From an uncultured Marvinbryantia sp. (GTDB taxonomy: Bacteria > Bacillota > Clostridia > Lachnospirales > Lachnospiraceae), in the NCBI GenBank assembly GCA_934394985.1, contig CAKRRF010000005.1, positions 25,297 to 89,296 on the forward strand: DNA of 64,000 nucleotides, in the 5' to 3' direction. The position numbers and the translations under genes are program-made. Positions 1-64,000 of this stretch are shown here, piece after piece. The notes beneath the pieces were generated by a model. It did not search any database and was not told the origin of the DNA. It saw only the letters and a list, made by a program, of their open reading frames with translations. Positions within the stretch are counted from its first letter, which is position 1. Every line of letters begins with the position of its first letter.

Positions 1-1284
1 CATATTGATCAGGGAATTATCATTATCGGGGATGACCATGTGATCACCACAGCCAATACATCGGCGAAAAAACAGTTGGAACTGGATATGCCGGAAGGAA
101 CTTATGTGGAGATTGAGGCAACCGGTGACCGCATGAATTACCAAAATGAATATAAAATGAAGATTGCAGACCGAGAATTTTCGATCATGGGGCATCTTTA
201 TGATTTACCGAGAAAAAAAGGCAGATATGCCAGTCTGCTTTTATTTGAAAACAGTAAAGCTATTCAAAAAAAGTACTATGAAATGACCTCCACAGTTCAT
301 ACGCTGGACTGCAGCAATATTATCGGTGATAGTGAGAGTACGCAAAAGATGAAGCGGGAGATCATGCAGGTAGCACAGAGCAGTTCGACTGTGCTGATTA
401 CCGGAGAAAGTGGTACCGGAAAAGAGATGGTAGCCACAGCCATCTGGAACGCCAGCAACCGTCGATCTGGAAGATTCGTAGCGATTAACTGTGCGGCGAT
501 TCCGGAGGCATTGTTGGAATCAGAGCTGTTTGGATACGTAAAGGGAGCCTTTACCGGTGCAGATCCACATGGTCGAATTGGAAAATTCGAACTGGCTAAT
601 AAAGGCGTGATCTTCCTGGATGAGATCGGAGATATGCCATTGTATCTGCAGGCAAAGTTACTGCGTGTGCTGCAGGAGCGAAAGATTACCCGAATCGGTT
701 CCAATCAGGTGATTCCTGTTGATGTGCGGATTTTAGCTGCGACCAACAGGGATCTGAGGGAGATGATCCAGGAAAAGAAGTTCCGGGAAGATCTGTATTA
801 CCGGTTGAATGTGATTCCGTTGGAGATTGCACCACTAAGAGAACGAACGGAAGATATTCAGCTGCTGGCGGAGCATTTTGCTGCTCATTATGCGAAAATG
901 TTTCAGAAATATTTCTGGAAAATCACAGAGCCGGTGCTGGAGTGTCTGAGGCAGTATCCATGGCCTGGCAATGTGAGGGAACTGGAGAATGTGGTGGAAT
1001 TCATGGTAAATATGATGGGATTGGATGGAGTCCTGGATGAAAAAACCCTGCCACGGGATGTGAGAGAATGGGGCAGTAAGAATGAAGCGAAAGCACGATC
1101 CACGGAATCAGACAGCCTCCGAACAGAAGAAAAAGCAGAGGAAGAACCGTTGACTCTGAAAGAACTGGAACAACGAGCTATTCGGCAGGCCATTGCCCGA
1201 TATGGAGATACTACTCAGGGGAAAAAAGAAGCGGCCAGACAACTGGGCATCGGACTTGCCACCCTGTATCGGAAACTAGAATGA
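1..1284 (+). CDS. Sigma-54-dependent transcriptional activator (5' end outside window)
   Basis: Enhancer-binding protein that would remodel sigma-54 RNA polymerase by ATP hydrolysis. The reading frame is open from base 1 (HIDQGIIIIGDD...), so the true start lies upstream; a GTG at 40 is only an internal codon. The visible 427 residues hold the end of a sensory, probably PAS-like domain, then an AAA+ domain with Walker A GESGTGKE, the sigma-54 contact loop GAFTGAD, Walker B GVIFLDEIGD and the WPGNVREL segment, an acidic linker, and a C-terminal Fis-type helix-turn-helix ending ARQLGIGLATLYRKLE. It lies directly upstream of palindromic sites, a -24/-12 promoter and the ygeX operon, so it is probably the operon's dedicated activator. 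The inducer is unknown. Confidence 0.93.
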   Translation, partial: HIDQGIIIIGDDHVITTANTSAKKQLELDMPEGTYVEIEATGDRMNYQNEYKMKIADREFSIMGHLYDLPRKKGRYASLLLFENSKAIQKKYYEMTSTVHTLDCSNIIGDSESTQKMKREIMQVAQSSSTVLITGESGTGKEMVATAIWNASNRRSGRFVAINCAAIPEALLESELFGYVKGAFTGADPHGRIGKFELANKGVIFLDEIGDMPLYLQAKLLRVLQERKITRIGSNQVIPVDVRILAATNRDLREMIQEKKFREDLYYRLNVIPLEIAPLRERTEDIQLLAEHFAAHYAKMFQKYFWKITEPVLECLRQYPWPGNVRELENVVEFMVNMMGLDGVLDEKTLPRDVREWGSKNEAKARSTESDSLRTEEKAEEEPLTLKELEQRAIRQAIARYGDTTQGKKEAARQLGIGLATLYRKLE

Positions 1285-1349
1285 TTCTCAAAATGAGAAA
1301 AAACGGCCTGAATTCTCATTCTGAGAATTCAAAATTCCCAAAATGAGAA
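1285..1349. promoter_or_regulatory. Three palindromic enhancer-like sites (candidate UAS)
   Basis: Three 15-bp copies of TTCTCA-N3-TGAGAA lie at 1285-1299 (perfect arms), 1313-1327 (perfect, extending to a 21-bp palindrome at 1310-1330) and 1335-1349 (TTCCCA in the left arm). Centres are 28 and 22 bp apart and lie about 150-200 bp upstream of the -24/-12 promoter, the usual place for binding sites of a sigma-54 activator. Binding by the upstream gene product is inferred. Confidence 0.8.
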
Positions 1350-1379
1350 AAATTGGAAAAATAAGAAAATTCTACTAAG

Positions 1380-1450
1380 AAAAACAAAAAGATTCACGAA
1401 AGACAGGAGGTAGGAAAACCCCTGATTTTTCTGGGATCTTTTTGTTTTTA
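1380..1450 (+). terminator. Long-stem terminator-like inverted repeat
   Basis: A-rich arm 1380-1395 pairs with T-rich arm 1434-1449 over 16 positions (one G-T pair), and the 3' arm ends in TTTTTGTTTTT. The loop is long (38 nt). It would end the activator transcript before the sigma-54 promoter of the next operon. Confidence 0.55.
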
Positions 1451-1477
1451 AAAAAATTTTAATCTTTTTTCAGAAAT

Positions 1478-1493
1478 GGGAACGGATTTTGCT
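1478..1493 (+). promoter_or_regulatory. Sigma-54 (-24/-12) promoter of the ygeX operon
   Basis: GGGAACGGATTTTGCT matches the sigma-54 consensus: GG at 1479-1480 and GC at 1491-1492 are separated by exactly 10 bases, with the conserved ACG and TTGCT parts. A start site near 1504 would give a leader of about 57 nt before the ATG at 1561. Enhancer-like sites and an activator gene lie immediately upstream. Confidence 0.85.
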
Positions 1494-1560
1494 ATATAGA
1501 TAGATATAAGACGAAACATACCGGATGAGAAACCCGGGTACGAAAGAAAGGAAGGAAGTA

Positions 1561-2769
1561 ATGAAAGAATCATTTAAGATGGTGACACGGAAGCATGAAA
1601 CAAACAGCGGATGTGATCTGAAATTATTCAGCAAAGAATCTGCTGATAAAATCCGTGAATTTCACAAGAGCTTTCCGGTGTATGCACCAACACCGCTGGC
1701 ACATCTGGAAGAAACAGCAAAGTGTCTTGGATTAAAAGATGTGTACGTAAAAGATGAATCCTGGAGATTCGGACTGAATGCATTTAAGGTTCTGGGAGGA
1801 AGCTACGCCATTGGAAATTATCTGGCAGGTCGTCTGGGAAAAGACATCTCAGAAATAAATTATGAAACACTGGTTTCCGATGAGACAAGAAAAGAACTGG
1901 GAGATATCACTTTTGTGACAGCTACGGATGGTAACCACGGAAGAGGCGTGGCATGGACAGCCAATCAGTTCAAGCAGAAAGCAGTTGTATATATGCCAAA
2001 GGGCAGCGCACAGGAACGTCTGAATAACATCAAGGCAGAGGGTGCAGATGCAAGCATCACAGATCTGAACTATGACGAAGCCGTTCGTCTGGCTAACAGC
2101 CAGGCAGAGCAGAAGGGCTGGGTAATGGTACAGGATACAGCATGGGAAGGATATGAAGATATTCCTACCTGGATCATGCAGGGATACGGAACCATGGGAC
2201 TGGAAGCACAGGAACAGCTTCCTGAAAAACCAACTCACATCTTCCTTCAGGCAGGTGTCGGATCTATGGCCGGTGCAGTGACCGGATTGTTTTCTGCAAT
2301 CTATGGTGAAGACAGACCGGTAATTACCATTGTAGAACCAAACAAGGCAGACTGTCTGTATCGTACCGCAGAAGCAAATGACGGGGAACGTCATTTCGTA
2401 ACCGGTGATATGAACACCATTATGGCAGGACTGGCATGTGGCGAACCTTGCAGCATCGGATGGAAAATCCTTGCTGATTATGCAGATCACTTTATTTCCT
2501 GTCCGGACTATGTAGCCGCAAAGGGAATGCGTATTCTTGGTAATCCGGTAAAAGGTGATGACCGTGTGATCTCAGGAGAAAGCGGAGCAGCAGCATTTGG
2601 ATGCGTGGCTGAGATCATGACCAATCCGGAACTGGCAGACCTGAAGAAAGAACTGGGATTGGATGAAAATTCCCGTGTACTGTTCTTCAGCACAGAGGGT
2701 GATACCGACCAGGAAAACTATAAAGCAATTGTGTGGGATGGAAAATATCCAAGTACACATGAAAAATAA
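1561..2769 (+). CDS. ygeX: Diaminopropionate ammonia-lyase
   Basis: PLP enzyme that converts 2,3-diaminopropionate to pyruvate and two ammonia, through 2-aminoacrylate. The 402-residue protein has the family segment RFGLNAFKVLGG, whose Lys76 should hold the PLP, and a glycine-rich phosphate-binding region (QAGVGSMAGAVTG). The frame opens at 1525, but GGAAGG at 1550-1555 places the start at the ATG at 1561, which also gives the usual family length of about 400. First gene of the sigma-54 operon; ygeY follows after 34 bases. The ridA gene at the end of the operon fits the reactive aminoacrylate intermediate made here. Confidence 0.95.
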   Translation: MKESFKMVTRKHETNSGCDLKLFSKESADKIREFHKSFPVYAPTPLAHLEETAKCLGLKDVYVKDESWRFGLNAFKVLGGSYAIGNYLAGRLGKDISEINYETLVSDETRKELGDITFVTATDGNHGRGVAWTANQFKQKAVVYMPKGSAQERLNNIKAEGADASITDLNYDEAVRLANSQAEQKGWVMVQDTAWEGYEDIPTWIMQGYGTMGLEAQEQLPEKPTHIFLQAGVGSMAGAVTGLFSAIYGEDRPVITIVEPNKADCLYRTAEANDGERHFVTGDMNTIMAGLACGEPCSIGWKILADYADHFISCPDYVAAKGMRILGNPVKGDDRVISGESGAAAFGCVAEIMTNPELADLKKELGLDENSRVLFFSTEGDTDQENYKAIVWDGKYPSTHEK

Positions 2770-2803
2770 AAATACTCAGGCATAAGGAAAACAGGAGGGT
2801 ACT

Positions 2804-3988
2804 ATGTTAAACAAAGAAAGACAGGAAGAAGTAGTAGAATTATGTCAGCATCTGATTCAGAAACAGAGTTATTCCGGACATGAAGACGGTGTGGCAGCAG
2901 TTCTGGAAGAACAGTTAAAGAAAAAAGGTTTTGATTCCGTAACCATAGATAAATATGGAAACGTCATCGGATGCATCAAAGGTAATCGTCCAGGTAAAAA
3001 GATTCTTTTTGACGGACATATTGATACTGTGCCGGTAACTGACGAAACAGAATGGCAGTATCCGCCTTTCGCAGCTGAGATCCATGATGGAAAGATCTAC
3101 GGAAGAGGAACCAGTGATATGAAAGGCGCAGTGGCAGGATTTGTTACTGCAGCAGCAGCTTTTGCAGAAGATACAAAGAAAGATTTTGCAGGAGAAATCT
3201 ACGTAGCAGGTGTAGTTCATGAAGAATGTTTTGAAGGTGTGGCTGCCCGCGAAATCAGCAATTTTGTAAAACCAGACTATGTAGTGATCGGGGAAGCTTC
3301 TCAGCTGAACATAAAGATCGGACAGAGAGGACGTGGCGAAATCGTTCTGGAAACATTCGGAAAACCTTGCCACTCTGCAAACCCTGAAAAAGGTATCAAT
3401 GCGGTATACAAGATGGCAAAAGTAATCGAAGCAATTCGCACTCTGGAACCAACCCATCATCCGGTACTGGGCGATGGTATTCTGGAACTGACCGATATCA
3501 AGTCTGCACCATACCCAGGAGCATCTGTTGTACCGGAATATTGCCGTGCTACTTATGACAGACGTCTTCTTGTTGGCGAAACAAAAGAAAGTGTGCTGGC
3601 ACCAATTCAGGAACTTCTGGATAAGCTGATGGCTGAAGATCCTCAGTTAAAAGCAAAGGTTTCTTATGCAGTTGGTAAAGAACAGTGCTACACAGGAAAT
3701 GAAATTACAGGTGAGAGATTCTTCCCAGGATGGCTGTACGATGAAAAAGATGCATTTGTACAGGATGTAAAGAAGGAACTGGAAGGAATGGGATACACAC
3801 CAGAGATCACACAGTACAACTTCTGTACAAACGGAAGCCACTACGCTGGTGAAGCCGGAATTAAGACCTTCGGCCTTGGACCATCCAAAGAAAATCTGGC
3901 ACATACTGTAAATGAATATATTGAAATTGACCAGCTTACCAAAGTAACAGACTGTTACTATGGAATCATGAAAGCACTGTTGAAATAG
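2804..3988 (+). CDS. ygeY: YgeY-family M20 metallopeptidase/deacylase
   Basis: Cytosolic zinc hydrolase of the M20 (ArgE/DapE/CPG2) family, 394 residues. Metal-site motifs are visible: LFDGHIDTVPV (His72, Asp74), GRGTSDMKGA (Asp105) and the EE of HEECFEG, and a dimerisation-domain segment follows (GRGEIVLETFGKPCHSANPEKG). It resembles the YgeY proteins that sit beside YgeX in enterobacteria and clostridia and are annotated as selenium-metabolism-linked hydrolases; the substrate is not established. Start at ATG 2804 after AGGAGGG (2793-2799). Its position suggests it frees an amino acid or diaminopropionate-type product for YgeX. Confidence 0.9.
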   Translation: MLNKERQEEVVELCQHLIQKQSYSGHEDGVAAVLEEQLKKKGFDSVTIDKYGNVIGCIKGNRPGKKILFDGHIDTVPVTDETEWQYPPFAAEIHDGKIYGRGTSDMKGAVAGFVTAAAAFAEDTKKDFAGEIYVAGVVHEECFEGVAAREISNFVKPDYVVIGEASQLNIKIGQRGRGEIVLETFGKPCHSANPEKGINAVYKMAKVIEAIRTLEPTHHPVLGDGILELTDIKSAPYPGASVVPEYCRATYDRRLLVGETKESVLAPIQELLDKLMAEDPQLKAKVSYAVGKEQCYTGNEITGERFFPGWLYDEKDAFVQDVKKELEGMGYTPEITQYNFCTNGSHYAGEAGIKTFGLGPSKENLAHTVNEYIEIDQLTKVTDCYYGIMKALLK

Positions 3989-4025
3989 ACAGCGGGGATT
4001 TTTCATAAGAGAAGGGATTATAAAC

Positions 4026-5501
4026 ATGAGTGGAAAACAGACGACAGCATTAATTATTATCTTTATTTACATGGCACTGACGATTGTATTAGGTCTGGTA
4101 GTGTCCAAAAGAAAAGCAGCAAAGCAGGCAAAACAGAGTAACGAAGATTTCCTGATGGCAGGAAAGTCCTTAGGACCTTTAGTATTGGCAGGAACATTGT
4201 TCGCAGCGAATACCGGTGGTGCTAGTACAACCGGTATTGCAACCAATGTTTACAGCTATGGTATTTCCGCATGCTGGTATGTAATTGCAGCCTGAATCGG
4301 ATTTGTACTGGTATCTTTTATTGCACCATATTTCCGTAAAGCACAGGCAAGTACTGTACCACAGATTATCGGAAAACGTTACGGAAAAGCTTCCCACATT
4401 TTTACAGCATTTACTTCTATCGCAGCTCTGTTCATGGCAACAGGAGCACAGATTATTGCAACAGCGTCCATTATTAACGTAGTAACCGGACTGGATTTCC
4501 GTACCGCTGCAATCGTGATTACGATCGTAGTTATCATTTACACCATGGTAGGTGGATTCCAGTCAGTAGCAGCAGCAAACCTGATGCACGTAATTGTAAT
4601 TACGGTTGGTATGGCAGTAGCTATGTTTGTTATGCTTGGCAACCAGCAGGTAGGCGGCTTTGCAGGACTTTTCGCAAAAGCAAAAACAGTGACAGATTCT
4701 ACAGGAGCTTCTCTGGATCTGCTTAGTATGACAAAGATTGGTATACCTACCGTAATCGGTTATATCGCAATGTACTTTATGACATTCCCTACCGGACAGG
4801 AAATTGTTCAGACATACTGTTCTGCAAAAGATGGAAAATCAGCAAAATTTGGTTCCCTGATCGCAGGTGTTCTGTCTGCTGTATATGCAATTGTACCGGC
4901 AATCATCGGTCTGATGGCTTATGTATGTATCGATGGATATGCAAGTGGTCCACAGAAAAATGCACTGGCAGATGCAACTATGAATTTTGCACCGGCAGTG
5001 GTAGCAGGTATCGTACTGGCAGCAGTAGTAGCAGCAACCATGAGTTCCGCATCCGGTAACATGATTGGTACTGCAACCATGTTTACAAATGACGTATTCC
5101 GTCCATATATCAATGGCGGAAAACAGGATGATGCAAAAGAAATCTGGATTTCCAGAGTGGTTATGGTGATCGTTGGAGGCGTAGGTCTGATCGTGGCATT
5201 AACAGCATCCAATATTATCAGCGTTATGATGGGTGCTTTCGCACTGAGAAGTGCAGGTCCGTTCGCTGCATTTATCTGTGGTCTGTTCTACAAGAACGTA
5301 ACACAGAGAGCCGGATTTATCTCTATCGTATCCGGAACAATCGTAGCAGCTATCTGGATTTATGGTTTACATACACCATGGGGATTAAGTGCAATGGTTC
5401 CAGGCGGTATCGTAGCTTTAATCGTAATCTTTGTAGTATCCGCAATTGAACGTGGTATGGGTGTTGCTCCGGCTCCGGAACTTGAGCTGGAAGAAGATTA
5501 A
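4026..5501 (+). pseudogene. Sodium:solute symporter (SSS family) with in-frame TGA
   Basis: Membrane transporter of the sodium/solute symporter family, probably importing the amino-acid substrate of this operon. ATG at 4026 follows AAGGG. One frame runs 4026-5501 (491 codons) except for TGA at 4293-4295, codon 90, inside a transmembrane segment (CWYVIAA-stop-IGFVLV). Homology continues uninterrupted after the stop (SFIAPYFRKA, FMATGAQIIATASI, PTGQEIVQTYCSAKDGKSA). A single G-to-T change from GGA (Gly) would explain it. No convincing internal start exists for the distal part. Either a recent nonsense mutation, a sequencing or assembly error, or read-through; the rest of the gene looks undecayed. 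Confidence 0.85.
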
Positions 5502-5508
5502 AAACAGT

Positions 5509-5548
5509 CAGTTGTCTGTGGGTCATGCATTCGATCCACAGACAGCTG
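5509..5548 (+). other. Intercistronic hairpin in the ygeX operon
   Basis: 16-nt arms 5509-5524 and 5533-5548 (CAGTTGTCTGTGGGTC / GATCCACAGACAGCTG) pair with only G-T wobbles around an 8-nt loop. No T tract follows directly, only ATTTTAAT after several bases. It lies in the 72-bp gap between the symporter and the hydrolase gene, so mRNA processing or partial attenuation is likelier than full termination. Confidence 0.6.
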
Positions 5549-5582
5549 CCGAAATTTTAATAGAAAGGCATGGGTGAAGCAA

Positions 5583-7187
5583 ATGAAAAAATTAATCAAA
5601 GGCGGTTTAGTAGTAGATGGAACGAAGAAGCCTGGTTATGAAGCAGATGTATTGGTGGAAAATGATAAGATCGTAAAGATTGGTAATATTGATACAACAG
5701 AAGATATGGAAGTGATCAATGCAACAGGGCTGGTAGTGGCTCCTGGATTCATCGATACACACAGCCACAGTGATCTTCAGATTCTGGTAGATCCGGAAGT
5801 AAGACCTAAGATCATGCAGGGTATCACAACAGAAGTATTGGGACAGGACGGTATCTCTATGGCACCACTTCCAACACAGTATATCAGTCCATGGAGAAAA
5901 AATCTGGCTGGACTGGATGGAGACAGTGACGAGATCGACTGGAAGTATCAGACAACAGAAGGTTACCTGAAAATGGTGGAAGATGTAAAACCAGGATTAA
6001 ATGAATGTTACCTGGTTCCTCACGGAAATATCCGTATGGAGGCAATGGGACTGGAAAACCGTCTTCCAAATGAAGAAGAACTGGAAAAAATGCGTCAGAT
6101 TACCAGACGTGAAATGGAAGCAGGAGCAATCGGTTTATCTACCGGTCTGATCTACATGCCTTGTGCATATTCTGAGTCTAAAGAAATTATTGAAATGTGT
6201 AAAGTGGTAGCAGAATATGACGGAAGATTTGTCATCCATCAGAGAAGTGAAGCAGATACCATTCTGGACTCCATGGAAGAAGTTATTAAAATCGGAAGAG
6301 AATCTGGTGTCAAGATTCATTATTCACATTTCAAGGTATGTGGTAAGAAAAACTGGGATAAGATTGATGATGTGGTACGTCTTCTGGAAGCAGCAGAAAA
6401 AGAAGGTATTGATGTATCATTCGACCAGTATCCATACGTGGCAGGAAGCACCATGCTTGGCGTCATTCTTCCTCCTTGGGTACACGATGGCGGAACAGAT
6501 AAAGTTCTGGAACGTCTGGCTGACAAAGAACTTCGTAAAAAAATGGTTTACGATATTGAACATGGAATTCCAGGATGGGATAACTTTGTAGAGTTTGCAG
6601 GTCTGGATAAGATTTTCGTAACCAGCGTAAAAACAGAGAAGAATCAGGATGCAGTAGGTTTAAGCCTGACACAGCTGGGAGAACTTCGCGGAAAAGATCC
6701 ATATGAAGCAACATTTGATCTTCTTTATGAAGAAGAAAATGCAGTTGGAATGGTAGACTTCTACGGAACAGAAGAACATGTACAGCTCTTCATGAAACGT
6801 CCTGAGATGAATGCCTGCACAGATGGTCTGCTTGGTGGAAAACCACATCCTCGTGTATATGGTGCATTCCCAAGAATCCTGGGAAAATATGTGCGTGAAG
6901 ACAAAGCTCTGACACTGGAAGAAGCAGTATATAAAATGACAAAGAAACCGGCAACAGCATTTAACATGACAGATCGTGGAGAAATCCGTGAAGGCGCATA
7001 CGCAGATATCTGTATTTTCAATCCAGATACTGTCATTGATAAAGGAACCTTCACCGATCCGATTCAGTATCCGGAAGGAATTGAATATGTAATGGTAAAT
7101 GGCGAATTAGCAGTGAAGCACGGCGAACATACCGGTGTAAGAAACGGATCTGTTCTGAAAAAGAAAGGAAAAGAGGTAGTAAAATAA
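5583..7187 (+). CDS. N-acyl-D-amino-acid deacylase-like amidohydrolase
   Basis: Amidohydrolase-fold zinc enzyme of the D-aminoacylase/dihydroorotase-like group, 534 residues. The metal motif is HSHSDLQ (His60, His62) after the typical N-terminal beta domain (MKKLIKGGLVVDG), then GITTEVLGQDGIS, the family segment GAIGLSTGLIYMPCAYS, a metal-site region HYSHFKVCGKKNWDK, and the C-terminal TKKPATAFNMTDRGEIREGAYADI. It would remove an acyl or carbamoyl group from an N-substituted amino acid. GGGTGA sits 6-7 bases before the ATG at 5583; GTG at 5574 is an in-frame alternative. It ends in a TAATG overlap with ridA. Exact substrate unknown. Confidence 0.88.
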   Translation: MKKLIKGGLVVDGTKKPGYEADVLVENDKIVKIGNIDTTEDMEVINATGLVVAPGFIDTHSHSDLQILVDPEVRPKIMQGITTEVLGQDGISMAPLPTQYISPWRKNLAGLDGDSDEIDWKYQTTEGYLKMVEDVKPGLNECYLVPHGNIRMEAMGLENRLPNEEELEKMRQITRREMEAGAIGLSTGLIYMPCAYSESKEIIEMCKVVAEYDGRFVIHQRSEADTILDSMEEVIKIGRESGVKIHYSHFKVCGKKNWDKIDDVVRLLEAAEKEGIDVSFDQYPYVAGSTMLGVILPPWVHDGGTDKVLERLADKELRKKMVYDIEHGIPGWDNFVEFAGLDKIFVTSVKTEKNQDAVGLSLTQLGELRGKDPYEATFDLLYEEENAVGMVDFYGTEEHVQLFMKRPEMNACTDGLLGGKPHPRVYGAFPRILGKYVREDKALTLEEAVYKMTKKPATAFNMTDRGEIREGAYADICIFNPDTVIDKGTFTDPIQYPEGIEYVMVNGELAVKHGEHTGVRNGSVLKKKGKEVVK

Positions 7188-7564
7188 TGGCAAAAGAGAT
7201 TATTGCAACAACAAATGCTCCGGGAGCAGTTGGACCATATGTACAGGCAGTGAAAGCAAACGGAATGGTATATTGTTCCGGACAGCTGGGAATTGACCCT
7301 GCTGTTGGAAAAATGCCAGAAGGCGTAGAAGCACAGGCACACTGCTCTATGAAAAACATGGGAGCAATCTTAAAAGAAGCAGGAAGTGATTACAGCAAGA
7401 TCGTAAAGACCACCATCTTCCTGGCAGATATGAATGATTTCGCAAAAGTAAATGAAATCTACAAATCATATTTTGGTGAAGAATATCCTGCACGTTCCTG
7501 CGTACAGGTAGCAAAACTTCCACTGGGTGGATTAGTAGAAGTAGAGTGTATTGCCTGCGTATAA
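7187..7564 (+). CDS. ridA: RidA family reactive intermediate deaminase
   Basis: 125-residue trimeric enamine/imine deaminase that hydrolyses 2-aminoacrylate and similar PLP-enzyme by-products to ketoacid and ammonia. The signature PARSCVQVAKLPLGGLVEVE carries Arg103, equivalent to the catalytic Arg105 of E. coli RidA; the N-terminal TTNAPGAVGPY and VYCSGQLG segments are also typical. The ATG overlaps the preceding stop (TAATG), so it is translationally coupled. As last gene of a diaminopropionate ammonia-lyase operon its likely job is clearing the aminoacrylate that YgeX releases. Confidence 0.95.
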   Translation: MAKEIIATTNAPGAVGPYVQAVKANGMVYCSGQLGIDPAVGKMPEGVEAQAHCSMKNMGAILKEAGSDYSKIVKTTIFLADMNDFAKVNEIYKSYFGEEYPARSCVQVAKLPLGGLVEVECIACV

Positions 7565-7608
7565 AACTATGCAGTGAAAGAAGAATTCTTGTATTTTTAA
7601 GCTCAAAA

Positions 7609-7647
7609 GAAGCCGGTTCGGTGATATAGATCATCGAAACCGGCTTC
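7609..7647. terminator. Bidirectional terminator between ridA and rpoN
   Basis: GAAGCCGGTT at 7609-7618 pairs perfectly with AACCGGCTTC, and inner bases extend the stem with one bulge. T-rich sequence on the minus strand (TTTTGAGCTTAAAAATAC after the hairpin) makes it a good terminator for rpoN; the ridA side has only a weak T tail. Confidence 0.75.
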
Positions 7648-7654
7648 CTTCGTA

Positions 7655-8986
7655 TCATGTATGTGATGATGGTTCATAAGTACGTCGTGCGCTCATAGCA
7701 GGTATGTTCATAGCTGTACGATACTTGGTAACCAGCCGTTTGGAAACAGTCAATCCGTTCTGGGCCAGAAGATCAGAAATTTTCTGATCGGAATAAGGGT
7801 GTGCCTTATTTTCACCTGCAATATAATCACGAATTAAATTTTTCACTTCATCTTTATCATTTCTGCCCTGTATAAAAAAATAAGAAAAAGGAAATACGCC
7901 ATACTGACACTGGAGATATTTGTCATTGGCTGCACGGCTGATGACAGATTCATGTACACCAAGGACAGAAGCTGCGTCAGACTGTAACAGGGTATGTAAA
8001 TGACCGGGACCGTTCAGGAAAAAATCCTGCTGACGCTCTACGATCAGTTTTCCCAAAGAAAGAAGGATACCGGATCGCTGGGAGATGTTTTCCTGAATTT
8101 GCTCCAGTTCCTTTTTTTTCTTTTTTAGATACTGTGTGGCTTCTTCAGATCCTCCATTTTCCAACATTTCCAGATAATAAGTATTCATGCGAAGTGCAGG
8201 AATGGAAGAATCATTTAACAGAATATCAAAGTAACCGTCAAAACGGATCACAATCAGCTCTGGACGAATATAAGGCATATAATGTCTGTCTCCAAAAGAA
8301 GAACCAGGTCTTGGATTCAGAGAGCGGATCAGACTGCATGCCTCCATGACAGCTTTTTGTGGGCGATGAAGGACACGGGCGATAGCGGGTATCTGATTCT
8401 TCCCTAACAGATCCAGATAATCACGGACGATCAGGAGAGCCAGTTCCTGATCGGGAGCTTTCTTTTTTAATTGGATCGAGAGGCACTCACTTAAAGTGCG
8501 GGCACCAATGCCATCTGGTTCCAGTGTCTGCAAAAGGCCGAGAAGCTCTTCTGCCTCGGAAAGAGTACAGTGACAGCTGGCAGCTATCTCCTCCAGAGGC
8601 GTGGAAAGATAGCCACTGCTTTCCAGACTTTGAATCAGATAGTTTAAGATAGGAATCTTTTTATCTGGCAGATTCAGGGTATTGACCTGAAGAAGCAGGG
8701 AATCTTCCAGTGTTTCTGTCATTGCTGTGTTCAGATTCCATGGATCGGATGCTTCCTGCCGCTCTTGCTTCTCATATACCCGGTTTTGCTCATCCAGCGC
8801 ATTCAGCCATTCTTTTTTCCGCGTCGAATCGTCCGAAGGCTCTTCAAAATCCAGCAGGGGATTTTCCAGTGCCAGATTCTGCAGATATACTTCCAGTTCC
8901 ATATTATTCATTTGTAAAATCTCAGAAGCCTGAATCATCTGATGGGTGATTGTCTGTTTCTGAGAAGGTTGTAATGTCATATCCAT
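7655..8986 (-). CDS. rpoN: RNA polymerase sigma-54 factor
   Basis: Sigma factor that recognises -24/-12 promoters and needs an activator ATPase. The 443-residue protein has a Gln-rich region I (MTLQPSQKQTITHQM..., with LALENPLLDFEE), the core-binding domain (LQTLEPDGIGARTLSECLSIQL), a DNA-binding segment (LGVHESVISRAANDKYLQ, QGVFPFSYFF-like) and a C-terminal RpoN-box region reading SKRLVTKYRTAMNIP, which departs somewhat from the usual ARRTVAKYR. The frame is open to 9160, but the extension has no family features; I place the start at ATG 8986 (MDMTLQ), with an AGGAG about 15 bases upstream, farther than usual. It is convergent with the sigma-54-type operon it should serve. Confidence 0.93.
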   Translation of the reverse strand: MDMTLQPSQKQTITHQMIQASEILQMNNMELEVYLQNLALENPLLDFEEPSDDSTRKKEWLNALDEQNRVYEKQERQEASDPWNLNTAMTETLEDSLLLQVNTLNLPDKKIPILNYLIQSLESSGYLSTPLEEIAASCHCTLSEAEELLGLLQTLEPDGIGARTLSECLSIQLKKKAPDQELALLIVRDYLDLLGKNQIPAIARVLHRPQKAVMEACSLIRSLNPRPGSSFGDRHYMPYIRPELIVIRFDGYFDILLNDSSIPALRMNTYYLEMLENGGSEEATQYLKKKKKELEQIQENISQRSGILLSLGKLIVERQQDFFLNGPGHLHTLLQSDAASVLGVHESVISRAANDKYLQCQYGVFPFSYFFIQGRNDKDEVKNLIRDYIAGENKAHPYSDQKISDLLAQNGLTVSKRLVTKYRTAMNIPAMSARRTYEPSSHT

Positions 8987-9143
8987 AGTATATAGTATAG
9001 GCTCCTGTAGAAAAATAATGTGTGTCAGCGACCCTGTATCACTGCAGAACAGCCAGGCAGGTCGCATCATAACTGCAGGAATATTGTAACATTTTCGGGC
9101 ACAGAATACCAGAGTTGAAAAAGTAAAAACAACGGTCATATCG

Positions 9144-9172
9144 TTGAATAAACGGGGCAAACAGTGTATCCT
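9144..9172 (+). promoter_or_regulatory. Sigma-A-type promoter for the HD-domain gene
   Basis: TTGAAT (9144-9149), 17-bp spacer, TATCCT (9167-9172), about 50 bases before the ATG at 9222. Confidence 0.5.
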
Positions 9173-9221
9173 ATAGCCAGAGAGGTTTACCAGACTGATA
9201 CAGAACGAGTGGAGAAAAAAG

Positions 9222-9971
9222 ATGAACAGACAAAGAGTAGAATCAGAATTTCAGAATTATGTAAGTCACTATGATCCGTCAGATCCGAAGATTCGGCTGA
9301 AGATTGAGCATACCATAAAAGTGGCTGAATTATGTGAACGAATTGCCCGCAGCCTGTCCATGTCGGAAGAAGAGATCACAGTGGCATGGATCTGTGGAAT
9401 GCTTCATGATATTGGAAGATTTGAGCAGATTCGCAGGTTTCACACATTTATGGATGCAGAATCTGTGGATCATGCAAAATTCGGTGCAGAGCTTCTTTTT
9501 GGGGAAGGCGGGATGATTCGCCGTTTTCTGGAAGAAACTGCCTGGGATGATCAGATTCGAGATGCCATATACTGGCACAGTGCGTACCGGCTGCCGGACA
9601 GCTTAAAAGAAGATTTATATTGTCAGATCTTAAGGGATGCAGACAAGCTGGATATTCTCCGGGTGAATCAGGAAACACCGCTGGAAGATATTTACAATGT
9701 GACCACAGCAGAATTGCGGCAAAGTAAGGTGACACCAGAAGTAATGGAAGCAGTAATGGAACATCATGCAGTGCTGCGCAGTATAAAGAAAACGCCGATA
9801 GACCATGTGGTTGGCCATATCTGCCTTACTTTCGAACTGGTATATCCAAAAAGTCGTGAGATTTTAAAAGAACAGGGATATCTGGAACGTATGATCCATT
9901 TTGAAAGTGATAATCCTGAAACTTGTCAACAATTCAGACAAATTAGGGAAGAAATGGAAAGGTATATGTGA
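9222..9971 (+). CDS. HD-domain metal-dependent phosphohydrolase
   Basis: 249-residue cytosolic protein. The HD-superfamily metal ligands are visible as EHTIKVAELC (His30), CGMLHDIGRFEQ (His62-Asp63), a later HSAYR and ILRDADKLD. Such proteins hydrolyse nucleotides or nucleotide second messengers; no partner domain indicates which. ATG 9222 follows GTGGAG by a normal distance. The last 29 bases overlap the convergent end of the small membrane ORF at 9943-10137, at the probable left edge of an imported segment. Confidence 0.85.
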   Translation: MNRQRVESEFQNYVSHYDPSDPKIRLKIEHTIKVAELCERIARSLSMSEEEITVAWICGMLHDIGRFEQIRRFHTFMDAESVDHAKFGAELLFGEGGMIRRFLEETAWDDQIRDAIYWHSAYRLPDSLKEDLYCQILRDADKLDILRVNQETPLEDIYNVTTAELRQSKVTPEVMEAVMEHHAVLRSIKKTPIDHVVGHICLTFELVYPKSREILKEQGYLERMIHFESDNPETCQQFRQIREEMERYM

Positions 9972-10137
9972 GGAGAGATAATAGCTCCAAAATGATTTTA
10001 CTAGATCCGGTGGCAATGGCGAGAGCAATACTGTCAAAGAGAATGATATGTCCGAAGAATAGTTCAATCAACGAGCAGACAAGCCCAACGAAAAGCCCTA
10101 TCGCCATGATCGTGCCCTGCGCTGCCAGCCAACACAT
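9943..10137 (-). CDS. Small two-helix membrane protein, probably truncated
   Basis: 64-residue hydrophobic ORF (MCWLAAQGTIMAIGLFVGLV...) with two predicted membrane helices, about residues 9-29 and 34-52. A strong AAGGAGG lies 8 bases before the ATG. Its last residues (LTYTFPFLP) are encoded by the complement of the HD gene's 3' end, so the original C-terminus was probably lost at an insertion junction. It lies downstream of and in the same direction as abiEi-abiEii and shares their GC-rich composition. Small membrane proteins of this kind occur in integrative conjugative elements; I do not recognise the family with certainty. Confidence 0.6.
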   Translation of the reverse strand: MCWLAAQGTIMAIGLFVGLVCSLIELFFGHIILFDSIALAIATGSSKIILELLSLLTYTFPFLP

Positions 10138-10155
10138 AAAGAAGCCTCCTTACGT

Positions 10156-11001
10156 TTACATCATGATTGCATCCATAATTGTCTGAATGGTATTACAGGT
10201 ATCATCAAAGGAAGTGTCCTTTGCATACTCATACTCGCGGCTGTATTTCTCCCACAGCTTGCGGAGCGTATCGCTTTCGTGGATCTCTTTTATAATCCCC
10301 TGGTAGTCTGTCAGGATCATGCCACTGCCGCGTTTCTGCGTCGTCCGTTCCAGTGCCCGGCGTAGCGTCGCTTTGTCACATTCCGTACCGCGTAGTGCAT
10401 ACAAGATATGTATATCGTAATAATCTCTCGGACGGGTATTCGCAATGTTGCGGGACAGCACGGTTTCCAGCTTTTCCGCCAGTACCGTTTCAAGGTTGTA
10501 GGCAAGAATACTGATTGTGCGGTCATCAAACAACAGCGAGAATGTGTATTCCACCTCGCGGGGCGTTATCATGTCGCCCGTTGTGACATCCACCGTCAGC
10601 GGTACGCTGATCGGCGGATAGTTCGCTTTCAGCGCGACCCGGATGCCGGGGTAATCGTCGGTTTCTCGAATGTCAGAGATACCGACAACCTCAAACTGTA
10701 CGTCGTCGGCAATCTGGACAGCGCAAATCTCTGTAAAGATTTTGCAAATTGCTTCATGCGTCAGGGTGAAGCCCTTGATCGTCGTGTCCAGATCCATTGT
10801 TGCCCGTGTGTCCAGTCCTACAATGGCGGAAATCAAGAATCCGCCTTTGAGAATGAAATTATTTTTATAGGGCGAGAGCGTAATCCGTTCCAGTAGCCGT
10901 TCGAGCATATAGTTCTGCATAACGAGCTGCGCCGAGATATGCTTTTCTGCCGCTTTGTTCTTGATAAAGGATTTTAGTTGCATCGGATTTTTTGTAATCA
11001 T
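10156..11001 (-). CDS. abiEii: AbiEii/AbiGii family nucleotidyltransferase toxin
   Basis: Toxin half of a type IV AbiE toxin-antitoxin or abortive-infection pair, 281 residues. The nucleotidyltransferase core is visible: FILKGGFLISA (Gly53-Gly54), then LDTRATMDLD with the metal-binding Asp70 and Asp72, and a later LAEKLETVLSRNIANTRPRDYYDI segment typical of the family. It starts in an ATGA overlap with abiEi, so the two are translationally coupled. Base composition is much richer in G+C than the surroundings (36 of 60 bases at 10561-10620), indicating transfer. Family members act by nucleotidyl transfer; the cellular target here is unknown. Confidence 0.92.
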   Translation of the reverse strand: MITKNPMQLKSFIKNKAAEKHISAQLVMQNYMLERLLERITLSPYKNNFILKGGFLISAIVGLDTRATMDLDTTIKGFTLTHEAICKIFTEICAVQIADDVQFEVVGISDIRETDDYPGIRVALKANYPPISVPLTVDVTTGDMITPREVEYTFSLLFDDRTISILAYNLETVLAEKLETVLSRNIANTRPRDYYDIHILYALRGTECDKATLRRALERTTQKRGSGMILTDYQGIIKEIHESDTLRKLWEKYSREYEYAKDTSFDDTCNTIQTIMDAIMM

Positions 11002-11591
11002 AGCAAAACCTCCATGTATCGCAGCACCTTAGGCTTCACGCGAAGCTGGTCTGCATACTGCATCAGTTTGTGAATGTTCTTATCCTTGGACGCTGCATAG
11101 CGTTTCATGGCTTCTCCGACGATCTGAACATCGCTGCCGCTGCCGCGCAGAATGTCACACAGCGTCCGTTCCAAATCGTAAACACGAATCGGATTGCCGG
11201 AGGGGGATTCAATTTCAATTCTGCCGAACTCGTAGTTCTCCGGCACAACGCGCTTGATGATTAAGTTCTCCTGCTTCAAGGACGGGGCATTATAGCCCTT
11301 GGGAAAGGTCATCGTATATTTCGCCGGGGTACGGTCTGAATAGCCCAGCAGATACAGGGCGGTATCGTGCGAGTAAATCCCGCGCCCATACTTGCGCTGC
11401 AAGAGGTAAAAATCGTCCTCCCATGCGCTGCTCCGCACATACAGGCCGCGCCCGAAGCGGTACATCTCGCCGCTCTTAACAAACTCCTGTAAAACGCTGC
11501 GGTGCAGTCCGGCTTCCGTCACCTGCGCAGCGGTGATCGTGCCATTCTCCGACGCATCCAGCAGTTCTTCGATTTTTTCCTTGGCGTTCAT
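10998..11591 (-). CDS. abiEi: AbiEi family antitoxin, autoregulatory
   Basis: Antitoxin partner of AbiEii, 197 residues: an N-terminal winged helix (MNAKEKIEELLDASENGTITAAQVTEAGLHRSVLQEFVKSG region) and the family C-terminal part with YGRGIYSHDTALYLLGYSDRTP and VYDLERTLCDILR. The frame opens at 11675, but GAGGTGA 5 bases before the ATG at 11591 and the promoter at 11625-11653 rule that out. Known AbiEi proteins repress their own operon through inverted repeats, and a long inverted repeat lies across the promoter here. Foreign, GC-rich composition like abiEii. Confidence 0.92.
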   Translation of the reverse strand: MNAKEKIEELLDASENGTITAAQVTEAGLHRSVLQEFVKSGEMYRFGRGLYVRSSAWEDDFYLLQRKYGRGIYSHDTALYLLGYSDRTPAKYTMTFPKGYNAPSLKQENLIIKRVVPENYEFGRIEIESPSGNPIRVYDLERTLCDILRGSGSDVQIVGEAMKRYAASKDKNIHKLMQYADQLRVKPKVLRYMEVLL

Positions 11592-11607
11592 GCTTCTCAC
11601 CTCACTT

Positions 11608-11653
11608 TGACAATCACACATTATATTATAGGAAAATAATGTGCGGTTGTCAA
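11608..11653 (-). promoter_or_regulatory. abiE promoter with overlapping inverted-repeat operator
   Basis: On the minus strand TTGACA (complement of 11648-11653), a 17-bp spacer and TATAAT (complement of 11625-11630) form a consensus promoter. A 17-bp inverted repeat (arms 11608-11624 and 11636-11652, two mismatches) overlaps both elements, as expected for AbiEi autorepression. Confidence 0.8.
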
Positions 11654-11861
11654 TCTCGAAGAGACGAACACACATTAAGTAGAAAGAAAATTCATTCTGC
11701 GTTATTAGTCTAGTTAAATTTTGTACGCTGTATTAGTTTTGAAAAGAGTGCAGGAAATTGTGCAATATGGAGAAAGTTTCCCGATACTGGAGAAGAGTTG
11801 GCGCGAGAAGGACTTGATAATTAAAAAATTGCTTCAATGATTGAATAGAGAAATAGAAGAT

Positions 11862-11926
11862 ATATTTCAATATACTTCTGAAAGATGATTTATTTCTAAA
11901 AAGACTTTTGAAGTATATTGAAATAT
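11862..11926 (-). terminator. Perfect 17-bp inverted repeat, likely ABC-F terminator
   Basis: ATATTTCAATATACTTC at 11862-11878 is the exact complement of 11910-11926, with a 31-nt loop. It begins 9 bases after the ABC-F stop, so it probably ends that minus-strand transcript, although the following T run is weak. The rest of the 11654-11861 gap shows nothing I can support. Confidence 0.5.
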
Positions 11927-11935
11927 TAGAGGAAT

Positions 11936-13486
11936 TTAAACTTTGGTACTCCACTCCTGGCAGTTCCATACTTTTGTCACCACATCCTGATAGAATTCTG
12001 GTTCATGACAGATGAGAAGAATACTGCCCTTGTATTCCTTCAGAGCGCGTTTCAGCTCTTCCTTGGCATCTACATCCAGATGGTTGGTCGGTTCGTCCAG
12101 AAGCAGGATGTTGGTTGGCTTGTTCAGGATCTTGCAAAGGCGGACTTTTGCCTGTTCTCCTCCGGAGAGAACACGTACCTGGCTTTCGATATGCTCAGTG
12201 GTCAGACCACACTTCGCAAGAGCAGAACGTACTTCAAATTGATTAAAAGCAGGGAATTCCTGCCAGATCTCTTCGATGCAGGTGGTAGTGTTGCCTGCCG
12301 GGGTTTCCTGTTCAAAGTATCCGATATACTGATAGTCGCCCAGTGTAACTGAGCCGGAGAATGGTTTGATCAGGCCAAGAATACTTTTTAACAGGGTAGT
12401 TTTACCGATTCCGTTGGCACCCACCAGAGCAATACGCTCGCCACGTTCCATAGAGATGTTCAGTGGTTTTGTCAGTGGATCTTCATAACCAATTACCAGA
12501 TCTTTTGTTTCAAAAATCATTTTTCCGGAAGCCCGGGCTGCCTGAAAATGGAATTCCGGCTTCGGTTTTTCTTTCGCCAGTTCAATAATGTCCATCTTAT
12601 CCAGCTTCTTCTGACGAGACATGGCCATGTTGCGGGTGGCTACGCTGGCCTTATTGCGGGCAACAAAATCCTTCAGATCACGGATCTCCTGTTGCTGACG
12701 ATTGTAAGCTGCCTCAAGCTGAGCTTTTTTCATAGCATAGACTTCCTGGAACTTGTCATAGTCACCCGGATAACGATCCAGAGATTTGTTTTCCATATGA
12801 TAGATCAGATTGATAACGCTGTTCAAAAATGGAATATCATGAGAGATCAGAATGAAGGCATTTTCATAATCATTCAGGTAGCGCATCAGCCATTCAATAT
12901 GCTGCTCATCCAGGTAGTTGGTCGGCTCATCCAGAAGAAGAATATCAGGTTTCTCCAGAAGCAGCTTGGCCATCAGCACTTTGGTACGCTGTCCGCCGGA
13001 CAGATCTGTCACATCCCGGTCCAGACCGATATCCACAAGACCCAGTGCACGACCGATTTCTTCCACCTTCGCATCAATCATGTAAAAATCATGATGTTCC
13101 AGAAGTTCCTGAATGGTGCCGGTTTCCTCCAGCAGTTTTTCCATCTCTTCCGGTGAGGCTTCGCCCATCTGTTCAAACATCTGATTCATATCTGCTTCCA
13201 TATCAAATAAAAAAGAAAATGCAGATTTCAGAACATCTCGAATAGTCATGCCTTTTTCCAGAACGGCATGCTGATCCAGATAACCTACACGGACATTTTT
13301 TGCCCATTCCACGGTTCCCTCATCCGGCATCAGATGGCCGGTAATAATATTCATAAATGTGGATTTTCCTTCGCCGTTGGCACCAATCAGACCGATGTGC
13401 TCACCTTTTAAAAGACGAAAGGAAACATTTTCAAAAATAGCACGGTCACCAAAACCGTGGCTCAGATTTTTCACTTCTAAAATCAT
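11936..13486 (-). CDS. ABC-F family ATPase
   Basis: 516-residue soluble tandem ATPase with no membrane segments. First nucleotide-binding domain: Walker A GANGEGKST, signature LSGGQRTKV, Walker B LLLDEPTNYLD. A charged linker follows (about residues 240-310, NRQQQEIRDLKDFVARNKASVATRNMAMSRQ region), then the second domain: GANGIGKTT, LSGGEQAKV, LLLDEPTNHLD. ABC-F proteins act on ribosomes in translation control or antibiotic protection; the sequence alone does not show which. The linker and YbiT/YdiF-like layout suggest a housekeeping type. AAGGAG lies 5 bases before the ATG at 13486. Confidence 0.92.
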   Translation of the reverse strand: MILEVKNLSHGFGDRAIFENVSFRLLKGEHIGLIGANGEGKSTFMNIITGHLMPDEGTVEWAKNVRVGYLDQHAVLEKGMTIRDVLKSAFSFLFDMEADMNQMFEQMGEASPEEMEKLLEETGTIQELLEHHDFYMIDAKVEEIGRALGLVDIGLDRDVTDLSGGQRTKVLMAKLLLEKPDILLLDEPTNYLDEQHIEWLMRYLNDYENAFILISHDIPFLNSVINLIYHMENKSLDRYPGDYDKFQEVYAMKKAQLEAAYNRQQQEIRDLKDFVARNKASVATRNMAMSRQKKLDKMDIIELAKEKPKPEFHFQAARASGKMIFETKDLVIGYEDPLTKPLNISMERGERIALVGANGIGKTTLLKSILGLIKPFSGSVTLGDYQYIGYFEQETPAGNTTTCIEEIWQEFPAFNQFEVRSALAKCGLTTEHIESQVRVLSGGEQAKVRLCKILNKPTNILLLDEPTNHLDVDAKEELKRALKEYKGSILLICHEPEFYQDVVTKVWNCQEWSTKV

Positions 13487-13647
13487 AACTTCTCCTTAAA
13501 TAAAAATAGATAGCTGTAAAATATCAGTATAAGTATGGCATAGTATACTTGCACTATCATAACGGAAAAACAGGAATTTAGCAAGAAGATAAAAATAATA
13601 AATAGCCTTTTCACAGCGAAGGTTCCTGTCACAGAGCGGGGATTTTC

Positions 13648-13656
13648 TGCTATAAT
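13648..13656 (+). promoter_or_regulatory. Extended -10 promoter for the MATE gene
   Basis: TGCTATAAT is a TG-extended consensus -10; the -35 region is poor. It lies 54 bases before the ATG at 13710. Confidence 0.45.
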
Positions 13657-13709
13657 GATGTCGAGGTCAAAAGTCCTCAATCAGGATAAAAAATGGTCAG
13701 GAAAAGAAG

Positions 13710-15050
13710 ATGAAAGACAGAGAATTTTATAAAAGTTTTTTTCAGCTGTATATCATGCTGGTATTGCAAAATATAGTGACGCTGAGTGTAAATCTTGCAG
13801 ATAATATTATGTTAGGGGCGTATGGAGAACTCTCCCTGTCAGGCGTGACAGCAGTAAATCAGATCCAGTTTCTGTATCAGCAGATATTGATTGCCTTTGG
13901 TGATGGAATGGTGATTTTCTGCAGCCAGTACTGGGGAAAAAAGCAATTTCAGCCCATGAAAAAAGTAATTGCCATTGCCATGCGCTTTGGAATGATGGCA
14001 GCGATCTTGTTATTTGTTGTTATTACCCTTTTTCCGGGACAGGCGATGCTGTTATTTACGACCGATAAGAGAATTATCAGGGAAGGCGTAACGTATCTTC
14101 ATACGATTCGCTTTACCTATTTGTTTTTTGCTGTAACGCAGATGTTGCTGGCAGCACTTCGCAGTACCGAAGTGGCGAAAATTGCTCTGAAATTGTCAGT
14201 TCTGGCACTTGTCGTTAATTGTGGCATGAATTATATACTCATTTTTGGAAGATTTGGTGCACCGGAGCTGGGAGTGACCGGAGCTGCAATTGGAACGCTG
14301 ACAGCCAGAATACTGGAGTGTGCAGTACTGCTAGGATATATGATACGAAAAGAAAAATATCTGAGAATGAAGTTGTCAGATTTTCTGCAAAGAGACTGGC
14401 AGCTGTTGAAGGATTATCTGAAGATTATGCTGCCGCTTCTGATGCTCTGTGCACTATGGGGGATAAATACAGCCATGCAGACCGTTGTGCTTGGACACAT
14501 GAATTCAGCGGCAATTGCGGCCAACAGTGCGGCATCCAATCTTTATCTGCTGGTGAAATCAGCTGCCGTAGGGGCAGCATCTGCAGCCAGTGTTCTGATT
14601 GGGAAAATGATTGGAATGGGTGACGGGGAGCAGGTAAAACGATATGCCAGAAAATTGCAGATGCTATTTGTGTTGCTTGGAATAGCAGGAGGAATTTTCC
14701 TGTACTTTATTCGCATACCGATTCTGAGTCTGTATAATCTCAGTCCGGAGGCAAGACAACTTGCCAATCAGTTTTTGGGCATATTGAGTGTGATATATAT
14801 AGGAATGGCATATCAGATGCCGACAAATGCAGGAATCATTAAAGGTGGAGGAAGCGTATCATTTGCTGCAAAACTGGACACTGTCTGTATCTGCCTGATA
14901 GTGATACCACTTTCCTGTTATATGGCTTTTGTCGCAGGTGCGTCACCGGCAGTAGTGGTAATCTGTCTGAATATCGATCAGTTTTTGAAATGTGTGCCGG
15001 TATTTTTGAAAGTAAATTATGGAAACTGGATGAAAAAACTGACAAGATAG
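13710..15050 (+). CDS. MATE family multidrug/toxin exporter
   Basis: 446-residue polytopic protein with about 12 hydrophobic segments in the MATE/NorM pattern (LSVNLADNIMLGAYGELSLSGVTAVNQIQFLYQ near the N-terminus, NSAASNLYLLVKSAA and YQMPTNAGIIKGGGS in the second half). Exports cationic compounds by coupling to Na+ or H+; substrate unknown. AGGAAAAGAAG precedes the ATG. The binding-protein gene of the following sensory locus starts 44 bases after its stop, so the two may share transcripts. Confidence 0.9.
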   Translation: MKDREFYKSFFQLYIMLVLQNIVTLSVNLADNIMLGAYGELSLSGVTAVNQIQFLYQQILIAFGDGMVIFCSQYWGKKQFQPMKKVIAIAMRFGMMAAILLFVVITLFPGQAMLLFTTDKRIIREGVTYLHTIRFTYLFFAVTQMLLAALRSTEVAKIALKLSVLALVVNCGMNYILIFGRFGAPELGVTGAAIGTLTARILECAVLLGYMIRKEKYLRMKLSDFLQRDWQLLKDYLKIMLPLLMLCALWGINTAMQTVVLGHMNSAAIAANSAASNLYLLVKSAAVGAASAASVLIGKMIGMGDGEQVKRYARKLQMLFVLLGIAGGIFLYFIRIPILSLYNLSPEARQLANQFLGILSVIYIGMAYQMPTNAGIIKGGGSVSFAAKLDTVCICLIVIPLSCYMAFVAGASPAVVVICLNIDQFLKCVPVFLKVNYGNWMKKLTR

Positions 15051-15094
15051 GTGACAGTATTTCTGAAATCATAAAGGTAAAAGAAGAGGGAAAT

Positions 15095-16108
15095 ATGGAC
15101 ATAAAAAAGAAAGCAGAGACAGGAATGGTTATCACTGCTATAGCAGGACTGGTTATCTGTATGAGTCTGTACATCTGTAATAGGAGAAATGCAGAGCCGG
15201 ATGAAAAAAAACTGATTGCGGTAAGTACGATCGGACCAACGCACGGATGGGCAAAAGCTGTGGATTATTATGCGGAAAAAGAACTGGAGAAAGTAGCACA
15301 GGAAAATGACTGGGAATATATTTGCAGAGAGGCCAATGATGCGAATGAACAGTCCAGGCAGGTAGAAGAAATGCTTACACAGGGAATTGACTGCCTGATT
15401 ATGCTTCCAATGGATGGGGCTTCCTTGAAGACAGCAGGAATTGCGGTACAAAGTGCAGATGTTCCACTGGTGATTTTTGACCGCGAAATACCGGAGTTTG
15501 CTCCGATGGCTACTGTAAAAGGAGACAATAAGGAGATTGGAGCGGCTACTGCCAGATACTTTAACCATTATTTCTCAAAAGGGACATTAGTGCTGGAAAT
15601 GATGGGAGATACCTCCACGGTACCTTTTTTGCGCAGCGCCGGTTATGATGAGGTGATCAATGAGAACTTCAGTAAGATTCAGGTAGGATATACAGAGTGG
15701 CAGAGAGCGTATTCCAGAGAACTTTTTCGGCAATGGATCAGCAAACAGGAACAGGAACTGCTGGATCAGGTGGGAGCCATATTTACGCATGATGATGAAA
15801 TTGCACTTGGAGTATTAGATGTTCTGGATGAAGCATGGAATGAGAAAACAGTTGCGGATCGGTTCCCGAATCTGAAAGTGATAGCGGGATCGTCAGGTTC
15901 CCAGGAAATGTATCAGAGAATCAGAGAAGAAGACCGCTGGACACTGTTTTCTATGACTTACTCACCGGAAATGATTGCGCAGGCAGTGGATACAGGGGCA
16001 GCTATTATAAAAGGGGAAGAGTATGAAGAAATGAAAATTGTTCCAACAGTATGTGTGGATAAAAGCAATGTGGAAAAATTTCTGGATGAAAACAGTCCTT
16101 TTAAATAA
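15095..16108 (+). CDS. Membrane-anchored sugar-binding (RbsB-like) sensor protein
   Basis: 337-residue periplasmic-binding-protein type 1 fold. One N-terminal hydrophobic helix (about residues 11-28) without a convincing lipobox suggests an uncleaved anchor. ATG 15095 follows GAAGAGGG; the frame opens earlier at 14990, inside the MATE gene. Close paralog of the ABC binding protein at 21199: shared HGW, VKGDN, EMxGD-SVP-LRSAG, FTHDDEIA-GVL. It precedes a YesN/YesM-type two-component pair by 17 bases and has no transporter of its own in this transcript, so it more likely presents a ligand to the kinase than to a permease. Confidence 0.85.
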   Translation: MDIKKKAETGMVITAIAGLVICMSLYICNRRNAEPDEKKLIAVSTIGPTHGWAKAVDYYAEKELEKVAQENDWEYICREANDANEQSRQVEEMLTQGIDCLIMLPMDGASLKTAGIAVQSADVPLVIFDREIPEFAPMATVKGDNKEIGAATARYFNHYFSKGTLVLEMMGDTSTVPFLRSAGYDEVINENFSKIQVGYTEWQRAYSRELFRQWISKQEQELLDQVGAIFTHDDEIALGVLDVLDEAWNEKTVADRFPNLKVIAGSSGSQEMYQRIREEDRWTLFSMTYSPEMIAQAVDTGAAIIKGEEYEEMKIVPTVCVDKSNVEKFLDENSPFK

Positions 16109-16125
16109 AAAAGCAGGGGAAGAGT

Positions 16126-17727
16126 ATGAACAGAAGGTTATATAAAGTAGCAGTTGCAGATGATGAAAGTATGATAAGAAGGGGAATCTGTAATTTTATT
16201 GACTGGAAACGAATGGGGTATCAGATTGTTGCAGATTTTGAAGATGGAAAAGAGCTTCTCGAATATGTCAGACATCATGAGGTAGATGTTGTCATGACGG
16301 ATATTCGTATGGCAGAGGTTGGTGGCCTGGAAGTGGCAAAAGAAATATCAGAAAATGAATGGAACATAAAAGTGGTGATTATCAGTGGGTATAAGGAATT
16401 TGAATATGCACGTCAGGCACTCACTTATAATGTGGCAAATTATATTTTAAAGCCGATTCAGATAGATGAAATAGAAAAGACATTTAGCCAGATTTATAAC
16501 CAGCTTCAGCAGGAAGAGAATGTAGAAAATCAGAAAAAAGGACTGGAGGAAGATGTCAGAGAATTATTGCCGGAATTGCAGGAACAGTTCTGGCTGAGAG
16601 TACTTCTTGGAGGACTTCGTCATGGAGGAAATTTTATACAGAAAAAAGATTTTCTGGAACTGTCCTTCGATATGAACGCACCCTGTGCAGTGGCAGAAAT
16701 TGAAATGAATCTGGATGAACGGGTGACAAAAAGATATTATACAGAAAAGAACAGCCGTTATAATTTGTTAAATAATATTTTTGCAGGATCTGTGGAAGAG
16801 ATCAATTATTATCCCGTTTATTTATCAAGAGAACAGCTGAAAATTGTAATTACATCAAATAAAGAAATACAGAAAGAAGAATTTCTGAAAATACTGAAAA
16901 AACATCTGTCTCAGAGAATCAAAGAGATTGAAGGGCTGGTATCGTTGCAGATGAATTATAAACTGGAGCATCTTTTTTTGAATTTTACTGAGATGGCAGA
17001 TTATTACGCTTCCATGCAGGTACACATTCATCGGAAAAGTGAGAGGGATTATGAATTTAATGATACGGATCAGCAGAGATTATTGCAGAAATATCAGTTG
17101 TTGATGGATCTGATTAACAGTGGTGATATGGAAAGTCTGGACAGCCAGATAGGAAATATTATGTTTGAGTTTCGGGAACTTCCACTGATGGAAAGAAAGA
17201 CTGTATTAATTGATATGTTTTCCATGCTGTCACAGCGTTTTATGAAAATGAATCAGGAACTGTGGCTGAATGTAAAAGAACAGGTAGATTATTCCTTAAT
17301 TATGAACGCTCCGGATAAAGATTCACTGAAAAAGACCTGTTCGGATCTGCTCCATAAGATCAAACATATAGTAGAAGAACATCAGGGAGAGGTGTCAATA
17401 AATATCAGTGAACAGATAGTAGAATATCTGAAAGAACATTACCAGGAAGATATTTCACTGGATTTACTGGCGGACAGATATTATCTGAATCCATCTTATC
17501 TCAGTCGAATGTTTAAACAGTGTATGGGGATCGGACTGACAGATTATCTGATAGAAATCAGGATGGAAAAAGCGAAGAGGCTCTTATTGACAGGAAAATA
17601 TAAAGTATATGAAATCAGTCAGAAAGTGGGATATAAAAGCGATAAATATTTTTTCAGAGTATTTAAAAGCTATACTGGTCAGTCACCACTGGAATTTTGC
17701 AGGAGTAAGATGGAAGAGGCAAAATGA
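16126..17727 (+). CDS. YesN-type response regulator (receiver plus AraC domain)
   Basis: 533 residues. CheY-like receiver at 1-125 with acidic pocket ADDES (Asp12, Asp13) and phosphoacceptor Asp59 in VVMTDIRM, a conserved Lys in ILKPIQ, a long middle region, and a C-terminal double helix-turn-helix of the AraC type (ISLDLLADRYYLNPSYLSRMFK ... YEISQKVGYKSDKYFFRVFK). It would activate the ABC/catabolic operon starting at 21199 on phosphorylation. Its stop overlaps the kinase start (ATGA at 17724), so regulator and kinase are translationally coupled. Confidence 0.94.
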   Translation: MNRRLYKVAVADDESMIRRGICNFIDWKRMGYQIVADFEDGKELLEYVRHHEVDVVMTDIRMAEVGGLEVAKEISENEWNIKVVIISGYKEFEYARQALTYNVANYILKPIQIDEIEKTFSQIYNQLQQEENVENQKKGLEEDVRELLPELQEQFWLRVLLGGLRHGGNFIQKKDFLELSFDMNAPCAVAEIEMNLDERVTKRYYTEKNSRYNLLNNIFAGSVEEINYYPVYLSREQLKIVITSNKEIQKEEFLKILKKHLSQRIKEIEGLVSLQMNYKLEHLFLNFTEMADYYASMQVHIHRKSERDYEFNDTDQQRLLQKYQLLMDLINSGDMESLDSQIGNIMFEFRELPLMERKTVLIDMFSMLSQRFMKMNQELWLNVKEQVDYSLIMNAPDKDSLKKTCSDLLHKIKHIVEEHQGEVSINISEQIVEYLKEHYQEDISLDLLADRYYLNPSYLSRMFKQCMGIGLTDYLIEIRMEKAKRLLLTGKYKVYEISQKVGYKSDKYFFRVFKSYTGQSPLEFCRSKMEEAK

Positions 17728-19466
17728 AAAAGAAAAGAACACAAAAAAATACGATTTTTCAGATGTTGCAGGACTATCGCTTTAACAGTGTGCTGGTTCG
17801 CAATTTCGTGATGATCAGCGTAGTATTACTGGCAGTGTTTTCTATGATCGTTTTTGTAGTGTCAAAAAGAATGGACAGACTGACCGAGCAGGAGGTACAG
17901 ACAGTCAGTGAAAACAGTCTGAAGCAGACAGCACAGAGAATGGATACCATTATGAATGAGGTGATTCAGATTTCAGTGCAGTTGTCGCTGGATGACGATA
18001 TTATGAATTTCCTACTGACAGATTTAAGTGATGCATCGGTGAATCATGAAGAAACTCTGGTAGCCAGAACAAAGCTGAAACAGTATGCAGATATTTTCAG
18101 TTATATTGATTCTATTTATGTATATTCCAGCAAAAGCAATTATCTGGTGGCGGAAGACTGGAGTGGTAATATCGGCGAATTTGATGATCTCACCTGGTAT
18201 TCGAATTTTACGGAAAGAATTTATGAACCTGCAAGAATGATCAGCCGACCGAAATCCAATAAATATCCGTATCTTATCACCTATATACAGCCGGTCAGAT
18301 TATCTCAGATGCATTTTCTGGGTGGAGTGATTATTAATATTGATGTGGAAAGACTTGGAGAATTTGCAGCGGCGGAAACAGATGAAACCATTATGATAGT
18401 GGACAGAAGAAATAATATTTTGTTTACATCAAATGAAAAGTATAAGAAAGAAAAATGGAAAGAATCAGATATTGATTTTCATAAAGTTTTATTAAATGAA
18501 ACAGAGTCGGAAGCACATGACTGGAAATATATATCACTGGTACCAATTGAAAAATACCAGCATTATCGAAGGGAACTGAGACAGTTTGTTGTTTATATGA
18601 TGGGGCTGATCACAATATTTGGCATATTGGCATCCGTGGCTATTTCTGTGTACAGTTACCAGCCGGTAAGAAGTATCGTTAACCTTCTGAAGGATCCACA
18701 GTCATATCAGCCTGGAAGCAGGAATGAGTTTCGAAAAGATGAAACCCAGACTATTATACAGAATATTGCCTATAATTTTTACAGCAACAATAAAATACAA
18801 AAGGAATTACAGGAATATCTTATGATCACAAATCAGGCGCAGCTCACAGCGCTGCAGGCACAGATCAGTCCCCATTTTCTTTATAATACATTGGAAAATA
18901 TCAGGTGGAAAGTGATTGAACTGTGCAGAGGTGATAATGAGGCATCACAGATGATACTGAAGCTTTCAGAAATGTTGAGGATCAGTCTGGATAATGCGGA
19001 TCAGATTATATCGTTAGAGCAGGAAGTGCGAAATGCCAGATTGTATGTTGATATTTTGCAGCTTCGATACGAATCAAAACTGGAAGTACAGTGGAATATA
19101 CCGGAAGAGGTACAAAAAGGCGCTATTGTGAAAGTGAGTCTTCAGCCATTGATTGAAAATGCAGTTTATCATGGAATCAAACCGAAAAGAGAAAAGGGAA
19201 TGATCAGAATAAAAGCGGAAAAATATGAGGATCGGCTGATTGTGGTTATTCAGGATGATGGGATAGGAATGGAGCCGGAAGAATGTAAAATTTTGAATTC
19301 AGATTTGAAAAACAGCTATCAGTTCAAAAAGGATCATATCGGCGTGCGGAATGTAAATCAGCGTCTGAAATTATTACTTGGAGATCAGGCTCAGATGAAG
19401 GTGTTCAGTGAAAAGGGACGAGGAACCTGCGTACAGATAGAATTGCCATACAGGGAGGTGGAATAA
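17724..19466 (+). CDS. YesM/LytS-type sensor histidine kinase
   Basis: 580-residue membrane kinase. Membrane helices at about 28-47 and 288-308 flank a roughly 240-residue extracytoplasmic sensor, probably dCache. Cytoplasmic part has a HAMP-like stretch, the phosphoacceptor motif QISPHFLYNTLENIRWK (His384), and an ATPase domain with QPLIENAVYHGI and DDGIGM. Partner of the regulator just upstream. The binding proteins on either side (15095 and 19470) suggest ligand input through them. Confidence 0.94.
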   Translation: MKKKRTQKNTIFQMLQDYRFNSVLVRNFVMISVVLLAVFSMIVFVVSKRMDRLTEQEVQTVSENSLKQTAQRMDTIMNEVIQISVQLSLDDDIMNFLLTDLSDASVNHEETLVARTKLKQYADIFSYIDSIYVYSSKSNYLVAEDWSGNIGEFDDLTWYSNFTERIYEPARMISRPKSNKYPYLITYIQPVRLSQMHFLGGVIINIDVERLGEFAAAETDETIMIVDRRNNILFTSNEKYKKEKWKESDIDFHKVLLNETESEAHDWKYISLVPIEKYQHYRRELRQFVVYMMGLITIFGILASVAISVYSYQPVRSIVNLLKDPQSYQPGSRNEFRKDETQTIIQNIAYNFYSNNKIQKELQEYLMITNQAQLTALQAQISPHFLYNTLENIRWKVIELCRGDNEASQMILKLSEMLRISLDNADQIISLEQEVRNARLYVDILQLRYESKLEVQWNIPEEVQKGAIVKVSLQPLIENAVYHGIKPKREKGMIRIKAEKYEDRLIVVIQDDGIGMEPEECKILNSDLKNSYQFKKDHIGVRNVNQRLKLLLGDQAQMKVFSEKGRGTCVQIELPYREVE

Positions 19467-19469
19467 AAG

Positions 19470-20969
19470 ATGCAGAAAAAAATGAGATGGACAGTATGGT
19501 TATCTATAATATGGATGGTGCTGCTGTCAGGTCTTGTTTATGCGGAAGAAAGTGCAAATCTGAAGTGGCTGATTTATGGAGAAAAAACGCAGGAATGGGA
19601 TTTTGTATTTCAGAAGTTTAATGAAGAACTGCATGTGTTTTATCCGGATATATCGGTAGAGTTTGAAGTGATCAGTAAAAACAGCTATGCAAGACAGTGG
19701 GAAATGAAAATGGCTGCAGGAGAGAGCGTAGATATTGCATGGCTTGGCTCAGAGGTGCTCGGGTTTTCGGAAGAGGTGAAAAAGGGAAACCTGATGGCAA
19801 TCGATTATCTGCTGAATAATTATGGAAGTGACCTTACAGAACAGATTCCACAGATATTATGGCAAAAACAGATGAGAGACAGTAATACCTATGGAATTCC
19901 TGTATTGGGCCCATTATACAGGCAGAATAAGACGCTTATAGTAAATAAGAATCTGATGGATCGGTATGGCGATTTCGAACAGATTTTGAATGTGAATCTG
20001 AAACATCCGTATACGGTAAAAGAATGCTTCACAGTTATGGAGCCTTTTCTGGAACAGGTAAAAGAAAATAATGCACTTGGAAAAGGAATCGATTATCAGT
20101 CGGTCTGCGAACTGGCTGATAAAGGGTATGAAGGCATATATGGAGAGGATTCACCATTTGTAATCCGTATCTTTGATGAAAAGCCTGTTGTATATAACAA
20201 GTATGAACTGGATTCCTATCGGGATTGCTTTGAAGTGATGGCCGACTGGTATCAGAAAGGATATATCCGAGAGGATGTGGCATATCTGATAAATCCTGCT
20301 GAAGAGAATGGTAAAATATCCGGTAATATTTTATTTGTAGAGGAAACAGGCGAAAATAAGAGTGTTTTTGATCAGATAGATACGGAATATGAGGCTGAAA
20401 AAGGGGATCTGGAAGGATATTATTATATAACCGGGGATACCGGAAGAAACTGTCTTGTCATTCCCAAAACCAGCCGATATCCAAAAGAAGCAATGAAGCT
20501 GTTGAATCTTCTGCATTCGGAACAGGGAAGGGAATTATATCGTCTGCTGACAAGTGGGGTGGAAAAAACAGACTATATCAGGGTAGACCGGAATACAGAT
20601 CTCATTGCGAGAATGACGGATAATAACCAGAAATATAAGTATAACGTAGCACCGGTGAATTTTGGAAATATTTTTCATGGATTCGAAATCGCGAAAGATG
20701 AGTTTCAGACCATTAAGAAAAATAATGAAGATGCCATGATATCACAACTGGAAGGCTTTGAATTAGATGTGCGAATGATTGCGTTGGAGATGAAAAAAAT
20801 AGATCTGATTGTACAGGAATATAAAGAAACGCTAATAGAGGGAACCTGCTCTGACTGGGAAAGCATGTATCTGGAATTCCTTCAGAAAATGAGAAGCGCA
20901 GGATCTGATAAGGTGACGGAAGAAATACAACGCCAGATAGATCATTTTTTAACCGAATCAAACAAGTAG
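19470..20969 (+). CDS. Extracellular solute-binding protein, family 1
   Basis: 499-residue secreted protein: signal peptide to about residue 25 (LLSGLVYAEES) and a periplasmic-binding type 2 fold with the pattern FQKFNEELHVFYPDISVEFEV and AGESVDIAWLGSE. No lipobox Cys is seen, unusual for a Gram-positive binding protein that must stay at the membrane; the signal may act as an anchor. It starts 3 bases after the kinase stop and has no permease in its transcript, so an accessory sensing role is likely. Confidence 0.82.
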   Translation: MQKKMRWTVWLSIIWMVLLSGLVYAEESANLKWLIYGEKTQEWDFVFQKFNEELHVFYPDISVEFEVISKNSYARQWEMKMAAGESVDIAWLGSEVLGFSEEVKKGNLMAIDYLLNNYGSDLTEQIPQILWQKQMRDSNTYGIPVLGPLYRQNKTLIVNKNLMDRYGDFEQILNVNLKHPYTVKECFTVMEPFLEQVKENNALGKGIDYQSVCELADKGYEGIYGEDSPFVIRIFDEKPVVYNKYELDSYRDCFEVMADWYQKGYIREDVAYLINPAEENGKISGNILFVEETGENKSVFDQIDTEYEAEKGDLEGYYYITGDTGRNCLVIPKTSRYPKEAMKLLNLLHSEQGRELYRLLTSGVEKTDYIRVDRNTDLIARMTDNNQKYKYNVAPVNFGNIFHGFEIAKDEFQTIKKNNEDAMISQLEGFELDVRMIALEMKKIDLIVQEYKETLIEGTCSDWESMYLEFLQKMRSAGSDKVTEEIQRQIDHFLTESNK

Positions 20970-21016
20970 CCAAGCGGATTACAAATATCCGCGTGACAGG
21001 AAATTGCAGAATAAGT

Positions 21017-21062
21017 AAAAAAAGGATACGAATCTAAAAAAAAGATACGATATCCTTTTTTT
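21017..21062 (+). terminator. Terminator of the two-component operon
   Basis: AAAAAAAGGATA (21017-21028) pairs with TATCCTTTTTTT (21051-21062), giving a stem with a T run. A second small hairpin (GCGGAT-N7-ATCCGC, 20974-20992) lies just before it. It separates the sensory genes from the transporter operon. Confidence 0.75.
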
Positions 21063-21198
21063 GATGCATAAAAAGTGTAAAAATAGAAAACCAAGGTAGA
21101 AAGCAGATACCACCATCAGCCTGGAAAGAATGCTATAGTATCTATATCAAGTAAAAACGAAAAATAAGTCCGTGAGACTGAAAAAGGGGGAATTTTAC

Positions 21199-22239
21199 AT
21201 GAAAAGAAAATTAACAACCGTACTTGCAGGCGCAGTGGCAGCAACCATGATGATGGGAATGGCAGTGTCAGCTGATGAAATTGCTGTAATGGTTCCAAGT
21301 GCTGACCATGGATGGACAGGTGCAGTTCTTTCTTACGCACAGGAAAAAGTGGATGAGATCAATGAAGATGGAACCTATACTGCAAAATTATATGCAGCAA
21401 CAGATGTAGAAAATCAGATTCAGCAGGTGGATGACCTTCTGGCAAATGCAAATGGTCTTTCCGGAATCGTTATCCTTCCATATGATAACGGACTTCAGTC
21501 TACACTGGAAAAAATTGCGGCAGCAGATATTCCATTTGTACAGTTCGACAGATGTATCAACAGTGATGTCATTGATGCAAAGGTTGTAGCAGATGTAAAA
21601 GGCGATAACGAAGGAATCGGTTATGAAACAGCAAAAAGATTCATTGAAGACGGACTGACAAAAGATGACTATGTATATGAAATGATCGGTGATAATTCTT
21701 CAGTACCGGAACTCCGATCCGCAGGCTTCCGTAAATATCTGACAGAGCAGGGATGGTCAGATGAAGAAATTGATGCAGTAGTAGTAAAATCTGCATCTAC
21801 AGGATGGAGCAGAGATGCAGGAAAAGAATTATTTGAATCCTGGTTCTCCAGCGCACAGTGTGATACCAGCAAGAATATCTGGATTTTTACACATGACGAT
21901 GAAATTGCTATGGGCGTTCTGGAATCATTAAACGGAGCAGCGTTAGATGAAAATAAGAAAACAGAATTTATGGAGAGTCTGAAAGCACTTTCCGCATCTT
22001 CAGGACTTGCTGAAATTTATGCAGTATTAAAAGACAAACATCAGACAATTGCAAGACCGGACAGCTTTGATTTATTCTCTGTAACATATGATCCGGCGAT
22101 GATTAAAGAAGCAATCAATGTAATGGAAAAATCCTTAAAGGGAGAAGAAATTGAACAGAACTATGTAATTCCTGTATCCGTTGTTGATGCAGAAAACGTA
22201 GACGAATTCCAGCCATTCGGAACATATGACGAAAAATAA
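21199..22239 (+). CDS. Sugar ABC transporter substrate-binding protein
   Basis: 346-residue type 1 periplasmic binding protein (RbsB/XylF-like). Signal peptide MKRKLTTVLAGAVAATMMMG with a signal peptidase I site near VSA-DE, and no lipobox Cys. ATG 21199 follows AAGGGGG; the frame begins at 21172 without a ribosome site. Conserved ligand-pocket stretches (HGW, FDRC, VKGDN, FTHDDEIAMGVL) are shared with the sensor paralog at 15095. First gene of the operon with an ABC ATPase, permease and two enzymes. It has its own terminator-bounded transcript. Confidence 0.92.
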   Translation: MKRKLTTVLAGAVAATMMMGMAVSADEIAVMVPSADHGWTGAVLSYAQEKVDEINEDGTYTAKLYAATDVENQIQQVDDLLANANGLSGIVILPYDNGLQSTLEKIAAADIPFVQFDRCINSDVIDAKVVADVKGDNEGIGYETAKRFIEDGLTKDDYVYEMIGDNSSVPELRSAGFRKYLTEQGWSDEEIDAVVVKSASTGWSRDAGKELFESWFSSAQCDTSKNIWIFTHDDEIAMGVLESLNGAALDENKKTEFMESLKALSASSGLAEIYAVLKDKHQTIARPDSFDLFSVTYDPAMIKEAINVMEKSLKGEEIEQNYVIPVSVVDAENVDEFQPFGTYDEK

Positions 22240-22323
22240 AAAAGAGTGATAAAAAGGACTGTCTCCAATAAGCAGAATTACTGGCGGCAGTCCGCTTCAC
22301 ATTTAGTTATGGGGGAAAAGATT

Positions 22324-23838
22324 TTGGAATTATTGAAGATGGAGCACATTCAAAAAAGTTTTTTCGGTGTAACGGTTTTGGATGATGTGTCGTTAACGAT
22401 CGGGCAGGGAGAGATTCACGCATTGCTGGGGGAAAATGGCGCAGGAAAATCGACACTGATGAATATATTATCAGGTGTTTATACAAAAGATTCCGGTCAG
22501 GTGGTTTTTGAAGGAAAAGAACTGCCGGATGGATCCATTACAGCTGCAGAGCAGGCGGGAATTGCTTTTGTGCATCAGGAACTGAACATCTTTAATGACC
22601 TGAAAGTCTATGAGAATCTGTTCCTGGGAAAAGAATACACCGGAAAGTTTGGTAAACTGGATAAGCAGAAAATGATACAGGAGACAGAAGCGCTGCTAAA
22701 TGAGATGGGAGTCAATATTGGCGCAACGGAACTGGCAGATCATCTGGATACAGGAAAGAAGCAGCTTCTTGAAATTGCAAAAGCACTGCATTCCAGAGCG
22801 AAACTGATTATTCTGGACGAACCAACCACAGCATTAAATAATGATGAAATTCAGCATTTATTTGAACTGGTCAGAAATCTGAAAGACAAAGGAACGTCTT
22901 TTGTGTTCATTTCTCATAAAATGCCGGAAATTTTTGCACTGGCAGATCATTATACCGTGTTACGTAATGCAAGATATATTGCCAGCGGTCTGATTTCTGA
23001 GACAACACCGGAAGAAGTTACCAAATATATGGTTGGAGACTCTTTCAATGCGCAGGATGTATATAAAAAGAGGGCACTCGGCGAACTGATTCTGGATGTG
23101 GAACATATTACCGGAGACGGATTCTCAGATGTTTCATTTAAGATGAGAAAAGGAGAAATTCTTGGTTTTACAGGCCTTCAGGGTGCCGGATGTTCAGATG
23201 TAATGCAGGCAATTTTCGGACAGAAAAAAATAGAAAGCGGAAAAATACTTGCATGGGGGAATGAATACAAAAATGGCAGTATCCATCAGGCAATGAAAAA
23301 CAGGATAGGCATGGTTGCATCAAACAGAAAAGAAAATTCTGTGATACCGGACATGAATCTGGTAGAAAACCTGTATATTTCCAGACATACCATTGATGGA
23401 AAAAATCCTGTTATTCGAAAAAAACAGGAACTGGAGAGATTTCATGTTTATAAAGAAAAGTTGAATATGAAAACCGGTGATCCTAAAAATCTGATTATCA
23501 GCCTGTCTGGGGGAAATCAGCAGAAAGTCATTCTTGCAAGATGGCTGAGTACAGAGGCAGAATTATTGCTGCTGGATAATCCGACACAGGGAATCGATGT
23601 GGGTGCAAAAGAAGAAATTTACCGTCTGATTTTGAAACTGGCAGAGCAGGGAAAAACCATTATTATTAATACACTGGAAATCCCTGAGATTAAGAAAATC
23701 GCAGACCGTTGTATCGTGTTTTATCACGGAAGAGTGATGGCAGATTTGCAGCATTCAGAAATCAATGAAGAAAAGGTAATGCTCTATGCGACTGCAGCAA
23801 TAAAGGAACAGATTAAGGGAGAAAAAGAAGATGCTTAA
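22324..23838 (+). CDS. Sugar ABC transporter tandem ATP-binding protein (RbsA/MglA type)
   Basis: 504-residue double ATPase that drives the permease next to it. Domain 1: Walker A GENGAGKST, Walker B LIILDEPTTAL. Domain 2 is typically degenerate at Walker A (GLQGAGCSD) but keeps LSGGNQQKV and LLLDNPTQGIDVG. I place the start at TTG 22324 (MELLKMEHIQKSFF): GGGGG lies 8 bases upstream and the length then matches the usual 500. Alternatives are ATG 22309 and 22339; the frame is open to 22246. The 3' end overlaps the permease start by 8 bases. Confidence 0.92.
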   Translation: MELLKMEHIQKSFFGVTVLDDVSLTIGQGEIHALLGENGAGKSTLMNILSGVYTKDSGQVVFEGKELPDGSITAAEQAGIAFVHQELNIFNDLKVYENLFLGKEYTGKFGKLDKQKMIQETEALLNEMGVNIGATELADHLDTGKKQLLEIAKALHSRAKLIILDEPTTALNNDEIQHLFELVRNLKDKGTSFVFISHKMPEIFALADHYTVLRNARYIASGLISETTPEEVTKYMVGDSFNAQDVYKKRALGELILDVEHITGDGFSDVSFKMRKGEILGFTGLQGAGCSDVMQAIFGQKKIESGKILAWGNEYKNGSIHQAMKNRIGMVASNRKENSVIPDMNLVENLYISRHTIDGKNPVIRKKQELERFHVYKEKLNMKTGDPKNLIISLSGGNQQKVILARWLSTEAELLLLDNPTQGIDVGAKEEIYRLILKLAEQGKTIIINTLEIPEIKKIADRCIVFYHGRVMADLQHSEINEEKVMLYATAAIKEQIKGEKEDA

Positions 23839-24802
23839 AAAACTAAAATCATTTTGGAGTCAGTATAATTTCATTGTAATTTTTCTTGGAATTTTTCTTG
23901 TATATCTGGCTATTAATGGATCTCAGACAACATGGACCAGTGTGACTAATATTTTTCTTCACAGTGCAATTCTTGGTACGATTGCACTTGGAATGGGTAT
24001 GATTATTCTGACAGGTGATATTGATCTGTCAGTCGGTTCTTCTTTTGTACTTGCCGGTGGTCTGACCATACTTTTTTTCAATAAAGTAAACAGCATTTTT
24101 CTTGCACTGGTGATGGCAGTTGTGCTTGGTGCAGTGTTTGGTCTGATGAATGGAATTCTGGTGGGAAAACTAAGAATGCCGGCTTTTATTGTAACACTGG
24201 CAACCATGTTGATTTACCGATCCATCTCTCAGTATATGATGAATGAATTGGGCCAGACCAGATATAGCGTGGATGCAAGTTTGTCCAAATATCAGGCGTT
24301 ATTTAAATTCGGCAATGGGAATTTCCTGACAATTTCCTATATAGCACTGGTATTTCTTATCATTGCCTTGCTGCTGATTTATGTAACAACGTCTACCAAA
24401 TACGGAAAAAGAGTATATGCGTTGGGAAGTAATGAGAAAGCAGCATTACTTGCAGGTGTCAATGTAGTGTGGACCAGAATCTCTGTATTTGTATTATGTG
24501 GAGCATGTACAGGTCTGGCAACATTTTTAAAAATCGCAAAGGATACATCATTCGACCCGGCAACATCAGGAAAGAACTATGAGTTATATTCAATTGCAGC
24601 AGTGGTAATCGGCGGCATCAGCATGACAGGCGGAAAGGGAAAAATACTTGGAATTATTTTCGGAACCATGTCATTTACACTGATTGATAAGATTATTACC
24701 GCACTGGGAATGAATGCATTGTTGAATGATACAGTAAAAGGAGTCATTCTTCTTTTAGCTGTTGGACTTCAGATGATACAGAAAAAATCAAAAACAGAAT
24801 AA
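23831..24802 (+). CDS. Sugar ABC transporter permease (RbsC type)
   Basis: 323-residue polytopic membrane protein of the BPD_transp_2 family with about 8-10 helices. Recognisable family segments: ALGMGMIILTGDIDLSVGS and YSIAAVVIGGISMTGGKG. It forms the channel for the sugar imported by the ABC complex. ATG overlaps the ATPase stop by 8 bases. Confidence 0.94.
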   Translation: MLKKLKSFWSQYNFIVIFLGIFLVYLAINGSQTTWTSVTNIFLHSAILGTIALGMGMIILTGDIDLSVGSSFVLAGGLTILFFNKVNSIFLALVMAVVLGAVFGLMNGILVGKLRMPAFIVTLATMLIYRSISQYMMNELGQTRYSVDASLSKYQALFKFGNGNFLTISYIALVFLIIALLLIYVTTSTKYGKRVYALGSNEKAALLAGVNVVWTRISVFVLCGACTGLATFLKIAKDTSFDPATSGKNYELYSIAAVVIGGISMTGGKGKILGIIFGTMSFTLIDKIITALGMNALLNDTVKGVILLLAVGLQMIQKKSKTE

Positions 24803-24832
24803 GAATAGAAACAAAAACAGGAGGATATCATT

Positions 24833-25822
24833 ATGAGCAGATTATTAACAATTATGACATGTCAGTGGGCAGATCTTGACATGGAGACCATGTGCAGGAA
24901 AGCAAAAGATATGGGATATGACGGCCTTGAACTGGCTTGCTGGGGAAATCATCTGGACGTAAAACGTGCTGCAGAGGACGACAGCTATGTAGCGGAAGTA
25001 AAGGCTCTTCTGGCAAAATATGATCTGAAATGTGAAGCTCTGGCAACTCATATCATCGGACAGTGTGTAGGTGATTATAACGATCCGAGATTAAATAACT
25101 TTGCTCCGGCAGAGTTGGCAGACAAGCCGGATGAGATTCGTGCCTGGGCTATTGAGACCATGAAGTATGCGGCAGTGGCTGCTAAAAAGATGGGATGCAG
25201 TGTGATTACCGGATTCACAGGATCTCCAATCTGGAAATATCTGTATTCTTTCCCACAGACACCGGAATCTATGATCGAAGCAGGATATCAGGAGATTTAT
25301 GATTTGTGGACACCAATTCTTGATGAACTTGTAAAAAATGGTATTAAATTTGCTTTGGAAGTACACCCTGGAGAAATCGCATTTGATTATTATTCTACAA
25401 AGAGACTTCTGGAAAAATTTGCAGACCGTCCGGAATTCGGACTGAACTTTGACCCAAGCCACCTGATCTGGCAGGGCATTACCCCACACCTGTTCCTTCA
25501 GGATTTCGCAGATAAGATTTACCATGTGCATATGAAGGATGCTGCGGTGACGTTAGACGGCAGAAGCGGACTTCTTGGCTCTCATATTGATTTTGGCGAT
25601 CTGAGAAGAGGATGGAACTTCCGTTCACTGGGACATGGAGACGTTGATTTTGAAAATATTATTCGGGTATTGAATGCAATCGGATACGAGGGTCCATTAT
25701 CGGTAGAGTGGGAAGACAGTGGAATGGAAAGAGAGTATGGCGCAAAAGAAGCAGCAGAATTTGTGAGAAAGATAGATTTCCGGGCATCTGATTTTAAATT
25801 TGACGATGCAATTGCAAACTAA
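24833..25822 (+). CDS. Sugar phosphate isomerase/epimerase family TIM-barrel protein
   Basis: 329 residues, AP-endonuclease-2/xylose-isomerase-like TIM barrel. Metal-site residues appear as ALEVHPGE, FDPSHLIWQG, HVHMKDA and the C-terminal SVEWEDSG. It could isomerise, epimerise or dehydrate the imported sugar, cyclitol or derivative. AGGAGG at 24820 precedes the ATG. Follows the permease by 30 bases; specificity not determinable from sequence. Confidence 0.9.
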   Translation: MSRLLTIMTCQWADLDMETMCRKAKDMGYDGLELACWGNHLDVKRAAEDDSYVAEVKALLAKYDLKCEALATHIIGQCVGDYNDPRLNNFAPAELADKPDEIRAWAIETMKYAAVAAKKMGCSVITGFTGSPIWKYLYSFPQTPESMIEAGYQEIYDLWTPILDELVKNGIKFALEVHPGEIAFDYYSTKRLLEKFADRPEFGLNFDPSHLIWQGITPHLFLQDFADKIYHVHMKDAAVTLDGRSGLLGSHIDFGDLRRGWNFRSLGHGDVDFENIIRVLNAIGYEGPLSVEWEDSGMEREYGAKEAAEFVRKIDFRASDFKFDDAIAN

Positions 25823-25836
25823 AGGAGGTCAGAGAT

Positions 25837-26988
25837 ATGAGTGACAGAAAAAGACTGAGATATGGTATGGTTGGCGGAGGACTTGGCGCATTTATCGGTG
25901 CTGTGCACAGAAGGGCCATTGCACTGGAAGAGACTGCAGATCTGGTAGCAGCATGCTTTAGTTCTCGAGAAGAAAAGAATAAAGAAACCGGTGAATTCTA
26001 CAGAATTACACCGGAAAGACTTTATGATTCTTATGAAGAAATGGCAAAAGCAGAAAGTGCAAGAGAAGATGGAATTGATTTTGTGGTGATCGTAACTCCA
26101 AATACGACTCATTATGAAGTAGCAAAAGCATTCCTGGAGGCAGGTATCCATGTATCCTGTGAAAAACCACTCTGCTTTACCATAGAGCAGGGCGAAGAAC
26201 TGGAGCGAATAGCCCGGGAAAAACATCTGATGTTTGCAGTGACCTATACCTATACCGGCTATGCAATGGTAAAACTGGCAAAAGAACTGGTAGAAGCAGG
26301 AGAAATCGGTAAAGTGGTAAATGTAAATGCGGAATATCTGCAGGACTGGCTGATTGATGAAATCGGCGGAGGAAATCAGACTACGACAAAGATGTCTGTC
26401 TGGAGAACGGATCCTGCAAAATCCGGAATCTCCAACTGTGTGGGAGATATCGGAACGCATATCGAAGATACCGTTGCCTATATTACCGGCATGCATCCGA
26501 AAAAAGTAGCAGCGGTATTGGATAATTATGGTATGGATTTGGATATGAATGCGAATATTCTTGTAGAATATGAGAATGGTGTACATGGTGTGTATAGTTG
26601 TTCTCAGGTATGTGCAGGACATCTGAATGGTCTGGCAATACGTATCTTTGGAAGTGAAGGATCTGTTGAGTGGGTACAGGAAGAGCCGGATTATCTGAAA
26701 GTAACGAAAAAAGGACAGCCGGATCAGATTTATCACAGAGGTACCGGATATATTACCGGTATGGCAGCGGACAGAAATCACATTCCATCCGGACATCCGG
26801 AAGGACTGACCTTTGCATTTGCCAATATCTATCATGGATTTATGGGAGATGTATTGAAATGTGTGAATGGACAGTATCCGGAAAAAACAGGTGATTACCC
26901 AACCGTTTCAGATGGTGTAGCAGGTGTGAAATTTATCCACGCTGTTGTAAACAGCAGTAAAAATGCTTCTGGATGGACAGAAGTCTGA
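25837..26988 (+). CDS. Gfo/Idh/MocA family NAD(P)-dependent oxidoreductase
   Basis: 383 residues. N-terminal Rossmann fold with GMVGGGLGAFIGAVHRRAI, then the family motif CEKPLCFT (EKP) and the catalytic-region segment SNCVGDIGTHIEDTVAYITGM. Oxidises sugars, cyclitols or their keto derivatives. GGAGG 10 bases upstream of ATG 25837. Pairing with a xylose-isomerase-like protein is common in cyclitol and rare-sugar catabolism. Last gene of the operon. Confidence 0.92.
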   Translation: MSDRKRLRYGMVGGGLGAFIGAVHRRAIALEETADLVAACFSSREEKNKETGEFYRITPERLYDSYEEMAKAESAREDGIDFVVIVTPNTTHYEVAKAFLEAGIHVSCEKPLCFTIEQGEELERIAREKHLMFAVTYTYTGYAMVKLAKELVEAGEIGKVVNVNAEYLQDWLIDEIGGGNQTTTKMSVWRTDPAKSGISNCVGDIGTHIEDTVAYITGMHPKKVAAVLDNYGMDLDMNANILVEYENGVHGVYSCSQVCAGHLNGLAIRIFGSEGSVEWVQEEPDYLKVTKKGQPDQIYHRGTGYITGMAADRNHIPSGHPEGLTFAFANIYHGFMGDVLKCVNGQYPEKTGDYPTVSDGVAGVKFIHAVVNSSKNASGWTEV

Positions 26989-27020
26989 GTGCATAAAGTA
27001 AGTCGTCGTTGAATGAAAAA

Positions 27021-27076
27021 AATATCCTCTTTGTGGCAGGTGAAGTGACGTCATTTGTCGCGGAGGGGATATTTTA
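27021..27076. terminator. Terminator after the sugar operon
   Basis: AATATCC (27021-27027) pairs with GGATATT (27067-27073), with further imperfect pairing inside; A run before and TTTTATT after make it usable on both strands. A TGACGTCA palindrome lies in the loop (27047-27054). Confidence 0.6.
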
Positions 27077-27134
27077 TTGCAGAAAATGAAGTTCCATGAA
27101 ATAAAAAATGCTCTGCACAGATGCGCCAAAACCC

Positions 27135-27179
27135 TTGACACTGTTGTATGGACTGGGATAAAATTCTAATACTATTAGA
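27135..27179 (+). promoter_or_regulatory. marR-type gene promoter with palindromic operator
   Basis: TTGACA (27135-27140), 18-bp spacer, TAAAAT (27159-27164). The perfect palindrome TCTAAT-ACT-ATTAGA (27165-27179) lies at the predicted start site, a position where a MarR protein would block transcription. Confidence 0.75.
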
Positions 27180-27195
27180 CAATCGAAGAAGAGAA

Positions 27196-27705
27196 ATGAG
27201 TAAGAGGTATGAAAAGGATATGAAACAACATACAGAAGATCTGGCACGGGAATTTCTGGAAGAATTTTTCAGGCTTGGACGTTATGCACCCAGCAGAAAA
27301 GTGAGTCATTCTATGAGAGGAGAAGCATTTCTGCTATTATATCTGTGGAAAAAACAGGACAGTGCCACAGCGGGAGAACTGGGAAGTGCCATGAAGATCA
27401 GCTCAGCCAGGGTAGCGGCAGCTTTGAATAATCTGGAACGAAAGGGACAGATTGTACGTAGAACAGATGCGAAAGACCGGCGAAAAACATTGGTGGAACT
27501 GACCGCAGAAGGAGAACGGCAGGCAAGAGAGTGGCAGCAGATGCCGCTTCACATGATAACACAGCTGATGGAGAGACTGGGCGAAGAGGATGCACAGCAG
27601 ATGGTATATCTCCTGAAACGAATCAATGAGATCATGCCGCAGATGGAGCATTGTGAGAATGTTTGCAAAGCTCCGGAAGGAAAAGACAACAGGGATTATA
27701 GTTGA
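27196..27705 (+). CDS. MarR family transcriptional regulator
   Basis: 169-residue winged-helix repressor. Core: SATAGELGSAMKISSARVAAALNNLERKGQIVRRTDAKDRRKTLVELTAEGER, with the MarR wing motif DxRxxxVxLT. The frame begins at ATG 27148, but that codon lies inside the promoter spacer, so translation must begin later; ATG 27196 is the first after the predicted start site. Probably autoregulatory via the palindrome just upstream. No obvious partner gene: the downstream lipoprotein gene follows a terminator-like hairpin. Confidence 0.9.
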   Translation: MSKRYEKDMKQHTEDLAREFLEEFFRLGRYAPSRKVSHSMRGEAFLLLYLWKKQDSATAGELGSAMKISSARVAAALNNLERKGQIVRRTDAKDRRKTLVELTAEGERQAREWQQMPLHMITQLMERLGEEDAQQMVYLLKRINEIMPQMEHCENVCKAPEGKDNRDYS

Positions 27706-27742
27706 GTTTTTTGCTCCAACATCATAGTAAAGAAACAGGAGA

Positions 27743-27774
27743 AAGGCTGAGTTGCAGACAGGCGATTCAGCCTT
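27743..27774 (+). terminator. Hairpin downstream of marR
   Basis: AAGGCTGA (27743-27750) and TCAGCCTT (27767-27774) form an 8-bp stem; the T tail is weak (ATTCTG). Confidence 0.45.
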
Positions 27775-27844
27775 ATTCTGACTAAAAAGAAGTAAAAGGA
27801 AAAGCGGTCAATACGATAGAGAAAAAGAAGAAGGGAATTTGTGT

Positions 27845-28954
27845 ATGAAAGCAGAAAAAGTAAAAAGATGGATGAGTATTGGCAGCTTTTGTCTGTTGCT
27901 CGGAGGCTGTGCAGGTGTACATGCAGGAGCAGAGGAGACAGAACCGATTCTGTATGAAACAGAGTATGAGGATGGGAAAAATATACCAGAGCTGGAATCA
28001 TCAGAAAATGTGGATCCGGAAACAGAACTGAAATCAGAAACAGAAACAGAATCTGAAGCAAAGTCGGAATTCGAATCGGAAGCAGAGGAAACAGAAAGGA
28101 CAGAGATACTGCAGCTGGAATATAAAGTGGAAGATCAGAATCTGGAAATCGGCAAATGTTTTGCAGATATCGTAGTGCCGAACTATGCAATGACAGAAAA
28201 AGGAGACAAAGTAACCGGTCAGGTGGAATGGAGAGTACCGGGAGATTCCCGTGTTTTTGATAAAGAGATAGCACTTGGCGGAGTGGAAGGTGAAAAGAAA
28301 ATCTGGGAATGGACGTTTGTTCCAGATGATACCGTGTACGAAAGTCTCAGCGGAACAGTGGAGATTACCATGCAAAAAGACAGGGAGGAGGAGTCAGGAA
28401 GCCTGGCAGATCTGGTAAATTTATGGAAAGATCATGGTGCAGATAAAACGTCACATACAGCCAGTGCATCCGGAAGCAGTATAGGTGCTTCGAACACGAT
28501 AAAGGTATCAGATCTTCAGGATATTGGAAAATGGATGGGATCACTTCTGACCGGTGCCGAAATTCTGGGAGATAAGAAAGACGGAAGTGTGAAAGAAATC
28601 GGAAAAGGAACTTTTACAGTAGTGCATGGAACCGTAAAAAGAGAAGAATCGAAAAATCAGGCGGAAACAGAAAGCAGTGTACCGGAATCAGAGAAAGAAA
28701 TGATGCCTGCCACATCAGAGGCAGGAGACGCCGATACGGAAACAGCAGAGCCATTTTTAAGTGCTTTTATCTCTGGTGCCGAACAGACGAAGCATACAGA
28801 GAGGATCTATGTATACAGGGAAAGAGAGAAGAAGGAGGCGTTGCTGCCGGCAGAGATGTCTGTGGATCATCATATGAACTGCAGAAAGGCGTTAAAATAT
28901 GGAAAATTTGGCATGGCGGTATTTGCACATTGCCGAAGCAGGTATTGGAAATAG
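27845..28954 (+). CDS. Acidic surface lipoprotein, unknown function
   Basis: 369 residues. Signal peptide with lipobox LLGGC (Cys22), then a Glu/Thr/Ser-rich stretch (about residues 30-88), an Ig-like domain ending in the pattern WTFVPDDTVYESLSGTVEI that resembles repeats of clostridial surface proteins, and a second acidic stretch. The C-terminal 30 residues (NCRKALKYGKFGMAVFAHCRSRYWK) are basic and Cys-containing and unlike the rest, as if a frameshift had replaced the native end. ATG 27845 with AAGGGA 9 bases upstream. Function unknown. Confidence 0.75.
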   Translation: MKAEKVKRWMSIGSFCLLLGGCAGVHAGAEETEPILYETEYEDGKNIPELESSENVDPETELKSETETESEAKSEFESEAEETERTEILQLEYKVEDQNLEIGKCFADIVVPNYAMTEKGDKVTGQVEWRVPGDSRVFDKEIALGGVEGEKKIWEWTFVPDDTVYESLSGTVEITMQKDREEESGSLADLVNLWKDHGADKTSHTASASGSSIGASNTIKVSDLQDIGKWMGSLLTGAEILGDKKDGSVKEIGKGTFTVVHGTVKREESKNQAETESSVPESEKEMMPATSEAGDADTETAEPFLSAFISGAEQTKHTERIYVYREREKKEALLPAEMSVDHHMNCRKALKYGKFGMAVFAHCRSRYWK

Positions 28955-28966
28955 TACAAGAATCCC

Positions 28967-28995
28967 TTGAAATAACGGACAAAATGGCATAAAAT
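28967..28995 (+). promoter_or_regulatory. Promoter of the mrp gene
   Basis: TTGAAA (28967-28972), 17-bp spacer, TAAAAT (28990-28995); start site near 29002. Confidence 0.7.
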
Positions 28996-29005
28996 AAAGA
29001 AAGTT

Positions 29006-29028
29006 GGGGACGGAGTTGTTTCGTCCCC
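29006..29028 (+). other. GC-rich hairpin at the 5' end of the mrp transcript
   Basis: GGGGACG (29006-29012) and CGTCCCC (29022-29028) with a 9-nt loop, a few bases after the predicted transcription start. No T run follows within the hairpin, so not a terminator for the mrp message; it may stabilise the RNA or end read-through from upstream. Confidence 0.5.
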
Positions 29029-29067
29029 CTGTCTATCATAATCATAAAATATAAAGTGAGGGATAAT

Positions 29068-29910
29068 ATGGCAGAGAAGTCAACATGCAGCAGTGCATCC
29101 AGCTGCACAAAATCAAGTTGCGAAGGATGTCCGAGTAAACAGAATCCACAGAGCTTTCTGGTGGATATGAACGCATTTTCCGATATAAAACATGTCATCG
29201 GTATAGTCAGTGGTAAAGGTGGAGTTGGTAAGTCTATGGTGACAGCCTCTCTGGCAAATCAGCTGGCATCCAAAGGATATCGTGTCGGTATTATGGATGC
29301 AGATATTACCGGACCATCTATTCCGAAAATGTATGGTCTGCATCAGCTTGCGGTAGCAGATGATCAGGGAATTTATCCGGCTATTACAGAGAATGATATC
29401 AAGGTTATTTCTATCAATCTGCTGATGCCAAATGAGGAATCACCGGTAATCTGGAGAGGACCTGTGCTTGCCGGAATGGTAAAACAGTTCTGGAGTGATG
29501 TCATCTGGGGTGAACTGGATTATCTTCTGGTAGATATGCCTCCTGGAACAGGTGATGTGCCGCTGACAGTATTCCAGTCACTTCCGGTAGAGGGAATCGT
29601 GATTGTATCTTCACCACAGGATCTGGTACGCATGATTGTAAAGAAAGCTTATAACATGGCAGTTACCATGAACATCCCGGTGCTTGGAATTGTGGAAAAC
29701 TACAGTTATCTGACCTGTCCGGACTGTGGAAAGAAGATTTTTGTCTTTGGAGAAAGCCACATTGATGAGATTGCAAAAGAACTGGGTACGGAAGTACTTG
29801 GTAAAATGCCGATCGATCCGGAATTTGCAGCTATGGCCGATGGAAGCTTTGCCCAGGCAGTGAATCCGTATATTGATGAGGCAGTGACGGCACTGCGCAA
29901 AATGAAATAA
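29068..29910 (+). CDS. mrp: Mrp/NBP35-type Fe-S cluster carrier ATPase
   Basis: 280-residue P-loop protein that assembles or carries iron-sulfur clusters. Deviant Walker A VSGKGGVGKS, MDADITGPSIPKM, DMPPGTGDV, and the cluster-binding CPDCGKK near the C-terminus. The N-terminus carries four more cysteines (CSSASSCTKSSCEGC), like the extra N-terminal Cys region of Nbp35-type proteins. Start at ATG 29068 with AGGG upstream; a GTG at 29056 overlaps the ribosome site. Single-gene transcript. Confidence 0.93.
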   Translation: MAEKSTCSSASSCTKSSCEGCPSKQNPQSFLVDMNAFSDIKHVIGIVSGKGGVGKSMVTASLANQLASKGYRVGIMDADITGPSIPKMYGLHQLAVADDQGIYPAITENDIKVISINLLMPNEESPVIWRGPVLAGMVKQFWSDVIWGELDYLLVDMPPGTGDVPLTVFQSLPVEGIVIVSSPQDLVRMIVKKAYNMAVTMNIPVLGIVENYSYLTCPDCGKKIFVFGESHIDEIAKELGTEVLGKMPIDPEFAAMADGSFAQAVNPYIDEAVTALRKMK

Positions 29911-29920
29911 AACGGTAACA

Positions 29921-29967
29921 AAAAACAGAACCTGTTCACTCACAAAAGTGTAAGGTTCTGTTTTTTT
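29921..29967 (+). terminator. Rho-independent terminator of mrp
   Basis: AGAACCT and AGGTTCT arms extended by A/T pairs (29921-29933 with 29953-29967), ending in seven T. Confidence 0.85.
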
Positions 29968-30003
29968 ATGGTGCCAAACATGTGCCACCGGCACATTGTG
30001 GTT

Positions 30004-30765
30004 TCAAACTTTTGAACCTGGCATCTTATAATATTGCAGCACATGTTCAACATATTCGGGATCACCGTAGCTGCTCCAGCCCAATGTGTTTTGCATCATC
30101 AGGGAAAATTCTGTGGCATTTTCCACGGTGTAGATACCATAATTATCCAGAACCCAGGATGCATAACTATTGCCAAAATTGTAATCCTGCAGAGCAATTT
30201 TCAGACGCTCTGTATTTTTTATGCTTTTACAACCGGCCTCCTTCAGACAGAAAGCAAAATATTCGGCACCGACCTGAATCGAGTAGGCAGGATCTGTGAT
30301 GGCATTAGGATAGTTTTCATATACTGTATTAAACGGGCACTCCGAGCATTGCAGCACATCGGTACCCAGACCGGAGCTTTCCTGCTGCATCATGGCCAGC
30401 ATGACAGTAGAAAACTGGGAGATTCCGGCATCTTTACAAGCCTGCTCCACAGCCGATTCGTATTGCAGGACTTCATTGCTGACTCCAGTCAGCGAACCTT
30501 TATTTACAGGGAAAAGAAGGCGATGTATCAGCAGTCCTCCCAGAAGCAAAACCAAGGCAGTAACAGTTAACATCAGGATCTTCAGGCGTCTGATTTCCTG
30601 TGCGCGGGAACTCTTTTTTCGTTTAGATCTGGATGAAACAGATGCCTTTTTATCGGTGTTCTTTCTGGAGGAGCTGTTGTCAGATGAAGCTTTTGTGATG
30701 GAACTGGTTTTCTTTCGGGGTGGTCTGGCAGAGTCTGCTGCCGTCTTTTTTTTCTGCTCTGTCAT
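30004..30765 (-). CDS. Lysozyme-like membrane-anchored cell-wall hydrolase
   Basis: 253 residues: a Lys/Ser-rich cytoplasmic N-terminus, one membrane helix (LMLTVTALVLLLGGLLIHRLLF), and an extracytoplasmic lysozyme-like domain resembling the muramidase part of CwlT (PF13702 type), with the catalytic Glu in MMQQESSGLG, GAEYFAFCLKEAG and LQDYNFGNSYASW. ATG 30765 follows AAAGGA; the frame extends to 30810 without a ribosome site. It lies 22 bases after the small Cys-rich gene and is probably co-transcribed with it. Confidence 0.85.
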   Translation of the reverse strand: MTEQKKKTAADSARPPRKKTSSITKASSDNSSSRKNTDKKASVSSRSKRKKSSRAQEIRRLKILMLTVTALVLLLGGLLIHRLLFPVNKGSLTGVSNEVLQYESAVEQACKDAGISQFSTVMLAMMQQESSGLGTDVLQCSECPFNTVYENYPNAITDPAYSIQVGAEYFAFCLKEAGCKSIKNTERLKIALQDYNFGNSYASWVLDNYGIYTVENATEFSLMMQNTLGWSSYGDPEYVEHVLQYYKMPGSKV

Positions 30766-30787
30766 ATTTTTTCCTTTTACTTTAGTA

Positions 30788-30961
30788 CTAATCCCGGTAG
30801 TTTTCCGCACATTTACTGCAGGCAGAATTACGGCTGCAGGTAAAATCAGTCATAATATCTTCCGGATAACGGCTGCAGCTTCCTTTGGTATAAGTTACGG
30901 TGTGTTTTACCCTGGAAGCATCGGTTGGGCAACGGTAATCATAATCTTTTGTATATTCCAT
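30788..30961 (-). CDS. Small Cys-rich protein, unknown function
   Basis: 57 residues, MEYTKDYDYRCPTDASRV... with five cysteines, including a C-terminal CSRNSACSKC cluster, which suggests metal binding. AAAGG 8 bases before the ATG at 30961; the frame opens at 30997. Same strand as and just before the lysozyme-like gene. I do not recognise the family. Confidence 0.65.
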   Translation of the reverse strand: MEYTKDYDYRCPTDASRVKHTVTYTKGSCSRYPEDIMTDFTCSRNSACSKCAENYRD

Positions 30962-31103
30962 AATGATGCCTTTCTGTATCACTGTTATGATGTTCACTAT
31001 ATAATATAAGATAAGTTACTCCACTTATTATAAAATTCGCAGTACCTACCGTCAAGCAAAAAGGAAAAAAGAAAATGGAGATATCGAACCAGAAAAACAC
31101 CTA

Positions 31104-31132
31104 TTGAAAAACCACCCGTTTCCCAGTATAAT
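31104..31132 (+). promoter_or_regulatory. argS promoter
   Basis: TTGAAA (31104-31109), 17-bp spacer, TATAAT (31127-31132). Confidence 0.85.
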
Positions 31133-31138
31133 TAATAA

Positions 31139-31187
31139 GATATCCGAAAATCAGTCAGCATGAAGAGGAAATCCTCTGACGGATATC
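31139..31187 (+). other. Structured 5' leader of argS
   Basis: Starts at the predicted transcript 5' end. GATATCCG (31139-31146) pairs perfectly with CGGATATC (31180-31187), enclosing a second stem (GAGG-AAAT-CCTC plus TCAG/CTGA). No T-box sequence (TGGNACCGCG) and no terminator. Function unknown; could be a small RNA structure or a protein-binding site. Confidence 0.6.
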
Positions 31188-31230
31188 ATGGAATCAAGAA
31201 GAGAAGTTACAAGAAGCGAGGAAGTTTGAA

Positions 31231-32997
31231 ATGAAAAAACTGTTAGATCTGATTGCTCAGGAACTGATCCCGGCATTTGAGAAAGCCGGATACGATGCCT
31301 CCCTTGCACGGGTGACCCTGTCCAACCGACCGGACTTATGCGAATACCAGTGCAATGGCGCTATGGCGGCAGCCAAACAATATAAAAAAGCACCGATCAT
31401 GATTGCCAATGATGTAGTGGCAAATCTTTCAGACAGCACCATGTTTGAAGAAGTCACAGCGGTTAATCCAGGATTTATTAATATGAAGCTGTCAGGTGCA
31501 TTTCTGTCAGATTATCTGCAGAAGATGCAGGCAGATGAGGACTTATCCGTAGAAAAAGCAAAAGAGCCAAAGACGATCGTGATTGATTACGGCGGAGCGA
31601 ATGTTGCAAAGCCTCTTCATGTAGGACATTTACGTTCTGCGATTATTGGTGAAAGCTTAAAGAGAATGGGACGTTTCATGGGGCATAATGTGATAGGAGA
31701 TGTACATCTGGGAGACTGGGGTCTGCAGATGGGGCTGATCATTACGGAATTACAGAAGCGACAGCCGGATCTGGTATATTTCCAGGATGATTATACAGGG
31801 GAATACCCAAAAGAAGCACCATTTACCATCAGTGATCTGGAAGAGATTTATCCGACAGCAAGCAAGAAGTCCAAAGAAGATGAAAGCTATAAAGAAGAAG
31901 CGCTGGAAGCAACCCGCCAGCTTCAGATTGGAAAGCCGGGTTATCGTGCTCTGTGGGATCATATCATGAAGGTTTCGGTAACTGACTTAAAGAAAAACTA
32001 CGGCAGACTGGATGTTTCTTTTGATCTGTGGAAAGGTGAGTCAGATGCGCAGCCATATATTCCGGACATGGTACAGAAGATGAAGGAAGAAGGCTTTGCA
32101 CATGAGGATCAGGGTGCCTATGTAGTAGATGTGAAAGAAGAGACAGACACCAAAGAGATTCCGCCATGTATTATTGTAAAATCAGATGGCGCATCCCTGT
32201 ATGCGACGACGGATCTGGCAACGATTGTAGAACGTATGAAGCTGTATCAGCCGGATCAGATTCAGTATGTGACAGATAAACGTCAGGAAATGCATTTTAT
32301 TCAGGTGTTCCGTTGTGCAAAGAAGACTGGACTGGTAAGTGACGATACAAAGTTATCCTGGCTGGGATTTGGTACCATGAACGGAAAAGACGGAAAGCCG
32401 TTTAAGACCCGTGACGGTGGAGTGATGCGACTGGAAAATCTGATCAGTGAGATCAATGAAGAAATGTATCATAAAATCATGGACAACCATGAAATTGATC
32501 CAGAAGAAGCAAAGGAGACAGCAAGAATTGTCGGTCTGGCTGCGATTAAATATGGCGATCTTTCCAATCAGGCTTCCAAGGATTATGTATTTGATATCGA
32601 CCGTTTTACTTCATTTGAAGGAAATACCGGACCATATATTCTGTATACCATTGTACGTATCAAATCCATCTTGAACAAATATCAGGCAGCCGGAAATGAC
32701 GTGCAGGCAGGAGAGATCGGAGTAGCAGCCAATGCCAGTGAGAAAGCCCTGATGCTGGAACTGAGTAAATTCAACAGCGTGATGGAAAGTGCTTTTGAGG
32801 AAATGGCGCCACATAAGATTTGCTCTTATATCTACGATCTGTCCAATGCGTTTAACAGATTCTATCATGAGACCAAGATTTTATCTGAAGAAAATGCGCA
32901 GCAGAAAGCATCCTGGATCAAATTGCTGGTACTGACCCGTGATGTGCTGGAAAACTGCATCGGAGTACTTGGATTTGATGCACCGGAAAGAATGTAA
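31231..32997 (+). CDS. argS: Arginyl-tRNA synthetase
   Basis: 588-residue class I synthetase that charges tRNA-Arg. HIGH motif variant KPLHVGHLRSAIIG, an N-terminal Add1-like domain, the KMSKS region as GKDGKPFKTRDGG, and the C-terminal helical DALR domain (KICSYIYDLSNAFNRFYHETKI). Length is normal for the family. ATG 31231 after GCGAGGAAG. Single-gene transcript with its own promoter and terminator. Confidence 0.97.
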   Translation: MKKLLDLIAQELIPAFEKAGYDASLARVTLSNRPDLCEYQCNGAMAAAKQYKKAPIMIANDVVANLSDSTMFEEVTAVNPGFINMKLSGAFLSDYLQKMQADEDLSVEKAKEPKTIVIDYGGANVAKPLHVGHLRSAIIGESLKRMGRFMGHNVIGDVHLGDWGLQMGLIITELQKRQPDLVYFQDDYTGEYPKEAPFTISDLEEIYPTASKKSKEDESYKEEALEATRQLQIGKPGYRALWDHIMKVSVTDLKKNYGRLDVSFDLWKGESDAQPYIPDMVQKMKEEGFAHEDQGAYVVDVKEETDTKEIPPCIIVKSDGASLYATTDLATIVERMKLYQPDQIQYVTDKRQEMHFIQVFRCAKKTGLVSDDTKLSWLGFGTMNGKDGKPFKTRDGGVMRLENLISEINEEMYHKIMDNHEIDPEEAKETARIVGLAAIKYGDLSNQASKDYVFDIDRFTSFEGNTGPYILYTIVRIKSILNKYQAAGNDVQAGEIGVAANASEKALMLELSKFNSVMESAFEEMAPHKICSYIYDLSNAFNRFYHETKILSEENAQQKASWIKLLVLTRDVLENCIGVLGFDAPERM

Positions 32998-33035
32998 AAG
33001 AAAATATCTTCTGTTTGAGGAAACAGAAATGAGAT

Positions 33036-33067
33036 ATCCCCGTGTCATAAGACGCGGGGATGTTTTG
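33036..33067 (+). terminator. argS terminator
   Basis: ATCCCCGTGTC (33036-33046) pairs with GACGCGGGGAT (33051-33061) around ATAA, followed by GTTTTGC. Confidence 0.85.
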
Positions 33068-33139
33068 CATTCAAAGCCCCTGGGTAGTCCAGATTACCTA
33101 TGACACATTTATATAATAAGTGGAAAGAATAAAAATTGT

Positions 33140-33181
33140 GCAACATTAACAATAGACAAATGTTGCGTTTTGTACTACAAT
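33140..33181 (+). promoter_or_regulatory. Promoter of the envelope operon with inverted repeat
   Basis: TAGACA (33153-33158), 17-bp spacer, TACAAT (33176-33181). The inverted repeat GCAACATT (33140-33147) / AATGTTGC (33159-33166) straddles the -35 element, a likely regulator site. The 110-base leader carries a 15-mer at 33265-33279 that recurs at 61235-61249. The stretch 33068-33139 shows nothing I can name. Confidence 0.65.
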
Positions 33182-33304
33182 AAATTCAATTCAAATCTGT
33201 GAATCATATCATGGCGTTCGCCAATTGATTCCATCTATGAAGAAGTAGTATCGTTCGCATTCTGCTGAACAGATACGAAGACAATCATATAATTGGAAGG
33301 GGGA

Positions 33305-34858
33305 ATGGATCTGGAACCGGGAACCTGGATTGACGACAGATATAAGATTCTGCGTCTGCTGGGAAAAGGACAGGAAGGCAGTGTATATCTGGCCTTTCAG
33401 GAGACTTTGTTTCGCTTTTATGCAATAAAAGAACTGAAAAAAGAAGGATTCTGTTTTTCAAGGGAAAGTGTGGAGGTATGGAAGACTCTGCATTGTCCGG
33501 GACTTCCGGAAGTTGCGGATATTCTGGAGACGGAGGATGCGGTGATGATTGTATCGGAATACATTGAGGGTATCACACTGCAGCAATATCTGGAAAAAAA
33601 CGAAAGAGTCACGTTAAAGATGGCTGTATGCTGGTGTCTGCAGATTGGAGAGGTGCTGGAGTATCTGCATAGTCAGAACCCGCCGATTGCTTATGGAGAT
33701 CTGAAGCCGGATAATCTGATGCTGCAGAAAGACCGGATTGTGCTGGTTGATATGGGCTCGTTGATACGTCAGGGAAGTAACGGAAAATATACCGGGACGA
33801 AAGAATATACAGATCAGAATGCACAGCTGTATCAGGAAGATCCAGAGAGACGGGATGGATACAGCTATGGGAAACTGATGGCTCTTCTGGGGGAACTCTG
33901 TGGAAACAGAAAGTTAAAAAAACTGGCATTCAGAATGATGGGAAAAGAAAAAAGAGTGATTTCCCTGAAGCGGACTAGAAGGAAACTGAGAAAGCTGGGG
34001 ATACAGGGAGAACTATATTTGGGAATGCTGCTTCTTACCGGAAGTCTGCTGGCAGGACTTGGTATGAAAGAAGCCAGTGCCCTGCAATGGAATACAGAAA
34101 ATATGGAATTTGAAATCGAAATGGCAGAAGCAGAGAAACAGAAAGGAGAAGAGCGAGAAAAAGTATTTTGTCAGCTAATAAAAAAATATCCGGAAAGAAA
34201 AGAAGGATATCTGAAGCTTCTGGAGAACTTTCAGGAAGATCTGGTTATGGAGGAGCAGGAAGATCAAACATATCGGAGTCTCTGGAAGGAGTTTTCGGAG
34301 AAACAGGAAAAAAGTTATCGTGAAATTTTGATGCAGGATCCGGCCGGGTGGCAGGAAGTGGCCTATGAATCCGGAATAACGTACTGGTATTTTTACAAAG
34401 GACCGGAAGGAAAACGTTATGCAGCCAGCTGGTTTTCTGAGGTGACCAGGATGCCCAAAGTACTTACCGCAGATACAGAACTGTGGGATAAGAGCCATTT
34501 ATATGAAAAATTGGGAGAATACCGGGATAAATGGAAAAAATATGATGAAACAGGGGAAGGTAAACATCTTTTTTCTTCTTACTGGAATGACTGTGAACAG
34601 CTGCTTAAGCTGGAAGAGGGACAGATGACCATGGCAAGGCTGATGCTTTGGACGGAGATGCTGTCGTCCTGGCAGCATTATATGGTAGAGCTGAAGGAAG
34701 CAGGCATTCAAAGAGAAGAGATGGAAGAGAAACTGTTTCAAATGACAGAGGAGCAAAAAACAATTCCGGAAGGTCATCACCGTATGCAGGAGCTGGGAGA
34801 AAAACTGCTGCAGGATCGCAAAGAAATTCAGAACATGATAGAGCGTGTATATAAATAA
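33305..34858 (+). CDS. Membrane Ser/Thr protein kinase-like protein
   Basis: 517 residues. Cytoplasmic kinase domain at 1-200: Gly loop GKGQEGSV (20-27), Lys42 in YAIKELK, catalytic YGDLKPDN with Asp132 (HRD His/Arg replaced), Asn137, and Asp149 in VDMG (DFG variant), so the core catalytic residues remain. A membrane helix at about 236-254 leads to an extracytoplasmic, strongly helical Glu/Lys-rich region of about 260 residues. It lacks PASTA repeats. The kinase-helix-helical layout recalls EssB/YukC of type VII secretion, though those are pseudokinases; the link is only by architecture. Start at ATG 33305 near GGAAGGGGG; first gene of the operon. Confidence 0.8.
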   Translation: MDLEPGTWIDDRYKILRLLGKGQEGSVYLAFQETLFRFYAIKELKKEGFCFSRESVEVWKTLHCPGLPEVADILETEDAVMIVSEYIEGITLQQYLEKNERVTLKMAVCWCLQIGEVLEYLHSQNPPIAYGDLKPDNLMLQKDRIVLVDMGSLIRQGSNGKYTGTKEYTDQNAQLYQEDPERRDGYSYGKLMALLGELCGNRKLKKLAFRMMGKEKRVISLKRTRRKLRKLGIQGELYLGMLLLTGSLLAGLGMKEASALQWNTENMEFEIEMAEAEKQKGEEREKVFCQLIKKYPERKEGYLKLLENFQEDLVMEEQEDQTYRSLWKEFSEKQEKSYREILMQDPAGWQEVAYESGITYWYFYKGPEGKRYAASWFSEVTRMPKVLTADTELWDKSHLYEKLGEYRDKWKKYDETGEGKHLFSSYWNDCEQLLKLEEGQMTMARLMLWTEMLSSWQHYMVELKEAGIQREEMEEKLFQMTEEQKTIPEGHHRMQELGEKLLQDRKEIQNMIERVYK

Positions 34859-34898
34859 ATGCAGAGAGAAAGGTGTTAGAAAACGGGAGGAAATTGAC

Positions 34899-37559
34899 AT
34901 GAGGAAAGCAGAAGCAGCTGCAGTATTGTGCATGTGTGGCATGCTTATCACTGCAGCAAATCAGGTTGGCGCAACACAGACAGACTGGAGGAATCAGACA
35001 TGGAGCGAATTGGAATGGATGACAGAGAACGGATCAGAAGAAGGGAACGGGAAGGAGAATCAGGACGTCACAGATTCAGGAGACGGAGGGGAAGAAGAAT
35101 GGGAAGACGAAAGTGATTGTTTTTATGAAACAGAAGAAGACACAGACGGGGAAACAGAAAGGATAACGGAAACGGAGAGTGAGGAAGAGACCTGTCAGAT
35201 TATCCTGTCTGCGGTCAGAGTGACAGAGCCAGAGCGTTATTATGACGGAACAGACCGGGTGGCAGTAGAAGCACAGGTTACCGGACTTCCGGAGGGAATG
35301 AAGCTTGAACTGGAAGGCAGGGCTCAGCATGCAGATGCCGGTGACTGGGGCGTAGAAGTAATCTGTGATCTGGAAGGAGAGGCATGCGAAAAATATGAAA
35401 TCATACAGGCGTATGATCCGGCACAGCTGCAGGTTCGAATTTTGCCAAAGCCGCTTACGCTGACGATCAGTAATGCCAGAAAAAGCTATTATACCGATGT
35501 TACGATGGAGAATCTGATCTTTGAAAAGGACAACATATGGGAGGTGAGCGGATTTCTGGAACAGGATGTTCCGAATGGAGAAGTGCCGGAAGGATTTCAG
35601 TATCCGGAACTGGAACTGGATGAGACAGTGCTGCAAAAAGAAAGTCCGATGTATGAAGGCGGAAAGTTGATACATTATCGTCATGCATTTACCGTAAAAA
35701 AGAATCTGGATGGAAGTATAACCGGGAATCCGACGGCTAATTATATATTTTATCAGGAAGAAACAGATTATATAAAAGGCGGAGAGGTGGTGCTTTCAGC
35801 AGCTCCGATAGCAGGAACGTTGGACTATACCATACAGTGTACAGATCCGTCTGCTATGTGGATGGATCCGAATGGTACTTTGTGGGTACGGGATGGCAGC
35901 GGACTGCAGATTGTGCCGGAAAAAAACAGGGGATTTACAGATGGAGAGCTGATTTCTGATATACAGGGAGACGGAACGGCAGAATTTGTTCTGACAAGAA
36001 AAAATAAAAAAGGAGAGATTGTCGCCGAATCGCAGATTCGCAGTATTTCCTGGAGAGCAGACAGGGAAGCACCACAGGCAGGATGGACCATTGACGGAAA
36101 GCAAGAACCGGATACAGAGCCGGTGTATCTGAATCGGGATTCGCAGATGGCTGTTTCCGGTGTAACAGAATATGGGAGTGGTCTGAAGAATGTGGAATTA
36201 TATGCTGCCTTTGGGGAAGAGAAGACGATGAGCGGAGAAGCACTTTATCAAAGCAGCAAGAGTTGGAAAAAGGGTATGCAGCTTTTGCTGAATCAGGAAG
36301 GAAGCTGTCGTGTCTGGATCCGGCTGGAAGATATGGTTGGAAATATACGATATCAATGCAGTAAAGAGATCGTGATCGATCGGACAGCACCCAAACTGCG
36401 TATTGAAAATATAGCAGCCGGAAGTGCGAATAACGGGGAAGTGACGCCTGTCTGTATCATGGAAGATGATAATTTAAAAAAAGACAGTCTCAGGCTGACA
36501 TTGACCGGATGCCAAACCGGGGAACGACATGTGATGTGGAAAGAGAATGACTGTGAAAGTACAGAAAAACTTGTACTGCAAATGGAAAATCTTCCGAAAA
36601 AACGGGAATGGGATGATGTATATACGTTAAAAGCGGAAGTGTCAGATATGGCAGGAAACCATAGCAGCAGAGAAATACGATTTTCTGTAAATCGTTTTGG
36701 ATCCGTATATTATCTGGGAGATGAGACCAGAAAACAGACAGAGCAATTTTATGTTTCACATCCTATTGCACCTAAAATTTATGAAGTAAATGTAGATTAC
36801 CTGACAGAATCCGGGATTCTGCTGGGGCATGAAGGAAAAACAAGACAATTAAAACGAGATGTAGATTATACCGTACAGAAAAATGGTGATGATGGAACAT
36901 GGAAAGAATACTGTTATACCATAAATGCAGATTGTTTTCAGGAAGAAGGAGGATATTATCTGGTCTGTGCCAGTGAAGACCGGGCATGGAACAGTCAGGA
37001 TAATCGGATGGGAAAACAGAAAATTGAGTTTGCGATAGATAAAAGCGCTCCCTTTATTTTACTTACCGGAATAGAAGAGAACGGAATCTATAAAGAGGCT
37101 GAGAGAAAAGTAATACTGGAGTGCAGGGATAATCTGGCTTTGCAGGAAGTAACCGTATGGCTGAACGGAGAAGAGATGCTAAAAAATATGGAAGAAGAAC
37201 AGGAGATGACACTGAAGCAGAAACAGGACTGGCAGACAATCAGGATCGTGGCAACAGATAAAGCGGGAAATCAGAAGGATACCGGAGAAATCAATTTCTG
37301 GATTGGAGAACAGGATAAGATACCGAAACGAAAAAGGGAAGAAAAGAAGACAGAGCAGATCGAACCGCAGGAGTGTGAGGCAGAAGAAAATGAAATGTAT
37401 CAGAAGGAAAAAACAGGAGGAAAAAGCATGACTGGTTTACGTGAAAAAAGAAAAACGGCGACAGAAAAGAATACAGGGAAAAACTGGATAATTATGCCGG
37501 GGATTGTTGTATTTACAGCATTATTGGCGATTTTCTTCTTCAGAAAACGGGAGAATTGA
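34899..37559 (+). CDS. Membrane-anchored Ig-like surface protein
   Basis: 886 residues. Signal peptide (about 1-25, QVGA-TQ), an acidic low-complexity stretch (about 42-98), several beta-rich Ig-like modules (RILPKPLTLTISNARKSYY; IVIDRTAPKLRIENI; FAIDKSAPFILLTGIEENG; ATDKAGNQKDTGEINFWI), a basic linker, a C-terminal membrane helix (WIIMPGIVVFTALLAIFFF) and the short tail RKREN. No LPXTG. Probably an adhesin or wall-spanning scaffold. Start at ATG 34899 with GGGAGG 8 bases upstream; an earlier in-frame start overlaps the kinase gene. Gap to the kinase stop is 40 bases. Confidence 0.8.
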   Translation: MRKAEAAAVLCMCGMLITAANQVGATQTDWRNQTWSELEWMTENGSEEGNGKENQDVTDSGDGGEEEWEDESDCFYETEEDTDGETERITETESEEETCQIILSAVRVTEPERYYDGTDRVAVEAQVTGLPEGMKLELEGRAQHADAGDWGVEVICDLEGEACEKYEIIQAYDPAQLQVRILPKPLTLTISNARKSYYTDVTMENLIFEKDNIWEVSGFLEQDVPNGEVPEGFQYPELELDETVLQKESPMYEGGKLIHYRHAFTVKKNLDGSITGNPTANYIFYQEETDYIKGGEVVLSAAPIAGTLDYTIQCTDPSAMWMDPNGTLWVRDGSGLQIVPEKNRGFTDGELISDIQGDGTAEFVLTRKNKKGEIVAESQIRSISWRADREAPQAGWTIDGKQEPDTEPVYLNRDSQMAVSGVTEYGSGLKNVELYAAFGEEKTMSGEALYQSSKSWKKGMQLLLNQEGSCRVWIRLEDMVGNIRYQCSKEIVIDRTAPKLRIENIAAGSANNGEVTPVCIMEDDNLKKDSLRLTLTGCQTGERHVMWKENDCESTEKLVLQMENLPKKREWDDVYTLKAEVSDMAGNHSSREIRFSVNRFGSVYYLGDETRKQTEQFYVSHPIAPKIYEVNVDYLTESGILLGHEGKTRQLKRDVDYTVQKNGDDGTWKEYCYTINADCFQEEGGYYLVCASEDRAWNSQDNRMGKQKIEFAIDKSAPFILLTGIEENGIYKEAERKVILECRDNLALQEVTVWLNGEEMLKNMEEEQEMTLKQKQDWQTIRIVATDKAGNQKDTGEINFWIGEQDKIPKRKREEKKTEQIEPQECEAEENEMYQKEKTGGKSMTGLREKRKTATEKNTGKNWIIMPGIVVFTALLAIFFFRKREN

Positions 37560-37610
37560 TGGACAATTGAAACAGTATGTGTTATGATCCTTACCAAGAG
37601 GTGAGGAAAA

Positions 37611-38570
37611 ATGTCTAATAAGAGGAAATTTACTACCATCCTGGCAGTAGCAGGTGCGACAGTACTTGCGGCAGGAGGAAGCGCATTTGTGACAAATGCC
37701 GGATTATCAGTGATTGATCCAGATGCATCCAAGACCCAGGAATCAGAAGTGGCAACAAATGAAAAAGAAACCGAATTGCCCCTGACGGTAGAACAATTTG
37801 CGGCAACAAAAGATTCATTTACAATAAAGCCGCTGTCAGATGCTGATAAGAAAAAGAAAGTAGATTCTGACAAAAATCAGGAAAGTGAACAGAACACAGA
37901 TGGAACAGATGCAGAGGACAACGCACAGAATGGATCCACTACAGAAGGCGGATCTTCGACAGGAAGCGGTGCATCTACAGATTTTTCATCCAGTCAGTAT
38001 TATAGTTCTGACGGAAAGTTCTATAATGAAAGTGAAGGCGGATATTATGATGATAACGGTCTGTATCATGATCAGTGGGGCGGTTATTATTCTGCTGATG
38101 GAGCTTATTATGATGGACAGGGCGGTTACTGGGATGGTAACGGATATCACAGTACCGGATCAGGAAGCAGTTCATCGGGCAGCAGTTCCACAGGAAGCAG
38201 CTCATCGGGCAGCGGATCATCAGGAAGTTCTTCCGGTATTACAATAGATAACGGAGGTGGAAGCTCTTCAGGGGGAAGCTCATCAGGAAGCAATTCCGGA
38301 GCATATGATGACAGTTATATGATGTATGACGTGGATTCCCGTTATATTTCCGCAGATGAACTCAGCAGCTGGTCTTCGGAGGATCTGGCGAAGCTGAGAA
38401 ATGAGATCTTTGCCCGTCACGGAAGGATCTTCAAGACACAGAAATGGATAGATTATTTCTCAACAAAGACATGGTATGTACCACGATATGAGAATGTGGA
38501 TTCTATGTTAAATGACTATGAATGGGCAAACCTGGATGTCATTTTGAAACTGGAAGACCAGAGAAATTAG
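37611..38570 (+). CDS. Secreted/anchored YARHG-domain protein
   Basis: 319 residues. N-terminal signal or anchor helix (FTTILAVAGATVLAAGGSAF), a Glu/Lys/Gln-rich linker, Tyr/Gly repeats of the type GGYYxxxGxYxD (about residues 140-180), a Ser/Gly-rich spacer, and a C-terminal YARHG domain (LAKLRNEIFARHGRIFKTQKW ... KTWYVPRYE). YARHG domains are extracellular, of unknown function, and common next to cell-wall proteins. GAGG precedes the ATG. Same operon, 51 bases after the Ig-like gene. Confidence 0.85.
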   Translation: MSNKRKFTTILAVAGATVLAAGGSAFVTNAGLSVIDPDASKTQESEVATNEKETELPLTVEQFAATKDSFTIKPLSDADKKKKVDSDKNQESEQNTDGTDAEDNAQNGSTTEGGSSTGSGASTDFSSSQYYSSDGKFYNESEGGYYDDNGLYHDQWGGYYSADGAYYDGQGGYWDGNGYHSTGSGSSSSGSSSTGSSSSGSGSSGSSSGITIDNGGGSSSGGSSSGSNSGAYDDSYMMYDVDSRYISADELSSWSSEDLAKLRNEIFARHGRIFKTQKWIDYFSTKTWYVPRYENVDSMLNDYEWANLDVILKLEDQRN

Positions 38571-38583
38571 GAGGGTACATAGT

Positions 38584-39684
38584 ATGGCAGAGAAAGAAAA
38601 TCAACAGTATAAATGGAGACAGAGAAAAAAGAGAAATACTCTGCTGGCAGCCTGGATCATTGCAGTGATCATTGTGGCAGCCGCAGTGACCTTTGTTGTT
38701 GTCGGTATGAAAAACGGCAATCCACTGAACGTGGCAAAACGTTATGTGGAGAATGTGATAGGAGTTTCGGATTATCAGGTTGAGACAGGGGCTCGTTCTC
38801 TGAACAATGAGAATCAGTTTGTACAGGAATATAAGTTTACTTATACCGCAGATGGAAGAGAAGTAACAAAAACCATCAATATGCTGCAGCAGAATAAGAA
38901 ACGCTTTGGCCTGTTTGACCAGTGGGGAATTGACGGAGAGGCGGCCGGAAAGACGATGGATCTGGAACTGATTGCACCGGCGGGTTCTCAGGTACTGGTA
39001 AACGGCGTGGCACCAGATGCATCTTCTGTAAAAGAGGATGAGAATCTGTCACCGGGAGCTGTCTGCTATGCACTGACCGGCGTAAAGGCACAGGACAGTA
39101 AAGTACAGGTAAACGGACTTCCATTTGATTCCTATGAAACAACGATTGATTCCTCTTCCGCAGTTCTGGATGTGCGTGACCAGTTGGTAGTAGGAGAAAA
39201 TGCACAGACTCAGATGACAGAACTGGCAAAGAGCATGATCAATGAGCTGTTTACAGCAGCAGTACAGGAAAAGGGTGCAGATTCCTTAAGCAGTCTGTTT
39301 GCTCAGGCGGCGAATAAAGATAATCTGTATAAAGCGATTCATGACAACCTGTTCCAGGACAAGACACTGAAGGTGAAGAGTATTACATTCAGTGATTTTA
39401 AGCCAACATTTGGTGAAGTATATTACCCGGGAAAAGGGGAAGAAAGCTATATCGGTATGGAGATGACGATTTCCTATACCTGTGCTTATGAGCCTGCTGA
39501 CAGTCAGGATACAGAGAGTGAATCAGAAACAGAGACTGAGACAGAAAGTCAGGAGTCCGAGACCAATACATCAGAGACAGAAAAGAACTCTGCTCATTCA
39601 GCAACAAAGGAAGCAAAGTTCTACTTTAAGTATGTAAATGGAAACTGCACGGTTACAACAATTGAAGTACCGAATGCAATTTAG
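38584..39684 (+). CDS. Membrane-anchored extracellular protein, unknown function
   Basis: 366 residues: basic N-terminus, one membrane helix (about 19-41), an extracellular alpha/beta region (NPLNVAKRYVENVIGVSDYQVE ... FKPTFGEVYYPGKGEESY) and a Ser/Thr/Glu-rich insert before the last strands (EAKFYFKYVNGNCTVTTIEV). Position and layout resemble TcaA-like or NTF2-like cell-surface proteins but I cannot assign a family. GGAGGG precedes the ATG. Gaps of 13 and 18 bases tie it to its neighbours. Confidence 0.75.
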   Translation: MAEKENQQYKWRQRKKRNTLLAAWIIAVIIVAAAVTFVVVGMKNGNPLNVAKRYVENVIGVSDYQVETGARSLNNENQFVQEYKFTYTADGREVTKTINMLQQNKKRFGLFDQWGIDGEAAGKTMDLELIAPAGSQVLVNGVAPDASSVKEDENLSPGAVCYALTGVKAQDSKVQVNGLPFDSYETTIDSSSAVLDVRDQLVVGENAQTQMTELAKSMINELFTAAVQEKGADSLSSLFAQAANKDNLYKAIHDNLFQDKTLKVKSITFSDFKPTFGEVYYPGKGEESYIGMEMTISYTCAYEPADSQDTESESETETETESQESETNTSETEKNSAHSATKEAKFYFKYVNGNCTVTTIEVPNAI

Positions 39685-39702
39685 ACAGGAGTCTGAAAAA
39701 GA

Positions 39703-40659
39703 ATGAAAAAAAAGAGATTCGCAGCGTTTTTTATGGCACTTGCAGTGGGAGTTTCCAGTGCAGTGCCGGCCAGTGCAATGCTGTCAGAGGATGAGCAGAA
39801 AGCGGCATATATTGAAAAGGCAGTGAAAGAAGCACTGAGTACACAGACAGAGGAAAGTGAGTCAGAAGTCACAACGGAAGCAGTGACAGAAACCGAGACA
39901 GAAACTCAGAAAGAAACTGACAGCGAAACTGAGACAGAAGCTGCAACTGAAAAAGAAAGCGAGTCAGAGACTGAGACAGAATCTGAAAGCGAAACGGAAA
40001 AGGCAGCCAGCCAGGAGGAAAAAATTATCATTGCCATTGATGCATCCCATCAGGCGAAGGGGGCAGATCTGGAAGAGAAGGAACCGATTGGACCGGATGC
40101 AGAAGAAACAGCAAAAGGATTCAGTACAGGGATCAGTGGAACCGTATCCGGGCTGACTGAGGCAGAATTGAATCTTTCTGTTGCAAAAGAACTGAAGAAA
40201 CAGCTGGAAAACCGTGGTTACGAAGTATATATGACCAGAGACAGTGAAGAATCTGATCTGAGCGAAGCCGAAAGAGCAAAAGAGGTCAATGCCTCCGGTG
40301 CACAGATTCTGATCAGTCTTCATGCCAATGGCGGTGAAGACAGCACAGAGAACGGAGTATCCGTAATGGCTCCTTCTTATGATAATCCATATTGGAAAAA
40401 CGAAAATATTAAAAAAGGCAATGCACTGGCAGATATTATTCTGCAGTCCTATTGTGAAGAAACCGGGTTAGATAAAAAAGGTCTTTACAATGTGGACAAT
40501 CAAATTTTGCTGAACTGGAGTGAAGTCCCGGCCATGATACTGGAAATGGGATTTATGTCGAATGATTCAGATGACACTTATATGGCAAAAGAAGAAAATC
40601 AGCAGAAGATGGCAGAGGGGATTGCAGATGGCGTGGATCTCTATTTTGGGAGATCCTGA
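39703..40659 (+). CDS. N-acetylmuramoyl-L-alanine amidase (Amidase_3)
   Basis: 318-residue secreted peptidoglycan amidase. Signal peptide ending ASA (about 25), a Glu/Thr/Ser-rich linker (about 49-105), and a catalytic domain with zinc-site residues His116 (DASHQ), Glu155 (TEAELN) and His207 (SLHANG), the strand motif YEVYMTRD, and the catalytic Glu in MILEMGFMSN. DASHQ replaces the usual DxGHGG. It cleaves the bond between MurNAc and the stem peptide. The gene follows by 18 bases in the envelope operon. Confidence 0.93.
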   Translation: MKKKRFAAFFMALAVGVSSAVPASAMLSEDEQKAAYIEKAVKEALSTQTEESESEVTTEAVTETETETQKETDSETETEAATEKESESETETESESETEKAASQEEKIIIAIDASHQAKGADLEEKEPIGPDAEETAKGFSTGISGTVSGLTEAELNLSVAKELKKQLENRGYEVYMTRDSEESDLSEAERAKEVNASGAQILISLHANGGEDSTENGVSVMAPSYDNPYWKNENIKKGNALADIILQSYCEETGLDKKGLYNVDNQILLNWSEVPAMILEMGFMSNDSDDTYMAKEENQQKMAEGIADGVDLYFGRS

Positions 40660-40661
40660 TA

Positions 40662-41306
40662 ATGGAACAAATGATACCAACAGGCGTCAGAATACTGAGT
40701 CCTGTAGTGATTCACTTCTGCGCCATCAATATGATACAAATGATGAGGCTGCATGCAGATGCAGCCTTTTGTACAACTATAGCAGCAATACTGGTATTGC
40801 CGGTATATCTGTGGATGATGAAAAAAGATGGTTATGAACAGCGTCGAAGCAGCAGTTTTTCTGTATCAGCCGGTATTGCCGTGGTTGTACTGGCTGTGTC
40901 GACGAATATCATCCTGACCGGAGTAATCAATCTGTTGATAAGCTTTCTGGAACGGTGGAATCGAGAAGAGATGCTGGTCAGTTCAGCACAGAATGCCCTG
41001 TTTCAGAGTAACTTCCTGATTTTGCTGATCGGAGTGGGAATCATAACACCAATTATGGAAGAAGTATTGTTCAGAGGTCTTGTCTATAATCGGTTAAAGG
41101 ATTATAATAAAGGGTGGTTGTCGATCATTCTGGCAGCCGGGATGTTTGCAGTGTATCATGGAAATATCCGGCAGGCTCTGGCGGCATTCCCGATGGCTGT
41201 GATAATGATATGGTTATATGACAGATGGGATTCTATTCTGGCACCGATTCTGTTTCATATGACGGTCAATCTCAGTTCGATTCTGCTTATGGCAGTGCAG
41301 GGATGA
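40662..41306 (+). CDS. CPBP family intramembrane glutamic protease
   Basis: 214-residue polytopic protein of the Abi/CAAX (CPBP) family. Motifs: IMEEVLFRGLVYNRL (EExxxR), AVYHGN and PILFHMTVNLSS. Such proteases act on membrane proteins or in bacteriocin self-immunity; here the context is envelope genes. ATG 40662 is 3 bases after the amidase stop, so translation is coupled. Confidence 0.88.
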   Translation: MEQMIPTGVRILSPVVIHFCAINMIQMMRLHADAAFCTTIAAILVLPVYLWMMKKDGYEQRRSSSFSVSAGIAVVVLAVSTNIILTGVINLLISFLERWNREEMLVSSAQNALFQSNFLILLIGVGIITPIMEEVLFRGLVYNRLKDYNKGWLSIILAAGMFAVYHGNIRQALAAFPMAVIMIWLYDRWDSILAPILFHMTVNLSSILLMAVQG

Positions 41307-41338
41307 AGACAATCAGAAATGAAAAAAAGGAGAAACAG

Positions 41339-41857
41339 ATGAAAAAAGAAATATTGAGCTGGATCGGATGCTTTGTAGTTGCGATACTGGCAGCGTTGTT
41401 TATTGTCACTTTTGTGGGACAGAGGGTACAGGTAGACGGACATTCCATGGAAGATACCCTTCAGGACAGAGATAATCTGATCTGTGATAAGTTATCTTAT
41501 CGTTTTTCAGATCCGGAAAGGTTCGATATTGTAGTGATTTATCCGGATAATCAGAAAGATAAGCGCTGGATCAAACGTATTATCGGAATGCCAGGTGAGA
41601 CAGTCCGTATCGATGAAGAAGGAAATATCTACATCAATGGAGAAGTTCTGGATGAACATTATGGAAAAGAAGTCATTCAGGATCCGGGACTGGCGATTTC
41701 AGAGATTACACTGGGAGAAGACGAATACTGGTGTATGGGAGATAACCGGAATCACAGCAGCGACAGCCGTGTAATAGGACCGGTACCGAGAAATCATATT
41801 CTCGGAAAGGCATTTATTCGAATTTACCCATTCAGTAAATTTGGATTGATTCATTAA
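41339..41857 (+). CDS. lepB: Signal peptidase I
   Basis: 172-residue type I signal peptidase of the short Gram-positive (SipS-like) form: one N-terminal membrane helix, catalytic Ser36 in DGHSMEDTL, Lys79 in KRWIKRIIGMPGE, and the GDNRNHSSDSR box. ATG 41339 follows AAAGGAG; the longer frame opens inside the CPBP gene. As last gene of the envelope operon it may process the secreted proteins encoded upstream. Confidence 0.95.
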   Translation: MKKEILSWIGCFVVAILAALFIVTFVGQRVQVDGHSMEDTLQDRDNLICDKLSYRFSDPERFDIVVIYPDNQKDKRWIKRIIGMPGETVRIDEEGNIYINGEVLDEHYGKEVIQDPGLAISEITLGEDEYWCMGDNRNHSSDSRVIGPVPRNHILGKAFIRIYPFSKFGLIH

Positions 41858-41918
41858 AAATATGATACAGAGTACAGAATCTGTATAATATAAAAACAGC
41901 AATGGAGATAGGAACAAA

Positions 41919-43295
41919 ATGGAAAGAAAAAGTGTATGGAACAGTTACGGAAAAAAGGAACTGGCAGAACTGGAAAAACTGAATAAAAATTACCGTCATT
42001 TTCTGGATAACGGAAAGACAGAAAGAGAATGCGTAAAAGCAGCAGTAAAGCAGGCGAAGAAGGAAGGCTTCAAAGATCTGCAAGAAGTGATCCGTTCAGG
42101 AGAAAAGCTTCAGGCCGGAGATCGTGTATATGATGTCTTTATGGAAAAAGCACTTGCACTGTTTATCATTGGAAGCAAGGACATTGAAAAAGGAATGAAT
42201 ATTCTGGGAGCGCACATCGATTCTCCACGACTGGATCTGAAACAGAATCCACTGTATGAAGATACAGAACTGGCATATCTGGATACCCATTATTATGGTG
42301 GCATTAAAAAATACCAGTGGGTAACGATTCCGCTGGCTCTTCATGGTGTAGTTGCGAAAAAAGACGGCAGTGTAGTAGAAATCAATATCGGGGAAGAAGA
42401 GGATGACCCGGTATTCTGTATTTCTGACCTGCTGATTCACCTTTCCTCAGAGCAGATGGAAAAGAATGCAGCCAAAGTAGTAGAGGGGGAAGCTCTGAAT
42501 CTGCTGATTGGCAATATCCCTCTGAAAGAGGAAGAAAAAGATGCAGTTAAGAAAAATGCATTAAAGCTGTTAAAAGAAAAATATGATATAGAAGAAGAAG
42601 ATTTCCTTTCAGCCGAGCTGGAAGTAGTTCCTGCAGGAAAGGCAAGAGAATGTGGACTGGACCGCAGCATGATTCTGGCATACGGACAGGATGACCGTGT
42701 GTGCGCGTATACTTCTCTGGAAGCGATTCTGGATACCAAGAAGGTAAAACGCACTGCCTGCTGTATTCTGGTAGACAAAGAGGAAATCGGAAGCGTAGGT
42801 GCTACCGGTATGCAGTCCAGATTCTTTGAGAATACAATGGCAGAACTTCTGAACTGTATGGGTGTTTATTCCGAACTTACCTTAAGAAGAGTACTGGCAA
42901 ATTCAAAGATGTTGTCATCTGATGTAAGTGCAGCTTTTGACCCGGAATATGCATCGGTATTTGAAAAGAAAAATGCGGCATATTTTGCAAGAGGAATTGT
43001 CTTTAATAAATATACAGGTTCAAGAGGAAAGTCCGGTTCCAATGATGCCAATGCGGAGTACGTGGCAGAACTGAGAAAGATTATGGACAAGCATGGTGTA
43101 GCTTTCCAGACAGCAGAACTGGGCAAAGTAGATATCGGAGGAGGCGGAACAATCGCCTATATCCTTGCTTTATACGGAATGCAGGTAATTGACTGTGGAG
43201 TGGCAGTTATGAGCATGCATGCACCATGGGAAATTGTCAGCAAAGCAGATGTTTATGAAGCGAAGAAGTGTTATATGGCATTTCTGGCAGAATAG
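41919..43295 (+). CDS. M18 family aminopeptidase
   Basis: 458-residue cytosolic dizinc aminopeptidase (aspartyl aminopeptidase family). Metal motifs: LGAHIDSPRLDLKQNP, then LVDKEEIGSVGATGM, and the C-terminal CGVAVMSMHAPWEIVSKAD. It removes N-terminal residues from peptides. The start follows a 61-base gap with a GGAG-like site (ATGGAGATAGG), so it may lie outside the envelope operon. Confidence 0.93.
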   Translation: MERKSVWNSYGKKELAELEKLNKNYRHFLDNGKTERECVKAAVKQAKKEGFKDLQEVIRSGEKLQAGDRVYDVFMEKALALFIIGSKDIEKGMNILGAHIDSPRLDLKQNPLYEDTELAYLDTHYYGGIKKYQWVTIPLALHGVVAKKDGSVVEINIGEEEDDPVFCISDLLIHLSSEQMEKNAAKVVEGEALNLLIGNIPLKEEEKDAVKKNALKLLKEKYDIEEEDFLSAELEVVPAGKARECGLDRSMILAYGQDDRVCAYTSLEAILDTKKVKRTACCILVDKEEIGSVGATGMQSRFFENTMAELLNCMGVYSELTLRRVLANSKMLSSDVSAAFDPEYASVFEKKNAAYFARGIVFNKYTGSRGKSGSNDANAEYVAELRKIMDKHGVAFQTAELGKVDIGGGGTIAYILALYGMQVIDCGVAVMSMHAPWEIVSKADVYEAKKCYMAFLAE

Positions 43296-43398
43296 TCAGT
43301 AAAAGAACGTAATTGTCCGAAAGCTGTGTGAAAATCTGGGAATACAGGCTTTTGGGATATTTACAAATATACAACATGGAAAAAACATGGAGGAGCTT

Positions 43399-46300
43399 AT
43401 GAGTAACGTAAGAAGAGTTTATGTGGAGAAAAAACCGGCATATGCAGTGCAGGCCAAAGAATTAAAACATGAAATCCGAAGTTATCTGGGAATTGACAAC
43501 ATGACGGGAGTACGTGTACTGATTCGTTATGATGTGGAGAATATTTCTGATGAAGTATTTGAGGCAGCATGCAAGACGGTATTTTCAGAACCGCCGGTAG
43601 ACCAGTTATATCGCGAAAGTTTTGAAATGGGATCGGAGGACAGAACGTTTTCTGTAGAATATCTTCCGGGACAGTTTGACCAGAGAGCAGATTCTGCGGT
43701 GCAGTGTGTCAGATTCCTGAATGAAGACGAAGATCCGGTGATTCGTTCTGCAACAACCTATGTGATTGAAGGCAAGATCACAGAGGATGAATTTGCAGCA
43801 ATTAAAAGCTACTGTATCAACCCGGTAGATTCCAGAGAGACAGATATGAAAAAACCGGATACTCTTGTTACGGTATTCGATGAACCAAAAGACGTTATTA
43901 TTTTTGACGGATTTACAGAGATGTCAGAGGAGGCATTAAAAGAACTGTATGATTCTCTGAACCTGGCAATGACATTCAAAGATTTTCAGCATATCCAGCA
44001 TTACTTTGCCGGTGAAGAAAAGAGAAATCCGAGTATGACAGAAATCCGGGTACTGGATACGTACTGGTCTGATCATTGTCGTCATACTACTTTCTCCACA
44101 GAATTAAAGAATGTAGAATTTGGAGAAGGTGATTACAAAAAACCGATCACAGGTACTTATGAAAAGTATCTGGCAGACCGTGCTGAGATTTTTAAAGGAA
44201 GAGATGATAAGTTTGTCTGCCTGATGGATCTGGCACTGATGGCGATGAGAAAGCTGAAAAGAGAAGGTATGTTAGACGATCAGGAAGAATCTGATGAGAT
44301 CAATGCCTGCAGTATCGTGGTTCCGGTGGAGATTGACGGAGAAGTAGAAGAATGGCTGGTGAATTTTAAGAATGAAACGCACAACCATCCGACAGAGATT
44401 GAACCGTTCGGTGGTGCTGCTACCTGTCTTGGTGGAGCAATCCGTGATCCGCTGTCAGGAAGAACCTATGTATATCAGGCCATGCGTGTTACAGGAGCCG
44501 CAGATCCTACCGTATCTGTAAAGGATACTTTAAAAGGAAAACTGCCTCAGAAGAAGCTGGTACGTCAGGCTGCACATGGATATTCATCTTATGGAAACCA
44601 GATCGGACTGGCAACCGGATATGTAAAAGAAATTTATCATCCGAATTATGTGGCAAAGAGAATGGAGATCGGTGCTGTCATGGGCGCTGCACCGAGAAAA
44701 GATGTAAAGAGACTTACCTCCGATCCTGGTGATATTATCATTCTGCTTGGCGGTCGTACCGGACGTGATGGTATCGGCGGTGCAACAGGATCTTCGAAAG
44801 TGCACACAGAAAGTTCGATCGAAGTCTGTGGCGCAGAAGTGCAGAAGGGTAATGCACCTACAGAAAGAAAAATTCAGCGTATGTTCCGCAGACCGGAAGT
44901 CAGCCGTCTGATTAAGAAATGTAATGACTTTGGTGCCGGTGGAGTATCAGTGGCGATTGGAGAACTGGCAGACGGACTTCAGATTTATCTGGACAAGGTG
45001 CCGAAAAAATATGCAGGTCTGGATGGAACAGAAATTGCCATCTCTGAATCACAGGAACGTATGGCTGTTGTAGTAGATCCGGCAGATGTGGAAGAATTCC
45101 TGAAATATGCCAATGAAGAAAACCTGGAAGCAGTAGAAGTGGCAGTGGTTACCGAGACACCGAGACTGGTATTGATCTGGAGAGACAAAGAGATTGTAAA
45201 TATCAGCAGAGCATTCCTGGATACCAATGGTGCACATCAGGAGACGGATGTATATGTTGAGATTCCATCCGGAAGTGATAATTATTTTACAAGAGAATCA
45301 GTGAAAGACGTAAAAGAAAAATGGATGGAAGACCTGGCAGATTTGAATGGCTGTTCTCAGAAAGGGCTGGTTGAGATGTTCGACAGTTCCATCGGTGCAG
45401 GCAGTGTTCTGATGCCATATGGTGGAAAATATCAGCTGACAGAGACACAGGCCATGGTGGCTAAGCTTCCGGTTCTGAAAGGCAAGACAGATACAGTGAC
45501 GATGATGGCATATGGATTTGATCCATACCTGTCAAGCTGGAGTCCGTATCACGGAGCTGTATATGCAGTACTGGAGTCTGTGGCAAAGATTGTTGCAGGC
45601 GGTGGAGATTATAAGAAGATACGTCTGACTTTCCAGGAATATTTCCGCAGAATGAGTGAAGATCCGAAGAGATGGAGTCAGCCATTTGCAGCATTACTTG
45701 GTTCTTATGAAGCTCAGCTGGGATTTGGACTTCCGTCTATCGGAGGAAAAGATTCTATGTCCGGTACCTTTAATGAGATTGATGTACCGCCGACACTGGT
45801 ATCTTTTGCAGTAGATGTGGCAAGTGATAAGACCATGCTTTCACCGGAACTGAAGAAAGCCGGTAACAAACTGGTTCTGTTCCAGATTGAAAAAGATGAA
45901 TATGATCTTCCGGTATACGAGCAGGTAAAAGAACTGTATGGCAGATTCTTTGAAGATGTGAAGGCAGGAAAGATTGTTTCTGCGTACACTCTGGATGGAA
46001 AGGGCGTTGCACTGGCAGTATCTAAGATGGCTTTCGGTAACGGACTGGGAGTCAAGATCGCAGATGACTTTGAGAAAGACAGCCTGTTTGCACCTGGATT
46101 TGGTAATCTGATTGCAGAAGTTCCGGCAGAAGAAGCAGGAAAACTGACTGCAAACGGCGTGGTAATCGGTGAGGTGACAGAAACACCGGCTCTGACATAT
46201 AAAGATATGACGATTACTCTGGATGAAGCACTGCAGGCATGGAAAGGTACACTGGAAAAAGTATTTAAGACTGTGTCCGGTGAACAGGGGGGAACGGCAT

Positions 46301-47235
46301 TCCTTGACGGAGAATGTGATAATGACGGTCCTACAGCAGTATTTATGAGTGTAAAACCAGAAGAGAAAGATGCGGTTATTGAGGATGGTGTGTACAAGAC
46401 AAAGAATATCTATGTCTGCAAACATAAAGTAGCACAGCCACGTGTATTTATTCCGGTATTCCCTGGAACGAACTGCGAATACGACAGTACAAAAGCATTT
46501 GAACGCGCAGGTGCAGAAGTAGATGTAAAGGTATTTAAGAACCTGACAGCAGAAGACATCCGTGATTCTGTGGATATTTTTGAAAAAGCAATCAGCCAGG
46601 CACAGATCATTATGTTCCCAGGTGGATTCTCAGCTGGCGATGAACCAGATGGATCAGCTAAGTTCTTTGCAACCGCATTCCAGAATGCAAAGCTGAAAGA
46701 TGCAGTCATGAAGCTGTTAAATGAAAGAGATGGACTGGCACTTGGTATCTGTAATGGCTTCCAGGCACTGATTAAACTGGGACTGGTTCCGTATGGTGAG
46801 ATAACAGGACAGAAAGAGGATTCTCCGACACTGACCTTTAATACCATCAACCGTCATATTTCCAAGATGGTATATACGAAAGTAGTAAGCAACAAATCTC
46901 CGTGGCTGCAGCTGGCAACGCCGGGAGCAACTTACTGCAATCCGGCGTCCCATGGAGAAGGACGTTTTGTAGCACCAAAAGAATGGATTCAGAAGTTGTT
47001 TGCGAATGGACAGGTGGCAACACAGTATGTGACTCCGGAAGGAGAACTGGATATCAACAATGAAGAATGGAATGTAAATGGTTCCTATATGGCAATTGAA
47101 GGTATCACAAGCCCGGATGGACGTGTATTTGGCAAGATGGCTCATTCAGAACGAAGAGGAGAATCTGTAGCAATCAATATTTATGGAGAACAGAATCTGA
47201 AGATCTTTGAATCCGGAGTACAGTATTTCAAATAA
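43399..47235 (+). CDS. purL: Phosphoribosylformylglycinamidine synthase (single chain)
   Basis: Purine synthesis enzyme, FGAR to FGAM with ATP and glutamine; 1278 residues, the long single-chain form. Includes an N-terminal PurS-like region, HNHPTEIEPFGGAATCLGG, GTSGGKDS-type GGKDSMSG, and a C-terminal class I glutaminase domain with Cys in GICNGFQALIKLGL and the His of NPASHGEGRF. GGAGGAG directly before the ATG at 43399 sets the start; an ATG at 43387 lies in the ribosome site. Ends in a strong terminator, facing prs. Confidence 0.97.
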   Translation: MSNVRRVYVEKKPAYAVQAKELKHEIRSYLGIDNMTGVRVLIRYDVENISDEVFEAACKTVFSEPPVDQLYRESFEMGSEDRTFSVEYLPGQFDQRADSAVQCVRFLNEDEDPVIRSATTYVIEGKITEDEFAAIKSYCINPVDSRETDMKKPDTLVTVFDEPKDVIIFDGFTEMSEEALKELYDSLNLAMTFKDFQHIQHYFAGEEKRNPSMTEIRVLDTYWSDHCRHTTFSTELKNVEFGEGDYKKPITGTYEKYLADRAEIFKGRDDKFVCLMDLALMAMRKLKREGMLDDQEESDEINACSIVVPVEIDGEVEEWLVNFKNETHNHPTEIEPFGGAATCLGGAIRDPLSGRTYVYQAMRVTGAADPTVSVKDTLKGKLPQKKLVRQAAHGYSSYGNQIGLATGYVKEIYHPNYVAKRMEIGAVMGAAPRKDVKRLTSDPGDIIILLGGRTGRDGIGGATGSSKVHTESSIEVCGAEVQKGNAPTERKIQRMFRRPEVSRLIKKCNDFGAGGVSVAIGELADGLQIYLDKVPKKYAGLDGTEIAISESQERMAVVVDPADVEEFLKYANEENLEAVEVAVVTETPRLVLIWRDKEIVNISRAFLDTNGAHQETDVYVEIPSGSDNYFTRESVKDVKEKWMEDLADLNGCSQKGLVEMFDSSIGAGSVLMPYGGKYQLTETQAMVAKLPVLKGKTDTVTMMAYGFDPYLSSWSPYHGAVYAVLESVAKIVAGGGDYKKIRLTFQEYFRRMSEDPKRWSQPFAALLGSYEAQLGFGLPSIGGKDSMSGTFNEIDVPPTLVSFAVDVASDKTMLSPELKKAGNKLVLFQIEKDEYDLPVYEQVKELYGRFFEDVKAGKIVSAYTLDGKGVALAVSKMAFGNGLGVKIADDFEKDSLFAPGFGNLIAEVPAEEAGKLTANGVVIGEVTETPALTYKDMTITLDEALQAWKGTLEKVFKTVSGEQGGTAFLDGECDNDGPTAVFMSVKPEEKDAVIEDGVYKTKNIYVCKHKVAQPRVFIPVFPGTNCEYDSTKAFERAGAEVDVKVFKNLTAEDIRDSVDIFEKAISQAQIIMFPGGFSAGDEPDGSAKFFATAFQNAKLKDAVMKLLNERDGLALGICNGFQALIKLGLVPYGEITGQKEDSPTLTFNTINRHISKMVYTKVVSNKSPWLQLATPGATYCNPASHGEGRFVAPKEWIQKLFANGQVATQYVTPEGELDINNEEWNVNGSYMAIEGITSPDGRVFGKMAHSERRGESVAINIYGEQNLKIFESGVQYFK

Positions 47236-47241
47236 AAATCA

Positions 47242-47280
47242 GGGAGTGTCGCAAATCATTTTGCGACACTCCCTTGTTTT
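47242..47280. terminator. Bidirectional terminator between purL and prs
   Basis: GGGAGTGTCGCAAA (47242-47255) pairs perfectly with TTTGCGACACTCCC (47260-47273), loop TCAT, then TTGTTTT. Also A-rich on the other side. Confidence 0.9.
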
Positions 47281-47305
47281 ATAAGACACAGTGATGATGT
47301 CATTT

Positions 47306-48475
47306 TTATTTGTTATTTTTTGCAAGGAATCGGTTGATACGATCCAGAGGGTTCAACAGATGACTAATAGATTCATCATGGTTCAGAGTATCAATAATAT
47401 AAGCAAGATACTTGCTCAGATCACAGCTGGTATAATAAGGACGAGAGAGAAGTTCAGGTGTCTGATATACCAGATTTGTAGTAAGAAGATAATCAAAAAC
47501 GCCTTCTTCATAGGCCTTATCAAATTTTTCCATACCATTGGTGAAAAGACCGAAAGTGGAACAGAGGAAAATACGATTAGCCTTCCGTTCTTTTAATTCA
47601 GCTGCTACTTCCAGAATACTGTCACCGGAGGAGATCATATCATCGATAATGACCATATCCTTGCCTGCGACATTCGATCCCAGGAATTCATGTGCTACGA
47701 TTGGATTGCGTCCGTCAACGATCCTGGAATAGTCACGACGTTTGTAGAACATACCCATATCCAGTCCAAGTACGTTAGCCATATAAATAGCACGTCCCAT
47801 ACCACCTTCATCCGGGCTGATAATCATCATGCTGTCCTTATCAATGTGAAGTCCCGGAGCTGCTCTGAAAAAGCCTTTGATAAACTGATATACCGGCTGT
47901 ACAGTCTCAAATCCGTGAAGCGGAATAGCATTCTGTACACGAGGGTCATGGGCATCAAAGGTAATGATATTATCTACCCCCATTTTGACCAGTTCCTGAA
48001 GTGCAAGAGCACAGTCCAGAGATTCGCGGCCATTTCTCTTATGCTGACGTCCTTCATATAAGAATGGCATAATAACATTGATACGTTTTGCTTTACCTTC
48101 GGCAGCAGCGATGATACGCTTCAGATCCTGATAGTGGTCGTCCGGAGACATATGGTTGGTGCGTCCGCTGAGAGAATAGGTCAGGCTGTAATTACATACA
48201 TCTACCAGAATGTAGAGATCGTCACCACGAACGGATTCCGTGATGATACCTTTTGCTTCTCCGGAACCAAAACGCGGTACTTTCGCATTAATAACATAAC
48301 TTTCTTTTTCATATTCTTTTAATGCAACGGATCTTTTCTGAGCATGTTCCCGCTCATGTCTCCATGAAACAAGATGCTGATCTACCTTCTTTCCAAGTTC
48401 GCTGCAGCTGGCCATCGGGATAATCCCCAGTGGTCCAACAGGTATAGAATCAAGATTACAAAATTCTGCCTGCAT
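47306..48475 (-). CDS. prs: Ribose-phosphate pyrophosphokinase
   Basis: Makes PRPP from ribose-5-phosphate and ATP. 389 residues, longer than the usual 315, with an extra N-terminal stretch. Motifs: the catalytic segment MPFLYEGRQHKRNGRES, FDAHDPRVQN, and the PRPP-binding loop MVIIDDMISSGDSI. The class-typical FSGEEI and SLKP regions are altered, as in the clostridial long forms. GGGAGG lies about 11 bases before the ATG. It faces purL across a shared terminator; both serve purine synthesis. Confidence 0.9.
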   Translation of the reverse strand: MQAEFCNLDSIPVGPLGIIPMASCSELGKKVDQHLVSWRHEREHAQKRSVALKEYEKESYVINAKVPRFGSGEAKGIITESVRGDDLYILVDVCNYSLTYSLSGRTNHMSPDDHYQDLKRIIAAAEGKAKRINVIMPFLYEGRQHKRNGRESLDCALALQELVKMGVDNIITFDAHDPRVQNAIPLHGFETVQPVYQFIKGFFRAAPGLHIDKDSMMIISPDEGGMGRAIYMANVLGLDMGMFYKRRDYSRIVDGRNPIVAHEFLGSNVAGKDMVIIDDMISSGDSILEVAAELKERKANRIFLCSTFGLFTNGMEKFDKAYEEGVFDYLLTTNLVYQTPELLSRPYYTSCDLSKYLAYIIDTLNHDESISHLLNPLDRINRFLAKNNK

Positions 48476-48599
48476 AGTTAATTTATCCTCCCAAATTTTT
48501 TAATCAAATGTCTTATCTTCAGTAGAAGCATTGACAATCACTGTGTCTTATGATTCACAGTTATTCCTATAATTAGTATAAGTAGAAACAATTATTTAT

Positions 48600-49598
48600 T
48601 CAAGACCTTTTAGCAGAAAGCCTTTGGACTTTTTTCTGTACGCGGATATCTTTGCCAAACAGCTTCAACATGGTATAAGCGTTGGAGATCCGAGAAAATA
48701 TACGCTCAGAATAAACAGATGCAAAGGATTCCAGCGGAAGATTTGTAGAAATAATCGTAGACTTCTGATTGATCAGTCGTTCGTTAATGCAGGAGAAGAG
48801 CTCGGCATTTACAAAAGCATTGGTCAGTTCCGTACCAAGATCATCAATGATCAGCAGATCACAGTCATAGATATGATCGGCGGCATCCATCGGTTCACTG
48901 GTGCGGTTGAATCGTCTGTCTGCAAAATTCTGAAACAATTCCTGAGCGGAAAAATAAATGACAGAGTGCGTGGTATCCAGCAGCTCTTTTGCAATACAAT
49001 GGGAGAGAAACGTTTTTCCCACGCCGGTATCGCCGTAAAAAAACAGATTCGAAAATGTCTGATCAAAGTCACGGATAAACTGATGACAGATATCTGTGAC
49101 CCGGTGAATACGTTCCAGGGAACTCTTACCGGATGCATCTTTGATCTCGTCGGAATAATATTCATAAGAAAAGGTGGAGAAGTTCTCTTCCTCCAGAATA
49201 CCCTGCAGATTGGACTGGGTATACAGAAGATCAATCTCAGCCTTTTTAAAGCACTGGCATTTTTGGTTTTCAATATAACCGGTATCTTTGCAATGCGGAC
49301 AGGTATAAGTCAGTTCAAGATAATTGGCCGGATAACCGCCTTTCTGTAAAATCACTGCCCGTTCAGCACTCAAACTTTGAATGTGCTTTTTCAGACGATC
49401 AAGTGCCTGCTCATCACCGCTCAGAAGCTGTTTGCCGCAGGCAACGCTTTTAGAAGCAATCTGAGCCTGAATCTCCTGAAGACGAGGGAAGCGCTGATAC
49501 GCTTCCTGAATCCGGTCGTCCAGCTCATGGCGGTGTGCAGACTGCAGTCGCTGATAGTCTCGCATAATTGCATCATATTGTGAGTTGTTCAGAGCCAT
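48600..49598 (-). CDS. dnaI: DnaI/DnaC-like helicase loader ATPase
   Basis: 332-residue AAA+ protein that loads the replicative helicase. Contains a zinc-like motif (CPHCKDTGYIENQKCQC), Walker A FYGDTGVGKTFLSH, Walker B LLIIDDLGTEL, and sensor STNLPL. Starts 9 bases after the dnaD stop; a minus-strand primosome operon. Confidence 0.9.
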   Translation of the reverse strand: MALNNSQYDAIMRDYQRLQSAHRHELDDRIQEAYQRFPRLQEIQAQIASKSVACGKQLLSGDEQALDRLKKHIQSLSAERAVILQKGGYPANYLELTYTCPHCKDTGYIENQKCQCFKKAEIDLLYTQSNLQGILEEENFSTFSYEYYSDEIKDASGKSSLERIHRVTDICHQFIRDFDQTFSNLFFYGDTGVGKTFLSHCIAKELLDTTHSVIYFSAQELFQNFADRRFNRTSEPMDAADHIYDCDLLIIDDLGTELTNAFVNAELFSCINERLINQKSTIISTNLPLESFASVYSERIFSRISNAYTMLKLFGKDIRVQKKVQRLSAKRS

Positions 49599-49607
49599 AA
49601 AACCTCC

Positions 49608-50636
49608 TTAGCAGTCCAGAAGCTGCTGCTCCAGCTGGTCAAAATCATAATTACGCTGTGGAAAACCGAATTTGTCTGAGGTATTGGAGGAAGCGGTGCT
49701 CTGACGCTTCGGTGCTCTGGCTGCCGGCTTTGGAAGCTGGCTGATATCTGATACGTGATGGACACCTTTTGACTTCCATTCCTGCAGAATCCGGTCTGCA
49801 TATTCAAAACTTGGCGTATGAATCCGGGTAATGGTACGATTCACCGCCTCCAGAACAATATCCGTTGTAAATCCATATTCCTGGAACCAGAGAGCCATAA
49901 AATCAGCCTCAGCCTTTGCCGGTCCGCGACCACGGATACCAAAGGCGTTCAGGACAGTATAATAGTCACGGTGGTAAAAAGTACTGTCTTCTTTGGCTTC
50001 TTTTACGGTGGTCACACCACGGGCAGCCCATTCCAGAGCAACCTTACGGATATAATTGATACTGCGTTTTCCCTTTGACACGCAGTACTCGATCAGATAC
50101 TCGATCAGATCTGAGGAAAAATGCAGTTCGTCATAAAAATAAAGGATATGATTCACCTCGGTACTGCTCAGCTGCTTTGCCAGATATTGTTCTGCAATAT
50201 ACAGCAGCTGTTTTACTTCTTCCTGACCGGAGAGCTCTTTCTTACGGTCTGCTGATACCGTCAGCTTCGCAGGAGTATTCTGAAGCTCCGCAAAAGATGA
50301 AGCGTACTGATTCAGACGCTTCTGTGAATCGGAGGTCAGATTCTGGTAATCCACAAAGGTAATATCAGTCAGAGTGCCGTCTGTATCATAAGTAAGCTGC
50401 AAAATGTGGAGTCTTTCCCAGTAGGAAAGAGCGCGCCGTACATCATTTTCAGTGTGGTTCAGCGCGTCTGCAATCGAAGAGATGGTAAGCTCCATGTCGC
50501 TGGTCGAACAGCGCAGAAGATAAAGATATACCTTTACAAATTCTCCGTTTGCCGAAATCATGTAATTGTCAATAAACTGGTTCTGTACCAGTGTAAAATC
50601 ATTCACAGCATATTTATGTAGAATCACTTTTATCAC
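49608..50636 (-). CDS. dnaD: DnaD/DnaB-family primosome protein
   Basis: 342 residues. N-terminal winged helix (VQNQFIDNYMISANGEFVKVYLYLL ... LTISSIADALNHTENDVRRALSYWERL) and C-terminal DnaD/DnaB_2 helical domains ending ADRILQEWKSKGVHHVSD. Loads DnaI and helicase at origins. Upstream is an extended -10 promoter (TGTTATACT, complement of 50702-50710), a Spo0A-like box at 50668-50674 in the leader, and a cluster of DnaA boxes. Confidence 0.9.
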   Translation of the reverse strand: MIKVILHKYAVNDFTLVQNQFIDNYMISANGEFVKVYLYLLRCSTSDMELTISSIADALNHTENDVRRALSYWERLHILQLTYDTDGTLTDITFVDYQNLTSDSQKRLNQYASSFAELQNTPAKLTVSADRKKELSGQEEVKQLLYIAEQYLAKQLSSTEVNHILYFYDELHFSSDLIEYLIEYCVSKGKRSINYIRKVALEWAARGVTTVKEAKEDSTFYHRDYYTVLNAFGIRGRGPAKAEADFMALWFQEYGFTTDIVLEAVNRTITRIHTPSFEYADRILQEWKSKGVHHVSDISQLPKPAARAPKRQSTASSNTSDKFGFPQRNYDFDQLEQQLLDC

Positions 50637-50667
50637 CTTCCGGAAGAATAAAATAAATTAGGATTTT

Positions 50668-50674
50668 TGTCGAA
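50668..50674. promoter_or_regulatory. Spo0A-like box in the dnaD leader
   Basis: TTTTTGTCGAATAG contains the exact 0A core TGTCGAA, about 20-30 bases downstream of the predicted dnaD start site, a repressor position. Confidence 0.5.
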
Positions 50675-50766
50675 TAGATGCCGGAATATCCCGGCTCACC
50701 TAGTATAACACAGCTTTTTTGAAAAGAAAATAAGGACTTTTGCCCTGGAAAGTTGTGAACACAAAG

Positions 50767-50958
50767 TGTGGATAATGTGGATAATGTGGACAGACAGAAG
50801 TGTTGAAATTGTATGAAAAATTCTGAAAGTCGAAAAAACATTGCATTTACGGGAAAAAGTCGAAGTGTGTCGATGGATGTGGAATGGAGAAAAGAAGAAA
50901 AAAATCCACATGTTTTCATACACAAAACTGTGTATAAACATGTGGATAATGTGGATAA
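50767..50958. promoter_or_regulatory. DnaA-box cluster between murC and dnaD
   Basis: Five exact TGTGNATAA boxes: 50767-50775, 50776-50784, 50929-50937, 50941-50949 and 50950-50958; two pairs abut head to tail. Near matches at 50785-50793, 50902-50910 and 50916-50924. Interspersed AGTCGAA (50828, 50858) and TGTCGAT (50868) resemble Spo0A boxes. The cluster sits upstream of the dnaD-dnaI promoter. B. subtilis has a comparable DnaA-controlled site at its dnaB-dnaI operon. Confidence 0.75.
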
Positions 50959-52344
50959 TTACTTACCTAACAGGTTTTCACCCACTTTTACAATATCTCC
51001 GGCGCCCATAGTTATCAACAAATCGTCCTGGACGCAATTTTCCAGTAAAAATGTCTCAATTTCGTCAAAAGACGGGAAATAGTATGCGTCACAACCAAGT
51101 TCCAGCAGTTTTTCCTGAAGAGTACGGGAACTGATACCGAGAGTATCTGTTTCGCGTGCCGCATAAATATCGGCCAGAACCACTTTGTCAGCCAGAGAAA
51201 GTGCAGAAGCAAAATCATCCATCAGAGCTTTGGTTCTGGTGTAAGTATGAGGCTGGAATACACACCAAAGGGTATGATGCTTACATTTTTGTGCTGCCTG
51301 GAGTGTGGCGCGGATTTCAGTCGGATGGTGTGCATAATCATCAATAATGGTGACGCCACCGATTTCCCCTTTGTGCTGGAAGCGGCGTTCGGTTCCGCCA
51401 AACTGATCCAGACCTTTCTGCATGGCAGCAACCGGAATACCGATCAGATCAGCCAGAGCCAGTGCGGCAATGGCATTGTCCACATTGTGGCTGCCAGGAA
51501 CATGCAGAACAAAATGTCCCAGATTTTCAGAACCGCGCATCAGATCAAAGGATCCGCAGGCCAGTGCATCGTAAGAGACATTGGCAGCATAATAATCTGC
51601 CTGTGAAGAGGCATCCATATCATAAGTAAGAATCTTGCAGTTCAGTCCCCTGGTGACTGCTTCCATATTTGGAATTGCTTTGTTAATAATCAGGGTGCCA
51701 TCGGCCGGCAGCTTTTCTGCAAAAAGACGGAAAGAGTGGCGGATATCATCCAGGTCTTTGAAGAAATCCAGATGATCGGCATCAATATTCAGAATAATAC
51801 TGATCTTCGGAAAGAAGTCCAGAAAGCTATTGGTGTATTCGCAGGCTTCTGTCACAAAAATACGATCAGAACCTACACGGATATTCCCATGAATAGCTGG
51901 GAGAATACCGCCTACGGAAATCGTAGGATCGGTATCTGCTGCCAGCAGAATATGAGAAATCATAGAAGTAGTGGTAGTTTTGCCGTGAGTGCCAGATACG
52001 GCAATCGGAAGCTGGTAGTTCGTCATCAGCTGTCCCAACAGCTCTGCACGGGTCAGCATCGGGATCTTTCGGCTGACTGCTTCGGCAAATTCCGGATTGT
52101 CCGGATGAATGGCAGCGGTATATACCACAAGATCTACACCGTCTTCTATATTAGCGGCACACTGTCCGTAGAAAATCTTTGCTCCGGAAGCGGTCAGCCA
52201 TCTGGTCAGATCAGATTCGCTGCGGTCAGATCCGGAAACGGTAAATCCGCGATCCAGAAGAATGTCAGCCAGTCCGCTCATGCTGATACCGCCGATTCCG
52301 ATAAAGTGTACGTGAACTGGTGACTGAAAATCTATTTTATACAT
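50959..52344 (-). CDS. murC: UDP-N-acetylmuramate--L-alanine ligase
   Basis: 461-residue Mur ligase adding the first amino acid of the peptidoglycan stem. N-terminal UDP-binding FIGIGGISMSGLA, ATP loop SGTHGKTTTT, middle FVTEACEYTNSFL, and IDDYAHHPTEI. ATG 52344 after AAAGGAG; the frame extends to 52365. Its stop abuts the DnaA-box cluster. Confidence 0.97.
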   Translation of the reverse strand: MYKIDFQSPVHVHFIGIGGISMSGLADILLDRGFTVSGSDRSESDLTRWLTASGAKIFYGQCAANIEDGVDLVVYTAAIHPDNPEFAEAVSRKIPMLTRAELLGQLMTNYQLPIAVSGTHGKTTTTSMISHILLAADTDPTISVGGILPAIHGNIRVGSDRIFVTEACEYTNSFLDFFPKISIILNIDADHLDFFKDLDDIRHSFRLFAEKLPADGTLIINKAIPNMEAVTRGLNCKILTYDMDASSQADYYAANVSYDALACGSFDLMRGSENLGHFVLHVPGSHNVDNAIAALALADLIGIPVAAMQKGLDQFGGTERRFQHKGEIGGVTIIDDYAHHPTEIRATLQAAQKCKHHTLWCVFQPHTYTRTKALMDDFASALSLADKVVLADIYAARETDTLGISSRTLQEKLLELGCDAYYFPSFDEIETFLLENCVQDDLLITMGAGDIVKVGENLLGK

Positions 52345-52476
52345 AAGGTATTCTCCTTTAAACATGAAATGTTGACGTTTTTATCATACCGCAAATCCGA
52401 AAAAAAAGAAAGTACAGGCACAGAAATAGTATAAATTAAACAAAAAACAGACGGTTGATTTGTTGTGATAGTACAT

Positions 52477-52520
52477 AAAATGTCGAAAAAATGCGGTTTT
52501 TTGATAAAAATGTCGAAAAA
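52477..52520. promoter_or_regulatory. Two Spo0A-like boxes upstream of glgC
   Basis: The 14-mer AAAATGTCGAAAAA occurs twice (52477-52490 and 52507-52520), exactly 30 bp apart; each holds the perfect 0A core TGTCGAA (52481-52487, 52511-52517). They lie about 60-95 bases upstream of the glgC -35 element. Confidence 0.6.
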
Positions 52521-52575
52521 TATGGAAGAACTAGATAAAGAAACATAAAAATAAAATGATTTTTTGTAAAAAATA

Positions 52576-52604
52576 TTCACGAAACAGGAATGCTGTGATA
52601 TAAT
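52576..52604 (+). promoter_or_regulatory. glgC-glgD promoter
   Basis: TTCACG (52576-52581), 17-bp spacer, TATAAT (52599-52604). Confidence 0.7.
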
Positions 52605-52664
52605 AAATCTACTAAAGATCATCCCAGAGAGGGACTACGTAAAATAACAGCAAGAGGTGATAAG

Positions 52665-53939
52665 GTGATTAAAAAAGAAATGATTGCCATGCTTTTAGCC
52701 GGTGGGCAGGGCAGCCGCCTTGGGGTACTGACATCAAAGGTTGCAAAACCGGCTGTTGCCTTTGGTGGGAAATACAGGATTATTGATTTCCCGTTGAGTA
52801 ATTGTATTAATTCCGGAGTAGATACCGTTGGAGTTCTGACCCAGTATCAGCCATTGAAGCTGAATACGCATATCGGGATCGGTATTCCGTGGGATCTGGA
52901 CCGGAATGTAGGAGGAGTCAGCATCTTGCCGCCGTATGAGAAATCAGTGGATACCGAATGGTATACAGGAACGGCAAATGCAATTTATCAGAACCTGAAT
53001 TATATAGATATGTTTCACCCAGAGTACGTATTGATTCTGGGAGGTGACCATATCTACAAAATGGATTATACAGTGATGTTGGACTTTCACAAGGCCAGCC
53101 AGGCAGGAGTTACACTGGCAGCGATGCCGGTACCGTGGGAAGAAGCCAGTAGATTTGGCGTTGTGGTGACGGATGAGACCAGTCGTATTACTGAGTTTCA
53201 GGAAAAGCCGGAGAAGCCAAAGAGCAATCTGGCATCCATGGGTATTTACATATTTACCTGGAGTGTTTTAAAAGAAGCGCTGCTAGCCAATAAAGATGTG
53301 CCGGGATGTGATTTTGGAAAGCACATCATCCCATATTGCAGAGAACAGGGACAGAAGCTGGTTGCTTATGAGTACAATGGTTACTGGAAAGATGTGGGAA
53401 CCTTAAGTGCTTACTGGGAAGCAAATATGGAATTGCTCGATATAATTCCGGAGTTTAATCTTTATGAGGAATTCTGGAAGATCTATACCAGTGGAGATAT
53501 GATCCCGCCACAGTATATTTCAGAAGACGCAAAGATACAGAGATGTATTATCGGAGATGGCGCAGAGATCTGCGGTCATGTGGAGAATTCTATCATAGGT
53601 GCAGGTGTAGTGATCAAAAAAGGTGCAGTAGTAAAGGATTCTATCATCATGAACGGCACTGTGATCGAAGAAAATGTGGTGGCCGAAAAGGCAATCATCG
53701 CTGAAAATACCAGGGTCGGAGCAGACTGTGTACTGGGTTGTGGAGAGGAAAAAGAGAATCGATACAAGCCGGAAGTCTATGCAGACGGCCTTGTAACAAT
53801 CGGGGAAGACAGTGTGATTCCTGCAGGAGTGAGAATTGGAAAGAATACGGCAATTATCGGAAAAACAGAAGCTGCGGATTATCCTGAAGGCATATTAGAG
53901 AGCGGCGAATCAATCATAAAGGATGGTGACGAAGCATGA
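52665..53939 (+). CDS. glgC: Glucose-1-phosphate adenylyltransferase
   Basis: Makes ADP-glucose for glycogen. 424 residues: nucleotide-binding [15 protein letters not shown], the catalytic region [14 protein letters not shown] with [10 protein letters not shown], then a left-handed beta-helix C-terminus with hexapeptide-type repeats. GTG start at 52665 (AGAGGTGA before it); ATG 52680 is too late for [14 protein letters not shown]. Pairs with glgD by a 4-base overlap (ATGA). Confidence 0.96.
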
Positions 53940-55054
53940 GGGCAGTTGGAATTATTTTAGCTGGTGGAAACAGCGAAAGAATGCAGGAGTTATCTCATAA
54001 AAGAGCAATTGCAGCAATGCCTGTGGCTGGAAGTTACCGGAGTATTGATTTTTCTTTAAGTAATATGTCCAATTCGGGAATTCAGAAAGCAGCAGTGCTG
54101 ACACAGTATAATTCCAGATCCCTGAACGAACATTTAAGTTCTTCCAAGTGGTGGGATTTTGGCCGAAAGCACGGTGGGTTGTTTGTATTTACGCCGACCA
54201 TTACGTTAGAGAATGACTGCTGGTATCGTGGTACAGCAGATGCGATCGCGCAGAATCTGGATTTTGTGAAACAGTGTCATGAGCCATATGTTGTGATTGC
54301 TTCCGGCGATGGTGTATACAAGCTGGATTATGGCCGTGTACTGGAATATCATATAGAAAAAAAGGCAGATATTACTGTGGTATGCAGCAGTCTTCCACAG
54401 GGAGATGATATCACCAGATTCGGTGTAGTAAAGATGAATCAGGACGGTAAGATCACAGATTTTGAAGAAAAACCGGAAAATGCCAGTGGTAATATGGTGT
54501 CTACCGGAATTTATATTATCAGGAGACGTCTTCTGATCGAACTGGTAGAAAAGGCCCAGCAGCAGAATCGATTCGATTTTGTAAAAGATATTCTGGTACC
54601 TTACCGGAACCTGAAGAGAATGTACGGGTACCGTCTGGACAGTTACTGGAGAAATATTTCTACAGTGGAATCTTATTATCAGACGAATATGGATTTCCTG
54701 AAGCCGGATATACGGGAGTATTTCTTCCGTGAGTATCCAAATGTATATTCCAGAATAGAAGATCTGCCACCGGTCAAATACAATCCTGGTGCGGCAGTGA
54801 AGAACAGCCTGATATCATCCGGCTGTATTGTAAACGGAGTAGTGGAAAACAGCGTATTGTTTAAAAAAGTTTATGTGGGAAATGACTGTACGATCAAAAA
54901 TTCCATTATTCTGAATGATGTGTATATCGGTGATCATACACATATTGAGAACTGTATCGTGGAAAGCAGAGGAACGATACAGGCGAATTCCTCTTATATC
55001 GGAAAAGAGGGAATTCGAATTGTGGTGGAAAAGGACGAGAGACAGATAGAGTAA
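53936..55054 (+). CDS. glgD: GlgD, regulatory subunit of ADP-glucose pyrophosphorylase
   Basis: 372-residue GlgC paralog found beside glgC in Firmicutes, needed for full activity of the complex. Pyrophosphorylase N-terminus ([25 protein letters not shown]) and hexapeptide C-terminus, without the complete catalytic signature of GlgC. The start overlaps the glgC stop (ATGA). Confidence 0.94.
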
Positions 55055-55097
55055 TCTCGTATTTTCATACAAAAGCAAATAGTGAGAGGGTAGATTT

Positions 55098-55379
55098 ATG
55101 ATTATTACAGATGTTAGAGTTCGCAAAGTAACAAAAGAAGGAAAGATGAAAGCGGTAGTATCTATTACCATTGATGACGAATTCGTAGTTCATGATATTA
55201 AGGTAATTGAAGGCGAAAAGGGAATGTTTATTGCCATGCCAAGCAGAAAGGCATCTGATGGAGAATATAAGGATATTGCACATCCAATTAATTCTTCAAC
55301 AAGAGAAAAGATTCAGAAGATCATTCTGGAGAGATATGAAGCTGCAGCCGAAGAAGATGATCAGGCAGCAGAAGCATAA
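55098..55379 (+). CDS. spoVG: SpoVG-family regulator
   Basis: 93 residues, the conserved SpoVG fold ([21 protein letters not shown] ... [21 protein letters not shown]). A nucleic-acid-binding protein involved in sporulation and envelope regulation in Firmicutes. GAGAGGG precedes the ATG; terminator follows. Confidence 0.96.
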
Positions 55380-55383
55380 AAAG

Positions 55384-55426
55384 AAGAACAGGATCCTGTC
55401 ACAACAGTGGCAGGGTTCTTTTTTTT
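55384..55426 (+). terminator. spoVG terminator
   Basis: Hairpin with arms CCTGTCAC/GTGGCAGG and AAGAAC/GTTCTT, followed by eight T. Confidence 0.8.
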
Positions 55427-55470
55427 ATGATAGAATAAGTCTCACGAGATGAAAGAAATGAGGAAAAAAC

Positions 55471-56040
55471 ATGTTTATTATAGTTGGACTTGGAAATCCG
55501 GGAAGAGAGTATTCCAATACCAGACATAATGTGGGATTTGATACAGTCGATGTCCTGGCAGACCGTTATCGGATCGAGATCGAGACAAAGAAACACAAAG
55601 CGCTGATTGGAAAAGGCATGATCGAAGGTCAGAAGGTGATTCTGGCAAAACCGCAGACTTATATGAATCTAAGTGGAGAAAGTGTCAGAGAACTGGTGGA
55701 TTTTTATAAGATAGATGAGAGTTCTGAGCTGATTATTATTTATGATGATATCAGTCTGAATCCAGGACAGCTGCGCATACGATTAAAGGGAAGTGCGGGC
55801 GGACATAATGGAATCAAAAGTATTATCCAGCATCTGGGAAGCCAGGAATTTCAGCGCATCAAAGTAGGTGTGGGAGAAAAACCGGTGGGATATGATCTGG
55901 CAGATTATGTGCTGGGACATTTTACCGGAGATGACCGATTTGAGATAGAAAATGCAAAGAAACGGGCAGCAGATGCTGCGGTTATGATGATCTGTGGTGA
56001 CACAGAAAAGGCTATGAATGAGTATAACAGGAAGGTATAA
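55471..56040 (+). CDS. pth: Peptidyl-tRNA hydrolase
   Basis: 189 residues. Family motifs VGLGNPGREYSNTRHNVGFD (catalytic His), KPQTYMNLSG, YDDISLNPGQLRIRLKGSAGGHNGIKSI. Releases tRNA from peptidyl-tRNAs dropped by ribosomes. ATG 55471 after GAGGAAAA. Mfd follows 5 bases later, a common pairing. Confidence 0.97.
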   Translation: MFIIVGLGNPGREYSNTRHNVGFDTVDVLADRYRIEIETKKHKALIGKGMIEGQKVILAKPQTYMNLSGESVRELVDFYKIDESSELIIIYDDISLNPGQLRIRLKGSAGGHNGIKSIIQHLGSQEFQRIKVGVGEKPVGYDLADYVLGHFTGDDRFEIENAKKRAADAAVMMICGDTEKAMNEYNRKV

Positions 56041-56045
56041 AGAGT

Positions 56046-59000
56046 ATGAAGGCATTCACGGAACCGTTGAACAGTCTGGAAGAATATGAGCAGATAAAAA
56101 AAAGAGTGAAGAATAATCAGGGTGTTTTACAGGTTTCCGGGTGTATTGATTCTCAGAAGTCACATTTTATGTACTGTATCGGATCAGGATACCATCAGAA
56201 GCTGATTCTGACATACAGTGATCTGAGAGCCAGAGAGATTTATGAAAATTACCGGTTCTTTGATCGAAAAGTGATGATTTATCCGGCCCGTGACCTGATG
56301 TTTTACAATGCAGATATCCAGAGCCACCAGATTGGCATGCAGCGTATGATGGTGGAAAAGGCGTTGATGGAAGAAGAGGATATCACGATCATTGCTACGC
56401 TTCCTGCCTGTATGGAGCGAATTCTTCCGTTGGATTATGTGAAGGAGCATGTACTGGAATTTCGAAATGACAGCACTCTGGATCTGCAGAACTTATCTGT
56501 GCAGCTGGTGGAAATGGGATATGAAAAGATGCCGCAGGTAGAGGCCATGGGGCAGTTTGCCATTCGTGGCGGAATTGTGGATCTGTTTCCGCTGACAGAA
56601 GAAAATCCGGTTCGTATAGAATTGTGGGGGGATGAGATCGACTCGATTCGTAGCTTTGATATTTTAAGCCAGAGATCTATAGAGAATCTGGATACCATTC
56701 GGATTTATCCGGCAAATGAGGTGCTGGTCAGTACGGAGCAGGCAGAGAAAGCCATGGAAAAAATCCGTCAGGAAGGGAAAAATCAGGAGATTTATTTCCG
56801 GCAGACCATGCACACTGAGGAAGCGTTTCATGTAAAAACACTGGTTGGTGAGATACAGGAAAAACTGATCGATCTTCAGGAACGAAAGGGACTGGATAAC
56901 CTGGTGCCATATTTTTATAAAAAGACGGTATCATTTCTGGACTATCTGAGGGAGGATGCCATCATTTTTCTGGATGAACCAAACCGGATCAGCCAGGAAG
57001 GTACTGCGGTAGAAAAAGAATTTGCACAGAGTATGGAGAATCGTTTAAGCAAAGGTTATATTTTGCCATCTCAGACAGGCCTGCTGTATGGCTGTATGGA
57101 GATGATTGGACGTCTGAACCGGAAAAACTGTCTGGGCTTATGTATGATAGAACGTCCGGAAGAGGAATGGAGCATTTCCGGCACATATAGTATGACTGTG
57201 CGGTCTGTCAATTCTTACCACAACAGTTTTGAACAGCTGGTGAAGGATCTGCTGAAATGGAAAAAAGAAGGATATCGGATTGCGCTGCTGTCGGCATCAA
57301 GGACAAGAGCAAAGCGTCTGGCTACCGATCTGCAGGAATATGAACTGAACAGTTTTTATTCAGATGACCGGGATCGTGAAATTCAGCCGGGAGAGATTCT
57401 GGTGACAGATGGCAATCTCCATCATGGATATGAATATCCGCTGATTCGTTTTGCTGTGCTGACAGAGAGTGACATTTTCGGCAGGGAAAAAAAGAAGCGT
57501 AAGAAGCATCATACGTATGAGGGCACAAAAATCCAAAGCTTTACGGATCTGAATGTGGGCGATTTTGTAGTGCATGAAAGCCATGGACTGGGCATTTACC
57601 GTGGAATTGAGAAGATCGAAGTAGATAAGGTCATCAAAGATTATATGAAGATCGAATACAGCGGTGGCAGCAACCTGTATGTGCTGGCAACGCAGTCTGA
57701 CGTGATTCAGAAATACGCAGGAGCAGATGCAAAACCACCGAAGCTGAATAAGCTGGGTGGTCAGGAATGGAGTAAAACCAAGACAAGAGTGCATAAAGCA
57801 GTGCAGATCATTGCGCAGGATCTGGTGCAGCTTTATGCGGCCAGACAGGAAAAGCAGGGATTTGTGTACGGACCTGATACCGTATGGCAGCGGGAGTTTG
57901 AAGAAATGTTCCAGTTTGAGGAAACCGATGATCAGCTTCAGGCTATTGCCGATACGAAAAAAGATATGGAAAGCACAAAGATCATGGATCGCCTGATCTG
58001 CGGCGATGTGGGATTTGGAAAAACGGAAGTGGCGATTCGTGCAGCCTTTAAGGCAGTGCAGGAAGATAAACAGGTGGTATATCTGGTGCCGACGACGATT
58101 CTGGCCCAGCAGCACTACAATACCTTTGTGCAGCGTATGAAGGATTTTCCTGTAAGAGTGGATTTGCTGTGCCGTTTCCGTACATCTGCGGAGCAGAAGA
58201 AGACGCTGGAGGATCTGAAAAAAGGGGCAGTAGATATTCTGATTGGAACGCATCGTGTATTGTCAAAGGATGTAAGCTTTAAAGATCTGGGACTTTTGAT
58301 CATAGATGAAGAGCAGCGTTTTGGTGTCACACATAAAGAAAAAATCAAACAACTGAAGCATAACATCGATGTATTGACGCTGACTGCAACACCAATTCCG
58401 AGAACTCTTCATATGAGCCTGATCGGAATTCGTGATATGAGTGTGTTAGAGGAAGCACCGAATGAGCGGCAGGAAATTCAGACTTATGTCTGTGAGTATA
58501 ATGAAGAGATGATCCGGGAGGCTGTCAGCCGGGAGCTGAACAGAGGCGGACAGGTATATTATGTCTATAACAGAGTAAATACCATTGTGGAAATGAGCAA
58601 TACTATTGCCAGACTGGTTCCGGAGGCAAATGTGGCGTTTGCCCATGGTCAGATGAAGGAACGTGAACTGGAACGGATCATGTATGATTTTATCAACGGT
58701 GACATTGATGTACTGGTATCTACCACGATTATTGAGACCGGGCTGGATATTTCCAATGTAAATACGATGATTATCCATGATGCGGATACCATGGGACTTT
58801 CTCAGCTCTATCAGCTGCGAGGGCGTGTAGGCCGTTCCAACCGGACCGCTTACGCATTCCTGATGTACAGGCGCAACAAAATGCTGAAAGAAGTAGCGGA
58901 AAAGAGATTGTCTGCCATTCGCGAATTTACAGAGCTGGGAAGTGGATTTAAGATTGCCATGCGTGATCTGGAAATACGTGGAGCCGGCAATCTGCTGGGA

Positions 59001-59564
59001 GAAGCTCAGCATGGACATATGGCAGCAGTCGGATATGATCTGTACTGCAAGATGCTGAATGAATCAGTGCGGGAACTGAAAGGTGAGCGTCAGATTCAGG
59101 AGAAATATGAAACAGTGATGGATCTGGATATTGATGCTTATATTCCGGATAAATATATTCGCAATGAATATCAGAAGCTGGATATCTATAAACGGATTGC
59201 CATGATTGAGACAAGGGAAGAACAGGACGATATGCTGGAAGAGCTGTTGGATCGCTTCGGAGAACCGCCGAAGGCAGTACAGAACCTGTTGTCCATAGCG
59301 GAATTGAAAGCAGAAGCTCATCGTGCATTTATTACGGAAGTGACGCAGAAGGGCGATTTTATCAAACTGGTGATGTATGAAAAAACGCAGGCTGATCCGA
59401 AGAAAATAGAATGGATGATACAAAAATATCAGGGAAAAATGAAGTTTGTGATAGATGCAAATCCATATTTTCTGTATACCAAGCCGAGAAAGTCGGCAAA
59501 AGATAACAAAGATGTACTGGAACTGACCCGGGGAATGATCGAAGACATTGCAGGGATTTCTTAA
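56046..59564 (+). CDS. mfd: Transcription-repair coupling factor
   Basis: 1172-residue DNA translocase that displaces stalled RNA polymerase and recruits UvrA. N-terminal UvrB-like domains ([11 protein letters not shown]), the RNA-polymerase-interaction segment ([23 protein letters not shown]), RecG-like helicase motifs (Walker [46 protein letters not shown]) and the C-terminal TRCF domain. Follows pth by 5 bases. Confidence 0.97.
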
Positions 59565-59607
59565 CAGCTTCGGGAGCGGATTTTTCCTGCCGTATTTGAT
59601 AAAGTGA

Positions 59608-59636
59608 TTGCGATGAAGACAAAAAAGAGCTATACT
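59608..59636 (+). promoter_or_regulatory. Promoter of the PrsA-like lipoprotein gene
   Basis: TTGCGA (59608-59613), 17-bp spacer, TATACT (59631-59636). A small hairpin (GGGGGAAGTGCCCC) lies in the leader. Confidence 0.65.
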
Positions 59637-59719
59637 AAATAAATAGTGGCGATAATATTCACCGAAGAGCTTTTTAGGGGGAAGTGCCCCGTTAATATGA
59701 GATATAAAGGAGAAGTATA

Positions 59720-61042
59720 ATGAGTAAATATGGAAAACGGATCCTGGCAGCAGGAATGTGTGCGAGTATGGCGATGGGACTGCTGACAGGCTGTTCTTCT
59801 TCCAATGATGATGTAGTGGCAAAACTGGGAGATACAGAGCTGACGCTGGGAGAGGCAAATTTTATGTTCCGTTACAGTCAGGCCAGAACCCAGAGCTATC
59901 TGGGCGCTATGTTTGGAGAAGGTGCCAATGTATTCCAGCAGGATCTGACCGGAAGTGGTCAGGTATATGGTGAGACAGTGAAAGAGAGCGTTCTGGATAA
60001 TCTGAAAAATATGACGATCCTGGAACAGCACATGAGTGATTATAATGTAGAACTGACAGAGGAAGACAAGGCAGCAATCGAAGAAGCTACAAAACAGTTT
60101 ATGGCAGATAACAGCAAAGATGTCTTAAAAGAAATGTCAGCAACAGCAGAAACGGTTAGCAGAGTACTGACACTATATACGATTCAGAGCAAGATGGAGA
60201 CAGCTATCGAAGCAGACGTAGATACCGAGGTATCGGATGATGAAGCTGCCCAGAAAACGATTCAGTATGCATACTTCACAATTCCTGAGACAGAGAGCGA
60301 ATCGGAGGAGACGACCGAAGCAGAAAGTGCAGCTGAAACAGAGACTGCGGCGGAGACTGAAACAGAAATGGCAAGTGAAGCAGAATCAGTCAGCGAAGCG
60401 GAAACAGTAAGCGAAGATGCTTCAGAAGAGGCTACGGAAGAAACTACTGAGTCTGAGACAGAAGAAAGTGCAGAGAAGAAAGAAACAAGAGAAACTGCTC
60501 AGGGTATCATTGATGCAGTGAATGGCGGACAGACGCTGGAAGATGCTGTAAAGGCTGTTGATGAAAATAAAAGTGTAACGACATATTCATATGGTTCTGA
60601 TGAAACAACTCTGAATGAGAATCTGAAGAATGCGGCAGATGCATTATCTGATGGCGAAGTAGCAGCAGAACCCGTAGAAGGTGAAAATGGGTATTATGTA
60701 GTGCAGATGGTAAGCACATTTGATCGTGATGCAACAGATCAGAAAAAGGAAGAGATCATCAAAAACCGTAAGAGCGAGCTTTACAATAACAAGCTCACAG
60801 AATGGGATACGGAATCTTTTGAGATCAATGAAAAGGTCTGGGCTACGGTAACCTATGAGGACATTTTCACTATGAAGCAGGAAGAAACAGAAAGTGAAAC
60901 CGGAACAGAAACGGAAAGTACTTCAGAGATGAGTACAGAGACAGAAGAAGCCGGTGAGACAGAAGCGGTATCTGAGACAGAAGAAGCCAGTGAGACAGAG
61001 TCTGCATCAGAGACAGAAGAGGTGACAGAAGCGCAGTCATAG
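59720..61042 (+). CDS. PrsA/SurA-like peptidyl-prolyl isomerase lipoprotein
   Basis: 440 residues. Lipobox LLTGC (Cys25), an N-terminal chaperone helix domain, then parvulin-like pieces (QYAYFTIPE ... NGGQTLEDAVKAVDENK, NGYYVVQMV), interrupted by a Glu/Thr/Ser-rich insert (about 193-255), and a second such tail at the C-terminus. Would fold secreted proteins outside the membrane. The insert inside the isomerase domain is unusual; folding around it is uncertain. AAAGGAG precedes the ATG. Confidence 0.82.
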   Translation: MSKYGKRILAAGMCASMAMGLLTGCSSSNDDVVAKLGDTELTLGEANFMFRYSQARTQSYLGAMFGEGANVFQQDLTGSGQVYGETVKESVLDNLKNMTILEQHMSDYNVELTEEDKAAIEEATKQFMADNSKDVLKEMSATAETVSRVLTLYTIQSKMETAIEADVDTEVSDDEAAQKTIQYAYFTIPETESESEETTEAESAAETETAAETETEMASEAESVSEAETVSEDASEEATEETTESETEESAEKKETRETAQGIIDAVNGGQTLEDAVKAVDENKSVTTYSYGSDETTLNENLKNAADALSDGEVAAEPVEGENGYYVVQMVSTFDRDATDQKKEEIIKNRKSELYNNKLTEWDTESFEINEKVWATVTYEDIFTMKQEETESETGTETESTSEMSTETEEAGETEAVSETEEASETESASETEEVTEAQS

Positions 61043-61076
61043 AGTAATCAGCGACATGTAAAAGAGATTTTTAAAT

Positions 61077-61141
61077 GCTCTGCTGCATCGAAAGGAATTT
61101 GGAATATACCAGATCCATTTCGAATGTGGCGGAGCTTTTTT
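61077..61141 (+). terminator. Terminator of the PrsA-like gene
   Basis: GCTC (61077-61080) pairs with GAGC (61132-61135) as the base of an imperfect long stem with the CGAAA/TTTCG block, followed by six T. Confidence 0.65.
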
Positions 61142-61186
61142 CATAGTTGCTGCACGGATCGGTCATGCAAAGCTGATAAACGCGTC

Positions 61187-61215
61187 TTGAGTATCTTGAG
61201 AAACTTGTTTATAAT
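61187..61215 (+). promoter_or_regulatory. Promoter of the glucosaminidase gene
   Basis: TTGAGT (61187-61192), 17-bp spacer, TATAAT (61210-61215). Confidence 0.7.
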
Positions 61216-61216
61216 A

Positions 61217-61249
61217 TTCGTATCTGTGAAGGTACTGAACAGATACGAA
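61217..61249 (+). promoter_or_regulatory. Inverted repeat at the transcript start of the glucosaminidase gene
   Basis: TTCGTATCTGT (61217-61227) and ACAGATACGAA (61239-61249) form a perfect 11-bp stem with an 11-nt loop, overlapping the predicted start site. The right-hand 15-mer (61235-61249) recurs at 33265-33279. Confidence 0.6.
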
Positions 61250-61297
61250 ATTTGGATGCAATTGACCTTGATGCATGATAAGGATATGGGGTGAAGT

Positions 61298-62155
61298 ATG
61301 AAAAAGAGAAAGAAAAGCTATCTGTGTGCAGCAGTCTGCCTGTGTCTGATTATATTGACAATGAACTCAGTCAGAACAGAGGCAGCAGCGAAGAGAGCAG
61401 GCTTTACGAAAACAAATGGCAGCTGGTTTTATCTTGATAAAAAAGGAAAGGTGCAGACTGGCTGGAAGACGATTGGTGGTAAGAGATTTTATTTTGAAAA
61501 AAAAGGAGCACCTGGTGTGAAAGGGAAGATGGTCACCGGGTGGAAAACCATCGGAAAGAAAGAATATTATTTTCGCAGCTCAGGGAAGAAAGGAACGATT
61601 GGTGCCGCATATAAAAGTGAATGGAAAAAGCTGAACGGACAGGAGTATTATTTTGATAAAAACGGTGCCTGGTATAAAAAGGTGCCGACGAATGAAGAAT
61701 TCATCAGGACAATTGCACCGATGGCTGTGAAAGACATGAAAAAGACAGGGATCCTGGCATCCGTTACCATGGCACAGGCTATCCATGAAAGTGCATATGG
61801 TACCTCATCCCTTGCGCTGGAAGGAAAGAATCTGTTTGGTATCAAGGCAGGAGGATGGAGTGGCAGGACATTTTCCAAGAAGACAAAAGAGTATATCGGT
61901 GGCAGATGGTATACTGTGACTGCAAAGTTTCGGGCCTATAGCTCTTATCAGAAGAGTATTTCTGATCATTCCAGATATCTGAATACAGCGATGAATGGAT
62001 CACAGCTCAGATATCAGGGACTGAAGGGATGCAAAAATTATAAAAAAGCATTTCAGATTATTAAAAATGGCGGATATGCGACAGATCCGAAGTATGTGTC
62101 CAAGCTGTGTAAGATTGTAAAAAAATATAATCTGACCCAATATGACAAAAAGTAA
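61298..62155 (+). CDS. Secreted endo-beta-N-acetylglucosaminidase with cell-wall-binding repeats
   Basis: 285 residues. Signal peptide to about 30, four choline-binding-type repeats (GSWFYLDKKGKVQTGWK, KRFYFEKKG, KEYYFRSSGKKG, QEYYFDKNGAWYKK) and a GH73 FlgJ-like glucosaminidase domain with catalytic Glu164 in AIHESAYGTSSLA and GKNLFGIKA. Cuts peptidoglycan glycan strands. ATG follows GGGTGAAG. Confidence 0.92.
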   Translation: MKKRKKSYLCAAVCLCLIILTMNSVRTEAAAKRAGFTKTNGSWFYLDKKGKVQTGWKTIGGKRFYFEKKGAPGVKGKMVTGWKTIGKKEYYFRSSGKKGTIGAAYKSEWKKLNGQEYYFDKNGAWYKKVPTNEEFIRTIAPMAVKDMKKTGILASVTMAQAIHESAYGTSSLALEGKNLFGIKAGGWSGRTFSKKTKEYIGGRWYTVTAKFRAYSSYQKSISDHSRYLNTAMNGSQLRYQGLKGCKNYKKAFQIIKNGGYATDPKYVSKLCKIVKKYNLTQYDKK

Positions 62156-62176
62156 AAAAGACAGGAAGAATGAAGG

Positions 62177-62860
62177 ATGATAGAAGCAATATTATGGGAT
62201 GTGGATGCAACTCTGCTGGATTTTCATGCAGCAGAAAAAGCAGCAATTTTAAAGTTATTTCAGAAGTTTGGTCTGGGAGAATGTACAGATGAGATGTTAC
62301 AGCGCTATGTAAAAATCAACCGGGGATACTGGGAACGCCTGGAACGGGGAGAACTGGACAGGTCACAGGTACTGGTAGGACGTTTTCAGGAATTTTTTGC
62401 AAAAGAAGGACTGGATATATCCGCAGCCCCGGCTTTTAATGAAGCCTATCAGCTGGCATTAGGAGATACGATCGTGTATCGGGATGACTGCTATCAGATC
62501 ATTAAGTCTCTAAGAGGAAAGGTGAAGCAGTACGTCGTATCCAATGGAACCGTAGCGGCGCAGGAGAAAAAGCTGCGACTGTCCGGATTGGGAGCGTTGA
62601 TGGATGGTATATTTTTATCCGAAGATCTGGGTGTGGAAAAGCCAAATATCGAATTCTTTGATAAAGTATTTGCTCAGATCGGAGATATAGATAAAAAGAA
62701 AGTGGTCATTGTTGGAGATTCTCTGACCAGCGATATCCGTGGCGGTAATAATGCAGGAATATTAACGTGCTGGTACAATCCGGAAGCAACTGAGCGGATG
62801 GAACAGGTACAGGTGGATTATGAGATCAGGGATTTGCACGAAATATATCAGATACTGTGA
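62177..62860 (+). CDS. HAD family phosphatase, YjjG-like nucleotidase
   Basis: 227 residues. HAD motif I WDVDATLLDF (the usual DxDGT changed to DVDAT), motif II VVSNGT, motif III EKPNIEFFDKVF, motif IV VGDSLTSDIRGG. The YjjG/YfnB layout suggests a 5'-nucleotidase of pyrimidine nucleotides. Its stop overlaps the following GTG start by 4 bases. Confidence 0.9.
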   Translation: MIEAILWDVDATLLDFHAAEKAAILKLFQKFGLGECTDEMLQRYVKINRGYWERLERGELDRSQVLVGRFQEFFAKEGLDISAAPAFNEAYQLALGDTIVYRDDCYQIIKSLRGKVKQYVVSNGTVAAQEKKLRLSGLGALMDGIFLSEDLGVEKPNIEFFDKVFAQIGDIDKKKVVIVGDSLTSDIRGGNNAGILTCWYNPEATERMEQVQVDYEIRDLHEIYQIL

Positions 62861-63114
62861 GTGACAAAACCTATGGAAGTACCATGACATATGGAGAGAT
62901 TGCAAAGATGATTGCAGATGAAAGGGGAATGGAACGGATGTCCGCACAGGCAGTAGGTGGAGCCGTAGGACATAATCCGATCTCAATGATTGTTCCCTGC
63001 CACAGAGTATTGGGGAAAAACGGAAGTTTGACAGGATACGCCGGCGGAGTGGAGTTGAAAGAGAAATTGCTGAAATTGGAAAAATGTGATATAAAAAAGA
63101 AAAAGCAGGAATAA
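62857..63114 (+). CDS. Truncated Ogt/MGMT-like protein
   Basis: 85 residues with the active-site PCHR (Cys48), GHNPISMIVPCHRVLGKNGSLTGYAGG and TYGEIAKM, i.e. the C-terminal part of an O6-alkylguanine-DNA methyltransferase. The N-terminal half of the protein and the first residues of the alkyltransferase domain (usual VWxALxxIPYG) are absent. GTG start overlaps the preceding stop; a TGA lies upstream in frame. Either a remnant or a minimal single-domain form. Confidence 0.7.
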   Translation: MSDKTYGSTMTYGEIAKMIADERGMERMSAQAVGGAVGHNPISMIVPCHRVLGKNGSLTGYAGGVELKEKLLKLEKCDIKKKKQE

Positions 63115-63158
63115 AGAAATGGTGATCGCGGTATTCAGAAAATGATGGAGGTAATGAA

Positions 63159-63686
63159 ATGAATGACGTAGTAAAAGCAATGGAAACAAGAAGAAGTATC
63201 CGTAAGTTTAAACCAGATATGGTACCACAGGAAATGCTGGATCAGATTATGGAAGCGGGATTGTATGCAGCCAATGGTATGGGACGCCAGCCAACAATTA
63301 TGATTCAGGTAACGAATAAGGAAATGCGAGATAAAATAGCAAAAATGAATCAGGAGATTGGTGATTGGAAGGATGGATTCGATCCATTTTACGGTGCACC
63401 GGCCATGATCATTGTGTTAGCTAAAAAAGAAGTTCCGACTCGTGTTTATGACGGAAGTCTTGTCATGGGAAATCTGATGCTTGCGGCGCACAGTTTGGGA
63501 ATCGGAAGCTGTTGGATACATCGTGCCAAAGAAGAATTTGAAACAGGATGGGGAAAAGAATTACTGAAGTCTCTCGGAATTGTGGAAGAGTATGAAGGAA
63601 TCGGTTTCTGTGCTCTCGGTTATGCGGACGGAGAGTATCCGCAGGCGGCAGAGAGAAAAGAAGGGCGTATTTATACAGTGAAATAA
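63159..63686 (+). CDS. Nitroreductase family protein
   Basis: 175-residue FMN flavoprotein (MNDVVKAMETRRSIRKFKPD ... LMLAAHSLGIGSCWIHRAKEE ... GYADGEYP). Reduces nitro- or quinone-type compounds with NAD(P)H; substrate unknown. GGAGG precedes the ATG. Confidence 0.93.
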   Translation: MNDVVKAMETRRSIRKFKPDMVPQEMLDQIMEAGLYAANGMGRQPTIMIQVTNKEMRDKIAKMNQEIGDWKDGFDPFYGAPAMIIVLAKKEVPTRVYDGSLVMGNLMLAAHSLGIGSCWIHRAKEEFETGWGKELLKSLGIVEEYEGIGFCALGYADGEYPQAAERKEGRIYTVK

Positions 63687-63733
63687 AGAGAATGGGTATG
63701 CATTCGGGAAAGCATATTGAACCCCATTGTTGC

Positions 63734-63794
63734 AAAACAGGGAGCTGTTGCAAAAGTAGATGGATAATCTACTGGAGCAACAGCTCCCTGTTTT
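63734..63794 (+). terminator. Strong terminator after the nitroreductase gene
   Basis: 18-bp perfect outer stem (63734-63751 with 63777-63794, AAAACAGGGAGCTGTTGC) plus inner AGTAGAT/ATCTACT, ending in TTTT. The last 200 bases of the window (63795-64000) show AT-rich sequence and no gene I can support. Confidence 0.85.
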
Positions 63795-64000
63795 ATAGCT
63801 GAGAAAACAGCGCCCTTGATTGTAAGTTACGCAGTCAGACATACCAGATACGAAGTTTTTATTGTTTTTACAGTTTCTTCGTGTTAATTTTTTTCAATCT
63901 AATATGAAATGGATACTACAGAGAGTCCAGCGGTGTGATGTCAAGAGATAAATAACACAAAAACATATATTTTTGTATATATCTCATGAAGACAAAAAAC

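What the first reader, a model, noticed from the sequence alone, without database searches (positions are those of the whole stretch)
33140..41857. Seven-gene envelope operon led by a membrane kinase-like protein
A kinase with an extracytoplasmic helical domain, an 886-residue Ig-like anchored protein, a YARHG protein, another anchored exoprotein, an amidase, a CPBP protease and a signal peptidase I, with gaps of 2-51 bases. Kinase signalling, wall cutting, proteolysis and export are combined in one transcript. I know no described system with this set; the EssB-like layout of the kinase raises a possible secretion or surface-assembly role.
Basis: partly seen in the sequence, partly recalled or inferred. 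Interest (0 to 1): 0.7.

Follow-up and report, generated by a model that had tools for sequence, protein, structure and literature searches.

The report
Stand-alone kinase–Ig pair resembling type VII secretion
A chromosome, probably of a gut clostridium, carries a membrane kinase and a partner Ig-like surface protein that are relatives of two parts of a recently described protein-export machine, but here they sit without the rest of that machine nearby, beside cell-wall-cutting and protein-processing genes, which hints that the pair may sense the cell envelope.

Summary
The seven genes are real, co-oriented and closely spaced. The kinase's outer domain matches on its own (hhalign 97.3%; 5 of 5 shuffles and 9 of 12 other kinase tails at most 0.8%, 3 of 12 also matching), as does the membrane-proximal Ig part (99.6%). 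In the window, tblastn finds only these two of 14 A. rectalis locus proteins. The clade has Gly for the HRD Arg in 23 of 23 sequences. Kinase and Ig hit lists share 7 contig lengths (0.02 expected); each shares 3 with the fourth gene. Whether the YARHG, NTF2-like, amidase, CPBP and signal-peptidase genes belong to the same system is not shown. I propose a transenvelope sensor related to T7SS parts but working without the secretion ATPase: a new variant of a known kind. No genome was held, so a T7SS elsewhere in the chromosome is not excluded.

The parts
33140..33181 (+). 8-bp inverted repeat (33140-33147 / 33159-33166) overlapping a promoter-like site (33153-33181)
   Evidence: not statistically special (44 such repeats in the window)
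33305..34858 (+). Membrane Ser/Thr kinase, TseD-like (517 aa): cytosolic kinase domain ~1-235, long helix 221-278 with TM ~236-254, extracytoplasmic helical domain ~267-517
34899..37559 (+). Ig-like protein, TseI-like (886 aa): N-terminal signal-like segment, Ig-like modules, C-terminal TM 863-881 with short basic tail; part 591-803 most conserved
   Evidence: the signal sequence is by eye, the hydropathy scan marks only the C-terminal TM
37560..37588 (+). promoter-like site (TGGACA-17-TATGAT, TG-extended) between the Ig gene and the YARHG gene
   Evidence: consensus match only
37611..38570 (+). secreted or anchored protein with C-terminal YARHG domain (319 aa)
   Evidence: PF13308, 1.5e-20; hydrophobic segment 9-27
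38584..39684 (+). N-terminally anchored exoprotein (366 aa), no Pfam family above cut-off; predicted beta domains and a C-terminal NTF2-like domain 205-364
39703..40659 (+). secreted N-acetylmuramoyl-L-alanine amidase (Amidase_3, 318 aa), signal-like segment, E/S/T-rich linker
   Evidence: 8.2e-38; motifs at 113, 154, 205, 279
40662..41306 (+). CPBP/Rce1-like intramembrane protease (214 aa), EExxxR, FxxxH and HxxxN present
41339..41857 (+). signal peptidase I (172 aa), SM, KRIxG and GDN motifs present

Best explanation
The first two genes form a stand-alone relative of the kinase-Ig pair (components D and I) of T7SSe-type secretion loci. Inferred mechanism: the Ig protein, held by its C-terminal TM, spans or probes the wall; its conserved membrane-proximal part meets the kinase's helical extracytoplasmic domain; a change there passes down the long transmembrane helix to the cytosolic kinase, which phosphorylates cytosolic or membrane targets not identified here. 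The next five genes, perhaps also from their own promoter, supply wall-binding (YARHG), wall-cutting (amidase), anchored-scaffold (NTF2-like) and protein-processing (CPBP, signal peptidase) functions that such a sensor could serve. Shown by computation: homology of both proteins to a T7SSe-type locus, shared contigs in relatives, retained catalytic residues, predicted topology. Inferred: the contact between the two, kinase activity, the signal, the targets, independence from a secretion ATPase, and any tie to the five downstream genes. The odds given here and for the rivals overlap, as the readings are not all exclusive.
For: Kinase family profile to the A. rectalis kinase: prob 100, 476 columns. 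Outer part alone: 97.3% over 211 columns, against 0.1% for 5 of 5 shuffles and at most 0.8% for 9 of 12 other kinase tails; 3 further tails at most 0.4%. Ig family to the A. rectalis Ig protein: 99.6% over 384 columns (BLASTP 8e-21). That record holds EssC, YukD, WXG100, PP2C and DUF6382+FHA genes, as T7SSe is described in PMC11217815 (section 9). Kinase and Ig hit lists share 7 contig lengths, 0.02 expected. Only the kinase and Ig protein of 14 A. rectalis locus proteins have a tblastn match in the window at E 0.01. Catalytic Lys, Asp, Asn and DFG Asp kept where covered. Model with mean pLDDT 87.4, pTM 0.56, and one helix 221-278.
Against: Only one T7SSe-type locus could be read; of 641 plasmid records hit by its kinase, it alone matches over 80% of the length. 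The window clade does not group with that kinase in the tree, so descent from a secretion system is not shown. 3 of 12 tails from the wider hit list, of unknown context, match the outer domain too, so the domain is not proof of a T7SS tie. HRD Arg is lost, the APE motif is no longer recognisable in the window protein, and a C-lobe stretch is missing, so kinase activity may be reduced. No genome was held, so EssC could lie elsewhere. tblastn can miss short, divergent WXG100 or YukD proteins, and Pfam was run on only 37 window proteins (and NCBIfam in 14).
Confidence: 0.55

Rival explanations
1. Split type VII system: the kinase and Ig protein work with an EssC ATPase and WXG100 substrates encoded elsewhere in the same chromosome, so the pair is an ordinary T7SS part at a separate locus.
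For: Both proteins are homologues of T7SSe-type D and I. On the A. rectalis plasmid EssC lies about 24 kb from the kinase, with other genes of the cluster between, so such loci can be long.
Against: No tblastn match for EssC, YukD, WXG100, PP2C or FHA proteins in the 64 kb. The clade has its own mark (Gly for HRD Arg in 23 of 23), absent from the one T7SSe-type kinase read.
Confidence: 0.25
2. Two or more unrelated units in tandem: the kinase-Ig pair, then a separately expressed envelope set (YARHG, NTF2-like, amidase) and common genes (CPBP, signal peptidase), with no shared task.
For: Promoter-like site in the 51-base gap at 37560-37588. The fourth protein is 78-86% identical in relatives whose linked kinase or Ig protein is 50-54% identical. 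It has 67 hits, some named Marvinbryantia; the kinase list bears almost no names and was capped, so absence of the kinase there is not shown.
Against: Kinase or Ig hits share a contig length with fourth-gene hits in four cases (15544, 19178, 62320, 25290). YARHG domains occur fused to kinase domains in six proteins in PMC3355149 (passages).
Confidence: 0.4
3. The kinase no longer signals; it is a structural scaffold like EssB, whose pseudokinase domain docks a partner.
For: HRD Arg to Gly in 23 of 23 and no recognisable APE in the window protein (P0020 keeps PE, P0010 and P0012 AP); shorter C-lobe than the A. rectalis kinase; a long membrane-spanning helix, as in the YukC stalk of PMC9600267 (passages).
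Against: VAIK Lys, catalytic Asp, Asn and DFG Asp are kept where covered; Pkinase score 83.3 bits against a cut-off of 31.7.
Confidence: 0.25

Closest known systems
T7SSe components D and I, PMC11217815 (T7SSd and T7SSj are said there to have D and I too; not compared here)
   Same: Membrane kinase with helical extracytoplasmic C-terminus and a large exported, C-terminally anchored Ig-like protein; homology tested against one A. rectalis plasmid locus of T7SSe make-up
   Different: No tblastn match for ATPase, WXG100, YukD, PP2C or FHA proteins in the window; Ig protein half the length (886 against 1727 aa); Gly for HRD Arg
EssB/YukC of T7SSb
   Same: Layout: cytosolic kinase fold, one TM in a long helix, helical outer domain
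   Different: YukC is a pseudokinase that did not bind ATP (PMC9600267, passages); no Pfam YukC match here
PASTA kinases (PknB/Stk1/StkP)
   Same: Cytosolic Ser/Thr kinase, one TM, extracytoplasmic domain
   Different: No PASTA match in Pfam; helical outer domain; neighbouring Ig gene
YARHG-kinase fusions, PMC3355149
   Same: Kinase domain linked with an extracellular YARHG domain proposed to bind peptidoglycan
   Different: Here separate genes with the Ig gene between them

Membership tests
T7SSe | Kinase TseD with helical extracytoplasmic domain | tested here: met
   (against one T7SSe-type kinase)
T7SSe | Large Sec-exported Ig-like protein TseI with C-terminal TM | tested here: met
   signal sequence by eye
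T7SSe | EssC-type ATPase TseC in the locus | tested here: not met
   tblastn of A. rectalis EssC on the 64 kb, no match at E 0.01; rest of the genome not testable
T7SSe | WXG100 proteins (TseA, TseA2) and YukD-like TseB in the locus | tested here: inconclusive
   no tblastn match in the window, but short divergent proteins can be missed
T7SSe | PP2C phosphatase TseF and DUF6382-FHA protein TseJ in the locus | tested here: not met
   no tblastn match in the window at E 0.01
T7SSe | Small membrane proteins TseH and TseK | not tested
   not identified in the record read
EssB/YukC | YukC family profile PF10140 | tested here: not met
   no match at E 0.1 for the kinase; the profile rings in B. subtilis as control
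EssB/YukC | EssB fold of the outer domain | tested here: inconclusive
   Foldseek and VIA rows shown are filled by kinase domains; outer domain not folded alone; phmmer of it against PDB has best E 0.22
EssB/YukC | Degenerate kinase active site | tested here: not met
   Lys, Asp, Asn and DFG Asp present in the window protein, though HRD Arg and a recognisable APE are lost
PASTA kinase | Extracellular PASTA repeats | tested here: not met
   Pfam lists two kinase families only at E 0.1; NCBIfam PknB_PASTA_kin 67.1 bits against a cut-off of 450

The most novel reading that the evidence does not exclude
A secretion-independent transenvelope signalling pair built from the same parts as T7SSe components D and I, with a modified kinase (Gly for the HRD Arg, no clear APE), wired to wall cutting and surface-protein processing in gut Clostridia; it would imply that D and I are a separable sensing module of type VII systems.
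Probability: 0.3. Interest if true: 0.7.

Novelty: new variant of a known kind. Interest (0 to 1): 0.5.

Why it matters
In the parts of PMC11217815 that I read, T7SSd/e/j are defined by gene neighbourhood and predicted structure, and the tasks of their kinase and Ig protein are proposed, not tested. A lineage that keeps relatives of those two together with no ATPase, WXG100 or phosphatase gene found nearby would make it testable whether they form an envelope-sensing unit of their own, apart from secretion. It also gives a lead for proteins that annotation names only as a kinase and an Ig-like repeat protein, as on the A. rectalis plasmid.

Tried and rejected
Whole-genome route: no genome is held for the window (for the file). 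YARHG was sought in that genome (G001): 0 of 1, and no control genome rang, so it says nothing.

Viral-contig scans with the kinase, fourth-gene and Ig alignments: two loci (L003, L004), kinases with an LRR-looking C-terminus (by eye) whose tails do not match; no relative for the other two. Plasmids with the YARHG protein: one match, over 22% of the query, in a Clostridioides plasmid, not fetched. Plasmids with the A. rectalis kinase: 641 records, only its own record covered at 80% or more. Paenibacillus plasmid kinase (L008): next to SAF-domain and T2SS/T4P ATPase genes, its tail unrelated.

EssB as relative: no YukC profile match. YukC/EssB is not among the rows shown by the fold searches (50 rows each) nor among the 60 PDB sequences shown for the kinase profile (2569 matched); kinase domains fill these lists, so this says nothing about the outer domain. 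A Bacillus and a Subdoligranulum plasmid were searched for YukC to get a sequence for direct comparison: 0 of 2.

Other searches without yield: fourth protein against PDB sequences, one match at E 0.31, and against viral models, none at E 0.001; Ig family against PDB sequences, none at E 0.01; PHROGs, only a generic kinase family and endolysin families for the amidase. Defence system: PADLOC hits of the kinase (31 families, 25 shown: mad6, PD-T4-6 and others) lie within residues 1-201, the generic kinase domain; none for five other proteins. TcaA-like identity of the fourth protein: recalled resemblance only, not tested. Regulator of the inverted repeat at 33140: not pursued.

Literature: no paper found on a stand-alone pair. 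Searches: (terms: type VII secretion/Lachnospiraceae/kinase/EssB; YARHG; T7SSe; type VII secretion/Lachnospiraceae/WXG100; DUF6382; type VII secretion/Ig-like/serine-threonine kinase/Clostridia/gut). PMC11217815: passages and section 9 seen; PMC3355149 and PMC9600267: passages only. The main text of PMC11217815 names neither Agathobacter nor Lachnospiraceae.

Full report
Observation. The seven genes are there, co-oriented, between an argS-like gene (31231-32997) and an aminopeptidase-like gene (41919-43295); these two neighbour names are recognised by eye, not from a search. Preferred starts give gaps of 40, 51, 13, 18, 2 and 32 bases. The stated start, 33140, is an inverted repeat overlapping a promoter-like site, not a gene start. 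Rfam finds no RNA family from 32900 to 43600 at gathering scores. The organism is not told; relatives of the fourth protein are named Marvinbryantia or Eubacteriales, so a Lachnospiraceae-like clostridium is likely.

The relative that matters. tblastn of plasmids gave 6 records, the best-covered identity being in a 251-kb A. rectalis plasmid, 41% over the kinase domain. There the kinase lies next to a PP2C gene, a 1727-residue Ig-like repeat protein, a DUF6382+FHA protein and WXG100 proteins, with EssC and YukD about 23-24 kb away across the record start. Pfam: FHA 6.5e-16; DUF6382 8.2e-06, at 26.0 bits just under its cut-off of 26.7; WXG100 1.5e-19; FtsK_SpoIIIE 2.4e-51; YukD 6.7e-07. No YukC profile match in that record, with B. 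subtilis ringing as control. This is the make-up of T7SSe in PMC11217815: TseA, A2, B, C, D (kinase), F (PPM phosphatase), H, I (large Ig-like protein with signal peptide and C-terminal TM), J (DUF6382+FHA), K (section 9). The authors compare TscD with EssB in topology only (passage), note that the C-terminal parts of D proteins differ between subtypes, and suggest that TsdI may span the envelope. Assigning the plasmid locus to T7SSe is mine, by content; the paper's main text does not name Agathobacter.

Homology of both partners. The kinase family profile matches the A. rectalis kinase over 476 columns at 100%. To exclude that this is the kinase domain alone, I compared the outer parts: 97.3% over 211 columns, against 0.1% for 5 of 5 shuffles. 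Of 12 other kinase tails from the hit list, 9 gave at most 0.8% and 3 (P0026, P0029, P0030) matched at 96.8-98.6%. I take these three as members of the same wider family; their gene contexts are unknown, so the outer domain by itself does not prove a T7SS tie. Tails of three further kinases gave at most 0.4%. The Ig family profile matches the A. rectalis Ig protein at 99.6% over 384 columns ending at its residue 1590 of 1727; in the family, residues 591-803 are also the best-kept part (63-77% in the 16 nearest relatives, 26-32% in the 5 distant ones).

Linkage in relatives. The protein database gives no neighbourhoods, but lists each cluster's longest contig. Exact length coincidences between lists are a proxy for lying on one contig. 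Kinase (25 of 77 rows used) and Ig (22 of 34) share 7 lengths, expected 0.02 (highest of 2000 simulations 1); kinase and fourth gene (67 of 67) share 3, expected 0.09 (highest 2); Ig and fourth gene share 3, expected 0.07 (highest 2). One shared contig is 4987 bases, hardly longer than both genes. Two lengths (15544 and 19178) occur in all three lists. There the kinase and Ig proteins are 50-54% identical to the window's and the fourth protein 82-86%: kinase and Ig diverge to a like degree, the fourth gene much less. Proximity and order on the longer contigs are not known.

What is missing. tblastn of 14 A. rectalis locus proteins on the whole window finds only the kinase and Ig homologues (E 1.7e-30 and 3.7e-19; cut-off 0.01). 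WXG100 and YukD could be missed; I judge that EssC would probably be seen, but ran no control for that. No genome was available, so the rest of the chromosome is open.

Tree. In a quick tree of 27 kinases, eight short ones left out, the window clade is one group (SH-aLRT 99) apart from the A. rectalis kinase, which groups with P0026 (99); five forks are open. So this is a separate lineage with its own mark; direction of descent is not resolved.

Mechanism and judgement. I favour a transenvelope sensor: Ig rod in the wall, membrane-proximal contact with the kinase's outer domain, signal down the helix, phosphorylation inside, with wall-cutting and processing genes as possible but unproven clients. 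Shown: homology, contig sharing, residues, predicted topology. Inferred: contact, activity, signal, targets, independence from secretion, role of the last five genes. The rivals are a split T7SS, unrelated tandem units and a scaffold pseudokinase; the first needs one complete genome to settle.

Noticed in passing
3990-5501: A sodium:solute symporter gene is interrupted: the listed ORF (4434-5501) aligns only from profile position 102 on, and the upstream part lies in the same frame before an in-frame stop. Possible pseudogene or sequencing error.
   Followed up: partly
10156-11675: AbiEi/AbiEii-type toxin-antitoxin pair on the - strand.
   Followed up: no
27839-28954: Secreted-looking protein without a Pfam match, with E/S/T-rich stretches (seen) somewhat like those of the fourth protein and the amidase of this finding; the strict pattern rang only in the latter two.
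   Followed up: no
30004-30810: Lysozyme-like protein (- strand, PF13702) with a hydrophobic N-terminal segment, just upstream of the argS-like gene: another wall-cutting enzyme near the finding.
   Followed up: no
61298-62155: Glucosaminidase with choline-binding-type repeats, a further wall hydrolase in the window.
   Followed up: no
L008:8911-16437: Paenibacillus plasmid: a kinase domain 42.5% identical to that of the A. rectalis kinase stands before SAF-domain and T2SS/T4P ATPase genes, so such kinases also sit beside pilus-like loci.
   Followed up: partly
L003:1425-3320 and L004:661-2556: Kinase followed by a hydrophobic segment and an LRR-looking C-terminus (by eye) in two IMG/VR contigs that are nearly identical there.
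   Followed up: no
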